Part shown: positions 1-64,000 of the stretch, piece after piece
Numbering within the stretch: the first letter of the stretch is position 1
How the letters are laid out: each line of letters begins with the position of its first letter
Assembly (NCBI GenBank): GCA_964019415.1
Contig: OZ025869.1
Coordinates: forward strand, 13,619,955 to 13,683,954
Length of the DNA stretch: 64,000 nucleotides
Origin: Ianthella basta
Lineage: Eukaryota > Porifera > Demospongiae > Verongiida > Ianthellidae
Direction: 5' to 3'
Position numbers and translations under genes: made by a program
Notes under the pieces: model-generated
Told to the model about the DNA's origin: nothing
Database searches by the model: none
What the model saw: the letters and a program-made list of their open reading frames with translations, nothing else

Positions 1-1121
1 AATATGCAAATCTGCACCACTGAAGGAAAATCTCGATGTCAGTGTATCATAGGAAGTGGGGCAACGTGTTGTTAGGGGATTGGCACTCATCTTTCTGCAA
101 ACGCATGTGCTTCCATTTTGTCTCAGTGGGCCAAGACACCATTTTAAATGACATCATATACGGCATCCTTTTGGCATTCCTTTCTGGCCACCCTAAGAAT
201 GTGATATCAAGCACATTGTGTTGGTTACTTTGTTTACACAACATTTTAGCAAAAATTCTATAGTCAGATCTGTGGTCATCTAGTTGTAAATTCTTTACCC
301 TATGCACTTTGGAAGCATATTCGATCCTCTTTGTGCATGACCAGTTTAGAGTTTGTGTCAGCAAACTGAATGCTTGCTCATGTTCAATCCACGATGTGGA
401 GTCCACGTGTACAAGGTTTATCATTGGCATTCCGAATACAATTCTGATGAGTGTGATGAACCTAGAAATGTAGGGGTGTTACCATGGCAATGACGTACCT
501 AACATTACACTAGGTAAAGAATTGATTGCTGATCCATTTGTCATTTTGGCAGTAATAGTATTCCAAGTTACTAGCTGCGTAATTAAGCATGCAAACTTGT
601 ATATTCCCACAATGTCTATCACTATTGCCCATTTATTTTAAAGGTGACACCGACCCAGTGCAGCATACACTGGAGGAGTGTATTGTGTACGAAATGCAAA
701 TAGTGTCACCTGTTCTTTTAATGCAGTAACTTCAACCTATCCACTGTAGCATGCATATCTGAGGCCTGGAATGTATGATCACTCTATATGATTTAGTGTG
801 CAGCATAGGCAGGTGCAAGATTGCATGTGGGAAAGTTGAAAGTCACTGGCTGCATAATTATACATCAGCTTCCCCACTATGTTTGACCCGCCCCCAACAT
901 TGAGACATTGTAGTCACCACAACTCCACCCCCACCTCTCCATTCCACACAATCTGACACCATTACCTCATGTGGTACAGTTGTATGGACTTTAGTATAAC
1001 TAAGCTAGAGTAGGACTAGGATGTGGAACTGGTTGAAACAGATTAACTAATTCCGCTATTCAAAGGAGACATTGCATGCTATCCACAGCTACACACTCTC
1101 TCTCTCCCTGTGTGTGTGCAG
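1..1121 (+). other. Intron of receptor gene A, left of its first visible exon
   Basis: No exon can be supported here. The first 450 bases resemble the gene B intron around 35217-35480, including the run beginning atgtcagtgt and the following cactcatc block. Bases near 960-1040 resemble 49230-49290 in gene C. The stretch is therefore the duplicated intron between the sixth and seventh SRCR exons, and the 5' exons of gene A (signal peptide and earlier SRCR domains) should lie outside the window. Short open frames on both strands are not supported by splice sites or by conservation between copies. Confidence 0.6.
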
Positions 1122-2388
1122 GTGACATCAGGTTGGTCAATGGCTCTGTCCCTTCAGAAGGGAGGGTGGAGCTGTTCTATGAAGGAGAGTGGGGGAGAGT
1201 GCGTATTGAAGTGTCCTCTGCAGCAGCAGCAGCTCGTGTTGCATGTCGACAGGCGGGGTACCCCTACAGTGATGGTACTGGGGACTTTGGACAGGGGAGT
1301 GGGCCAGTCTCGGTATGCATTTGGGCATGTACTGGAGATGAGGAGAGAATTGAGCAGTGCTACCACGGGGGTTGGAGGATGATCCTCGCCTTTCTTCCTG
1401 ACTTTGGTGTCAAATGTAGAGGTGAAGTTGTGTAAAGAATGAAGTATCCACACACAAACACATGTGCTCACACACACACACATTGTTTCAAGCTGTCTTG
1501 ACATGTTGAGAGTACATCAGATTGATATTGCCCCACCATCTCCTCTGCCATCTCACAGGTGCAGAGAAAAGTCCATTTAATGTTACCATTGACGTCACCC
1601 CATTCTCAGTCCACATTGAGTGGATGGAACCATCTGACAACATACCTTTGGTCACCGGCTACAATATTACTGTGGAGACTCTGGTAACCAAGGCAACCAA
1701 GACAGTGTATGTTGAAGGCAGCTCTCATGAGGCCAATGTGACTGGTCTCAGCCCCTTCACAGAGTACTCCTTCACTGTCAAGGCAGAGTACAAGTATGGA
1801 CTGGGACCACCGAGTGAGGCTGTGGTTCAGAGGACCAGGGAACATGGCAAGTTACCAACTGCCCCTTTGGGGGTCGATGTATTGTGTGTAGTTCTTGTGG
1901 CACACATGCACTATCATTCAGACTTCCTTGTACAGAGATTTCTGTACATGTATTGTGTGTAATAATAGTCTGCATGTGCAGTGACAGCAGTAACTTGCTA
2001 ACGTCCTATCTCCCTTCAGTACCAAGCCCACCTCTCTCCCTGATGGCAGTGGATGCAGACTCCTCAACAGTGTCTCTTGTCTGGTTTCCTCCAACAGAAT
2101 CAAATGGAATCCTTCTGTTCTACCGATTGGTGGCCAAACAAGTGGGGAGCAACAGAGGGGAGAATGTTGTCAGCATAGCAGCTAACATGTTAACATCTGA
2201 GTTCCCTGTCAACAAAAGTGACTTGTTGATGGTCAACACAACTGAAGACTTGTCAACAGCAAATGACTTTGTATCCTTTGCTCTAACTGGTCTGTCACCA
2301 AACACTGTCTATGTCATCACTGTTCAAGCCAACACCAGTGCTGGGTATGGGAACCGGAGTAAAGAGCTGCACATTAGAACAGATCCAG
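1122..2388 (+). other. Gene A ectodomain exons: one SRCR and two FN3 domains
   Basis: Exon 1122-1421 codes for an SRCR domain opening GDIRLVNGS and containing EGRVELFYEGEWG. It lacks the usual first Cys (WGRV in place of WGTVC) and another Cys seen in the gene B counterpart. Exons 1559-1846 and 2020-2388 code for FN3 domains: the first has the core IEW, GYNITV and LSPFTEYSFTV, the second LVWFPP, LLFYRLV and LSPNTVYVITV. Such domains usually mediate protein contact outside the cell. The donor after 1846 reads gcaagt, a GC donor conserved in gene B. Confidence 0.85.
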
Positions 2389-5300
2389 GTGCGTCTAGAT
2401 CTGTGTGTGTATGTATGTGTATATGTGTGTGCATAATTATATATTCTCCTTCCATTCCATCTACAGAAGTAGATATAGTCTCCATTGTGGTACCAATAGT
2501 TGTGGTCCCCACGTTGATGGCTGTGGCACTACTTGCAATAGTGGTATTAACGGCATGGCTATATCACAAGTGGAGAAAGAAGACCACTGTCCCTGTGGGT
2601 GGGACCCAGAACAGAGGTAAGTCCTACCATGCCACCATCCCACACTGCATTCTCCTGCAATTGAATTGTGCTCCAAGGATGAACTTAGTTTACTAAATAA
2701 GTCATCCATTTTGTTAACTGAACATACCTATTGTACTGCTTACGTAGTGTTAACTCCCTGTGTGCTATTCTTCTCACTAGCAGACAGTCCAGCTCCAGTT
2801 GCTATTGTCAATGATGAAATGCATCAGAGAGCCAAAACACCTGTTAGTTGTTGTACTCTGCATTCATAAATGCTGTAATGCTGTCTTCTTGTACGTGGTG
2901 ACATGCACTGGGTTAACACTCATGATCACCAGGCTACATCATCCACACTGCATGGTGCTGTATCTAGTACTCTGTATATATGTACAACAGGAGGTGACTA
3001 TTAATATTGATTGACACCAGCAATCTTTAGACACTGTGTTATAATTAGGACTATTGATCACCGTATATTTAACCAGAGTGCATACAGATGCGCAAGTTCA
3101 CTATGCAGTACTGTCACGATTGTATGAGAATGTTGATTCCAATAATATAATATAATTCCAGAAGTACATAGATACTGTGATAGAGTCCTGCTGCAGTTGT
3201 TACCTGCTCTATTCATAACTCTTGAGTTATTCCTCACTCCCCCTATCTCCATGCAGACACAAGTGAAGCAGGTGGCAGACATGGATATCGCAGAGTGGAA
3301 GATGAGCTATGATGACATAACGCTGAAGAGCCAAGTGGGCAGTGGGCAGTTTGGAGCGGTGGTGCTTGCTCAGCTAAACAGAGAGGCCACCTCACCCACT
3401 GTCACTCAGTACATACAGAAACAGGAGACTCCTGAGGGCTTCCCTCCTTCTCTGCTGGTGGCTGTGAAACGCTACAATGGTGAGTGTGGGCTAAATGCTA
3501 TAGGGCTGATGTTTCACATGCCATTATATTGGTGAAATATCATGCAGGAACAGAGCCATTGTCACTGCATGTTGTGAGAATGATAATTTTGCATCATATG
3601 TTTCTGTCTGCATACAGTATGACACAATGTCATATGATTCACTTTTCCTTAGAAATATATTACTGTTTTCTAGTTTCTAATTTGCTTCTAGTCACTGTTT
3701 CATGCTATGAGCTCTATTTCCTTCCTCCCTTCCACCCAGCTGAGAGGATGCGTCTGGAGATGGACTACTATTACAATGAGGTTGCCATCATGATCAAAGC
3801 ATCCACAGAAGGCCACCGCAATGTCATCACCTTGGTGGGCTGCATCCCTGAGCTGCCCTATCCTGCTATCATCATGGAGTATGCTCCACTGGGGAACCTT
3901 CATGACTTCCTTTTGAAGTACAAGAATCAGGTGAGGGTCTAGCATGCTAAGACAATAGGCTATGACATCCAATTGTAGGTTACTTAGTCTGTTCACTCTA
4001 TTTGCCATACAGCATCTCCCAGCTATGCTTCCCGATCATGGCACTGCGATCATGGTACCTGTCAGTGATGTTGCTCCAGAGTTCCAGAGCTACTACAACA
4101 CACTGACCCTGAAGCCTCAGGATGTCCTCCTCTTTGCACGCCAGATTGTCTCAGGGATGGTGAGCGCAGAGACCACCTCAAGTGTTGGATACATTGTCAC
4201 AGCTCTCTACCACTTCCCCAGGAGTTCTTGGCCAGCCTGAACATCATCCACAGAGACCTTGCCTGCAGGAACATCTTAATTGCCCAGGACAAAGTGCTGA
4301 AGCTAGCTGACTTTGGCCTCTCTCGGGAGGTGGAGGAAATATACATCTCTAAGACAGCTTGCAGCCTCCCTGTGCGATGGATGGCTCCAGAGGCAATAGT
4401 GTCAAAAACCTACACTGAGCAGTCAGATGTGTAAGTCAAGTGCACTCTGCCCTTTTCATCATAATGCACGTTCTTGCCAACAAAACAATTACTGCCTGGC
4501 ACTTTGTATGTGTGTGGTGGATGTGGGTCGTGTATAGAGAGTGTCTTCTGTTCTGCCTTCACCTTTATAGGTGGTCCTTTGGAGTTGTCCTGTGGGAGAT
4601 TTGCACTCTTGGTTAGTGTGGTAGAGTCCAGTGAAATGATCATTCACCTGTATAATACAACTTTATTATAGCATGTATATAGGGGTAACTTTTCTACTAT
4701 ATACATGAATTGCTCTTATCCCAACAGGTCGACTGCCCTACCACAATTTGGGCAATTCGGAAGCCATGAAGACCATTTGTGATGGTACCAAACTGGCCAA
4801 ACCAGATGGCTGCAGCCCTGAGCTGTGAGACTTCAAGCTATACGTGGCTGTCCAGCTCACTCCAGTGCTATCTATGCACCTCTCTTTTGTTCACAGGTAC
4901 AACGTCATGCTAACCAAGTGCTGGGACATGAGCACAGACACCAGGGCAACCTTCTCTCAGCTCAAAAGTACCTTGGAAGATCTCATGGTCACAAATGAGG
5001 AGAACCCACCTGTGGACCTGGACTATGAGCTGCAGCAGCAGGCCAGAGGTGAGCAGCAGCACATTGGGTGGTCCTGCATGTAGTGGTTGTTGGTCATTGG
5101 AATAGACATACTTGTTTGCACATATGCACCTAAGCTTACCATCACGACAAGATTACATCTTATAGCATAGCACTGTTTACTTCTTCCTCCTCCCTTTGCA
5201 CTTCTGTTTACCCGGTGCTGCAGAGATGTGTTGCTCTGACCTACCCACTTGGGACAGTACTCTGCACTCCCCTGATGCAGCTTGCAGAGGCAGCAACTCT

Positions 5301-8300
5301 AAAGTACCGGCAACCCTCACCTGCTGGTCTGATCCAGATCCACAGACCACAGATGAAGTGTCCCAAGGTAAACTAGCTACCATTATATCTCAAATATCAC
5401 CTCTCCTTCTGATGCCACATATAGAGTTCTGCATGCATATATGCTCTACTCTGTATCTTCATTTGCAGAGATCACCTCTGGTGCAGCCACCATACAGGAC
5501 CCACAGTTTGGTCTCTCTGCTGCCTTAGGCGGCAATGAAGGGATTGCACCGTACAGTTGCATAACTTTGGCCGAGATGCACCCACAGGCTCCGCCCACCT
5601 CAGACGACCCGCCCACTCCTTCAGTTCCCCACCTGGCTCCACCCAACCTAGTGGTGGACCTACCCCGTGAGCGTCCTGAGACACCTCCACTGCTACCTCC
5701 ACCTCGTGGCAGAGGGCTAGCCAGAGGGGACTCGTGGGAGATGAGTTACGCTAATTTGTGCCTCGGACAAGGCCTGGGGTGGGGTAACTCTGGGATAGTG
5801 GTGAAGGCTGAACTGGCCACTGATGTAGACAACCAAGAGTTCATTAGCCGATTGGCCAGATTGGAGAAGAGCGAAGGAGAGGACAGTGACCAATGGACAG
5901 TGGCAGTAAAACGCATAAGAGGTGAGTTCATATATTGCTAGACTTCTTCAGTAGTGCACATTATGTGGTTGCCATTATATAGAACTACAGGCATTCTATG
6001 TGGCTGTAAATAAAGTATGGAGCGATACCTTCCACTGCATGCTTTATAACATTTCCTTTACCCACTCACTGTCCTCCCTCAAACTCTCATCCATCCCAGT
6101 ATCACCATCAATGAAGGAGATGCAGACCTTCTATAATGAGGTTGAAATACTAAAGAAGCTATCAATGCTCTGCAACCCACATGTCATCACAATGGTTGGC
6201 TATATTGCTCGAGAGAACCCACCAGCAATTGTCATGGAGTTTGCACCACTTGGCAGCCTCCGCGACTTCCTTGTGAAAGTTAAGAATGAGGTGAGGTTGT
6301 CTGTGTCATTAACACAGACTATAGATGTGTCATGTGTGAGATCTGGCCATGGGCGGGAACATGGCAGCTTCCTATTCAGAGCATGCATGTTTATCCCATG
6401 GCCAATATTATACTGTGCAGCCTTTTGACCATGAATCATTTTCACTGTATTTTGTGTTCTGGCCTGAACAATTTAAGCTAAAATGTTGCTTCTTTGCTTA
6501 ACTAGCAGTCCACTCTGGTCCTCCTATATGTGCAGCGTGTTGCTGTGCTGCACCCTCGTGGTGTGGTGATGCCCCCTCCTATTCAAGTCCCAAAAGAACT
6601 GAGGAGCTACTACGCCAGCCTTACACTAGAGCCTAGTGACATCCTCTCATTTGCCTACCAGATTGTCTCTGGAATGGTGAGCAGAGATCGTGTCATCGTG
6701 TTTATGGAAGTTTATCTGTCACTGCTCCATGCACTCCTTAGGAGTTCTTGTCTGGAATGAACATTGTACACCGGGACCTGGCCAGCAGGAACATCCTTAT
6801 GAAAGTTGGCAAGTGCCTGAAGCTAGCTGACTTTGGCCTCTCTCGGGAAGTGGAAGAACTGTACATCTCCCAATGCTGGGCAGTTGATCTGCCCTACCGC
6901 TGGATGGCTCCAGAGGCACTGACCAACCAACTGTATTCAGAGAAGTCTGACGTGTGAGTCATGCAGAATACACAGCAGCACGGTGCATGTGTGGTGTTGT
7001 TTGCAGAAAGTATAACCATTTTGATGAACTTATGCATCTATCTCACAGATGGTCGTATGGAGTTGTTCTTTGGGAGATGTGTTCCCTGGGTCAGTGCTTG
7101 GGGACATACTATGTACTATGACTGGGTATCCAATAGCTAGACTAACAAAGCAGGTGGTGCATGGACATAACTCGTTTGCAGTATCCCGCACAGATTCACA
7201 GATTAAGCACTGCTCCTGTATCAGGTATGAGAAGCATTCACCTCATTCCCTTCAACAGGTCGTCTACCATACTACCATGTGCGTGGTGACAGGGTCCAAG
7301 AGACTGTTTCCTGTGGAGGCAAGCTGCCCCAGCCAGCTGGCAGCAACCCTGAGCTGTGAGTGGCTGGTATAGTTACCGTTGCTGCATGCTCTTCATTTCA
7401 TCTCTCCATACCTGTCTGCCATAGGTACAGTGTGATGATGGACAAGTGCTGGGACATGGACCCTGACAAGAGAGCAACCTTCTGTCAGCTGAAAAAGACC
7501 ATAGAATCACTTCAGTCTGCATCCTTGGAACAGGAGAGTCCTTTCATGGACCTGGACTTCATAGTTCAGGAACAATTGAGAGGTGAGCTGTCATGTGAGA
7601 TACGTACGTAGCGCTACATTGCCCTCCACTCGAGTTGGTGTGTGCTTGTTCCTGTACTCTAATCTAACACTCTACATTACTCTCTATTACACACACACTA
7701 TCTCTCTCTCTTTTACTCTCATTTGCTGTCTGGCTCTTCCACTTCATCCAGAGGACTGCTCCATTGTTCTGCCCCTTGCACCTGAGTCTGTCCACCCACC
7801 TTCTGCTGCTGTTGAAGAGAGCACATCTATTGCTACAGTCAACTCTCCAGCCATTGAACAGTGTGAATGTGAGTATAGTGGACAGCCACAGCCGTTTTAC
7901 ATAGATGGAAGCAATTCAGTGCATGCATCAGACAACAGTATTCAGTATATGTGGCACTGATGCTGTGCAAGCTGCACACATATACAAGTGGTGCTTCTGT
8001 TAGTGCATTGCAATAGATGTGTGTTCATTGTATGTTGAAGGCTTCATTTATTCATTTTTGCCCGCAGTCACTGCTTCAGTGCCAGTTGACCCCACCTCTA
8101 GCAGTGACCCCAATCCTACTACTGAAGGGGCCTGCTCTCTACCAGTGGCTAGTCAGAGGGATAGAGGTGAGCACGTTAGGCATACTGTCTGTCTCAATGT
8201 GGTCTCATGGTGGTACATATGTTTGAACAAAGAATACTATAGGTAGCTACAGCCTTATTTCTTGTTAAGGTTCAGGACGTGCTCGCTAGTGTAGACTGCT

Positions 8301-8633
8301 GCAATCGGTCATACAATCAAAGGATTTCATGCCTAATTGCTAACAATTCTGAAATTCTGTGGTGTTTAATTTCTTACTGATCTCCAGCCATTGAATATTA
8401 AAATTTTGATGCATGTAAATTGCAATGGTCCTATAATAATATGTTTGCCTCAAATTATATTAAATATTTCCAACACTGATATTTTATAATTATTACTTAC
8501 GATAACTATCAATCCATTCATCCCAGCTGCTCCTGAGGCCATCCCCTTTGATGAAATGAGTGAACCAGTCACTGAGGTCCTCAAACCCTCCAAGACCAAT
8601 CAGGGAGGAGCCATTTTGGACACTCTTCTCTAG
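1122..8633 (+). CDS. Receptor tyrosine kinase A with tandem kinase domains (5' end outside window)
   Basis: A transmembrane receptor expected to sense an extracellular ligand and phosphorylate tyrosines. Exons: 1122-1421 (SRCR), 1559-1846 and 2020-2388 (FN3), 2467-2616 (TM), 2781-2842 (juxtamembrane), kinase 1 3257-3479, 3740-3930, 4013-4159, 4222-4430, 4571-4611, 4728-4824, 4897-5048, linker 5224-5367, linker plus kinase 2 5469-5921, then 6100-6290, 6536-6676, 6742-6953, 7049-7089, 7259-7355, 7425-7582, tail 7752-7868, 8068-8166, 8527-8633. All junctions phase correctly and give 1329 residues in the window with no internal stop. Introns are GT-AG except a GC-AG intron after 1846. Ectodomain introns are all phase 1. 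Genes B and C have the same exon layout. The ligand is unknown. The exon model rests on splice motifs and comparison of copies, not on transcripts. Confidence 0.88.
2467..2842 (+). other. Gene A transmembrane and juxtamembrane exons
   Basis: Exon 2467-2616 codes for about 30 hydrophobic residues (IVVPIVVVP, then LMAVALLAIVVLTAWLY) followed by the basic stop-transfer HKWRKK. That places the FN3 side outside and the kinase side in the cytoplasm. Exon 2781-2842 adds about 20 juxtamembrane residues including NDEMHQRAKTP. Its acceptor is a tandem tagcag, so one residue could be gained or lost by alternative use. Confidence 0.85.
3257..5048 (+). other. Gene A tyrosine kinase domain 1
   Basis: Seven exons code for a complete kinase fold: glycine loop GSGQFGAV, a long insert between strands 2 and 3, the ATP-binding lysine in VAVKRY, the helix C glutamate in YYYNEVAIM, IIMEYAPLGNL at the hinge, the catalytic loop HRDLACRN, DFG in LADFGLSREVE, WMAPEA, SDVWSFGVVLWEI, and the C-lobe KCWDM with RATFSQL. 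The HRDLACRN form and the LPVRWMAPEA segment are typical of tyrosine kinases. Nothing catalytic is missing, so the domain should be active. Confidence 0.9.
5224..5750 (+). other. Gene A proline-rich linker between the kinases
   Basis: About 165 residues, coded by exon 5224-5367 and the first part of 5469-5921, separate the kinases. The second half is rich in Pro (PETPPLLPPPRGRG) and could bind SH3 or WW domains; that is inference. Apart from the kinase 2 boundary, its only tyrosine is in APYSCITL, conserved in genes A, B and C. It is therefore the obvious candidate phosphotyrosine docking site outside the kinase domains. Confidence 0.7.
5740..7582 (+). other. Gene A tyrosine kinase domain 2
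   Basis: A second complete kinase. The glycine loop is LGWGNSGIVV; it keeps the three glycines but has Ser where kinase 1 has Phe at the loop tip. VAVKRI carries the lysine, FYNEVEIL the helix C glutamate, then IVMEFAPLGSL, HRDLASRN, LADFGLSREVE, WMAPEAL, SDVWSYGVVLWEM and KCWDMDPDKRATF. Exons from 6100 onward have sizes 191, 141, 212, 41, 97 and 158, against 191, 147, 209, 41, 97 and 152 in kinase 1. The two domains therefore share one origin by internal duplication. Confidence 0.9.
7752..8633 (+). other. Gene A cytoplasmic tail exons and stop
   Basis: Exons 7752-7868, 8068-8166 and 8527-8633 code for a tail of about 107 residues. It is acidic and rich in Ser, Thr and Pro and contains no tyrosine, unlike most receptor kinase tails. 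It ends GAILDTLL before a TAG. The final T-L-L fits a class I PDZ ligand (T-x-L), and the other copies end T-P-L or T-F-L, so the pattern is kept. No docking motif was recognised otherwise. Confidence 0.8.
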
Positions 8634-9184
8634 AAACCACACACCTTCATCTCTAGTAATCGCTATGAACACAGTACGTCCCATTATGCTATTATTGTAA
8701 GACCAGCTGACTGTATTCCCTACAGCCTATACCTTAAGCTTATTGTACCTCACTATAGTCCTTTCTGCTTAACCACAACTGTAACAGTGACAGCATACGA
8801 AGGTTAACTGTATTTCCTTCCTTTTTTGCATTATAATCATGCATTGCTGTTAATTAATTCATCATTATCAAAGAATTCATTAATCTGGTACACTGAGGCT
8901 CAGCTATACATCAGTATAAGAACAACATGTATTGTGTTTTGTGGCTAATTTATAACATGCAAGCTATATTTGTGCTGAAGTATCATGCTGCCCATAATTA
9001 AACTGAGTAGCATGTGGTGGCTGTATTCTATAATATGTAGCAAGGATTGCAGAGCACACTAAAGTAGCTACTGTGGGCAGTTTCAAATTAAGAATCCACC
9101 GGCGCCGGTGATGATTATTATAGGGGATCAAAAATGAGTAGCTGGAATTTTGGAAGATTCCATTGTGGCTAGATATTGGCATTA
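8634..9184 (+). other. 3' flank of gene A, shared with the other copies
   Basis: Bases 8634-8830 match 25417-25610 and 45238-45430 closely, including the run gtaagaccagctgactgtat. This is likely 3' untranslated sequence and flank duplicated with the gene. Gene C lost this block. No clear AATAAA signal was found close to the stop, so the end of the transcript is not placed. No gene is seen. Confidence 0.5.
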
Positions 9185-9541
9185 TGAAAGCTCTTGTACC
9201 ACACTAGCCAATCCGAAATTGGACAATTGGAATATGCCAATAATTTAACCAAACATTTTGACCCCAATCCAGGGGTCTTTTTCACTGGTAATAGTCAATG
9301 TACAAGGGAAGCCCTTTTATATGAGGTGGTGGGGGTGGAAACTGAATAAACTACTTTCCTGTCCCTTTGTTTATTCATTTCCTGCCCCCGCCACCATCAT
9401 GTACAGTATATATGCCTGTGCTAGCCTTGTACATTGATCATTACTACTGATGAAGACCCCTGGATTGAGGAAAAATGCTTAGTTATTTCCTAATTCCAAC
9501 TGTACATTTTCAGACCAGCTAGTGTGGTACAAGAGCTTTCA
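9185..9541. mobile_element. Foldback inverted-repeat element (MITE-like)
   Basis: The ends are perfect 24-base inverted repeats, tgaaagctcttgtaccacac(tagc) at 9185-9208 and its complement at 9518-9541. Further inside, caatccaggggtctt near 9267 pairs with aagacccctggattg near 9454, and a ggtggtggggg block pairs with a cccccgccacc block, so much of the 357-base element can fold back. It has no coding capacity. The target-site duplication is unclear. This is a non-autonomous DNA transposon by structure; the family is not assigned. Confidence 0.75.
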
Positions 9542-11388
9542 TCAATAGCTGGAATGTGGGCATGCAGTACGCAGCAGTATATGAGGCCTAGCTAGGTGTG
9601 GCATAATAATAATGTTAAGGTTACCATGCAAATGAATGATAAAAAGATATGGTACATTTGCTGCAATTTGTACAAAGGGAATGCAGCCATGTGAACACGG
9701 AACAGGTACAATATAAATTGTGCTTTCACTATATTAGGTGTCAGCTCGCCTATATCCCCCCTTCCCCCCATGTCCCTCATGCACACACAGAACACTTGTG
9801 GTTTCACTAGATATATGGATACTGGAATAGTCATAAACCAAAGGTCCAGAGCCGGTAAATATATACAATGAATCAAGAGAAACACACACAGCCATTGGCT
9901 GCACAAGTACGAAGTTACTTCGCTGAAAGAATTATTAATACATCATTTCCAATAACATAGACTTCCAATGCTAAGCTAAAATAATATTCATTTGTTCTGG
10001 AGAAAGCCCACAAAGAACTCCTTCCAGTCTCATGAATCCACTTATTGCAAACTGGAGAGAAAAGAGACAAGAGAACAGCAGCACTAGTCCACTGACTGAC
10101 AACACAACGACATAGTGAGCAGTAGTGTCATCTCAACGTCATCATCATCACATGAAGAGCATGCAATGAGATGACATGTGCTGACACACACCATAAGATG
10201 ACGTGTGATCTGTCAACATCAATCTTGTCTACAGAACACTGAGTGGTAGCCAGTTTGTGAACACATACCAAGGCTCAAACCAGGCCCCAGGAAATCCTTC
10301 ATTCTTGCCACACATCTGACCTTAATCTTGTGTATAGAGCACTAACTGAGCAGTGTGTGAATATAGCATGCATATGTGTTCCCAAACTAGATGTGTGTTG
10401 ACAATGAGAGTTGGAGAGAAATGGGTCATGTTACAGTACTGTGATGTGCATTGAATTGGAAGTGGAATAGCCAGCTGATATGATTAACAGTAATGATTAT
10501 TCCAATTACAGCCCACCCAATTCATGTATGCGCTCATAGGTACCAACAATGGGCAGAACCACCACGTTTGATGTCCTATATGCATGCTGATTATACAGGC
10601 TCAGAAATGGGTTCCCTAATTGTAAATCTGTTAATGATGACATACAAAGATCTGCTGCAATCACAGACTTGGCGTGTGAAGACCTCAGGACTGCCCAATC
10701 AATTTACTCAAGGTGGACTACAAGATGTGAATAATTCAAAGTGACTGTACATGTACGTATGACTGTGTACTCTTTATCTGTGGTGTTTCTATGTACATAA
10801 CAGTGCCTCATTGGGCTACTCCCTAGTGCTTCTGTTGTTGCACACGTGCACTCTAATATTGATATACATAATCTTAAGGCCTATATAATTGCATCTAACA
10901 TACATTACTGAAAGCGTTGCACAACTTAAGAAATCGAACAGCACTTAAGTTCCTTGTGGCCATGAAGCATCAGCACTACGTAGCAGCTGTATATAGCTAT
11001 ACATAGTCAGCTAGTCATGTCATGCAAATGCTAATCATAGATGTGCCATCAATTACAGTAGTGAGGATCTTCCTCTGGATCATCTCAAGCAGGACCTTGT
11101 TTCTGAAGGGATGCATAGTGCAGTATGATTCTCACATCACATACCCAACTTGTGCTACACAAAGCTATATTATAGCCATAGTGGAGTAGCGATAATATAG
11201 ATTATGTATTATGCAAATGAACATCAATTGATATATTTTCTCACTTGCAATGGCTCATACGTAGCTAATTAACTATAACTACTACGTACTTATACACATT
11301 CATACAAACAACTATTATGAATACTTTGCATTCATGAAATTCGTACACAGTATGCATGTGACTATTGAAAAAGCAAATCAGGAGCTCT
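9542..11388. other. Intergenic region with duplicated blocks, no gene supported
   Basis: Bases 9970-10100 resemble 25980-26110, and 10310-10470 resemble 26690-26825 and in part 23945-24010. These blocks share the phrase gtgttgacaatgagagttgg. They are flanking DNA copied with the receptor units. An open frame at 10493-10744 has no recognisable domain and no splice support. The rest shows nothing I can name. Confidence 0.5.
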
Positions 11389-14300
11389 TCACGACACTGA
11401 CTCCTCCACTGGTGTAGTAGGACTGGTACCCACTGGACTCAATGTAGCACCCACATTGGCAATATTTGGTGGCCGTTCAACTGACACCAGCTCCTTACCA
11501 GTGGTAGAGTCACAAAGTTGCATACCAATGATTGAAAATTCACCTTCCTGCATGCTTCTGCATACAAAGAGAAGTACATAGCTATGCTTGAACACATGAC
11601 CATAGTCTCGCATGCCAGACCCCCCTGCGGAAGGGTCTTGTAGTATTGAATAAGCCAACTTGTGCCTTAGGAATGTAATTTCTGCAAAATTTTAACTCTT
11701 GCACAATGTCGCCCATAGTGCAGCACAATGGTGAGTGAAGTATCGAGTGCCCAAATTTGCATTGTTCTGCTTGTTGGGCCTGTTCTTGCTTTGCTTTCAG
11801 AGTGTACCCAAGCAAAGTCGCAGTGCAACCAACTATACCTTCAAGCAAGCCAGTGCCTTGTTTCTGAATATAGGCTGGCGTCAGATAGCAAATGGCGAAT
11901 CTGATTGGCCAGAACAGGGTCCTGGCCAATCAGATGGCCAAAGTCCTGGGCAGAAATTGGTGAACACAATAATACCAGATCCTTCCACAAGGGGCTCTGG
12001 CGCACGAGACTAGTCTACAAATTAAATGCACAAACAAATCCTGCCTGAGAGTTTCATAATTAAGTTTCATGTAAACATACACTAGCCATGGTAAGCACTC
12101 ATGCAGCATAATCACATCAGCAAATATTTTGAGTTAATAACTTGTGGGGCGCTAGGGCACCCCTGAACTCGAACTACTTGCTGGCAACTTCATCGTGTAT
12201 GTTCAATAGTTCACCACCAACAACCAATCCATTCACCCCTTTCCAAGAATGTCACTGACTAGTCAGTGCTCGGTGTGGGAGTTTCAAAGGAGGCTCTGGT
12301 TAGAGCTCGCATTGGTATAAAAAGGGGGATCATCATTCCACTAATGCTGCTCTTCCTTGTGACATTTCCTTATAAAAGGACTGATCTGACACCATCGTAA
12401 CTTGCCTTACTGTAGATCACTTGCTGATATGTATATAGCAGAATTGGTACATGTACATGCATGGCAACCTTGTGAACTGTTTTCATTCTTGTTCAAATGC
12501 TATACACACTAATTAAGACCACATCGGCGGAGATGGACAAAGATTCTGAGAATATGATGTTGTGTACTGGAAGTTTTGCAAGTTTATCAAAAATTTTTTA
12601 ACCTTGGTTGTCTTAACTTTAGTTGGAGAGGTTGTCAATGTCAAGCACCATGTTTTAAGGATTGCACAATTCAAAAGCTACTGTTGCTTGACCCACAATT
12701 TTCCTTCCCGCCTCTTCAATGTTTTGTGCATACATGGGGTCACAAGCTTGCTGGACTAGAGAGCGAGGAGCGCGGCCATTTTACAATGTCCAACTGTGAT
12801 AATTGGAGCTGTATCTCACAAAAGAGTCTTTTGTTAAGCTTTTTAAGAATATCAATCTATTAACACATTATACATGATTACAAACATAAAGCCATATGAA
12901 TACCTGAGTCTGAAAATATAGTTCTATAGGGGCAAGAAGGCACCCCATAAATGCATACAAATAGTATTACACTTTTACTACAGGCATGCAAACAAATATA
13001 GTGTGACCATGCTACATTCACTCAAATGCAGTAATGCCCACTTCACTTGCAATTGGCCCGCCAAATAAATCATGCATGGAACCTACCTTTCGCTTTGCTC
13101 TTGCTGGAAGACCTTTCCTTCTGCTGCACTAGGTTCCTGCGCAAGAGCTCCGGACTCAACTAGATTCTCGCTGGAAGGAACCGTTGTAGACTGACTCTCC
13201 TCCATGTCTGTTACGTCTGCTTCTTCTACTTCCTCAAGCAGTTTCGGCTGCTCATCAGCTTCCAAATCAGGAGATAGACTGGCCTGTAGTAGATGAATAT
13301 GGATATACATATAAGTACGTGTACAACAGTGTATTGGCAAGAATTATAATGAAACATTTTACTGGCTCTGCCATAGCGAATCAATTCAGTTTTTGCACTC
13401 ATTCATCTGATCAAGTAATAAGGTGTACATGGCTAGATTAACACCAAGCCTGGTCACGGCCACATCAAGTGCCAATTGGTCCCCAATTAATTGGTGGAAC
13501 AGGAGGCAAAAAAACTAGGCTTGAGCACCTGTATGTTGGATGCTACTGACCTTACATCGTGGAGCGACCAAGGTTGGGGTTAGTCTTGCCATGTTTTCAT
13601 TTGTTTACAGTTTTCACACTGTCACTATCCTTCTGTATTGTGGGTGAAACTATGATTTAACATCAATACGAAACAGATGTTGCCACCCAATCATGTTCAA
13701 AGTGGTTGCTTGGCAACATCCGGAAGCTGCTTGCCAAGTGCTGCTGGTTGAAGAGTGAAATTATATCTGAAAAGGCCTTCCAGCACAGAGGTAAACCTCC
13801 AGCATTTGTCAACCTGTATGCAGAGTTAAGTACCTTTTTTGTCGTTTACACACCAGTTGTCTATAAGCATAACAGGCAAAATTATACATCTGCATACAAG
13901 CTGGAATTCACACCAGATTCAATTGGAAGCTGGCCCAGAGCAGCTTTTCTTAGGACATACTAAGCCCAAATTGTGCATGCAGCTTTTATATCACATGTTT
14001 CTAATAATATATTACAGCAATCAGCTCTATTCATAGGCATTTGAGAGGTCATTTACTGTTTGATCTGGACCACAGGGACCATTCAGCTGATGAAATAGTA
14101 GCAAAAGTTTCTGACCAGTCACCCTAAGTTACGCTGTGATATAGTGGAATCCACATCTCAAATGTCAAAGAGACCTTGCCAGTTCATGAATCCCAATTCA
14201 GTGCCAAAGAGATCGAAGATGGGCACTAATACATACAGCAGGGTTAGAATGCTTGTGATTCAGAAGATAATACATAATATATAATACAGTATATCCAAGG

Positions 14301-17300
14301 AAATAGGGCTATGTGCAGTATAATAATTATAGCCATGTAAGGAAACCAAATATTACACAATTTTACCGAGGCTGCACATTGTCATTGATCATTGTACAAA
14401 TGTGAGATGACATCATAATAGATAGCCCTTTCAAAATTCATTTAAAGTGATACCAATACCACTTGTGCCTGTGGTTTCATATTGAAAGCTTGCTCTAGCT
14501 TTTTAAACTGTAACTCTCCAGAGTCACTGTCGTGGGCTCTTTGTTATAATATTATAGTGCGGAAGTGTTAGATTAGCTATCTATATAGCTACATAGCCAA
14601 ATCATCTTACACTCACACACATGGTACCAGTTCTTATAGCAATTTAGTCAAAAGAGTAGAATCATTCGTGTCATGCATGTTGGATATAATAACATCACCT
14701 ACTTGGACAGCTTGTGTCCATGTACACGCATACCCACACACGCACACAGGGTATCCATAATACCTGCACATCCAGCAAATGCGTGCCTTGTGTCAGCTGA
14801 AGAATGTCATGCTCAAGATCTCGTACTCTGGAACACTTCATTAACAATGTTCGCTCCATAGTCTATATACAGAGTAATGGGATGTATAATATAGATTATC
14901 ACACCAGTTGAACTACCGTTGTGTGTATGCAAGCATGCACAATGTTAAGTATGCAGATAATTATAGGTACTTAAATCACAGTAACAGATACTGCACACCT
15001 CCATGCTTTCCTTCAATGATTTATTCTCTTCAATCAGAGTAAGAATATCATCATCCTTATTTGCCACAATGGTGCCAAACTCCTCTTTGAGATAATTCCT
15101 TCTTTGTTTTATGGATGAACCTCTCTTACTTCCCTTTCTCTTGGCCTCAGGTTGAATGAAAACAAAATATGGCAGTATACTTATTGTGTTGCTACAGTCA
15201 CAATGAATGGTGAAGTATGAAAAATGTCTAGATCTAGGTCAACCTTCAAAACAACAAGTATTTAGAGTTAAAAAAAATAGTGGGGCTACCGCCCCAACTC
15301 GAAATACTTGCTCCCCCCGGTCGCTGCTGTGCTATCAATATATACTAACTATTGCAACTAATTCTGTGCAATTCATCAACACACTATCAGTATGAGCCTA
15401 AGTCACCAAAATGAAGTCAAACCAACCCTACCTTCCATTGCCACCGTGAGGGTGAGTGCTGAGGAGAATAAGGAAGCTCTTGGGAAGAGATATTTACAGA
15501 AGCGAAATCCCGTAGTAAAAAATTTGCACAGGAGAGTTACTGGTAAATTCTCAATGGACCTCTAGCCACTGATCGCTACACAAACCTTACAGGCACGAAA
15601 GACGTGCAAACTGCTCGCTCGCAAGTTATACGTTAACTTCAAAGAGCATTGTCCACTCTGAATTGCCTCAAAATGCTTCTAGCTATAGACCCTAGCTTTA
15701 TTAAGCCAATGTTACTAGCAGCATCATCGCTTCAAAGACGGTCATCAACCGCCCAGAAGAGGGAGTTTTAGAGGTTCTCCAGCATTCTCCGTCACGTCAC
15801 AGAAAATTTGGGCAGACCCCATACCACCAGGCGTGTCAATTTCTTTCCCACCTAAACTGCAAAACTGCAGGAATGTCAGGGACATGAGACTAGAATCAAC
15901 CCACAGCTAGATCTCAACCATGCATGATCTCACTCACACACATCTTCTGGTGCCCATTTATATGTCTGTTCAATTTGGTTAGCTTTTGTTCTTGTACAGA
16001 CATTGAAATGGTATGAATGGCAGTAATTACCCTGTGTGCAGCATGCGCAGCAGGGTTAAATAATCGGTTGCGCCTGTTTTATACAATATTCATATTTGCA
16101 CTGTATGTACATGTATATGTGACCGGAATTCAGGGCTGTTTCGTGTCTAGCAGCTGGCAAAGCGCCGAAACACTTCACTTTCTAATCTCTCTGCATATCA
16201 TATGAAGAAAAACTAGTCAGCTACACTCGGTAAGTAAGTAGATGAAAAGCTATTCCTTCGTCTTCAATTGATGCGCACCTGTGTAAAAACACCATTTAAT
16301 AGTTATGTCATCAAATAAGGGCGACCAGATTGCATGTGGGCCATCCAGCCCACTTCCGGCGGCCATTTTAATGGTCTGCTCCCTTACATTTTTACAGAGG
16401 CAGGTCCATTAACTATGCAGCCCACTTCCGGCGGCCATTTCATTGATCTGGTAATATGTTTTTACAGAGGACAGGACACAAAAAGGTGCCATATGCATGT
16501 TGACCAGACCGTGCTCTCTCATGTTTTATAGCCCAAGTCGGGCGACCATTTTAATGATCTGGTCCTATGTTTTTACAGCGCACAGGGTATGCATTCTATG
16601 AACTCTAGTTAATGTATATATCTATGTGGTACACCACACAATTTTTGTGACCCTGAAAATATTTCTTCATTCTCTGTAACTGTGGTACCTTTGAATTGAA
16701 CATTGTGGAATCATCTTGTTGCTGGTCTTGCACAGGAGTTGCCATCTGCGCCTCTGTTAAATTGACTGGCTTAGCATTGAACTTTTCCACCTTAGTAGAT
16801 AACTGTATGAAGGTAAGTTGCAAAATACGTATAAGGAGCACAAACCAGAAGCTACTGATAGTAGTGGGATTACCAGCAACTGCATTTCTACAGATTTCTC
16901 TTGCAATTCTTCAATTTCTTTCTGTAGGTACAACCGAATGAACTGATCATGAACTACAAACAGAGTTTTGTATTGCACATCACATCATGCACCAGACATG
17001 AGTGTATTAAACATTAGGCAGGCTTACCTCCCGGCTACGGGATCTCATTTCAGCATCAAGCATTGTTTGAAGTATATTCTGCAGGAAGTGGGTGCAAATG
17101 CAGCACCATTATCTGAATTAATGCTATTAACATCAAAATACGTATGTAACAGTGCATGCATGCATATCATTGTTGTATGAGATTGAGTATAGATGAAAGA
17201 CTCAGGAAGCAGACAATAATGTGCACATTATTTTAATTAGAGCATATATATGTAGGTCACAGGTTCAGCAGTGGCTGGTGTCAAATTTCCCTTCCTTACA

Positions 17301-20300
17301 GTCGTGCAATTCTTTGATTCAAATCATGCCTTTTGTTATGCATGGGATTTGAGACGTTCTTCCAAGATTCCGGAATGCTGCAGAATGCCTATTTAATCAC
17401 TTGTCAAGACCTCTTTTGGCTCTCATTCATGGTGGTGCAACGACCAAACGGCTAACCGATGCTCAGACTGACATAACACACACAGAAGTCACTATTTTCT
17501 GAACGCAAAGGTTAGTAATCGCTTTACTGCTGGATGAGACCTCTAAACTAGGTTCTGAATGTATGTGCATGGTGGCACATTCTACTTTCTTCATCACATC
17601 GACACTTGCCAACGGGTATATTGTACAAGTACAAATGTACCAGTGAAACGGATAACCAAAACTGCCTTGGCAGTCCGTGCTACTGAAAAAGAGTTGATAA
17701 ATGTGAGCGGATTTGAGAAAAGGGACCAATTCGCGCTATGTATAAAGTGTCACTACGGGCGAAAACACGCAAACGAGTCGTGTTTCCAGTAAAGTCGGAT
17801 TACTGCATCATACGCACCTGTGGTATAGACCCAACATCCTGGCCAAGTTTGAAACGCCTAGTCCTTTCCAGCGCTTCAAACCAGGAAGACTAGTTACGCC
17901 GTCGCCATGTTTACGGATATAAAAACGGAAGGGTTACGGGCCGTTTTCTCGTAATTGCACCGAGCGTATTTCGTACTTTGAGCAAGCATAACTCGGGAAC
18001 GGGAGCAGCTATTGAAGCGCAACAAAATGCAACAGAGACCCCATCAACTGTGCTGTGACTCAGTACCACTAACTCAAAATCGATTTTTAGCGCGAAATGG
18101 TCCCTTTTCTCAAATCCGCTCACAAATGGTAATGCATATTTATGCTATTTGGCAATGGCCACCTTATAATCTTATTAAGCAGTTGTCCCCAAACACAATG
18201 GGTCACTTGTAGGGGCGCATGTGAGTTATGGCAATGTGAACAATGTAACCGCATGCACGTTGAAAATTTGGCTTCCGTATTCCCTCTCATTTCTCTGTCA
18301 GATCAAGCCCGATTTGTGCAAGCTTGGCATCAATGTGAACTCCAATCCTTGTGCTACAATAGCGTCCTTTCAAATTGAGAATAATCGTTCTTTCTTCCGA
18401 GATATGGCATTGTTAGTAACTACAGTAAAACAGCACTAATCGTCGTGGTGGCGAGAGTGAGGCTGAATTCGAAACAAAGGGTATGGGCCGATACACAATC
18501 AAATACTCTACCTTTTGCATGTGAGCGCTTTTCCTAACTAATTCTGCTGTAAAGTTACATCGATAAATGTAACTTCTCTCCCACCCTCCAAATGTTGCGC
18601 ACCTTTTAACTCTTCACAGAAGCATCTGATCGCAAGCGCTCACATGGAAAAGTTAGATCTTTTTCTTGTCTTTCGAAATCAATCTTCACCGTGCGTCAAT
18701 TGCCACGCGAAGATTTGCTGCGAAGACTCGTTGTTTATCTTCACTGGCAGCCATTGTCACGTGACTTTCCCGTGACACCCTGCTGAAATGTCGTAACACT
18801 TACTTGTAGAGCTTTGGGAAAGGACTGCGTAGCCATTTCAAGGCAGCGCGGCAATGTCTATCTGCCATCAGGAACGGTTACCTTCGCAATTGAAGCAGAT
18901 TCATTCGACGAATCCCGCGTTGTTGTACAATTTGTTATGCGAATCACACGCAAGTCACGCGGGGTCACGTGCGTAACCACGGTAACGCCGAAGAATGTGG
19001 TAAAACCGCACGGTTCACGCTGTATAAACAAACTTGCTAGCAGATAACATATCCCACAAGCGGGTGTACAAACTTGTTTACAGTTATCTACATTTGTTTA
19101 CAAATTTATAGTACAAATATCTGCAAGTAAACCAAAGTTTGGACAACTACTATTCAATAATATGTCTCAGCAGATGTAATAATAATGCTTAGGATATATA
19201 AGCTATAAATTTTCCTGATTTATCTCTGGAACAGATTCATAGACGAAATGCAGCCATTGAAAGCTTGCATGTAAACATGTGCATCATTTGACATTCTGAT
19301 ACGTTAATGAGGCCCAATAAAGGAGTGAAGCAACCATTGCTGCTTTGGCAGGAGTGAGAATCAGTCAGTTGAGCATAAATCATGCTAGAATGATTACTTA
19401 AATGCTTGACTCTCCATAGCTTGTAATATGCCTTCATATACAGTGTGCACACACATACCATTCCCCATGGAAGTGTGATTGCATGCTAGCCTCAGTTATA
19501 GCACCAGTTCAGTGTAGTGGGCAGGCTTGGCATTACACTATTCTAGTGATTAATGGGCCCAAACATTCCAATGTATTTATTTAAATGACTTCGATTCTCT
19601 TTGCGTCTTAAAATACTTGCAAATACATGTTTTGCCCTTAGTATTCTTGTCTAGCCAGAAGTCCTGCTATTAGGTGCTATAGGAGTGCTCTGCAGCATAT
19701 GGTCATGTTGTACTGTCACACGCAGTTTAAACTGAATGGTCAACACGCACAAAGTAACCACTGCACAGCCTTATAGCTAATGTCAAACGTTTGACTGAAC
19801 AACCTGCAGTAGATACTAAAATGCATGCATGTGGCACAATGCACAACTTACTACTCCCAATGTTGGGAGCACAATCTCCAAATGAGAAGCTTTGGGCCTC
19901 TGTTTTGCGTCATCACTGATGCACAGCAGGATGAAGTGTTTCAATGGATGCAAATCACTCATTTTGCCAAGGTCCTCCCCCCTGCGCTCGACTTCAGGTG
20001 TAACTCCAATACCAACAATGCTTGAAATGGGTGGTTGCTGGGTTCCGATTTCCAGCATCAACACACCGAGGGAGAACATATCCAAGCTTTCATCGTACTT
20101 GGAGTTCCCATCTCCCAACGCTTCTGGTGGCATGAATGATACCATTCCTGGAAGATCAGTAGTAAGGTACAAATCCTGCTTCAGTTTTGACTGTCCAAAG
20201 TCTCCAATTTTCGCCACTCCGCTAAAGGTAAACATCACATTCTTATCATTTAGGTCACGGTGAATCATGGGAGGGTTCAGCTGGTGAAGGAAGGCAACTC

Positions 20301-21061
20301 CTTGAGTGATCTCCAGAGAAATGCGGATTTGTTCTTGATTGTCAAGATTGCCTCTGCGTCTTTCCAGAAATTGTCGGAGGTTTTCACTCATTTTCTCCAT
20401 CACTAAAATAGGCTCTAGTGCTTTGTCTTTGTAGGCTCCACGGAACTCTATAAGGGAGCACGAAAGACTTGCTTACTACATGCCTGCATACGTACAAGAA
20501 TGTTGCCCTTAATGACTTATAGAGAATGAACACCATGCATACTGTGTCCCTTCTAACCCTTTTCTATCACACCATTATCACTGATTGTATACCCCTGTTT
20601 TAATAATGATGTGGTCCCCCCCCCCCCCCCCCAGGTGCCGAGTGAGAACAGGCTAATGACAATGCATCACTATGTGAAGCGCTACATGCTACACGACGCT
20701 TTGTAGACGCCATGCATGCGTAGCTATACCCCCGAAATTGTAGTGTAAAATGGTTACATATAGCTACGTATCTATAGCCATGTATCTAGTTATGCATACT
20801 TGTAAAACACTCACCGATAACATGGGGGTGTTCTATTGCCTTGAGCCTTTCGCATTCTTCGAAAAAGCTCCGCAAAGTATTTTCTCCGCCCTCCGCATCC
20901 ATGAGCAACTGATGAACCTTCTTCACCGCGACCGGTTGTCCACCAAGCCGTCCCTCGTGTACGACGCCCCATGCTCCTCTGTTTATCTCACGGCCGATCG
21001 TCAAGTTCGACGGTACAGGCGGCAATGGAAGCTTGTCAATCAACTTCACAAGTTGAGCCAT
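11389..21061 (-). CDS. TKL-type protein kinase with C-terminal coiled coil
   Basis: Minus-strand exons in gene order: 21061-20815, 20447-19852, 17078-17028, 16921-16874, 16802-16689, 15145-14999, 14862-14764, 13283-13087, 11557-11389. All phases agree and give 555 residues starting MAQLVKL. The kinase (about residues 25-280) has REINRGAWGVV, VAVKKVH, EECERLKAI, HRDLNDKN, DFGQSKL, PPEAL and KQRPKA, so it looks active. HRDLNDKN and GVLMLEIGTQQ point to the tyrosine-kinase-like group, probably Ser/Thr specific. The remainder is charged: MLDAEMRSRSRE and KEIEELQEKS look like coiled coil, then a basic KRKGSKRGSS stretch and an acidic segment. An upstream in-frame stop supports the chosen ATG. Small exons 3 to 9 rest on splice motifs and phase only, and the downstream part could be a separate gene (see 18804-18836). 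Confidence 0.68.
11603..12012. mobile_element. MITE with TAGTCTCG...CGAGACTA ends
   Basis: Imperfect inverted repeats of about 45 bases end the element: tagtctcgcatgccagac on the left pairs with the complement of ctggcgcacgagacta on the right. The outer TA on both sides is probably the target duplication, as in mariner-type elements. It lies in the last intron of the minus-strand kinase gene and has no coding capacity. The open frames crossing it are shadows. Confidence 0.7.
16330..16585. repeat. Three-copy imperfect tandem repeat in an intron
   Basis: Three units of about 80-100 bases each hold a cccacttccggcggccattt-like core (near 16350, 16420 and 16531) followed by a gatctg or ggtctg phrase and then atgtttttacag or acatttttacag. 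The third copy is more diverged (cccaagtcgggcgaccattt). It lies in an intron of the minus-strand kinase gene. No function is evident. Confidence 0.65.
17703..18123. mobile_element. MITE with 35-base inverted repeats and AAAT target duplication
   Basis: The left end gtgagcggatttgagaaaag (17703 onward) and the right end cttttctcaaatccgctcac (to 18123) are complements, and the match extends to about 35 bases with one difference. AAAT directly flanks both ends (17699-17702 and 18124-18127), a likely target-site duplication. The 421-base element has no transposase and is non-autonomous. It sits in the large intron of the minus-strand kinase gene. Confidence 0.82.
18804..18836 (-). other. Possible alternative first exon of the coiled-coil part
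   Basis: On the minus strand an ATG in good context (gaaATGGCT) opens MATQSFPKALQ and runs straight into a strong donor gtaagt, in phase 0. The next downstream exon (17078-17028) is also phase 0, so the product would be MATQSFPKALQ joined to NILQTMLDAEM and the rest of the coiled coil, without the kinase. It could be an alternative start of the kinase gene or the true start of a separate gene. Confidence 0.45.
18837..19060 (-). promoter_or_regulatory. CpG-rich candidate promoter inside the kinase gene
   Basis: This stretch has far more CpG than its AT-rich surroundings and contains an E-box-like tcacgtg near 18963, with another palindrome gtcacgtgac at 18756-18765 just downstream of the candidate start. 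It lies directly upstream, on the minus strand, of the ATG at 18836. No TATA box is seen. The promoter role is inferred from composition and position only. Confidence 0.4.
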
Positions 21062-23900
21062 AATTTCTCTTCGCAGAGTGGACCAGGAGACCGGGGCAGA
21101 GGTTAATTGAATACGTGGTGAATTGCGCAATAATCGACTTTCTACGGGTTGGATGATGTTGGTACAGAGGTTTGCAAGTCATTGCAATGACTGAAGTGAA
21201 TCTTCAAATAAGAATTATACAGCCTATATATGTTGCGTACATGATCACCAGATCAGTAAAGCCTGTCCCATGCACTATGCATACTGACATTCGACTCCCA
21301 AAATGCTGTAGCTACTAGAGAATGTGCTTAATTTGGCTACATAGCTATACATGTAGTTTGGAATGCTATAATCATCATTGTATGTAATTCGCAATGAAAG
21401 AACAGCCATTTCCAGCTTAATGCATGGCTGTGAACTCCTACACACAATCCACTAATGGCTGCATGCTGCACTACCATTCAACAAACAATTCAAATTAACT
21501 AAGACACATGCACGGGCACACACAGTCATGCACATACTATGGAGAAGCATGCTTTGTCTCTTGTAGAAGGTAGCATTAAACACTATTCCTTGCTTCCATG
21601 GTGTCTTAGAAGAGTGTCACATAACAAACCGACAATCTATAATTCATTCTAATCTTATAATTACCAGTACATGCCTATTATATAAAAATAGAAAGGAATG
21701 GTTCTATATAGAGAGAAATTAGCTATGCAATGGGCATCTGGCTCTAACATTGCTACTCTGCATGAGACAGATGATTATCAACTGTATATTGTCTCTTTTG
21801 CTTTGTTCTGCATGTGATGAAATGCACATGAACGACTGGGTCAACAACCCCTCATAATGTGGAACAGCACCAAAAGGCAATCTAAAGAATACCTACACAT
21901 CATGGCAACTAACTGTCGTGATGTGTAACTGTCAATATCAAATGAGGAATCATTGGATAGTTAGCTAGGTAAATACAAACCAGAAGCATGCCATGCAGCA
22001 AACCACTTGATGCAAGTGTATATCTCTAGCAGTCTAACTCACTAGTACATCTCCAGTCTATAATTATAATATTATAAGGCAAGCCAGACACAAATGATTC
22101 ATGAATAGCTATACCGAATGGCTATAATAATAATTATATATATTGAAATCTGCAATACACAGGGAATGACAGCACAATGAATTTCACTGGACATGGACAG
22201 CTCTTCATGCTTACCATTCATGGTAGTACAGTTACTATAGAAATTGGCTGACATCATTTAAGGAGACAGTGTGTGATCATGTACGTAACAAGTATAGGCT
22301 TATTTACAACAGTGATTTCAATCTTTGATGGTAATAAAAATATGCCCTACTAATAAGTTGCATGACAGCTTTACATCTCATTCTGGTACACACATGCACC
22401 CACATAACGATGCACACTAACTCATCATTTGTTCAGTATCTGTAAGCTTTCCATGCATAGGCCAGGGCCAGTGTCCATCAAAACATCATTGGACATTCAC
22501 TTTCTGCACTTGTACTTTGTGTGTGAGAGCACTATTGATTGTGGTATGACCATGCAGATCACCATTTGCTAGTGTATAATAGTGCATGGTCCTTGCAAAG
22601 AGCATTGCTATCTTCAAAGTGCCCATGCAAGGAGTGACAGTGCCTGCTGTTTGTATAGTCATGCTCGCTTGGTTCTCAGCAAGTGCCAGGTTGCTTGATA
22701 TGTCGGTCTGAAAAAATTCCAGGTATGCATGCTGCATTTTCCCTGTCTATTTCCATTATCAGAACTCTCAAGCATACACACTGACAAAAGTATATACATG
22801 TGTGTGTATACAGTGTGGTTTTACATATATATCATCACTGTACATATGCCTCACTGTTAAAATAGGGAGTGATATGATCACATCCAAAATTGGTGTGAAT
22901 TGGTTGCCACCGTAAGCACACCTATTTGCAGTGTGACGTTCCCTCCAACCATGCAGTACACAACATACCATTCTGGGAGCAATTTGCAAGACACTATATA
23001 AGCACTTCATGGTACATTTCACTACAGATTTGATACTGTAACACTATAGTTTGCGGATTTGTATTACATATTATGACATAACACCTGGCAGGATAAATCG
23101 TGCATGGGTGACACAAAGAACCTAATAGTATATATAACTGCAGTGGCATACCTTGTTTGAGGAGGTATATCCTTCCACTATACACACCATCAGGCTAAGC
23201 TGTGTCCTAGGTAGCCATGTGTACTAATTGCTAGACAGTTTGTAGGATTCCAAGTAAACTCATCTTTACAACTGGGTATGAATTACTTCAAAGTCTCTTA
23301 ATCTATCAGAAATAGTGTTAGCAATAGTGTGGACAATGCTGTCAGTGTGAGCATCACATTAAAGTAACAATGCGACTGATCACACCCTTGGTGTGAGGAC
23401 TGAGTGGTGTGACAGTCATACCATATTTACAGGACTCATGAACTAGATAGTGAGAGTTAATTAAGGGACAGGCAGGAGTGGCAAAGGTTTTGGTAGGATC
23501 AGCCTAGCCGACTCAAAGTGCTCATCTTCGGGGAGGGGGAGGGGGCTTCAGTGTTGACGTTTTTGCCCACCTAACCATCACAGCGTGACCAACTCATGTT
23601 CAGAGAGGATGTCCTTCAAGATGAATATCCTTACGAAGTCCCTGATTGTGACGGTGTTCAGATGAGCCTCAATTTCCAAGGTCATGCACTGTTAAGCAAT
23701 GAGTATTACTGTTTAACCCTTGAACGTTCTCTGCAGCTGTGTAGAATTAGTCACATTGCATCCCACACCCAATGCAACTCACTCACATTGAGCAATGTGC
23801 ACATACATGGGAATTGTCCTAAAACAAGATTACCGGCATTGTGCTTCAGAGGAGAGAAATCTATATGAGCAGATGTTGTTTATGCTTTAGTGATTAAGGA
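21062..23900. other. Intergenic region, no gene supported
   Basis: This lies upstream of the minus-strand kinase start and should hold its promoter, but no core element is clear. Short open frames at 22486-22737 (-) and 23596-23868 (+) have no recognised domain and no splice support. The rest is AT-rich. Confidence 0.4.
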
Positions 23901-24640
23901 AATCCTTTTCTCCACTAACACCTAAATGTGGTAGGACACCAAGCATGAGAGCATATGAATATAGCATGTGTTTCCAAACTGGACCTGTGTTGACAATGAG
24001 AATTGGAGAGTAACATGTTCCAATTGTGCCATGTCATGCAACCTTGCTGATTGATTTGGACTATATAAGCACACTAAATGCACTCATTGTCACAATACAA
24101 TGCCATGCACTGAATGTGTTAGGGGATTGTTTTGTGTAGATGCGCCGGATCTCCAAATTTAACCATCTCCCGCCTTCCTACCTACGAGAGAATATTCACT
24201 CACTAAACATATCAGATATTCAGATCAGATAAGGTTTAACAAGAGATGTAAAGAACATTATCCAACACATATTCCTCTGCAAATGCAAATTTGCTATAAT
24301 TATTATAATTATAGGGATAATAAATATTATGGGGTGGGATACGCCCACACTGCATATGGTACAGTAGAGAGAAGGTGTAGCTAGTGTAGAGCATAATTAA
24401 TGCTTACAAATAAGTAGCATCTACGTGCATCAATCCTGGAAACAGGTCCCTGTATCACAGATGCAGTGTTGCCTGACTATGCAGAGAGCCAACAGTATGC
24501 ATTGTAAGCAAGACTGACAAGACAGTGTGACATGTGACTAGATAACTTACAAGTAACATTTAAAATACAGAGATCCAGCAGAACATCCATGACATTACAA
24601 ACTAGTTGGGTTACATGACACTAATGACATAACATGTGGC
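23900..24640. repeat. Copied receptor-gene flank (pairs with 26610-27430)
   Basis: Several phrases recur in the same order in both places: tgtgcttcagaggagagaaa, tccaaactg followed by tgtgttgacaatgag, ctggaaacaggtccctg and the catgacatg-rich stretch. The block is a duplicated intergenic segment of the receptor array. It also matches part of 10310-10470 and, weakly, 47200 onward. Confidence 0.5.
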
Positions 24641-24706
24641 ATGACATGTACCCCACCAACCTCTCATGCTTGGCGCCCATTCACAAATGCAACATAACAC
24701 AGACAG

Positions 24707-25416
24707 GAGTTCTTGTCTGGAATGAACATTGTACACCGGGACCTGGCCAGCAGGAACATCCTTATGAAAGTTGGCAAGTGCCTGAAGCTGGCTGACTTTG
24801 GCCTCTCTCGGGAAGTGGAAGAACTCTACATCTCCCAATGCTGGGCAGTTGATCTGGCCTACCGCTGGACAGCTCCATACTATGGCTGGGTATCCAATAG
24901 CTAGACTAACAGAGCAGGTGGTGCATGCATAACTCATTTGCAGTATCCACAGATTCACAGATTAAGCACTGCTCCTGTATCAGGTATGAGAGACATTCAC
25001 CTCATTCCCTTCAACAGGTCGTCTACCATACTACCATGTGCGTGGTGACAGGGTCCAAGAGACTGTTTCCTGTGGAGGCAAGCTGCCCCAGCCAGCTGGC
25101 AGCAACCCTGAGCTGTGAGTGGCTGAAAATTCTGTGGTGTCTGATTTCTTTCTGATCTCCAGCCATTGAATATTTAATAATCCTGATGCATGTAAACTTC
25201 AATGGTCATTATAATTATGCTAGACTCATTATATTAAATAATATTATTTCTAACACTGATATTTCGTAATAATTATTACTTACAATAACCATCTATGCAT
25301 CCATCTCAGCTGCTCCTGAGGCCATCCCCCTTGAGGATATGAGTGAACCAGTCACTGAGGTCCTCAAAGCACCCAAGATCAATCAGGAAGGAGCCATTTT
25401 GGACACATTCCTCTAG
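24707..25416 (+). pseudogene. Broken fourth copy of the tandem-kinase receptor (kinase 2 remnant and tail)
   Basis: Three pieces match genes A to C: the kinase 2 exon with HRDLASRN and DFG (from 24707), the GRLPYYHVRG exon (about 25018-25115), and the last tail exon (25310-25416, ending ILDTFL and stop). A deletion joins the first exon, after the RWTAP codons, directly to intron sequence, removing the WSYGVVLWEM exon. Another joins the intron after the GRLPYYHV exon to the intron before the final exon, removing the KCWDM exon and two tail exons. No kinase could result. Flanking sequence to about 25960 follows the normal copies. Confidence 0.88.
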
Positions 25417-28400
25417 AAACCACACACCTTCATCTCTAGTAATCACTATGGACACAGTACGCCCCATTATGCTATTATTGTAAGACCAGCTGACTGTATT
25501 CCCTACAGCCTATACCTTAAGCTTATTGTACCTCACTATAGTCCTTTCTGCTTAACCACAACTGTAACAGTGACAGCATACGAAGGTTAACTGTATTTCC
25601 TTCTCTTATTGCATTATAATCACGCATTGCTGTTAATTAATTCATCATTATCAACAAATTCATTAAACTGGTACACTGAGACTCAGCTGTACCTCAGCTG
25701 CTGTACCTCAATATAAGAGCAGAAGGTATTGTGTTTTGTGGCTCATTTATAACATGCTATAGCTAGCTATGTATATTTATTTTTAACTGCCATGCTCCCC
25801 ATAATTATAGCTATCATAGCTTGCACATAATATGTAGTGGCTGTATGTTGTGGGGTAGATAACTGCTATAATAAGTAGCTATAGGACTGCAGAGCACAGT
25901 AAAGTAGCTATTATGGGCAGTTTCAAAGGATCCACCTGCACTAGTGAGTAATATTAAAGAGGATCGAAGATGAATAGCACAAAATTCCTGCTAAGCTAAA
26001 ATGATATATAGTCATTGTTCTGGAGGGAGCCCACGAGGAAGTCCTGTCCAGCCTTGTGAATCCACATATTGTGAACTGGAGAGAAAAGAGACAAGAGAAC
26101 TGCTCATTCCAGCAGCGCTAGTCTACTGATCATGACTGATGATGCAATGACAAAGTGGGCAGCAGGTCATCTCAACGTCATAGTCATCACATGAAGAGTA
26201 TGCAATGAGATGACGTGTTGACACATGTACACCATGAGACATGAGATGATGTGTTAACAAACACCATATGCATGAGATGACATGTGTTAACACATGCCAT
26301 GAGATGACATGTGTTGACACGCTCCAAGAGATGGCGTATTGACAAACACCATGAGATGAACAAGTTACTTTACAACATATGCTATTAGGGTGAGGGAGAT
26401 GGGTGGGAAGAGAAATTGGAGGGAATGTACACTAGTATTCGTAAAATGTTGCTACACATTACATAGATGATGGGAATGCGTCAGATGAATTATGACACAA
26501 GACATGACAGTGTTTCCTGCAGTCACCTTGTACCTGACACACTTCACAACTCACACTCATTGAGTCACGTACACACAACGTGCCAAGAACAGGATTACCG
26601 GCATTGTGCTTCAGAGGAGAGAAAATTATACATGAAGATGTTGTTTATGCTATAGTGATTAAGGAAATCCTTTCACCACTAATCTGACCTCAATCTCATT
26701 AATAGGACACTGAACAGTGTGTGAATATAGTATATGTTCCCAAACTGAATGTGTGTTGACAATGAGAGTTGGAGAGAAACGAGTTATGTTATGGCACTGT
26801 GATGCGCATTGAATTGGAAGTGGAAAGTCCTTGCTGATGGATATGGGTATATGCTTACAGTGTGCACTCATTGCCACATTCACATACAGTGCATTGAATA
26901 ACTGTGTATCTGCATGTGGGTTTAGTCTTTCTCCTCACAGGAGAATATTCACTCACTATATACAGGACAAATAAACTTTAGGTATTCAAACTACTATAAT
27001 TTTTGCCAGAGCTGTATAGTACAATAGTGTAATTATAATCCCCAAGAACTGTTGGCAAATTTGCTGTACATTTGGTACATACAATGTCACATGTTGGGAT
27101 GTGTCCACACTAGTATAGATAGAAGGTGCACGAATATATATACATAGTGTAGAGGGTATACAGAGTGTGCTGTACATGTACAACTGACACCACTGTGCAC
27201 TGATCTGGAAACAGGTCCCTGTTTCACAGATGTGTTGCTACTGGACAGCAAACTACACAGAGAGTCCACAGTATATAGGTATTGTGTGCAAGAATGAAAT
27301 GACATGACAACTATACAAAATGCGAAAATCAGAGATCCAGCATAACTTCCACATAATTATAATAGTATAATATTCCAAACTCGTGACATGACATGACACT
27401 ATTGACATGACATGTGACAACACACCGCAGAGTGTTACTACAAAATGTAACATGACACAGGACATATCACACCTCCATATATATCAACACAACTAACATA
27501 GTGTGACCTTAGAGGTGAATGCACCTGGTATGACAATGAACATGTCACATGTGATGTGACACCCATGACATTGTGCATTTGAATTAAGGTACAAGTACAC
27601 AAGTATACACAGCTAAACAGCAAACAAACGCGTCCTAAAACGTCCCAACTCTTCGGATCAGCTCACGTACGCATCCATCGGTCTCAGTTCCCTCGTCAGA
27701 GATATCTCCTACATATTACACCAGGTCTGTGTGAACCAGCGCGCTGCCAACGGCTTCGATCCTTGCCGCCATGCAATGTCTCCCAACAGGCAGAAGAACG
27801 CTCCTAGGCGGAACAGCATCTCCATCATTTCGGATACTCGCAAAGGGCCATGGAAGTGCCCGAAATAATGGACGCGCGAACTGAATCTAACTGAGGTCGA
27901 CGAATGTTGCCGTAGGCGCACAGACCGACAAGGAATGCTGCCCTTGGCACACGCAAGTTAACTAACATTGAAGACAGAAGTACTATTCGTTGTGTGTTGA
28001 GCAGAAATTCATAAGCGTTATCCCCATGCAATGATTATCGAATGCACACGCTCGGGATAGCTAGCAACATGAAGTTGTGGGAGCACTGACGTTGGAAGAA
28101 CAGCAGTAAGAAGATATTCCAAGGATAGAGTCACTCATGTCCGTACACGCCACAAGGCTGGATCCTGTAGAGGCGACAGGATGGGATCCGCTGAGTTGGT
28201 TTAAAGTGCTGCAGTGAACTGACACACAGTGAGCTCAAATGCAGTGGACATGACATGGCTGTGAAGTGGGAGGTGCACTGCATGAAGACAGACTGACCAG
28301 GTACATGTACATGTATTAGATGCACACACCGGACCAGTTGTACAGTGTGTACCGTGACTAGTGGTAAAGCTAGTGTCAGTAGATAGCGTAATCAATTGAT

Positions 28401-28925
28401 AGAGACTGACAGTTAACTCAAGCACGGTAAAGTTGAGCACTAATCTGTCAATGGTAAATGTAAAGGTGGATCTGGTACCATTTGATGCACGGATTTTGAT
28501 GCAATTGAATGAAGTAAAATGCATAGATTTCATGGAATATATGAATTCGTAAAGAACTCATCCCTACATGCAGTTATGTCTGTCAATTGATCTCATATTA
28601 TACTTTAATGTGGTGGCCATGGTAATCATTCATCTCAGTCCTACTCAAATACCCACTAGTCATTAACTGCTCCTAAGCACTTCTCAAGTGCATCCACCAA
28701 CTGTTTAGTATTAAGTATAAATTAATTGGCGTGACCTGTTTAATTGCCTTGAGACAGCAGAAAAACTCTGTAGTGAAATCTCTCTAGTCAGAATCTGTCT
28801 TGACCTCGCTATATACCCGTTACAGAATACTGTCTTGACCTTACTACCCATTACACTATTCGTGCCTCTATTGATCTGAAGTGTGCTTGAAGTAAGCAGT
28901 CTGCAGCCGGTGTTCCTGAGTGGCG
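25417..28925 (+). other. Flank of the broken copy and upstream region of gene B
   Basis: Bases 25417-25960 follow the gene A 3' flank. Bases 25980-27430 hold duplicated blocks also seen at 9970-10470 and 23900-24640. Bases 27630-28080 are richer in GC, with two short unrecognised minus-strand open frames (27709-28031). From about 28255 the sequence resembles 47770-48334 upstream of gene C (shared gtgaagtgggaggtgca and agacagactgaccaggtaca), so the promoters of B and C were duplicated too. A weak TATA-like tatatacc lies near 28810. The transcription start is not placed. Confidence 0.45.
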
Positions 28926-29016
28926 ATGCCAGCTCTCCCAGCTCGGCCTGAAGGAGGAGGCCTCCATCTCCTCCTCCTCCTCCTCCTCTTCAATTCCTCT
29001 GCTGCAGACACACATG
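28926..29016 (+). other. Gene B signal peptide exon
   Basis: ATG opens MPALPARPEGGGLH followed by a run of leucines, then FNSSAADTH and a phase 1 donor gtgagt. This is a classic secretion signal with cleavage expected near the SSAA. The same exon, with a similar coding sequence, starts gene C at 48335, which supports both starts. Confidence 0.85.
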
Positions 29017-29090
29017 GTGAGTGAGTAACTCAGCAGCACTGACAGCAACACCCCAATTAGCTGAGAACTTGGTGATGTTGTGACCTTCTG

Positions 29091-29173
<83 letters not shown>

Positions 29174-32100
29174 TGTGTGTATGTATGTGTGTGGGGGGGA
29201 GTAAGGAACTTGTGTAATTCTCTGTTAGATGCTAGCGCACTTTCCAGTGTTCAACACTGGTAGTGCAACATATGCTAGTCACCTAGACATTACCAAGTGT
29301 AGGTGGGGAATTCTACAGCCAGGAGCAGAGGTTGGATACTCTGATGCTATCACTCAAGGCTGTACCCCTTGCAAGCCCATAGATGAGTATACCCCTAATG
29401 CACAGAGGGGGCCATGCGACTGGGGTGATAAGGCTGGTGTCTCCGCAGCCAACGGTGCCACCAGTCTTGTTGCTACCTGCTGGCGTACCTCATTCATGGG
29501 GTCCACTTAGCCAAGTCTAGGCTGTGGCTATACAATCACAGTTACAAGTACAAGTGTGTGTGCATGTGTGTGTGCTTGTGTGTGTATATATGAGAGAGTT
29601 AGTGTATAAGTGTGAGAACCAGCCAATTATCAAGGATGAGGCAACTGCACCACAATTGATGTACTGTCGTAATTCAAGGTCAGAAACATTACAGAAATGG
29701 TGACCACTCTTGCTTGACATGGAGAGTCATCTGGTGATCATGCAACCCCCCCCCCCCCCCACCCCCCCACACACACAACCCCCTCCCATGGGTTATAATC
29801 AAAAAGCATCCCATAACATGTAACTATGGCAAGAACTGAACACTACACGTGTGCCTTTTTACATGAAACTGCAGCTGGTTACTTTTATTTGCATGGTAGA
29901 TTTTTGTGACACTCAGAAGTTATTAGAATTTAGTTCCTGAATTAATCACCTGCCTTTCCAAAGTGGATGTTGTAAAGCCATATGGTGACACTGCGCAAGG
30001 GCCATCTGTCTTATATACAATTCCTCTCCACTTCAAATCACTTAATCTCCTACTCTTATAATATACTGTAGATCACTATCCCAAAACAGTCTCTCCACTC
30101 CATACCATTGTGAGACCCTCTTCCACAATCATGGTCACCCAATTCTATAATTACCTTTCTCTAAGTCTTATACTTGGATGGTCTCTCGCTGATTATAGTA
30201 GCACTTTCTCATTTCTTGGAAAGTGCTGCATGCCTAGGTGCAGTTCCTTGTATGTCGTTTTAAAGTGTTAAATATACAGGTAAAATGCTGCAATCCTTAT
30301 ACGATTAGCTGTAGCCCCTCCTCCTCACTGACTGAGTGTACATGTGTAACTGGTGGTCTGTGCTGCTGCTGCCCACAGCTCCAGGTGAAGGAGAGGTGCG
30401 ACTGGTGGGAGGGTCTGGCCCACATGAGGGGCGTGTGGAGGTCTACCACAATGGTGCCTGGGGCACTGTGTGTGGTGATTACTGGGATCTGAATGATGCC
30501 ACGGTGGTGTGTCGCCAACTGGGCTATGGCACTGCTGTGGGTGCACTTAGGAGAGCTGCTTTTGGAGAGGGAAATGGTCGTATTTGGTACGATGATGTGC
30601 GCTGCAGTGACCATGAAGCCAACCTCGCTCAGTGTAGCCATAGTGGTCTTGGAGTGCATAACTGTTACCACAGTGAAGATGCAGGAGTGATCTGTGCAAG
30701 TGAGTGAGGTTGCTAGTGGTGTGAGGTGTGTGCTGAGAGGAAGGAAGCAACAGCTATTTACATTATTTATAGTCCTTAAGCTTAATTTCATCAGCTGTGC
30801 GCAAAACTGAGAATTGCACTAAGTGCAGTTTATATAGCTATAAGTGACAGTGAGTGAACAATCAAATCTATAATTATTATGTGTACATGTGTTTAGCCAA
30901 TCAAATTACATATTTATGTATAAGGGGTGTTTACGATTTAAGTGCCTTACAAATAATTGTATATAGCAATGATCGACTTCTATGTTATATAAGTACTCAA
31001 CTTCTCCCTTGCATGTTTGTATTTAAGGTCCATAACTAGCTTTCCACTGTGAACAACCCTTTCTTGTTTCTGGACATTTGTCCATTCCCTATGGTATAGT
31101 ACATACTATTGTGCAGATTTTCATGATCTCAATATAGATGTAGTGCATTTTGCTTGAGTGTGCCTGCTGTCTGTTTGCTGTGTTTGTTACTGACCCAGGT
31201 ATTCGACTGGTGGGAGGGTCTGGTCCACATGAGGGGCGTGTGGAGGTCTACCACAATGGTACCTGGGGCACTGTGTGTGATGATGACTGGGATCTGCAGG
31301 ATGCCACGGTGGTGTGTCGTCAACTGGGCTACATCAATGCAACAGCTGCAGTGGGACCTGCTAGGTTTGGTTCAGGCAGTGGCCCCATCTTTTTCACTGA
31401 AGTGGCCTGTGTCGGCAACGAGAGTACCATCACTGAGTTTGACCATCACAGCACTGGTGGACATAACTGCAGTCACAACCAAGATGTAGGAGTTGTGTGT
31501 GAAGGTACATTAGTCTGCAGTTGCCTATGTGTGTGCATGTAGGTTTGTTAGTGAGGTTGTGAATCTCTATAACTTCACAGTTCTTTGGTTGACCTCCAGT
31601 TCTACATTGGCAAGCATTAATTATCTAGTATCCTATGTACCTCCAATAAGTGTCAGTTGTATACTTAATCCATTTGGCCCTTTTCCATTATAATTGCGCA
31701 GCATGTGCACCATCAATCCCTTCTCCTACTCTTGTGCACTCTCTACCATTCAGTTGCTGTTCGGCTGGCTGGTGGTTCCAGTGAGGCTGAGGGACGAGTG
31801 GAAGTGTACATCAATGGAGAGTGGGGGACAGTTTGTGGTGTCAGTTGGGATCCATTGGATAGCAAAGTTGCTTGTCGTCAGCTCGGTTACAAGGGAGTGA
31901 ACCGTACATATTCTAGCACAAGTCAACACAACTTTGGTGAAGGTACAGGACCGTCCTGGCTGAGGGACCTGCGTTGCACTGGCAGTGAAGCCAACCTTCT
32001 GCAGTGCCCACATGATGGTGTTTTAAATGACTGTCTTCACTCTTATGACGTTGGCGTGGTTTGTACTAACGAAGACTTGCCTGATGAAGGTGAGTAGATG

Positions 32101-35100
32101 AGTCTGTGTTCATGCTTGTCTACATGAGAATGGATGCCGTCAAGTGACAGTGTAGCAAGCATTTCTGTGATTTCACAGTAATGCCTGGTATGTACGTATG
32201 TGTACCTGACCAAGTAACAGTCACATGACAAGAAGCCACACTCAGCATTACATGATTGCCATAGAGCTATATATGATACATTGTGTGGTGTGCATGGGTA
32301 GGTGATTGTGGGAGTTCTCAAACTCATGCTGGCTGTGCATCAACCTCCCCACCATGTTTAGCAATATTGAGACACTGTTTATAGTACTGCATGTGAGAGA
32401 TTTAGTGCATGAGTGTGAGAACCAGCCAATCATCAAGGATGAAGCAACTGTACCACAACTGATGTACTGTCGTAATTCAAGGTCAGAAAAATAACAGAAA
32501 TGATGACCACTCATGCCTGAATTGAATGGTCATCTGGAGATCATGCCCCCACCCCCCAATAAGTAGGTGTAACTCACAAAAGTAGCCCATAACATGTAAT
32601 TATGGCAAGAACTGGACACAGCACATTCCTTTTTATAGTACATGAATCTGCATGCAGCTACATACGTAGCTACTTTTACTTGCCCCTTATATAGTGACCC
32701 TTAGTGGTATACATAGTCCCTTCATCACCTTCACTTTCCAAAGGGATGGTATTCGTAAAGCCAAATGGTGACACTGCAAGGGCACACCTGTCTTATAAAT
32801 TATACACTATTTCCTTTCTATTTCAAATCACATATACATATACTGTAGATCACTATCCCAATGCAGTCACTCCACTCCATACCACTGCATGTGAGACCCT
32901 CTTCCACAATCATGGCCACCCAATTCTAAAACACCTTTCTCTAAGTCTTATACTTGGATGGTCTCTCACTGTCTGATAATAGCAACTAATTATCACTTCT
33001 TAGAAAGTGCTGCATGAATACGCATTGATGTAGTTCTTTGTAAGTCATAATTGAAGTGTAAAATACACAGGACTGGTAAAATGCTGCAATCCCCACCATT
33101 AGCTGTAGCCCCTCCTCCTCACTGACTGAGTGTACATGTGTAACTGGTGGTCTGTGCTGCTGCTGCCCACAGCTCCAGGTGAAGGAGAGGTGCGACTGGT
33201 GGGAGGGTCTGGCCCACATGAGGGGCGTGTGGAGGTCTACCACAATGGTGCCTGGGGCACTGTGTGTGATGATGACTGGGATCTGAATGATGCCACGGTG
33301 GTGTGTCGCCAACTGGGCTATGGCACTGCTGTGGGTGCACTTAGGAGAGCTGCTTTTGGAGAGGGAAATGGTCGTATTTGGTACGATGATGTGCGCTGCA
33401 GTGGCCATGAAGCCAACCTCACTCAGTGTAGCCATAGAGGTCTTAGAGTTCATAACTGTCGCCACAGGCAAGTTGCAGGAGTGATCTGTGCAAGTGAGTG
33501 AGGTTGCTAGTGGTGTGAGGTGTGTGCTGAGAGGAAGGAAGCAACAGCTATTTACGTTATTTATGATCCTTTTAAATGATTCATGACTATGATGCCACTA
33601 ATTTGATGCCCAGAATACACTATTTTAGCAGCTTTAACAGTGCATTTTAAGTGCATGAGTTGCAGATGACGATTAATGTACCATATTTCATGACGCATAG
33701 ACAAATTACGTATATAGAAATGGTTGTCTTCTACGTTATACAATCATACTATGCTCTATATTTGCTTCTCCCTTGCATGTTTGTAAGTTCCATAACTATT
33801 TCTCCACTGTGAACAAACATTTGTCCATTCCCTACAGCATTACTATTGTGCAGATTTTCATGATCTCAATATAGATGTAGTCCGCAGTGACAGTATGGGT
33901 GGATGTGAGTGTGCCCGCTGTCTGTTTGCTGTGTTTGTTACTGACCCAGGTATACGACTGTTGGGAGGGTCTGGTCCACATGAGGGGCGTGTGGAGGTTT
34001 ACCACAATGGTACCTGGGGCTCTGTGTGCGATGATGACTGGGATCTGCAAGATGCCACGGTGCTATGTCGTCAACTGGGCTACTTCAATGCAACAGCTGC
34101 AGTGGGACCTGCTAGGTTTGGTTCAGGCAGTGGCCCCATCTTGTTCAGTGAAGTGGCTTGTGTTAGCAACGAGAGTACCATCACTGAATGTGACCATCAC
34201 AGCACTGGTGGACATAACTGCAGTCACAACCAAGATGTAGGAGTTGTGTGTGAAGGTCAGTTAGTCTGCAGCTGTGTGTGTATGAGTGCCTATATGTGTG
34301 TGCATGTAGGTGTTTCTGTTTGTGAGGTTGTGTGTCTGTATAACTTCACAGTTCTTTGGTCGACCTCCAGTTCTACATTGGCGAGCATTAATTGTCTAGT
34401 ATCCTACATACTCCAATAAGTGTCAGTTGTATATTTAATCCATATTTGGCTCTTTTCCATTTCTAAGTAAGCAGTATGTGCACCATCAATCACTTCTCCT
34501 ACTCTTGTAAACTCTCTACCTTCCAGTTGCTGTTCGGCTGGCTAATGGGTCCAGTGAGGCTGAGGGACGTGTGGAGATGTACATCAATGGAGAGTGGGGG
34601 ACTGTTTGTGGTATCAGTTGGGATCCATTGGATGGCAAAGTTGTTTGTCGTCAGCTCGGTTACAAGGGAGTGAACCGTACATATTCTCACACAGGTCAAC
34701 ACAACTTTGGTGAAGGTACAGGACCGTCCTGGCTGAGGGGCCCGCTTTGCACTGGCAGTGAAGCCAACCTTCTGCAGTGCCCACATGATGGTGTTGGAGA
34801 TGGCTGTAGGTGTGCTGGATGGAAGTGCCTGTACTTACTACTGGTACATGATGGCGTTTTAAATGGCTGTGCTCACTCTCATGATGTCGGTGTAGTTTGT
34901 ACTAATGCAAGCTTGCCTGATGAAGGTGAGTAGATGTGTCTGCATTCATGCTTGTCTACATGAGAATGGGTGCAGTCAAGTGACAATGTAGCAAGCATTT
35001 CTGTGATTTCACAGAAACGTCTGGTATGTATATGTGTGTGTAGGTCACTGAGGAATCTGTCATTTGGTAGGAGTAGAATGACATTGTTATCTACTATTGG

Positions 35101-36591
35101 TACACTAGTATTTTAGAGTGAACAAGTCTCCATGCATTCTGTCTCATACTATGCACTGATTCTGTATGTTTTTGTGCTTGATTGTTTCATATACTGCTGG
35201 GAGGATCGCCTAGAAAGTCTCCATGTCAGTGTTGGGTGTGGGGCAAGGTATTCTTAGGGAACTGCACTCATCCAGCGTCCTTCTGCCAATGAGTGTGCTT
35301 CCCTTTTGTCTCAGTGGGCTAAGACACCATTTTAATGACATCACATGGCATCATTGTGGCATTCCATTCCGGCCACCCTAAGAATGTGATATCATGCACA
35401 TCCTATTGGCTACTTTGTTTTCACAACACCTACATGCAGAAAGCCTGTTACTGTACGTGCTTCCATGAATTCTAAGTATGCACCATTAAACTGAACATTT
35501 GCTCACGAAGTTCTGTGCATCCAGCATCAATCATGACACACCCTACTAGCAACAACAAGCCAGAATCACATACTGTACAAGATGTTGTGCCCTACAACCT
35601 GGCCTGTATACACTGTTGCACAACACCAGGGCATTGGCAGGCTGGTGTCAACCCTTTAATTACCATCAGGGTGTGCTGGAGCAGAGAAGCCCAACAGAGA
35701 CTACTAGGGATGTAAATTCATCAAAATGGCTATTATCCATCTTGCTTTCACTCAAAGCAAAATGATTGCCCAGCCAGCTATTAGAATGAACTGCTCATGT
35801 GTGCGTTGTTTGGTGTACAGTATATACATGTGTGTCAGTTGTAACGTGTGTTGTGATATAGAGGATGAAGGTGATATAAAGGATGAAGAGTGTGTAACAT
35901 GTTAATCGGCATGGCAGAGTGATTTCTGATTCACTTTGTTACTGTGTCAGTAAACAGTGCTATTCCTAGGTTCCCTCCACAGCTATTAGCTATGCCAAAG
36001 AGAAGTTACGTAGAATGTATAGAGAATACAAGATAATTATGTCTCCTGAGTTTTGCTAAGCAATGGATCAGCCTAACCACTACGTATATATATAAAAATA
36101 TGCCTTGAAACTGGGTTAGAGCATGATTGCCATAGAGCTATGATACATTGTCTGGTGTGGGTAGGTAATTGTGGGATCGAGTTTCTAAACTCATGCTGGC
36201 TGTACATCGGCTTCCTCACCATGTTTAGCAATATGCACTGTCTCTCCTGTGTGTGTGCAGGTGACATCCGGTTGGTTGGTGGCTCTGTCCCTTCAGAAGG
36301 GAGGGTGGAGCTGTTCTATGAAGGAGAGTGGGGGAGAGTGCTTGTTAACTCAGACATTGCACCAGCACCAGCAGCAGCAGCTCGTGTTGCATGTCAACAG
36401 GCGGGGTACCCCTACAGTGATGGTACTGGGGACTTTGGACAGGGGAGTGGGCCAGTCTTGGTAGTCATCCAGTCATGTACTGGAGATGAAGAGAGAATTG
36501 AGCAATGCGACCACTGGGGTTGGAGGGACAGCTGTCTTTATTACTGTTCTGGCTTCGGTGTCAGATGTAGAGGTGAGTGTATGCAAAGTAT

Positions 36592-36658
<67 letters not shown>

Positions 36659-37580
36659 ACACGGGGCAAACATTCTCCTTATTAAGACCAAGGTACAAAA
36701 ATAAGGAAAATGGAGTCACTGAGTATAACAGTAATTGCCAACATGCTGCAGGACGCATGGCACAATGTATAACTGTTGGTGACTCTGTAGGTTTGGAAGT
36801 GATGTGTGTGCATATGGTATGATGTGTATGCATATGGGTGTGTATGCATATGGGTGTGTATGCGTATGGGTGTGTATGCATATGGGTGTGTATGCGTATG
36901 GGTGTGTATACATATGGGTGTGTATGCATATGGGTGTGTATGCATGTATGTGAGTTGTGTATAGGGTATAGTGTGTGCATAGGAATATGAAGTGATGTGT
37001 GCGCATTGCTGTCAGGCTAGCCAGAAGTCTCTTGGTCTTGCGCTGCTGCTCCTTCTTGAGTGGACACCAGTTGATCCTCTGTGCTGTTGTGGCAGGGACT
37101 TCTGAATCGGTTCCATCTTACCAAGCTGGATGGCAGTGCTGCTTGGCTCTGTTCTCGATCCACTTCTGCTGCCACGTAGTAGCAGGAGGCCGTTGGGGAT
37201 TGTTCCCTCCTCTGCCCGCTAGCCGTTGGGGAGATTCGTCCCTCATCCGCCCATCGGAGTCCTGCCCACCCCGAGTCAGGCCTTAGGTCTCCTGACAGAC
37301 CGGTGTGTTGTGATTGTCTCCCCTTCCAGTAGTCGCCGAGGATGCATCTGTCTGCTTCCCTAGGTTTGCAGTCGATGGTCAAAGTTCACACCTCTGTCAG
37401 CCTCACGCTGCCTAACTCTCTCTTTGCGGAAGCTCCGAAGTCCGAGTCCATTACTGTTTTGGGGACTGTTCTGTCCTTCAGGCACAGGCTTGGCGTCATT
37501 CGGGTGCAAACGTGTAGTGAAATATACCGCCTTCTACAACTCGGTTCCTCGCGGTCGCCATTTCGACGGATGACGTCACA

Positions 37581-37633
<53 letters not shown>

Positions 37634-40600
37634 ACAGTGTATCAAGGTGTCTTGACATGTTGAGAGCACCTCAGATTGTCACACCATCTCCTCTGCCATC
37701 TCACAGGTGTGAAGAAAGGTCCATTTAATGTGTCCATTGAAGCCACCCCATTCTCAGTCCACATTGAGTGGATTGAAGCATCTGACAACATTACATTTGT
37801 CATTGGCTACAATATCACTGTGAGAACTCTGGTAACCAAGGCAACCAGGACAGTGTATGTTGAGGGCAGCTCTCATGAGGCCAATGTGACTGGTCTCATT
37901 CCCTTCACGGAGTACTCCTTCACTGTCAAGGCAGAGTACAAGTATGGACCAGGGCCACCGAGTGAGGCTGTGGTTCAGAGGACCAGGGAACATGGCAAGT
38001 GACCGACTTCCCCATTTGGGGATTCATGTCGTGTGCATGTGTGTAGCTCTTCCGTATGGCACACATGCACTTCTATAATGTGTATAAAATAGTCTGTGCA
38101 ATGTCGAGAGTTGCTGATGTCCTTTCTCCCTTCAGTGCCAAGCCCACCTCCAGCCCTGTTAGCAGTGGATACAGACTCCTCAACAGTGTCTCTCGTCTGG
38201 TCTCCTCCAAGGGAGCCAAATGGAATCCTTCTGTTCTATCGAGTGGTGGCCAGACAACTGGGGAGCAACAGAGGAGAGATTGTTGTCAGCATAGCAGCTA
38301 ATATGCAAACATCTGACATGGTCGAGTTACCTGTCAACAATAGTGACTTGTTGATGGCCAACACAGCTGAAGACTTGCCAACAGCAAATGACTTTGTAGC
38401 CTTCACTCTAACTGGATTGTCACCACACACTGAGTATGTCATCACTGTTCAAGCCAACACCAGTGCTGGGTATGGAAACAGGAGTAAAGAGCTGCACATT
38501 CAAACAGATGCAGGTGTGTGTGGTGGGGGGGGGGGGGGGGGGGGGGGAGGGGGAATATGTACTTGCTCACGATTATGTGAACTATCCGCTTGTGTTTGAG
38601 TGCCACCTCCTCCTCCCCATTCCTCCATTAGCTCCAACTACTGAAAGTAACTTAGTCACTATTGTGGTCACTGCCATTGTCAGCATCATCTTGACTGCTG
38701 GACTAATGGCCATAATAGTTCCACTGGTATGGACAGCATTGCTATGTTACAAGTGGAGAAAGACATCCACTGCCCCTGTGGGTGGGACCCAGGACAGAGG
38801 TAAGTCCTATCATTACTCACCATCCCACAGTGGTCCACACTGCATGCTCACTAGCTGGAGTGCGCTCTGGTGAACTCTTACAGATTCAAGAAGAGACATT
38901 TCGTGTTGTGACTTACAAACTACACTGAATCAACTAGTACTATGACATCCTACTTGTGCCCATCTTCAATCCAGTAGTACAGTATTATATCATTTCTGCT
39001 ATTATTGTCTGAAATATTTGCCTATTCTCAGTATAGGTAATATCGTATAATAGTACAGGTCTTACAGATCAAGACAGATATAATTATGGTTGTCTCTGTC
39101 AGCACTATAGTATTAGCATGAAGTGAGGGTTTCTCAGCTCACTTACAAGAAGGAATGAGATCGAAGTTCACCCTGAAGAAGACCAGAGCATCTGGTCAAA
39201 ATGGCAGCTAGGCTCAAACCCTGTTGGTTTAAGCTGGTTTTTGGATAACAATAGCCCTTTCTCATTATATTATATTAGCAACCTGGGATGTTTATTTACT
39301 GAATACACCAATTGTACTGCTGACTGTTTACTCTTTGTGTGCTATTCCTCTTGCTATAGCAGACAGTCCAGCTCCAGCTGTTATTGCAACTATCAATGAC
39401 GAAACACACCAGAGAGCCAAAACACCAGTTAGTTGCTTCTCTCTGCATTTGTTTTTGTTATAATGCTGTCTTATTGTATGTGGGCAAATTGGGTGAACGC
39501 ACACACTTAGCTGCATTGTCCACACTGCATGGTACAGTGTCTAGTACTTTAAATTTATACAACAGGAGGTGACTATACAGTCATACTGACTGACACCAGA
39601 AATCTTTAGACACTAGGTTGATTGTATACTGACTATTGATCACTGCTTTTAGCCAAAGTGCATGTGGATGTGCAAGTCCACTACTATTGTCAGGATTGTG
39701 TTAGAATGTTCCAATCTAAGGTACTCCAGAAGTAGGCATTGGGATAGAGTCCTGCTGTATAATCATTACAATATAGCTCTAGTCGTAACTCTTAAGCTAT
39801 TCCTCACTTCTCTCCCCCCCCCCCCCCCCCCCTCCATGCAGACACAGGTGAAGCAGGTAGCAGGTGTGGATATCACAGAGTGGAAGATGAGCTATGATGA
39901 CATGGAGCTGAAGAATCAAGTGGGCAATGGGCAGTTTGGTGCGGTGGTGCTGGCCCAGCTAAACAGAGAGGCCACATCACCCACTGTCACTCAGTACATA
40001 CAGAAACAGGAGACTCCCAAGGGCTTCCCTCCTACCCTGCTGGTGGCTGTGAAACGCTACAATGGTGAGTGTGCATGGGATAAATGCAGCTATGGGGCTG
40101 ATGTTTCGAACACCTACAGTATGCCATTTATTGGTAGAATATCATGCAGGAGTATAGAGCCATAATCAGTTGTCACTGTGAGAATAATAATTTGCATCAT
40201 TTTTCTGTCAGTATGAAACAAATGATTCACCTTTCCTTAGATAGTACATTTTTCTAGTTTCCAATTTGTTACTAGTCACTGTATCTTGCTATGAGCTCTA
40301 TTTCCACCCTACCTCCCAGCTGAGAGGATGCATCTGGAGATGGACTACTATTACAACGAGGTTGCCATCATGATCAAAGCATCCACAGAAGGCCACCGCA
40401 ATGTCATCACCTTGGTGGGTTGCATCCCTGAGCTGCCCTATCCTGCTATCATCATGGAGTATGCTCCACTGGGCAATCTTCATGACTTCCTTTTGAAGTA
40501 CAAGAATCAGGTGAGGGTCTAGCATGCTAGGACAATAGGCTTTGACATCCAATTGCAGGTCACTAGCTCTGTTCACTCCCTTGGTCATGCAGCGTCTCCC

Positions 40601-43600
40601 TGCCATGGTCTCTGGCACTGTGATCATGGCCCCTGTCAGTGATGTTGCTCCAGAGTTCCAGAGCTACTACAACACACTGACCCTGAAGCCTCAGGATGTC
40701 CTCCTCTTTGCAGCCCAGATTGTCTCAGGGATGGTGAGCACAGAGACCACCTCAAAGTGCATGTTTGATACATTGTGTCACAGGTCTCTTCCACCTCTCC
40801 AGGAGTTCTTGGCTAGCCTGAACATCATCCACAGAGACCTTGCCTGCAGGAACATCTTGATTGCCCACGACAAAGTGCTGAAGCTAGCTGACTTTGGCCT
40901 CTCTCGTGAGGTGGAGGATATGTATGTCTCTAAGACAGCTTGCAACCTCCCTGTGCGATGGATGGCTCCAGAGGCAGTGGTGTCAAAAATCTACACTGAG
41001 AAGTCAGATGTGTGAGTCAAGTACACTCTGCCTTTTTTGTTATAGTGCGCAATTCTTGCCAATGAAACAACTTCCTGGCACTTTGGATGTGTGTAGAGAT
41101 TGTCTTCTGTTCTGCCTTCTCCTTTTTAGGTGGTCCTTTGGAGTTGTTCTGTGGGAGATCTGCACTCTTGGTTAGTGTGGTAGAATCCAACGAAAGTGAT
41201 TGTTGACCTGTAGAATACAACTTAATTTACATGTAAATAGGGGTAACTTTATCTACTACATGAATTGCTCTTCTCCCAACAGGCCGGCTGCCCTACCACA
41301 ATTTGGGCAATTCGGAAGCCATGAAGACCATTTGTGATGGTATCAAACTGACAAAACCAGATGGCTGCAGCCTTGAGCTGTGAGACTTCAAGCTATACGT
41401 GGCTGTCCTGCACACTCCAGTGCTGTCCATGTACTTCTCTTTTGTTCACAGGTACAATGTCATGCTAACCAAGTGCTGGGACATGAGCGCAGACACCAGG
41501 GCAACCTTCTCTCAGCTCAAAAGTACCCTGGAAGATCTCATGGTCACAAATGAGGAGAACCCACCTGTGGACCTGGACTATGAGCTGCAGCAGCAGGCCA
41601 GAGGTGAGCAGCAGCACACTGGGTGGTCCTGCATTTAGTGGTTGTTGGAATAGACATGCTTGTTTATGCTTGTGTACCTAAGCTTATCACCACAACAAGA
41701 TTACATCTTACAGCATGGCACTGTTTACATCTTTCTCCTCCCTTTGCACTTCTGTTTACCCGGTGCTGCAGAGATGTGTCGTTCTGACCTACCCACTTGG
41801 GACAGTACTCTGCACTCCCCAGATGCAGCCTGCAGAGGTAGCGACTCTACAGTACCGGCAACCCTCACCTGCTGGTCTGATCCGGATCCACAGACCACAG
41901 ATGAAGTGTCCCAAGGTAAACTAGCTACCATCAAGTCCCAACCTGCCTGAAACTGAACCTCATCTCTTCTACATATCTCAAATACCACCTCTCCTTCTGA
42001 TGCCACATATAGAGTTCTGCATGCATATATGCTCTACTCTGTATCTTCATTTTCAGAGATCACCTCTGGTGCAGCCACCATACAGGACCCCCAGCTTGGT
42101 GCCTCTGCTGCTCTAGGTGGCAATGAAGGAATAGCACCGTACAGTTGCATAACTTTGGCCGAGGTGCACCCACAAGCTCCGCCCACCTCAGAGGACCCAC
42201 ACACTCCTTCAGTTCCCCACCTGGCTCCACCCAACCTAGTGGTGGACCTACCCAGTGAGCGTCCTGAGACACCTCCACTGCTACCTCCACCTCGTGGCAG
42301 AGGGCTAGCCAAAGGGGACTCGTGGGAGATGAGTTACGCTAATTTGTGCCTTGGACAAGGCCTGGGGTGGGGCAACTCTGGGATAGTGGTGAAGGCTGAA
42401 CTGGCCACTGATGTAGACAACCAAGAGTTTATTAACCGATTGGCCAGATTGGAGAAGAACGAAGGAGATGACAGTGACCAATGGACAGTGGCAGTAAAAC
42501 GCATAAGAGGTGAGTTCATATATTGCTAGACTTCTTCAGTAGTGCACATTATGTGGTCGTCATTATATTGAACTACAGGTATTCTTTGTGGCTGTAAATA
42601 AAGTATAGAGCGAGACCTTCCACTGCATGCATTGCAACATTTCCTTTACCATTTCACTGTCCTATATACACTCCTTCAAACTCTCATCCATCCCTCCCAG
42701 TATCACCATCAATGAAGGAGATGCAGACCTTCTACAATGAGGTTGAAATACTAAAGAAGCTATCAATGCTCTGCAACCCACATGTCATCACAATGGTGGG
42801 CTACATTGCTCGAGAGAACCCACCAGCAATTGTCATGGAGTTTGCTCCACTTGGCAGCCTCCGTGACTTCCTTGTGAAAGTTAAGAATGAGGTGAGGTTG
42901 TCTGTGTCATTAACACAGACTATATATGTGTCTTGTGTGAGATCTGGCCATGGGCGGGAACATGGCAGCTTCCTATTCAGAGCATGCATGTTTATCCCAT
43001 GGCCAATATTATACAGTGCAGCCTTTTGACCATTAATCATTTTCACTGCATTTTGTGTTCTGGCCTGAACAATTTAAGCTAAAATGTTGCTTCTTTGCTT
43101 AACTAGCTGTCCACTCTGGTCCTCCTATTTATGCAGCGTGTTGCTGTGCTGCACCCTCGTGGTGTGGTGATGCCCCCTCCTATTCAAGTCCCAAAAGAAC
43201 TGAGGAGCTACTACGCCAGCCTCACACTAGAGCCTAGTGACATCCTCTCATTTGCCTACCAGATTGCCTCTGGAATGGTGAGCAGAGACTGTGTCATTGT
43301 TGTTTATGGCATTTTATCTGTTACTACTCCATGCACTCCTTAGGAGTTCTTGTCTGGAATGAACATTGTACACCGGGACTTGGCCAGCAGGAACATCCTT
43401 ATGAAAGTTGGCAAGTGCCTGAAGCTGGCTGACTTTGGCCTCTCTCGGGAAGTGGAGGAACTCTACATCTCCCAATGCTGGGCAGTTGATCTGCCCTACC
43501 GCTGGATGGCTCCAGAGGCACTGACCAACCAACTGTATTCAGAGAAGTCTGACGTGTGAGTCATGCAGAATACACAGCATGCACGGTGCATGTGTGGTGT

Positions 43601-45237
43601 TGTTTGCAGAAAGTATAATCATTATGATGAACTTATGTCTCTACTCAACAGATGGTCATATGGAGTTGTTCTTTGGGAGATGTGTTCCCTGGGTCAGTGC
43701 TTGGGGACATATGTACTATGGCTGGGTATCCAATAGCTAGACTAACAGAGCAGGTGGTGCATGCACATAACGTGTTTGCAGTATTCCACACAGATTCACA
43801 GATTAAGCACTGCTCCTGTATCAGGTATGAGAAGCATTCATCTCATTCCCTTCAACAGGTCGTCTACCATACTACCATGTGCGTGGTGACAGGGTCCAAG
43901 AGACTGTTTCCTGTGGAGGCAAGCTGCCCCAGCCAGCTGGCAGCAACCCTGAGCTGTGAGTGGCTGGAATAGTTACCATTGCTGCATGCTTTAAACTTCA
44001 TTTCATCTCTCCATGCCTGTCTGCCATAGGTACAGTGTGATGATGGACATGTGCTGGGACATGGACCCTGACAAGAGAGCAACCTTCACTCAGCTAAAGA
44101 AGACCATAGTTTCTCTTCAGTCTGCATCCCTGGAACAGGAGAGTCCTTTCATGGACCTGGACTTCATAGTTCAGGAACAATTGCGAGGTGAGCTGTCATG
44201 TGAGATACGTACGTAGCGCTACATTGCCCTACACTCGAGTTGGTGTGTGCTTGTTTCTGTACTCTAATCTAACATTCCACATTACTCTCTATTACACACA
44301 CACTATCTCTCTCTCTTTTACTCTCATTTGCTCTCTGGCTCTTTCATTTCATCCAGAGGACTGCTCCATTGTTCTGCCCCTTGCACCTGAGTCTGTCCAC
44401 CCACCTACTGCTGCTGTTGAAGAGAGCACATGTATTGCTACAGGCAACTCTCCAGCCATTGAACAATGTGAATGTGAGTATAGTGGACAGCCTCAGCCGT
44501 ATTACAGTGATGGAAGCAATTCAGTGCATGCATTATACAACAGTATTCAGAATATGTGGCACTGATGCTGTGCAAGCTGCACACATACAGGTGGTGCTTC
44601 TGTTAGTGCATTGCAATAGATGTGTGTTCATTGTATGTTGAAGGCTTTATTTATTCATTTTTGCCCGCAGTCACTGCTTCAGTGCCAGTTGACCCCACCT
44701 CTAGCAATGACCCCAAGCCTACTACTGAAGGGGCCTGCTCTCTACCAGTGGCTAGTCAGAGGGATGGAGGTGAGCACGTTAGGCATACTGTCTATCTCAA
44801 TGTGGTCTCATGGTGGTACATATGTTTGAACAAAGAATACTATTGGTAGCTACAGCCTTATTTCATGTTAAGGTTCAGGACGTGCTCGCTAGTGTAGACT
44901 GCTGCAATCGGTCACACAATCAAAGGATTTCATGCCTAATTGCTAACATTTCTGAAATTCTGTGGTGTTTAATTTCTTACTGATCTCCAGCCATTGAGTA
45001 TTAAAATTTTGCAGCATGTAAATTGCAATGGTCATTATAATAATATGTTTGCCTCAAATTATATTAAATATTTTCAACACTGATATTTTATAATTATTAA
45101 TTACGATAACTATCAATCCATCCATTCCAGCTGCTCCTGAGGCCATCCCTCTTGAGGAAATGAGTGAACCAGTCACTGAAGTCCTCAAACCCTCCAAGAC
45201 CAATCAGGAAGGAGTCATTTTGGACACACCTCTCTAG
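28926..45237 (+). CDS. Receptor tyrosine kinase B: signal peptide, 7 SRCR, 2 FN3, TM, two kinases
   Basis: The complete member of the array. Exons: 28926-29016, 30379-30699, 31199-31504, 31754-32089, 33173-33493, 33950-34255, 34527-34925, 36261-36572, 37707-37994, 38136-38513, 38632-38799, 39360-39427, 39842-40064, 40320-40510, 40593-40733, 40803-41011, 41130-41170, 41283-41379, 41452-41603, 41772-41915, 42057-42509, 42701-42891, 43137-43277, 43344-43555, 43652-43692, 43859-43955, 44030-44187, 44357-44473, 44671-44769, 45131-45237. These 30 exons phase without error into 6108 bases, 2035 residues. Layout: signal peptide 1-30, SRCR 31-797, FN3 798-1019, TM in 1020-1075, kinase 1 to about 1449, linker, kinase 2 from about 1600 to 1928, tail to 2035. 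It probably acts as a plasma-membrane receptor. All ectodomain exons are phase 1, which permits exon shuffling. The ligand is unknown and there is no transcript evidence here. Confidence 0.9.
29094..29193. repeat. (GT)n microsatellite in gene B intron 1
   Basis: About 100 bases of GT repeat with a few interruptions near the right end. It lies between the signal peptide exon and the first SRCR exon. Confidence 0.95.
30379..32089 (+). other. Gene B SRCR domains 1-3
   Basis: Each domain is one phase 1 exon: 30379-30699, 31199-31504, 31754-32089. Each shows the SRCR pattern: VRLVGGSGPHEGRVEVYHNG, WGTVC, WDL or WDP, VVCRQLGY or VACRQLGY, a G-x-G-P or G-x-G segment, and a final GV(I/V)C. Six cysteines per domain suggests the group A type. 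Domain 3 has a longer end (TNEDLPDEG). Confidence 0.9.
33173..34925 (+). other. Gene B SRCR domains 4-6
   Basis: Exons 33173-33493, 33950-34255 and 34527-34925, all phase 1, duplicate domains 1-3. Domain 6 carries a 63-base in-frame insertion (34796-34858) next to a repeat of gatggtgtt or gatggcgtt; it adds 21 residues with three cysteines and a short LYLLLV run. The insertion should extend a loop near the end of the fold. Confidence 0.85.
36261..36572 (+). other. Gene B SRCR domain 7 (divergent)
   Basis: Opens GDIRLVGGSVPSEGRVELFYEGEWG and ends FGVRCRG. In place of WGTVC it has WGRVLV, and the middle contains an alanine-rich APAPAAAARVAC. The cysteine pattern differs from domains 1-6. It is orthologous in position to the only SRCR exon of gene A in this window. 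Confidence 0.85.
36597..36654. repeat. (CA)n microsatellite after SRCR 7 exon
   Basis: A pure CA run directly after the SRCR 7 donor. The open frames reading Thr-His or Val-Cys repeats across it are artefacts. Confidence 0.95.
36806..36950. repeat. 16-base minisatellite in gene B intron
   Basis: About eight units of the form gtgtgtatgcatatgg, with small changes such as cgtatg or catatg. It lies within the intron between SRCR 7 and FN3 1. Confidence 0.85.
37000..37576 (-). other. GC-rich insert in gene B intron, unclassified
   Basis: This block has much higher GC and CpG content than the rest and is absent from the short equivalent intron of gene A (1422-1558). Its right end reads, on the minus strand, GT repeat, then tgacgtcatc (a CRE-like palindrome) and an ATG in cgaaATGGCGAC; that frame stops after 17 codons. 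A similar arrangement occurs in gene C near 49785. It could be a transposable element or promoter-bearing insert; no family is recognised. Confidence 0.4.
37577..37636. repeat. (CA)n microsatellite beside the GC-rich insert
   Basis: A CA run with one CT interruption joins the GC-rich insert to ordinary intron that matches gene A. Confidence 0.92.
37707..38513 (+). other. Gene B FN3 domains 1 and 2
   Basis: Exons 37707-37994 and 38136-38513, both phase 1 and multiples of three. Motifs are IEW, GYNITV and FTEYSFTV in the first, LVWSPP, LLFYRVV and LSPHTEYVITV in the second. The donor after 37994 is gcaagt (GC-AG intron), as in gene A. The intron after 38513 begins with a long G run. Confidence 0.87.
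38632..39427 (+). other. Gene B transmembrane and juxtamembrane exons
   Basis: Exon 38632-38799 codes for LVTIVVTAIVSIILTAGL and further hydrophobic residues, ending with the basic YKWRK. Exon 39360-39427 adds the juxtamembrane segment with NDETHQRAKTP. Confidence 0.85.
39842..41603 (+). other. Gene B tyrosine kinase domain 1
   Basis: Glycine loop GNGQFGAV, VAVKRY, YYYNEVAIM, HRDLACRN, LADFGLSREVE, WMAPEA, WSFGVVLWEI and KCWDM are all present over exons of 223, 191, 141, 209, 41, 97 and 152 bases. The acceptor of the first exon has an unusual tract of about 19 C residues just before it. The fourth exon and the intron before it match gene C almost perfectly. Confidence 0.9.
41772..44187 (+). 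other. Gene B linker and tyrosine kinase domain 2
   Basis: The linker (41772-41915 and the first part of 42057-42509) is proline-rich with the conserved APYSCITL tyrosine. Kinase 2 has LGWGNSGIVV, VAVKRI, FYNEVEIL, HRDLASRN, LADFGLSREVE, WMAPEAL, WSYGVVLWEM and CWDMDPDKRATF. Nothing catalytic is missing. The C-lobe has MDMCWDM where genes A and C have MDKCWDM. Confidence 0.9.
44357..45237 (+). other. Gene B cytoplasmic tail exons
   Basis: Exons 44357-44473, 44671-44769 and 45131-45237. The tail has no tyrosine and ends VILDTPL before TAG, a T-x-L end like the other copies. Confidence 0.8.
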
Positions 45238-45959
45238 AAACCACACACCTTCATCTCTAGTAATCACTATGGGCACAGTACGTCCCATTATGCTATTATT
45301 GTAAAACCAGCTGACTGTATTCCCTATAGCCTATACCTTAAGCTTATTGTACCTCACTATAGTCCTTTCTGCTTAACCACAACTGTAACAGTGACAGCAT
45401 ACGAAGGTTAACTTTATTTCCTTGTTATCTTTCAAGTGCATTATGCATTGCTGTCAATTAATTCATCATTATCAAAAAATTCATTAATCTGGTACATTGA
45501 GGTTTATAGCTACATCGTTAATCAACAGCAGGTCTTGTATTCAGCAGGTGACAAGACCTTTGGCTGAAATAGCTAAATGTCCGCCAGCGCAGTTCTTTTC
45601 ACCTATTTGCTGTGTAAGTTGCTAATCATATAATATAAGAAATTCCTTGGATGTTCAAACACTTTGTCAGCAATTTGCATGCAAGCACACAAGTAACACT
45701 ACCGCTATCTGATACTGTAGATGTACTAATTCCTTCATATTGTATTCTTTCCATCACAACACACAATGTGCATGTGCTTATATAACAAACAGAACGTCGG
45801 CCACATTGGTATACGTAATTATTACTGATTATTTGTTATAGATATGGAAATTTGTACAATTAATCAGCTCATTATGCCCTGTGTGTGATCAAGTTCACAT
45901 GGACACACACACACACACAATACTGCATAAGAAAATGAACATTAATACACCTCCACTTC
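45238..45959. other. 3' flank of gene B
   Basis: The first 190 bases match the flank of gene A and of the broken copy, and are likely 3' untranslated sequence. Beyond about 45490 it diverges and nothing is recognised apart from a short CA run near 45905. Confidence 0.45.
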
Positions 45960-46855
45960 CTCCATCCTTGCTGCAGTCAGATACATTAAAAATGACATTT
46001 AGTGCATTATAGCGATAATGATGCTAATTTAATCAAACATGTGCAATGATCATGAGAAGGATTTGACTAACTCAAACACAATAACTGCTACATGCAAGAC
46101 ATTAGGATACCTATAGTGAGAACACATGTCACAATGAAATTGACAATTCATCTTCAAAGCAGGAGCGTTACAACTATACAGATGGCAATACATAGGTAAG
46201 CACCAATACACCTTGACCCCCACTTTATGGAGCTATATACACACAGTGCAATTAAGTAGCTGCAGTATTCTTCAATACACATAATAATTATTATTATGCA
46301 ATAATAATACCCTCAATTAGCACAGTACTAGTCATACTATAGTGAATCGGTATTTTGACGTGTGTTTGTACTAGGCCAGTCAAAGTGTGCTTTGCTATAG
46401 GCAGTAGTGTTGACTGTGACACTGTGTGTCATCCTTGCTGCAGTGAGATAACACATTAAGTGACATTCTGTGCATTAATATGATTATGATGCTACTTTAA
46501 TCAAATATGTGCAATGAGAATGATTTGATTAAATCGAGCACAATAACTGTTACAAGATATTTGAATACTTACAGTGAACACATGTCACAATGAAATTTAC
46601 AATCCATCTTCAAAGTAGGAGCCTTATAACTATAGATGGCAATAGCTAAACACAAACACACCTTGACCCTCACTTTATGTAGATATATACACTCAGTGCA
46701 ATTAAGTAGCTGCAGTATTCTTCACACTTATTAATAATTATCCAAATATTTAGCACAGTACTAGTCACACTATATTGAATCGGTAATTAATTTTGATGTA
46801 TGTTTTGTACTATCTTCATAGGCCACACAAAGTGTGATGTTCTATTTCGCTACAT
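45960..46855. repeat. Two tandem copies of a ~470-base intergenic unit
   Basis: Sequence from ccttgctgcagt near 45966 recurs from near 46433 in the same order: cacatgtcacaatgaaatt, caattaagtagctgcagtat and tagcacagtactagtca. Identity is high but not perfect. No coding potential is seen. Confidence 0.8.
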
Positions 46856-48334
46856 GGCTAATGATTCATGCACACTTGATTACTGCAATGTCATAGATAC
46901 AGGTCGATTAACTGTCAAATCAGTGTGTAGTGAAAGCTAATGCTTGCAATTGGTACAGAAAATGAAGACATTACAGAATAATGATAGTGTAATTAGACTA
47001 ATTGATGACCAATGAATAGGCATATAAAAACCAGATAAAACTGTCAGTCCATATTCAGAGTGTATAAGAAGGTCTTTGCAGGAATGTCATGTGCATCATA
47101 ATTATGAGAAAATAGCTATCCCCTTTAGATCTCCTTGATGCAGGTTGCCATATGGAACTGCAGTTGCTTGTGTGAAGTACATTGAGAAAGGACTATAAAC
47201 CAACGTTGTGCTTCAGAGGAGACAGAGCATATCAGAGATTTAATTAATGTTATTTACGCTGTGTGATTTAGGAAAATCAGACTCAACTGACCGTAATCCC
47301 TGTCAGGATGTTGGCCAACCTGCAGCTGCGCACAACTACTCCACTCGCTTGCGCGACTGCCATTCACTCTGTAACTATATATACCCACATTTCTATCCTG
47401 CTCCACACACACACTCTTAACATCATACACTCCACTCATACACACGTAAAATATTAATGCACTAGATCAGGCCACTCACTTGCACCAATCCTAACTGCTA
47501 TAGCAGCACACACACATATACCTTTCAAATACCACTCCACCCACACCAATCGCAACTTGATGTACAATTATTATAGCACTCTTGTCCAACTCAGTGGGCA
47601 CTCAGAGTTCATCTCTATGGCCAGTACCCCGGGCGTCCATCTCGGGCTGTGTGAGGTTGTGTGTTGGCAACAAGTAGGTGTCCTGGAGGCTGATGGAGAC
47701 AGTGATCATAGGTGTACAGAATATCTTCTCGTACCCAGCATACACCACAACTTACACACATTCAATCAACTGTGAAGTGGGAGGTGCATGCACTGCATGA
47801 AGACAGACTGACCAGGTACATGCATGTAAATGTATAGATGCACACACTGGACCATTTGTGCAGTGACATGACTAGTGGTGTACATGGATACAGCTGTGGT
47901 GGTTTACTAGCATAGGCTTAGTGCCGGATTAATGTATCTGTCACTGCCTGTATGTACCTTTTCCTAGTTGTCATGGAAATACCATGGCAACCATTAATAT
48001 CAACCTTGCTCCAGTGCCCCTTGACCACTACTTGGTAGCTGCTCCCAATCACTTCTGAAGTGCATCAACAAAAACTAATTGCCATCCCATGTTAACAAAC
48101 TCTGATGGCCCATGCATTCAATTCCCTTTACAGGCAGATGGACTCTGTAATATCATATCTCTTGTCCGAATAGTGTGCTTTTGTCACCAACTACACAACT
48201 CTTGGATTCCCTACTGCCACCTCCTTTGTCAGAAGGCTTTCCCTTGTTACCTGTTAACCCAATAGTGCACGTGGAATCTCCAGGATCAGCTGTATACGTC
48301 TGAGCCAGTCAGTCGGTGGTATTTGTGCTCAGTG
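46856..48334. other. Intergenic region and upstream region of gene C
   Basis: Bases 47770-48334 resemble the sequence upstream of gene B (shared gtgaagtgggaggtgca, gacagactgaccaggtacat and the ttctgaagtgcatc block). A cttcagaggaga phrase near 47210 also occurs at 23846 and 26610. This is the duplicated promoter side of the receptor. No TATA box or other gene is evident. Confidence 0.45.
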
Positions 48335-48437
48335 ATGCCAGCTCTCCAAGCCTGGCCTGCAGGAGGAGGTCTACTCTTCCTCCTCCTCCTCCTCCTTCTC
48401 TTCCTTCTCTTCCACTCCTCTGGTGCAGATACACTTG
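48335..48437 (+). other. Gene C signal peptide exon
   Basis: ATG at 48335 opens MPALQAWPAGGG, then a leucine and phenylalanine run and HSSGADTL with donor gtgagc in phase 1. It matches the gene B exon at 28926. An upstream in-frame TTG gives a longer open frame but the ATG is conserved in B. Confidence 0.82.
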
Positions 48438-49783
48438 GTGAGCGCCCCGTAAATGTGACAGTTGAGGTTATTAATTATGCTAATTACGTCTTACATTTGG
48501 CTAATACCTAGATTAGCCATTTAGTAAACAACTCTCAGCTGTCTCCATACCAAGCCATGGGAAAAGTGTCGTGTTTTCGGAGGGGACACAGATTGCACAA
48601 GACTATGAGAATTACAGTGAGCTTATCCTCTTGTGTATTAAATGAGGTGCAGAACAGGCCCATAGGCAGCTCCAAGACTGGGTGGGTGGGGTTCTTCTGC
48701 TCTCAAAGTGGAACTCATCATATAGATTAACATTTGGCACAATTCTAGTGTCCGTAAGAAGAATGTCCAGCTTGTACTCTCTAGCTGCAGCTAAGCTTGT
48801 CTTTTTAAGCTTAACAGGGTTTTGAGTGGCACTGTCCACTGTAAGACTACTGTATAGTAGTACAACTCAGATTCTGTAATGTTATAGAAGTAGCTTCTCA
48901 GGTGATCGTACCTCCTAGGCAAGTGGGGGGTCTTTTGAACCCCCCAAACCACTTGCGTACGAGCCTGCAACAGAAGTTGGGGTAGCCAGCGCTTCCGCTC
49001 CTGAGGACTTGTTCTCATTCACTGAATCAGATCATCAATTGGCTTGTTTTACATTATTATATGATACTTGAATTTAGTAGTATAAATTATGATAGCATCG
49101 AATAACATGACAATATACTGCCTCAGCAACTTAGCTACTATCGTGACAGAGAAATGAACTATCAATCAGCTCTAATTGCCAAGCTGGACTGCTCATGTGT
49201 GTGTTGTTTGGTGTACATATATGTCAACTGTACCTCATGGGGTACAGTTTTATGGGCTTAAGTAAGACTAGAATACTAGGAGGAACTTGTCAAAGTACAT
49301 ACACATGCACGCACACACACACACTTCTTCTTCTTCTTCTGTACACCTTGTCCTCGCGGACGTACGGCAGGTCCAGGCCAAAGGCCTGGAACCTGTTTAC
49401 AGCCAGTCAAAGTCTTCCGTAGGTGAGGTGGCAAGCCTCACGCCAGACTTTACCCTGGACTTGAGGGCTGCTGGGTGCCTAGCCGTTGATGACCGTAGAT
49501 GGCCTCCCGTTCCTCAGCCGACTCAGGCCCAGGGGGTGCGGTGGAAGATGGTTGACGGCCGAAGACCACGGTACGTGGTTCGCTGGACTTACGACGGTCG
49601 ATCTCTGCTTGCAACGCGAGTGGCGCTTTTTGCTGACGAGAAGCCATGACGCGCACACGTCCACTCCATTAGGCGTCATGGATACCGTGCAGCAGAAGCT
49701 GATGAGCCAACTCCGTGCGAAAGAGCGAGATTCTCAGGCCCCTCCGCGACCGCGTGGTCTCCGAGCCGCCATTTTCGATGACG

Positions 49784-49879
<96 letters not shown>

Positions 49880-52800
49880 GCACACACGCACACACACCAG
49901 TGCTGTTCTTCACAACAGATCCAGATGTGTGTGTGAGGGGGGAGGGTATCTGTGCTCATGCACAATTATGTGAACTATATTTGATTATCTGTTTGTGTTA
50001 GAGTACCTCCTCCTCCCCACCCCTCCATTAGATGATATTGCAAGCGTTGCAGCAACAGTAACTTTCAGCATCTTCGTCATTGCTGGGCTCATAGTCGTAC
50101 TACTAGTGGTATGGCTATGTCGCAAGTGGAGAAAAATGACCACTTCCCCTGTGGGTGGAACTCAGTACAGAAGTAGGTCTTATATCACTACTCACCATCT
50201 GCACACAGTCCACACCGCATGCTGCTTATGCAGTGTCCCTGGTGAACTCTTACATATGGTTTCAAGGCAAGGCATCCATTTTGTCATTTTTATGGCCACA
50301 CTAGACCTGCACACTACATGCACCCATCCTCAGTCCAGTAGTACATTTGTTGTTTCTGCTTCTACTGTCTGAGATGTTTGCCTATTCTCAGTAGATAAAT
50401 GGCATAATTATGGTATAATACATGTCCTGAAAAGACAGATATAGTTGTGAATATGAAATGGGCTTCTGTAGAGCAACTGAACATAGCACAGAACAAAGTT
50501 TTTACTAGACATTTCAGCTGAGAAGACATTCATCAACAGGAAAACCTTCGCCGAAGCATTCAGTGACAACCTTGTTCTGATGCTACACCCAGCCACTCGA
50601 CAAAAGCCTGCTTCATGTTCATCAAAGTACGTAGCAATGAGTCTCTATGACAGGTATGGTTGTCTCTGTCAGCACTTTACTATGTACAGTAGTAATAACC
50701 TGGGATGATACTAACTGGTCTATTGTACTGCTGAGTGTATACTCCTTGTGTGTTATTCCTCTTGCTATAGCAGATAGCGCAGCTCCGGTTGTTGCTGTCA
50801 ATGACGAAACACATCAGAGATCTAGAGCCAAAACACCTGTTAGTTGTTCCTCTCTGCATTCACTTTATTTGTTGTAATTAATATATATGTTGTCTTCTTG
50901 TATGTGGGGACATTAGGTGAACACTCACCTACAGCTATCTACATCGTCCACACTGCATGGTGCCGTATCTAATATATACTTTGTGCACTATACAACAGGA
51001 GATGGCTATACAATCATACTGACTAACACCAGAAATTGGCACTATGTTGGATATACTGACAATTGATTACTGTATTTAGCCAAAGCTCATGCAGATGCGC
51101 AAGTCCACTAGTTTTGTCAAGATTATCTGAGAATGTTTATTCCAATCTAATAAAGAGGATGTGCTAGAGTTCTTCTGTATTTGTTACCAATTACCTCTAT
51201 TAATTTTTGTAACTCTTGAGTTATCCACGCCTTCCCTGGCCTCCTCCGTGCAGGCACAGGTGAAGCACTTGGCAGCCGTGGATATCACAGAGTGGAAGAT
51301 GAGCTATGATGACATGGAGCTTAAGGATCAAGTGGGCAGTGGGCAGTTTGGGGTGGTTGTGCTTGCTCAGCTGAACAGAGAGGCCACCTCACCCACTGTC
51401 ACTCAGTACATACAGAAACAGGAGACTCCTGAGGGCTTCCCTCCTTCCCTGCTGGTGGCAGTGAAACGCTACGACAGTGAGTGTGGGCTAAAGGCAGCTA
51501 TAGTGCTGATGTTTCACATGCCATTTAATGGTATAATATCAGCAGGAATATAGAGTTGTAATCAGCTGTAGCTGTCCCTGTGAGAATGCCAATAAAAATT
51601 TTGCATCATAATATTAATCTTGTATCTATATATGAAACATAAGATGCACTTTTCCTTAGATTACCTTTTTCTACTTCCTAATTCTGTTTCTAGTCACAGT
51701 TACATGCTATGAGCTCTATTTCCACCCTACCTCCCAGCTGAGAGGATGCATCTGGAGTTGGAGTACTTTTACAACGAGATTGCCATCATGATCAAAGCAT
51801 CCACAGAAGGCCACCGCAATGTCATCACCTTGGTGGGTTGCATCCCTGAGCTGCCCTATCCTGCTATCATCATGGAGTATGCTCCACTGGGCAACCTTCA
51901 TAACCTTCTTCTGATGTACAAGAATCAGGTGAAGGTCTAGCGTGCTAAGACACTAGGCTGTGTCCCATTGCAGGTCACTAGCTCTGTTCACTCCCTTGGT
52001 CATGCAGCATCTCCCTGCCATGGTCTCTGGCACTGTGATCATGGCCCCTGTCAGTGATGTTGCTCCAGAGTTCCAGAGCTACTACAACACACTGACCATG
52101 GAGCCTCAGGATGTCCTCCTCTTTGCATGCCAGATTGTCTCTGGAATGGTGAGCACAGAGACCACCTCAAAGTGCATGTTTGATACATTGTGTCACAGGT
52201 CTCTTCCACCTCTCCAGGAGTTCTTGGCCAGCCTGAACATCATCCACAGAGACCTTGCCTGCAGGAACATCTTGATTGCCCACGACAAAGTGCTGAAGCT
52301 AGCTGACTTTGGCCTCTCTCGTGAGGTGGAGGATATGTATGTCTCTAAGACAGCTTGCAACCTCCCTGTGCGATGGATGGCTCCAGAGGCAGTGGTGTCG
52401 AAAACCTACACTGAGCAGTCAGATGTGTAAGTCAGGTGCACTCTGCCCTTTTTATTATAATGCACATTCTTGCCAACAAAACAACTGCCTGGTACTTTGG
52501 ATGTGTTCAGGAGTGGCAGGTGTGGATTGTGTACTTAGAGACGACCTTCTTCTCTGCCTTCTTCTTTTAGGTGGTCTTTTGGAGTTGTTCTGTGGGAAAT
52601 CTGCACTCTTGGTTAGTGTGGTAGAATCCAAAGAAACTACGTACATGATCATCAACCTGTAGAGTACAACTTCATGTACACGTACGGTATATAGGAGTAA
52701 CTTTGTCTACTACATGTACTGCTCTTCTCCCAACAGGCCGGCTGCCCTACCACAATTTGGGCAATTTGGATGCCATGAAGACCATTTGTGATGGTACCAA

Positions 52801-55800
52801 ACTGGCCAAACCAGATGGCTGCAGCCCTGAGCTGTGAGACTTCAAGCTACACATGGCTATCCAAACACTCCAGTGCTGTCCATGCACCTCTCCTTTGTTC
52901 ACAGGTACAATGTCATGTTAACCAAGTGCTGGGACATGGACACAGTCACTAGGGCAACCTTCTCTCAGCTGAAGAGTACCTTGGAAAATCTCTTGCTCAC
53001 AAATGAGGAGAACCCACCAGTGGACCTGGACTATGAGCTGCAGCAGCAGGCCAGAGGTGAGCAGCAGGACATGGATGGACCTGCATGTAGTGGTTGTCGG
53101 TCATTGGAATAGACATACTCGTTTGTGCATGTGCACTTAAGCTTACCATGTACCACGACAAGATTACATCTTACAGCATGGCACTGTTTACTTCTTTCTC
53201 CTCCCTTTACACTTCTGTTTACACGGTGCTGCAGAGATGTGTCGTTCTGACCTACCCACTTGGGGCAGTACTCTGCACTCCCCAGATGCAGCTTGCAGAG
53301 GCAGCGACTCTACAGTACCAGCAACCCTCACCTGCTGGTCTGATCCAGATCCACAGACCACAGATGAAGTGTCCCAAGGTAAACTAGCTACCATCAAGTC
53401 CCAACCTGCCTGAAACTGAACCTCATCTTTTTTACATATCTCAAATATCACCTCTCCTTCTGATGCCACATATAGAGTTCTGCATGCATATATGCTCTAC
53501 TCTGTACCTTCATTTGCAGAGACCACCTCTGGTGCAGCCACCATACAGGACCCCCAGTTTGGTCTCTCTGCTGCCTTAGGCGGCAATGAGGGGATTGCAC
53601 CGTACAGTTGCATAACTTTGGCCGAGGTGCACCCACAGGCTCTGCCCACCTCAGAGGACCCACACACTCTTTCAGTTCCCCACCTGGCTCCACCCAACCT
53701 AGTGGTGGATCTACCTAGTGAGCGTCCTGAGACACCTCCACTGCTACCCCCACCTCGTGGCAGAGGGCTAGCCAGAGGGGACACATGGGAGATGCGTTAC
53801 GCTAATTTGTGTCTTGGACAAGGCCTGGGGTGGGGCAACTCTGGGATAGTGGTGAAGGCTGAACTGGCCACTGATGTAGACAACCAAGAGTTTATTAGCC
53901 GATTGGCCAGATTGGAGAAGAGTGAAGGAGATGACAGTGACCAATGGACGGTGGCAGTAAAACGCATAAGAGGTGAGTTCATATATTGCTAGACTGCTTC
54001 ACTAGTGCACATTATGTGGTTGCCATTATATTGGACTAAAGGTATTCTTTGTGGCTGTAATGTATGGAGCGAGACCTTCCACTGCATGCATTGTAACATT
54101 TACTTTATCCACTCACTGTCCTCCTACAAACTCTCATCTTTCCCTCCCAGTATCACCATCAATGAAGGAGATGCAAACCTTCTACAATGAGGTTGAAATA
54201 CTAAAGAAGTTATCAATGCTTTGCAACCCCCATGTCATCACAATGGTTGGCTACATTGCTCGAGAGAACCCACCAGCAATTGTCATGGAGTTTGCTCCAC
54301 TTGGCAGCCTCCGTGACTTCCTTGTGAAGGTTAAGAATGAGGTGAGGTTATCTGTGTCATTAACACAGACTATAGATGTGCCATGTGTGAGATCTGGCCA
54401 TGGGCGGGAACATGGCAGCTTCCTATTCAGAGCATGCATGTTTATCCCATGGCCAATATTATACAGTGCAGCCTTTTGACCATTAATCATTTTCACTGTA
54501 TTTTGTGTTCTGGCCTGAACAATTTAAGCTAAAATGTTGCTTCTTTGTTCAACTAGCTGTCCACTATGGTCCTCCTATATGTGCAGCGTGTTGCAGTGCT
54601 TCACCCTCGTGGTGTGGTGATGCCCCCTCCTATTCAAGTCCCAAAAGAACTGAGGAGCTACTACGCCAGCCTCACACTAGAGCCTAGTGACATCCTCTCA
54701 TTTGCCTACCAGATTGTCTCTGGAATGGTGAGCAGACTGTGCCATTGTTGTTTATGAAAGTTCATCAGACACTGCTCCATGCACTCCTTAGGAGTTTTTG
54801 TCTGGAATGAACATTGTACATCGGGACCTGGCCAGCAGGAACATCCTTATGAAAGTTGGCAAGTGCCTGAAGCTGGCTGACTTTGGCCTCTCTCGGGAAG
54901 TGGAGGAACTCTACATCTCCCAATGCTGGGCAGTTGACCTGCCCTACCGCTGGATGGCTCCAGAGGCACTGACCAACTAACTGTATTCAGAGAAGTCTGA
55001 CGTGTGAGTCATGCAGGATACACAGTATGCACGGTATGTGTGGCGTTGTTTGCAGAAAGTATATCCATTATAATGACCTTATGTCTCTATCCCACAGATG
55101 GTCGTATGGAGTTGTTCTTTGGGAGATGTGTTCCTTGGGTCAGTGCTTGGGGACATACTATCACTGGGTATCCAATATATAGCTAGACTAACAGAGCAGG
55201 TGGTGCATGCATAACTCATTTGCAGTATCAACTGATTCACAGATTAAGCACTGCTCCTGTATCAGGTATGAGAGGCATTAACCTCATTCTCTTCAACAGG
55301 TCGTCTACCCTACTACCATGTGCGTGGTGACAGGGTCCAAGAGACTGTTTCCTGTGGAGGCAAGCTGCCCCAGCCAGCTGGCAGCAACCCTGAGCTGTGA
55401 GTGGCTGGTATAGTTAGCATTATACTGCATGCTCTAGACTTCATTTCATCTCTCCATGCCTGTCTGCCATAGGTACGGTGTGATGATGGACAAGTGCTGG
55501 GACATGGACCCTGACAAGAGAGCAACCTTCACTCAGCTGAAGAAGACCATAGAATTACTTCAGTCTGCATCCCTGGAACAGGAGAGTCCTTTCATGGACC
55601 TGGACTTCATAGTTCAGGAACAATTGCGAGGTGAGCTGTCATGTGAGACACGTACGTATGCTACGTTGCCCTCCACTGGAGCTGGTGTGTGCTTGTTTCT
55701 ATACTCTAATCTAACACTCCACATTACTCTCTATTACACACACACTATCTCTCTCTCTTTTACTCTCATTTGCTGTCTGGCTCTTTCATTTCATCCAGAG

Positions 55801-56682
55801 GACTGCTCCATTGTTCTGTCCCTTGCACCTGAGTCTGTTCACCTGCCTTCTGCTGCTGCTGAAGAGAGCACATCTATTGCTACAGTCAACTCTCCAGCCA
55901 TTGAACAGTGTGAATGTGAGTATAGTTGACATCCTCAGCCGTATTACATAGATGGAAGCAGCTCAGTGCATGCATCAGACAACAGTATTCAGTATATGTG
56001 GCACTGATGCTGTGCAAGCTGCACACATATACAAGTGGTGCTTCTGTTAGTGCATTGCAATAGATGTGTGTTCATTGTATGTTGAAGGCTTTATTTATTC
56101 ATTTTTGCCCGCAGTCACTGCTTCAGTGCCAGTTGACCCCACCTCTAGCAATGACCCCAATCCTACTACTGAAGGGGCCTGCTCTCTACCAGTGGCTAGT
56201 CAGCAGGATGGAAGTGAGCATGTTAACCATACTGTCTGTCTCAATGTGTCTCATGGTGGTACGTATGTTTGAACGAAGAATAGTGAGCTATTTTTTGAGT
56301 TAAGGTTGAGGGCCATGAGGCTTGCTAGTGTAGACTGTTGCAATCCTTCAACGGTCAAAGGGTTATATACATGCCTAATTACTAACATTTCTGAATTTCT
56401 CTTGGTGTTCAACTTCTTATGAGCTCTATTGATCTCCAGACCATTGAGTATTTAAATGTTTTGGTGCATGTGAATTTTAGTGGCCATTATGTGTGACTCA
56501 ATAAAAGTATATTAAATAGTTAGAACACCAATGTTGCGTAATTACTTACAATAACTATCAATCCATCCATCTCAGCTGCTCCTGAGGCCATCCCCCTTGA
56601 TGAAATAAGTGAACCAGTCACTGAGGTCCTCAAACCCTCCAAGACCAATCAGGGAGGAGCCATTTTGGACACACCTCTTTAG
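48335..56682 (+). CDS. Receptor tyrosine kinase C: ectodomain lost, stop codon in kinase 2
   Basis: Exons: 48335-48437 (signal peptide), 50032-50172 (TM), 50771-50838, kinase 1 51254-51476, 51738-51928, 52008-52148, 52218-52426, 52571-52611, 52737-52833, 52905-53056, linker 53235-53378, 53520-53972, kinase 2 54151-54341, 54587-54727, 54792-55003, 55098-55138, 55300-55396, 55473-55630, tail 55799-55915, 56115-56213, 56576-56682. The signal peptide exon ends and the TM exon begins in phase 1, so direct splicing is in frame and gives a receptor with almost no extracellular part. In exon 54792-55003 the codon after ALTN is TAA (54978-54980) where genes A and B have CAA. The product would stop at 827 residues, after WMAPEA of kinase 2, instead of 1041. 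Kinase 1 is complete. All exons after the stop are still intact, so the stop is recent or a polymorphism. Confidence 0.8.
49343..49784 (-). other. GC-rich insert in gene C intron, unclassified
   Basis: A CpG-rich block between a CA/CTT tract and a long CA run. Read on the minus strand it begins GT repeat, tgacgtcatcgaaa, ATGGCGGCTCGG, then a stop after 12 codons. This resembles the insert at 37000-37576 in its start but the rest is different. It sits at the breakpoint of the lost ectodomain. Confidence 0.4.
49785..49897. repeat. (CA)n microsatellite at the gene C deletion scar
   Basis: A CA run of about 110 bases with a few CT and CG interruptions. Confidence 0.95.
51254..53056 (+). other. 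Gene C tyrosine kinase domain 1
   Basis: Glycine loop GSGQFGVV, VAVKRY, YFYNEIAIM, HRDLACRN, LADFGLSREVE, WMAPEA, WSFGVVLWEI and KCWDM are intact over exons of 223, 191, 141, 209, 41, 97 and 152 bases. It should be catalytically competent. Confidence 0.88.
54151..55630 (+). other. Gene C kinase 2 exons, interrupted by a stop
   Basis: These exons with the preceding 53520-53972 code for LGWGNSGIVV, VAVKRI, HRDLASRN, DFG and WMAPEAL, but a TAA at 54978-54980 follows. The WSYGVVLWEM, GRLPYYHV and KCWDM exons remain open downstream. Without the C-lobe helices the domain should not fold or work. Confidence 0.85.
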
Positions 56683-57179
56683 AGAACACACACTAGCCAG
56701 TCCCTCTATATAGTATAGTCTTAAGCAGTCTTCACACTGAACAATCACTAAGGCGTAATAATTCAAACTGCTGGATTTTTCTCCACTAATTAAGTGTAAC
56801 CATTGCATTTCATGTAAGCTTGCTTCATAAACTGATTGCTTTGCATATAATTATTGTAAGTCCATTGTAGTTGGACCAATTTGAATTCGGGTTTAAATTA
56901 AGAAGCTATACTCATTAGCTAGCTATGCAGCTATTGTATAGCTATATAGCTACTTGGGCATGTGTTAATGAGCTATATGCTTAGCTAGCTACATGGCTTC
57001 TGTGTATGTGTGGGTGAGTCCAGACATCTTTAACTTAATAAACCTCCATACACTCCACCACATACGCTGATATACCATGCCGGCCATACCCTTCACTTGC
57101 GCTTTGAACTAGCTTTAATACTATACCCAACAATTAGCCAGTGACCTAGCTAGCTACTTAGCTAAGACTATAGCTAATC
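56683..57179. other. 3' flank of gene C
   Basis: Unlike the flanks of A, B and the broken copy, this sequence diverges within about 20 bases of the stop. A possible polyadenylation signal aataaa lies near 57037. AT-rich with many agctagct phrases; no gene is seen. Confidence 0.4.
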
Positions 57180-57900
57180 ATAGCAAGCTAGGCTAGCTGT
57201 GTCCATGTTTTCCAGAGAGCTATCCCTCTCCATTGGCAGCTACATCTATCAAGCAGAGGACCATTATAAGAAACAGCTCCTAATGGCGCGCACAGGCCGA
57301 GCCGAGGGAAGCATGCACTGACCACAACTGTACGTGTCATGCGGTCTATAGTAAATGGTCTGACATTGGGCACCTGACCGGGCGTGTGACCTTTGTCCCG
57401 ACCTCTGCCCCTAATATTGCACAATCTCACCCGTGACCGACCTTCCCGACCTCTACCCAGCACTAGCTGACCTCTTGCTGGACACGTCCCTTTAGCGTGC
57501 TTGCAGCTGTCGCCAGTACGCCAGACTCCCATTCAACTTGAGCTGTGAGTTGAAACGCGCCTCTGTGTGCTCATTTAAGCTGTCTTCTTTGGCGCTGTGT
57601 GTCTCCTCTGTGTGCTTATAGCTTTTGGTTGAAGTTCAACTGTTGAAGAATCAGTCAGCATTCCTTCAGCTGCTATTGTCCAGTCCTTGCCGCCGCGTGT
57701 TGATCGGTCTCCCATATTTCTGGTCGCTTGGTAGACACTTACTGTTGATAGGGTTCTTGCTATTCAATTTTCAGGACTTCTTTTTCTTGGCGCGAGAGTG
57801 TGTTCACTGTTGCGACGTCATACGGACGTCATTGGGGCTGAAGGATGGTTTTGTTGCTTGCTTGAATGAGCTCTTCTTTTCTGTGTGTCTATTGTACTTG
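57180..57900 (+). promoter_or_regulatory. CpG-rich candidate promoter and 5' untranslated exon of the elongase gene
   Basis: Higher GC and CpG than the neighbours, with two gacgtca motifs near 57813 and 57825. The elongase coding exon at 58583 is preceded by an acceptor (ttcag, then agaaATGG), so an upstream untranslated exon is needed and this is the likely place. The exact start is not determined. Confidence 0.4.
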
Positions 57901-57927
57901 ACGTGTGTATACTGTGTACTTGCGTTC

Positions 57928-57942
57928 GTGCGTGTGTGTGTG

Positions 57943-58012
<70 letters not shown>
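57928..58012. repeat. (GT)n microsatellite upstream of the elongase gene
   Basis: GT run with two CG interruptions at its left end. Confidence 0.95.
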
Positions 58013-58013
<1 letters not shown>

Positions 58014-58582
58014 ACTTATCTAGCTCACTGTACGTGTGTAAACTCATTTTGCACAGCCTCCCACACTCTGGTCACTATTCACTCTAACCTCTTTACGCAT
58101 TTCTCGATGCCTTAGCCTCCCTTGTGCCGTATAGCCCCCCTTGACATGCTTTCAGTGTCCCGCAGTGTTATTTCAATTCAAACTGAAGTGTACAGTGTGT
58201 CAGGCACAAGAGTACGTGCTTTCTCCTTCGTCACTATGTGGGTGTGGTAATTGTGCAATCCTGTAACGTGTTGACAATTGTGCTATGTCACGCCATCCCT
58301 CTCGTCGCAGAGTCAGAACTGATTGTATCCTGCATACACCTTACCATAATCAATGTGTTTGTCTACACCTCCAGTGTGTCGATATCCCCTAACATCCAAA
58401 GATCAAAATTTTATGTATGTATGCTAGTTGGTTGTACATACATGTATACATTGTGTGTCTTCGTACAATGTATGCATGTATGTGTGTATATTTAGTGGGT
58501 TTGGTATGTAATTTTTAGTGTGTAAGTGTGCATGCTATGTGACAGTATAACATTGCATTTCCCTCTTTTCATCTTCAGAGAA

Positions 58583-58934
58583 ATGGACTTTATAACTCGT
58601 CTAGAGAGCAAGTTTGACTATGAGCGTGTCTCCAGCTACATGCTGCAGTACTGGTCTGCATCCGTGTTCATCTCGATTGCATACGTCGTCATCATCTTCT
58701 CCATTCAGAGGTGGATGAGAGATAGAAAGCCTTACTCGCTGCAGAGGTGGTTGTTTGCGTGGAGCACCGCCCTCACTTGTATCAGCCTGGTTGGACTATA
58801 CCGAACAGGTGGGTAGACGTGCAAGTTGGGAAGAGGGAGGGGTTGTGTAGCAGGCAGGGCATTTGTCCTACAGAAGTTTATTTTAATGAAGTTTACTCAC
58901 TCGCACACATGAACACACACAACCTACACACACA

Positions 58935-59002
<68 letters not shown>

Positions 59003-60830
59003 CATGCATATACGTACTTTGCATACCCTAATCACACTTGGTGCCCCATACGCACATTGCATGCATGTGGGCACAAATGCACACGTACGTACACCAACAC
59101 TTGTGACAGATAGTCAGACCATTTAGTCTATCTTAACAATACACAGATACACCTGGTGGCCTCTCATAATCCTGCATATGGACTGTCAATAATACTTATC
59201 TATGTTGTCACATATTTTCTATGCACATTTTCTACAAAACCAGGCGTTATTACTGGTTTATACGTAGATAGTGTCTTCACTGATGATAGAGTTCTTTTCT
59301 GCAAGTCTTTCTTGTAACGTCATTGCAAAGGGTAGCAGTTTTGTCATGCATACGTACGTATTGTCAGGCCTGAAGTGTGAAGCACTGAAAGAACCTGAGA
59401 ACTGCTTCTTTCATCTGGGATCATTTTACACACTTGTACACGTTGTGTGTGAGTTTTGTATGGTATGAGATTCACAGGACAGTAGAAGGTGAAGAGTTCA
59501 TCACAGGTGCATGACTCTTGAGGTTGCTTTCCCTCTGTACCTGTTCACAGTCAATACATTAATGTTTGATATACAGTCAATTTGACTGAAATGGCAAATG
59601 GTTGAATGAGCAACTGCTGCTTGCCTCTGCCTCACGGCTATTGTCCAGTGCTGCTATGCCATCACACCATTTGCCACGTAATAGTTAAATGCTACCCAAC
59701 AGGTATCAACTGAGTGCTGAGTGGTCAAATCCTGTATACACAGATTGGTCAGCATTTAATTGTTCTATATCCCAACTAATAGGCTAGCAGTTTGACTTAT
59801 ACGTAGCTGTTCTTCCTAGCAATGTCCTTGCCCGCTGGACGTCTATCAAAAAATAGAGCCCTCTGATGTCATCTCCAAAGCCTCAAGACCAGTCTACAAG
59901 GTTTAGGAACAGAGAATAGATGCCTGTTACCATGGCAATGGGGTCTACCATTTTAACAACCATTCTGAAATTGACCGTACATACGTACATACGGGCAACT
60001 TTTGAACTTAACTAGAGTTGGCAAGTTCACACTAAGTTGATATGATATGTTATTACCTCGAGCTTAGGAAACACCCACACAAGCACTGTGCATTTAGCGT
60101 GAACGTCTTTTGCATCACTGCACTTGCTCATAACTTTCATCTTCACTTCTTCATCTCATTTGCTGTCTCTCCTCCCGCTCCTTCCCATCCCTTAGCCCCT
60201 GTGCTGCTCAACATCGGCTTCACTAAAGGCTGGCATACCACAATGTGTATAGACGTAACCCCAACCTCTCCCGTCAAAGACGGCCTTCCCTTGAGATGGT
60301 TCCAGCCGGGAGTGTGGTCCTTCCTATTTGGCTTCTCAAAGTTACCAGAGCTTGTGGACACCCTCTTCATCGTCCTTCGCAAGCAGAAACTCATCTTCCT
60401 CCACTGGTACCACCACATTACAGTGTTCACCTACTGCTGGTACTACTATTCCCATATGATATCCACAGTGCAGTGGTTCATGGTGATGAACTATTTCGTA
60501 CACTCTATTATGTATTTCTACTATGCCATTCGCGCTGGCGGAATCTGTAGGCCACCAAAATGGGTTAATATGTTCATTACAATTCTCCAACTCTTACAGA
60601 TGGTCGGAGGTGTGATTATTAACGCCCGAATCGCAATGAATATTGGTAACCCAGACTTCTATTGTGATGGCGTTATCGAAACTACCTATTTTCACGTAAT
60701 TGTATCTTTTGCCATGTACGGGAGCTATTTTATACTCTTCCTGCACTTCTTCTACACTGCTTACTTCACCAAGCCAGCTAGCATCGACAAGGAGTCAAAC
60801 GGAGCCATCTCTGCAAAGAAGCTGGAGTGA
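58583..60830 (+). CDS. ELOVL6: Very long chain fatty acid elongase, ELOVL6 type
   Basis: 3-ketoacyl-CoA synthase of the ER membrane, which condenses malonyl-CoA with a fatty acyl-CoA in the first step of chain elongation. Exons 58583-58808 and 60196-60830 join in phase 1 to give 286 residues, a usual ELOVL length. Diagnostic motifs are KLPELVDTLFIVLRKQ, the catalytic histidine box HWYHH (HxxHH), and MNYFVHSIMYFYYAIRA. The N-terminal KFDYERVSSYM and the GLYRTG at the exon junction match the ELOVL3/6 subgroup, which prefers saturated C12-C16 acids. Several hydrophobic segments are visible. The end, AKKLE, is a dilysine KKxx ER retrieval signal. The ELOVL6 label is by resemblance; a sponge protein may be equally close to ELOVL3. 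Confidence 0.93.
58926..59002. repeat. (CA)n microsatellite in the elongase intron
   Basis: CA run with CG interruptions at its left end, in the single coding intron. Confidence 0.95.
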
Positions 60831-61853
60831 TTAGAGCATGATGCGTGTTATATTATCTCGACATAATGTATTATTCATGTTTTTATATGAATAATATAAT
60901 ATATAAGTTATTAGCTCTTTTGACTCAATTATATTATTGCACTGTTGTATATACAGTTATTCATATTAGCAGGACTGAAGAATGTGGTCGTGTTTATGAA
61001 TATAATTGTAAAATGTTGTTACACAGTGAAGTGTGTGGTATTTACAATACTGCATGGTATCTAAAGATACATGTACTTGTTGTGGCACCTCTGAATTCAA
61101 TGAAGTGTATATATAAACTATCTGTAGTAAGCATATCTAGCTGCTTGTGATCACGACTTGTTACAGACTTCCCAGTTCCCAGTCCCAGAAGTTATAGCTT
61201 TATAATAATTATATCTAGTATAATATACCAGAGCTAAGAATTTACACATGTCACGTATACACTCAATCACAGGTATATCAGATGATGAGAATGTAAACCC
61301 ACTTCATAGTAAGTGATGGAGAACGGACCACTGTTAATTATAATTCTGCAATTTAATGTATTTACTTATATCACTCTACACATATTGCATGGCCTGGGTT
61401 GGTCTTTAGGGGGTTTTGTGACAGTGTTGACTTCTACGCAGATTTGTAGCCTTTTCAGCAGCAGTACTCACTAATGGGAACATGCAGCTTGCATTACTAG
61501 CTACATGCAAAACTAAAAACTGCCAGTTTTGCATGTAAGTCACGTTTAAGGCCTATGGAGCCAAAGATCCGCAATTCATAAGGTGTGAACTTCACTACAT
61601 ACACTGCTCGTCCTTTTTCGAACAACCCCATCCAGGTATTAATCCACTTGAATGCAAACATGCACACAATTTAAAGCAATGTCCGCATACATTGAATTCA
61701 TGTATGTGCAAACATGTGCAAACAGGAGTGTAAATTCATGCACACATTCGCTCCTGGTACAAAACACACTGTACATAATAAAGATGAATACAAAAGTGTA
61801 CAAAACTTAGTTTTATGTATCAGAGCAGCAGCTAAAAGTTAGTCCCCAGATCA
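60831..61853. other. Convergent 3' regions of the elongase and minus-strand genes
   Basis: AT-rich 3' flank. A plus-strand aataaa near 61778 could serve the elongase only if its 3' untranslated part is about 950 bases long. No other feature is seen. Confidence 0.35.
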
Positions 61854-62453
61854 CTAAAGTCCAAGACGCTGGAACTCTTGCTCAATTGCATCCAGATCGG
61901 GAAGCTGCCCAGGAGGGAGGACGTTAAACTGTCTCACATTAACGGCAATGAAGTCCCCTCCAACGTTATGGTTCCACACCAGTTGTAGCAGGTAAGTGTG
62001 TTGGGGTTGAGGCGGACGACGGTCGATGATGACCATACGCTTGGTATACACAGCATGCCCCCTTGCCTGTACACCTGGGAACGGGAATAGGGCCCTCACC
62101 ATATCACGAATGCTCTCCATTTCGCCGTCATTCAGTCCCAAGTCGTGATGAACATTCTGCCCACCGTTGGTGTGGTCCGTTCCTTCTACATGAGCATTTC
62201 CAGGTGCACTCACTTGTCCGCTCAAGCACCAAACAGTCAGGGACGCAAGGTACGGCATCACTGTGCGCCATTGGTCGTGATGGCCCACTGCACGTCTGTC
62301 ATTCCTCCCGACTAACGGGCCTAAGGTAGACGCAAACGCGTTAGCAAAGTTCTGTGGAAGAATGGCTTCCAGAATTCCTCGGACCACTTCTTGGTCTTCG
62401 CGATACAACTCCAACTCTCCATTGGCATTACCGGCCATTTTGTAAGATAACAT
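61854..62453 (-). CDS. Intronless protein of unknown function
   Basis: An uninterrupted frame on the minus strand opens MLSYKMAGNANGELELY at 62453 (a second ATG at 62438 has the better context, aaaATGGCC) and ends EQEFQRLGL with TAG, giving 199 residues. I recognise no family. The segments DQEVVRGILEAILPQNFANAF and DGEMESIRDMVRALFPF look helical and similar to each other in spacing, followed by a strand-rich end (TYLLQLVWNHNVGGDFIAVNVRQF). No signal peptide or TM is seen. Its GC content is higher than the surroundings, as for coding DNA. It is convergent with the elongase gene. Confidence 0.65.
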   Translation of the reverse strand: MLSYKMAGNANGELELYREDQEVVRGILEAILPQNFANAFASTLGPLVGRNDRRAVGHHDQWRTVMPYLASLTVWCLSGQVSAPGNAHVEGTDHTNGGQNVHHDLGLNDGEMESIRDMVRALFPFPGVQARGHAVYTKRMVIIDRRPPQPQHTYLLQLVWNHNVGGDFIAVNVRQFNVLPPGQLPDLDAIEQEFQRLGL

Positions 62454-64000
62454 CCGGCCTCCATTTTTAATTGGCCCGGAAGAAGGGACCACGACTCCCA
62501 GACAGCTTCACTTCCTTTTTAGTAGACTGGATGGAGCACGCGTATGGAATCAAGAATAACTTATGTTTTATCCATTGCTTACTCGCATTCAATGCCTAAT
62601 GTTATGATATTGTTTGCATAAACACAGTACATTAGATATCAGATGAATCACAATGCCCACTATAGCTAAGCCACAGTCAGCTAGCTACCTAGTCTAGCTA
62701 TATAGCTAATGAACAAAGAGAAATTGAAAATCACTTATATATATAGGTATATGGCATATCATTAAATACAACCTGATTGGTGAATGCTTGCCTGAATGGA
62801 TACTTTGATTCACTTTATTTGTGAATCATATTCTGTTTTTCAAATATGTCTGCAAGGCCATTGGAACTTTGCATCAGGGTTGATGTCATGCTCTGGACAT
62901 GCAAAGATTTTCAGCAAAAGTAGCAGTAACTAATCATTTGCTATATGAGATTAGCTTTTATGACTAAGGGTGGTCTGCATTCAATAAGCGCATGGAGGAT
63001 TGGCAATGAAGTATGAATGGTTGTTTCTAACATTTGCACTGCAGTCATACACAAACTGTTATATGCAAGTTCCATTGGCAATATGTGCATAATAAGTATT
63101 ATTGGGTAAGTAATTTAAGCAGCAAGCATGCGATATGTATATATTATGGATTCAAACTCATGCAATTCCCTTAAGTTGTGCAAATGACTGATAACCAAGC
63201 ATGAATTAGGTGTGGCAGGACAAGCAGACTATCACACACCTTGTATTCCCATAGCTGTACACCACATCCTACCACACCATATGTTGTCAGTACTGTTATC
63301 TTCATTGAAGCTATATACTAACTATTATAAATAGTATAATACAGTTACTATAATGGTATACAGAATTATATGCATGTTGTACTGTACTATTCAGTTATAT
63401 TTATGGCTGCTGCTTGCATGTAATGCATGCACAGTAGCCACAGTGGTAATTCTGTTAACATGTTGCTTTGCCATGTTACATGAGAATTCATTCAGGTTGT
63501 GATTATCAAGTTACTAATAGCCAAAATAGTCTTGTGTACTCAGTAGCAGCAGCAGTGTAGTGATGTCATTACAGTAACTGAGGAAGCTCCCAGACAGGCG
63601 AGGCCAAATCCTTTTATGTGCAATTGCAAGCTAAGCCTCCTTCCATTTAACTAGCAAGCTATACGCATACAACTGGTTTCCCTAAAGTAATAAATGTAAG
63701 GTCACTGATTCGAATTCAAGGTGTACAATTGTCCACAAAACCAATTGTAATAGAATATGGTAAGACATGAATGCTACATGCGTTTATTTGCACACAAAAT
63801 GTCTTACAGCTAATCCTAGTGAACAGGAGACTTCTCCACATGTGGACACTTACAATGGAGCAACACCGTTCCATTGAAAGCCACTAGATGCAGTGAGAAC
63901 TCTGACTTGCCACACCTGTAGCTATAGCTAGTCTATAAGGCTTAGCTCTAAATTTGACAGAGGTCACTCAGTACATGCATGACCATATGCACACACATGT
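62454..64000. other. Right-hand flank, no gene supported
   Basis: AT-rich sequence upstream of the unknown minus-strand gene. A gattcgaattcaagg phrase near 63707 recalls a tRNA B box, but no tRNA fold surrounds it. Nothing else is recognised. Confidence 0.4.

What the first reader, a model, noticed from the sequence alone, without database searches (positions are those of the whole stretch)
28926..45237. Receptor tyrosine kinase with two apparently active kinase domains in tandem
Seen: one frame joins signal peptide, 7 SRCR, 2 FN3, one TM, kinase 1, linker and kinase 2. Both kinases keep the VAVK lysine, the helix C glutamate, HRDLA(C/S)RN, DFG and APE. Known: animal receptor tyrosine kinases normally have one kinase domain; JAKs have two, but one is a pseudokinase and they are not transmembrane. 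Inference: the receptor could phosphorylate itself between domains or signal with two specificities. This is the best candidate for an undescribed system here.
Basis: partly seen in the sequence, partly recalled or inferred. Interest (0 to 1): 0.85.

Follow-up and report, generated by a model that had tools for sequence, protein, structure and literature searches.

The report
Receptor with two tandem tyrosine kinases
A probable sponge gene encodes a cell-surface receptor whose inner part carries two intact tyrosine kinase domains in a row instead of one, much like a rearrangement known from human tumours but here kept by natural selection; whether the joined message is really made still needs RNA.

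Summary
Confirmed: at 28926-45237 (+) a 30-exon model reads 2,034 codons without a stop: signal peptide, 7 SRCR, 2 FN3, one TM, kinase 1 (K1), linker, kinase 2 (K2), tail. Both kinases keep their catalytic motifs. K1 and K2 are 49% identical with matching exons and phases: an internal duplication. The window holds two further copies, which the finding does not mention (A, cut by the window edge; C, with a stop in K2 and no ectodomain exons found). Across copies the frame is kept through K1-linker-K2 while introns drift; dN/dS is 0.27-0.36 (K1), 0.19-0.42 (linker), 0.06-0.13 (K2), 0.7-0.9 (tail). Ninety linker codons without Met (B, C; one Met in A) precede K2, so one transcript is strongly favoured, though no RNA was available. 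Among 309 listed relatives none has two kinases of this family; the nearest is a single-kinase SRCR receptor. Unrelated TM-kinase-kinase predictions exist in Corticium, Oscarella and Ptychodera, and tumours carry the same layout (EGFR-KDD). Most likely a natural kinase-domain duplication in an SRCR receptor, K1 and K2 activating each other within one chain (inferred). New variant of a known kind.

The parts
28926..29016 (+). exon 1, signal peptide
   Evidence: ATG, Leu-rich stretch, GT donor, phase 1; signal peptide judged by eye only
30379..36572 (+). exons 2-8: seven SRCR domains, one per phase-1 exon (30379-30699, 31199-31504, 31754-32089, 33173-33493, 33950-34255, 34527-34925, 36261-36572)
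   Evidence: PF00530, 7 stretches; model
37707..38513 (+). exons 9-10: two fibronectin III domains
   Evidence: PF00041, 2 stretches
38632..38799 (+). exon 11: transmembrane segment
   Evidence: hydrophobic segment at aa 1030, mean hydropathy 2.73
39363..39427 (+). exon 12: juxtamembrane
   Evidence: model; found in A and C
39842..41603 (+). exons 13-19: kinase 1
   Evidence: PF07714 4.1e-73; motifs; dN/dS 0.27-0.36
41772..42316 (+). linker: exon 20 and the 5' part of exon 21, proline-rich, no Met in copies B and C before K2
   Evidence: same exon lengths in three copies; pn/ps 0.08-0.43
42317..44187 (+). 3' part of exon 21 to exon 27: kinase 2
   Evidence: PF07714 3e-70; motifs; dN/dS 0.06-0.13
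44357..45237 (+). exons 28-30: C-terminal tail without tyrosines, to the stop
   Evidence: dN/dS 0.69-0.91, not significantly under 1
1122..8633 (+). copy A: one SRCR, 2 FN3, TM, K1, linker, K2, tail, open throughout; further 5' exons presumably lie before the window
48335..56682 (+). copy C: signal peptide exon, TM, K1, linker, K2, tail; no SRCR or FN3 exon like copy B's found by blastn; TAA at 54978 in K2 (exon 24)
24704..25428 (+). remnant: parts of exons 24, 26 and 30 of a further copy

Best explanation
It is one gene for a single-pass receptor tyrosine kinase of an SRCR-receptor family in which the intracellular block (kinase, probably with the first tail exon) was duplicated in tandem. 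Shown by sequence: gene model, domain order, intact catalytic motifs, purifying selection on K1, linker and K2, and the order of events (kinase duplication first, gene copies later). Inferred: the SRCR ectodomain binds a microbial or self surface ligand; because two kinases share one chain they can pair within it, K1 mainly as activator and K2 as the main catalytic unit, and ligand-driven clustering adds contacts between chains. Output would go through the YY pair kept in each kinase insert and the one linker tyrosine, as the tail has none.
For: Open 30-exon chain. K1-K2 49% identity over 342 aa, with exons 14-19 and 22-27 matching in order, phase and nearly in length. Three copies: of exons 12-30, 2 of 19 differ in length, each by 6 nt; of introns 13-29, 16 of 17 differ, 15 by a non-multiple of 3. 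dN/dS K1 0.27-0.36, linker 0.19-0.42, K2 0.06-0.13; Fisher p (rounded counts) under 1e-4 for K1 and under 1e-7 for K2 in all three pairs. 90 codons of exon 21 before its first Met in copy B, pn/ps 0.27-0.43. Introns 19 and 20, between K1 and K2, are 168 and 141 bp. Tree of 38 kinases: K1s together (100/99), K2s together (100/99), sisters (100/98), P0124 next (99/99). K1-K2 dS 1.28 against 0.09-0.18 for K1 and K2 between copies. Precedent: in EGFR-KDD, kinase-dead TKD1 still supports growth and kinase-dead TKD2 does not (PMC7925532, passages); here K2 is the more constrained domain, K1 versus K2 p 0.07 (A-B), 0.0006 (A-C), 0.03 (B-C).
Against: No RNA or protein evidence. The three pairs of copies are not independent, and some linker tests are not significant (exon 20 A-C p 0.21; exon 21 A-C p 0.08). 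Copy A has one Met inside the 90 linker codons. Copy C has a stop in K2 and no ectodomain exons found; copy A's 5' end is outside the window. AATAAA lies in intron 21 in A and B, and the weaker AGTAAA in exon 21 of all three, so a short isoform is possible. K2 has Ser for the Gly-loop Phe. After one two-copy EGFR chain, the best solved structures are FGFR1 (K1) and RET (K2), so the asymmetric EGFR dimer may not apply. Ligand and pathway are unknown.
Confidence: 0.6

Rival explanations
1. Two adjacent genes: an SRCR receptor ending after K1 and a separate kinase gene for K2.
For: In copies B and C, reading on past the exon 20 donor meets a stop after 11 codons; AATAAA lies in intron 21 in A and B, AGTAAA in exon 21 of all three.
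Against: The same read-on has no stop within the stretch printed for copy A; splice sites of introns 19, 20 and 21 are kept in all three copies; exon 21 is constrained for 90 codons before its first Met in copy B (copy A has one Met there); introns of 141-168 bp leave little room for a 3' end plus a promoter; K2 alone would lack signal peptide and TM.
Confidence: 0.07
2. One gene, both forms made: a full dual-kinase receptor and a shorter receptor ending after K1 through intron retention or early polyadenylation.
For: Stop in retained intron 20 (B, C); AATAAA in intron 21 (A, B); AGTAAA in exon 21 (A, B, C).
Against: Neither the stop nor the AATAAA is present in all three copies, and AGTAAA is a weak signal within coding sequence.
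Confidence: 0.2
3. The two kinases act on different substrates rather than on each other; the duplication broadened output.
For: K1 and K2 differ at about half of their residues, including the activation loop and the residue before RWMAPE.
Against: No direct test; the stronger constraint on K2 also fits an activator/catalyst split.
Confidence: 0.25
4. K1 is becoming a regulatory pseudokinase, as in JAKs.
For: dN/dS of K1 is two to five times that of K2.
Against: The catalytic motifs of K1 are intact in the three copies and K1 is still under clear purifying selection.
Confidence: 0.1

Closest known systems
P0124, unnamed JGI metagenome protein: 4 SRCR, TM, one tyrosine kinase
   Same: SRCR ectodomain, TM-like segment, kinase of the same clade (43% to K1, 37% to K2)
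   Different: one kinase, no fn3 match; host unknown
[quoted passage not shown]
   Same: TM receptor with two intact kinases in tandem made by in-frame exon duplication (PMC7925532 and PMC5817791, passages)
   Different: somatic, recent copies, oncogenic, EGFR-type kinase; here in the genome assembly, 49% identical, three gene copies
Corticium candelabrum LOC134191860 (P0009) and Oscarella lobularis P0218
   Same: predicted TM-kinase-kinase, both kinases with VAIK/VAVK, HRD and DFG; K1s and K2s pair across the two genera
   Different: different kinase clade, no SRCR match, kinases about 20 aa apart; independent origin
Ptychodera flava P0231
   Same: predicted cadherin-TM-kinase-kinase, both competent by motif
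   Different: another kinase clade and ectodomain; its K1 and K2 are each other's closest in the tree
JAK kinases
   Same: two kinase domains in one chain
   Different: cytoplasmic FERM-SH2 proteins with a first-domain pseudokinase (recalled family knowledge)
SRCR receptor tyrosine kinases of Oscarella (P0020, P0024, P0026, P0043)
   Same: SRCR plus tyrosine kinase in one predicted protein
   Different: one kinase; different clade for the two placed in the tree (P0020, P0024)

Membership tests
Receptor tyrosine kinase | signal peptide, ectodomain, single TM, intracellular tyrosine kinase | tested here: met
   signal peptide by eye, TM by hydropathy
Receptor tyrosine kinase | tyrosine kinase activity | not testable with these tools
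   motifs only
SRCR superfamily | SRCR domains with conserved cysteines | tested here: met
   7 PF00530 stretches; 6 Cys in five domains, 5 in SRCR2, 9 in SRCR6 with an insert
Kinase-domain-duplication receptor | two homologous kinase domains from tandem duplication of the same exons | tested here: met
   49% identity, matching exon order and phases; sisters in tree
Kinase-domain-duplication receptor | ligand-independent intramolecular activation | not testable with these tools
   inferred from EGFR-KDD only
JAK | FERM and SH2 domains | tested here: not met
   none in the Pfam scan of the model (exon 20 and the tail, exons 28-30, were not scanned)
JAK | first kinase a pseudokinase | tested here: not met
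   K1 keeps VAVK, HRD, DFG
FGFR / RET family | kinase grouping with FGFR or RET in a tree | tested here: inconclusive
   best solved structures are FGFR1 (K1) and RET (K2) after an EGFR chain, but the tree leaves the family apart from both, among unresolved forks

The most novel reading that the evidence does not exclude
Animals have repeatedly fixed receptors that carry a built-in kinase pair in one chain (here, in homoscleromorph sponges and in a hemichordate), so that a single receptor molecule can be switched on without dimerising with a second one: a physiological, regulated form of what tumours do by kinase-domain duplication. In this family the pair works under a fast-changing SRCR recognition head.
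Probability: 0.4. Interest if true: 0.78.

Novelty: new variant of a known kind. Interest (0 to 1): 0.6.

Why it matters
Receptor tyrosine kinases are generally thought to need two chains to bring two kinases together. A receptor that carries two intact kinases and keeps both under selection offers a natural test of whether one chain can suffice, and how an organism keeps such a receptor quiet when the tumour version is active without ligand. It also suggests looking for more such receptors, since unrelated ones turn up among predictions from other animals.

Tried and rejected
Chance frame joining: rejected, since the other two frames hold 74 and 150 stops and the frame is conserved between copies. 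Assembly artefact of K1/K2: rejected, as they are 49% identical. Amphimedon P0219 as a dual-kinase SRCR receptor: on reading its sequence, its kinases are separated by SRCR, Frizzled-type and TM-like stretches, so it looks like neighbouring genes fused in a model. P0004, P0008, P0012, P0267, P0277, P0289, P0299, P0303, P0304 and P0307 have a TM-like stretch between kinases and were set aside. JAK membership rejected (membership test).

Literature: ten searches showed me no paper on a natural dual-kinase receptor of this kind. I saw the listings only, which are capped (for example 40 of 82 papers and 40 of 59), of open-licence PMC papers; six papers were seen in passages, none whole: PMC8662651, PMC4177888, PMC7925532, PMC5817791, PMC10855680, PMC8242945. 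The founding choanoflagellate and Amphimedon kinome papers were not seen.

The structure tool was not used: its stated rule admits window proteins read letter for letter from the DNA, which I took to leave out a spliced protein, so I did not send it.

Full report
The observation. The chain from 28926 to 45237 on the + strand was rebuilt exon by exon. It has 30 exons, 6,105 coding bases, and reads 2,034 amino acids to a stop without an internal stop. Of 70 donors checked over the three copies 68 are GT and 2 GC (exon 9 of A and B); the acceptors checked are AG (exon 11 of copy A was placed separately in the same call). Pfam gives seven SRCR stretches, two fn3 and a full tyrosine kinase in each half of the inner part (exon 20 and the tail were not scanned). 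There is one strongly hydrophobic segment between FN3 and K1. Each kinase keeps the Gly-loop, VAVK, helix C Glu, HRDLA(C/S)RN, DFG and APE; K2 has Ser in place of the Gly-loop Phe.

Internal duplication. K1 and K2 align over 342 residues at 49% identity, and the exons match in order and phase (exons 14-19 and 22-27: 191/191, 141/141, 209/212, 41/41, 97/97, 152/158 bases). The exon after each kinase begins with similar residues (E-M-C and E-D-C), so the duplicated unit probably included it. K1-K2 divergence at silent sites is 1.28, near saturation.

Three copies. A search of the window with K1 and K2 showed two more pairs in the same orientation. Copy A runs from an SRCR exon at 1122 to the stop at 8633 and is open; further 5' exons presumably lie before the window. 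Copy C has a signal peptide exon at 48335, then a TM exon at 50032, K1 and K2; no exon like copy B's SRCR or FN3 exons was found by blastn in the 1.6 kb between, and there is a TAA at 54978 in K2. A remnant with parts of exons 24, 26 and 30 lies at 24704-25428. Within copy B, SRCR exons 2-4 and 5-7 look like a tandem duplication (longest matching blocks 82% and 86% in DNA).

Is it one gene? Of exons 12-30, 2 of 19 differ in length among the three copies, by 6 bases each; of introns 13-29, 16 of 17 differ, 15 by a number not divisible by three. Nei-Gojobori dN/dS for A-B, A-C and B-C: K1 0.27, 0.31, 0.36; linker 0.28, 0.42, 0.19; K2 0.12, 0.06, 0.13; tail 0.91, 0.78, 0.69. By Fisher tests on rounded counts K1 and K2 lie below 1 with p under 1e-4 and 1e-7 in all three pairs; the linker with p 0.002, 0.049 and 0.0002; the tail does not (p 0.54, 0.48, 0.38). 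Exon 21 has 90 codons before its first Met in copies B and C (copy A has one Met inside), with pn/ps 0.38, 0.43, 0.27 and p 0.04, 0.08, 0.004; exon 20 gives 0.18, 0.41, 0.08 and p 0.02, 0.21, 0.01. Constrained coding sequence without a start is best explained by translation from upstream exons, so K2 most likely belongs to the K1 transcript. Pairs of copies are not independent, and no RNA was seen. AATAAA occurs in intron 21 of A and B but not C, AGTAAA in exon 21 of all three, and a stop in retained intron 20 of B and C but not in the stretch printed for A, so a shorter isoform cannot be excluded.

Relatives. Three protein searches scored 7981, 7981 and 7978 candidates (those sharing most words); 758, 2729 and 878 passed the thresholds and the best 120 of each were listed. 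I examined the 309 distinct listed proteins, not the rest. None of them has two kinases of this family. The nearest is P0124, a metagenome protein with four SRCR, a TM-like stretch and one kinase. In a tree of 38 kinases the K1s, the K2s, and K1 with K2 are each supported, with P0124 next to them. So the kinase pair arose after the split from P0124 and before the gene copies. Of the 309, 24 show a TM-like stretch before the first of two or more kinases; 14 of these have none between the kinases. Six of the 14 have lysine, HRD and DFG in both kinases, putting and, for P0218, the sequence together: P0009 (Corticium), P0218 (Oscarella), P0231 (Ptychodera), P0282 (Balamuthia, its kinases far apart) and the unnamed P0039 and P0078. 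The hydropathy threshold is crude and some JAK rows pass it falsely. Corticium and Oscarella K1s pair, as do their K2s, so that receptor predates the split of the two genera, and it is not of this family. All of these are gene predictions or assembled transcripts that I did not check further.

How it may work. In EGFR-KDD the first kinase activates the second within one chain, ligand adds contacts between chains, and kinase-dead TKD1 but not kinase-dead TKD2 still supports growth (PMC7925532, passages). A survey cited in PMC5817791 (passages) lists such duplications in FGFR, RET, PDGFR and other kinases. The best solved-structure match for both kinases is 9p9u, an EGFR chain in which each query matches twice; that it is a KDD construct is my inference, and its rank owes something to the two matches. 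Here K2 is the more constrained domain (p 0.07, 0.0006, 0.03), which fits K2 as the catalytic and K1 as the activating partner; this is inference, and the next matches are FGFR1 for K1 and RET for K2. The tail has no tyrosine and evolves nearly freely, the linker has one (IAPYSCIT), and both kinase inserts keep a YY pair, so docking through inserts is my guess. The head differs between copies (seven SRCR in B, none found in C), in line with the tandem SRCR arrays with changing domain number described for Amphimedon (PMC10855680, passages; that text does not mention kinases). A role in recognising microbes or self is inference.

Identity of the host. Many of the nearest kinases are from sponges, so a sponge is likely, but I did not establish it.

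Verdict. The feature is real and the dual-kinase receptor is the best reading. It is a new variant of receptor tyrosine kinases: the layout is known from tumours and is seen, without a description that my searches showed, in a few other animal gene predictions.

Noticed in passing
1122-8633 and 48335-56682: Two more copies of the same dual-kinase receptor gene; no SRCR/FN3 exon was found in C, which carries a stop in K2.
   Followed up: yes
24704-25428: Remnant with parts of exons 24, 26 and 30 of a further copy; 120 bases around exon 26 are identical to copy B.
   Followed up: partly
30379-32089 and 33173-34925: SRCR exons 2-4 and 5-7 of the finding's gene look like a tandem duplication; SRCR6 has an in-frame insert of about 21 residues and SRCR2 has five cysteines, not six.
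   Followed up: partly
19819-21178 (-): Another protein kinase gene on the other strand between copies A and B (Pfam 9e-27 on one ORF; 2e-4, under the curated cut-off, on a second).
   Followed up: no
60036-60827: ELO family (fatty acid elongase) gene downstream of the array (8e-48).
   Followed up: no
P0009 and P0218: A different dual-kinase receptor, by prediction, shared by Corticium and Oscarella.
   Followed up: partly
P0125, P0128, P0132-P0135, P0138, P0181: Proteins with two tyrosine kinases and no TM called, from EukProt, MMETSP and metagenome sources; in P0125, P0134 and P0181 both domains keep the motifs, in P0132, P0133, P0135 and P0138 the first domain has an altered HRD or DFG.
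   Followed up: no
45220-45237: The protein ends in DTPL (B, C) or DTLL (A), which resembles a class I PDZ ligand (recalled, not tested).
   Followed up: no
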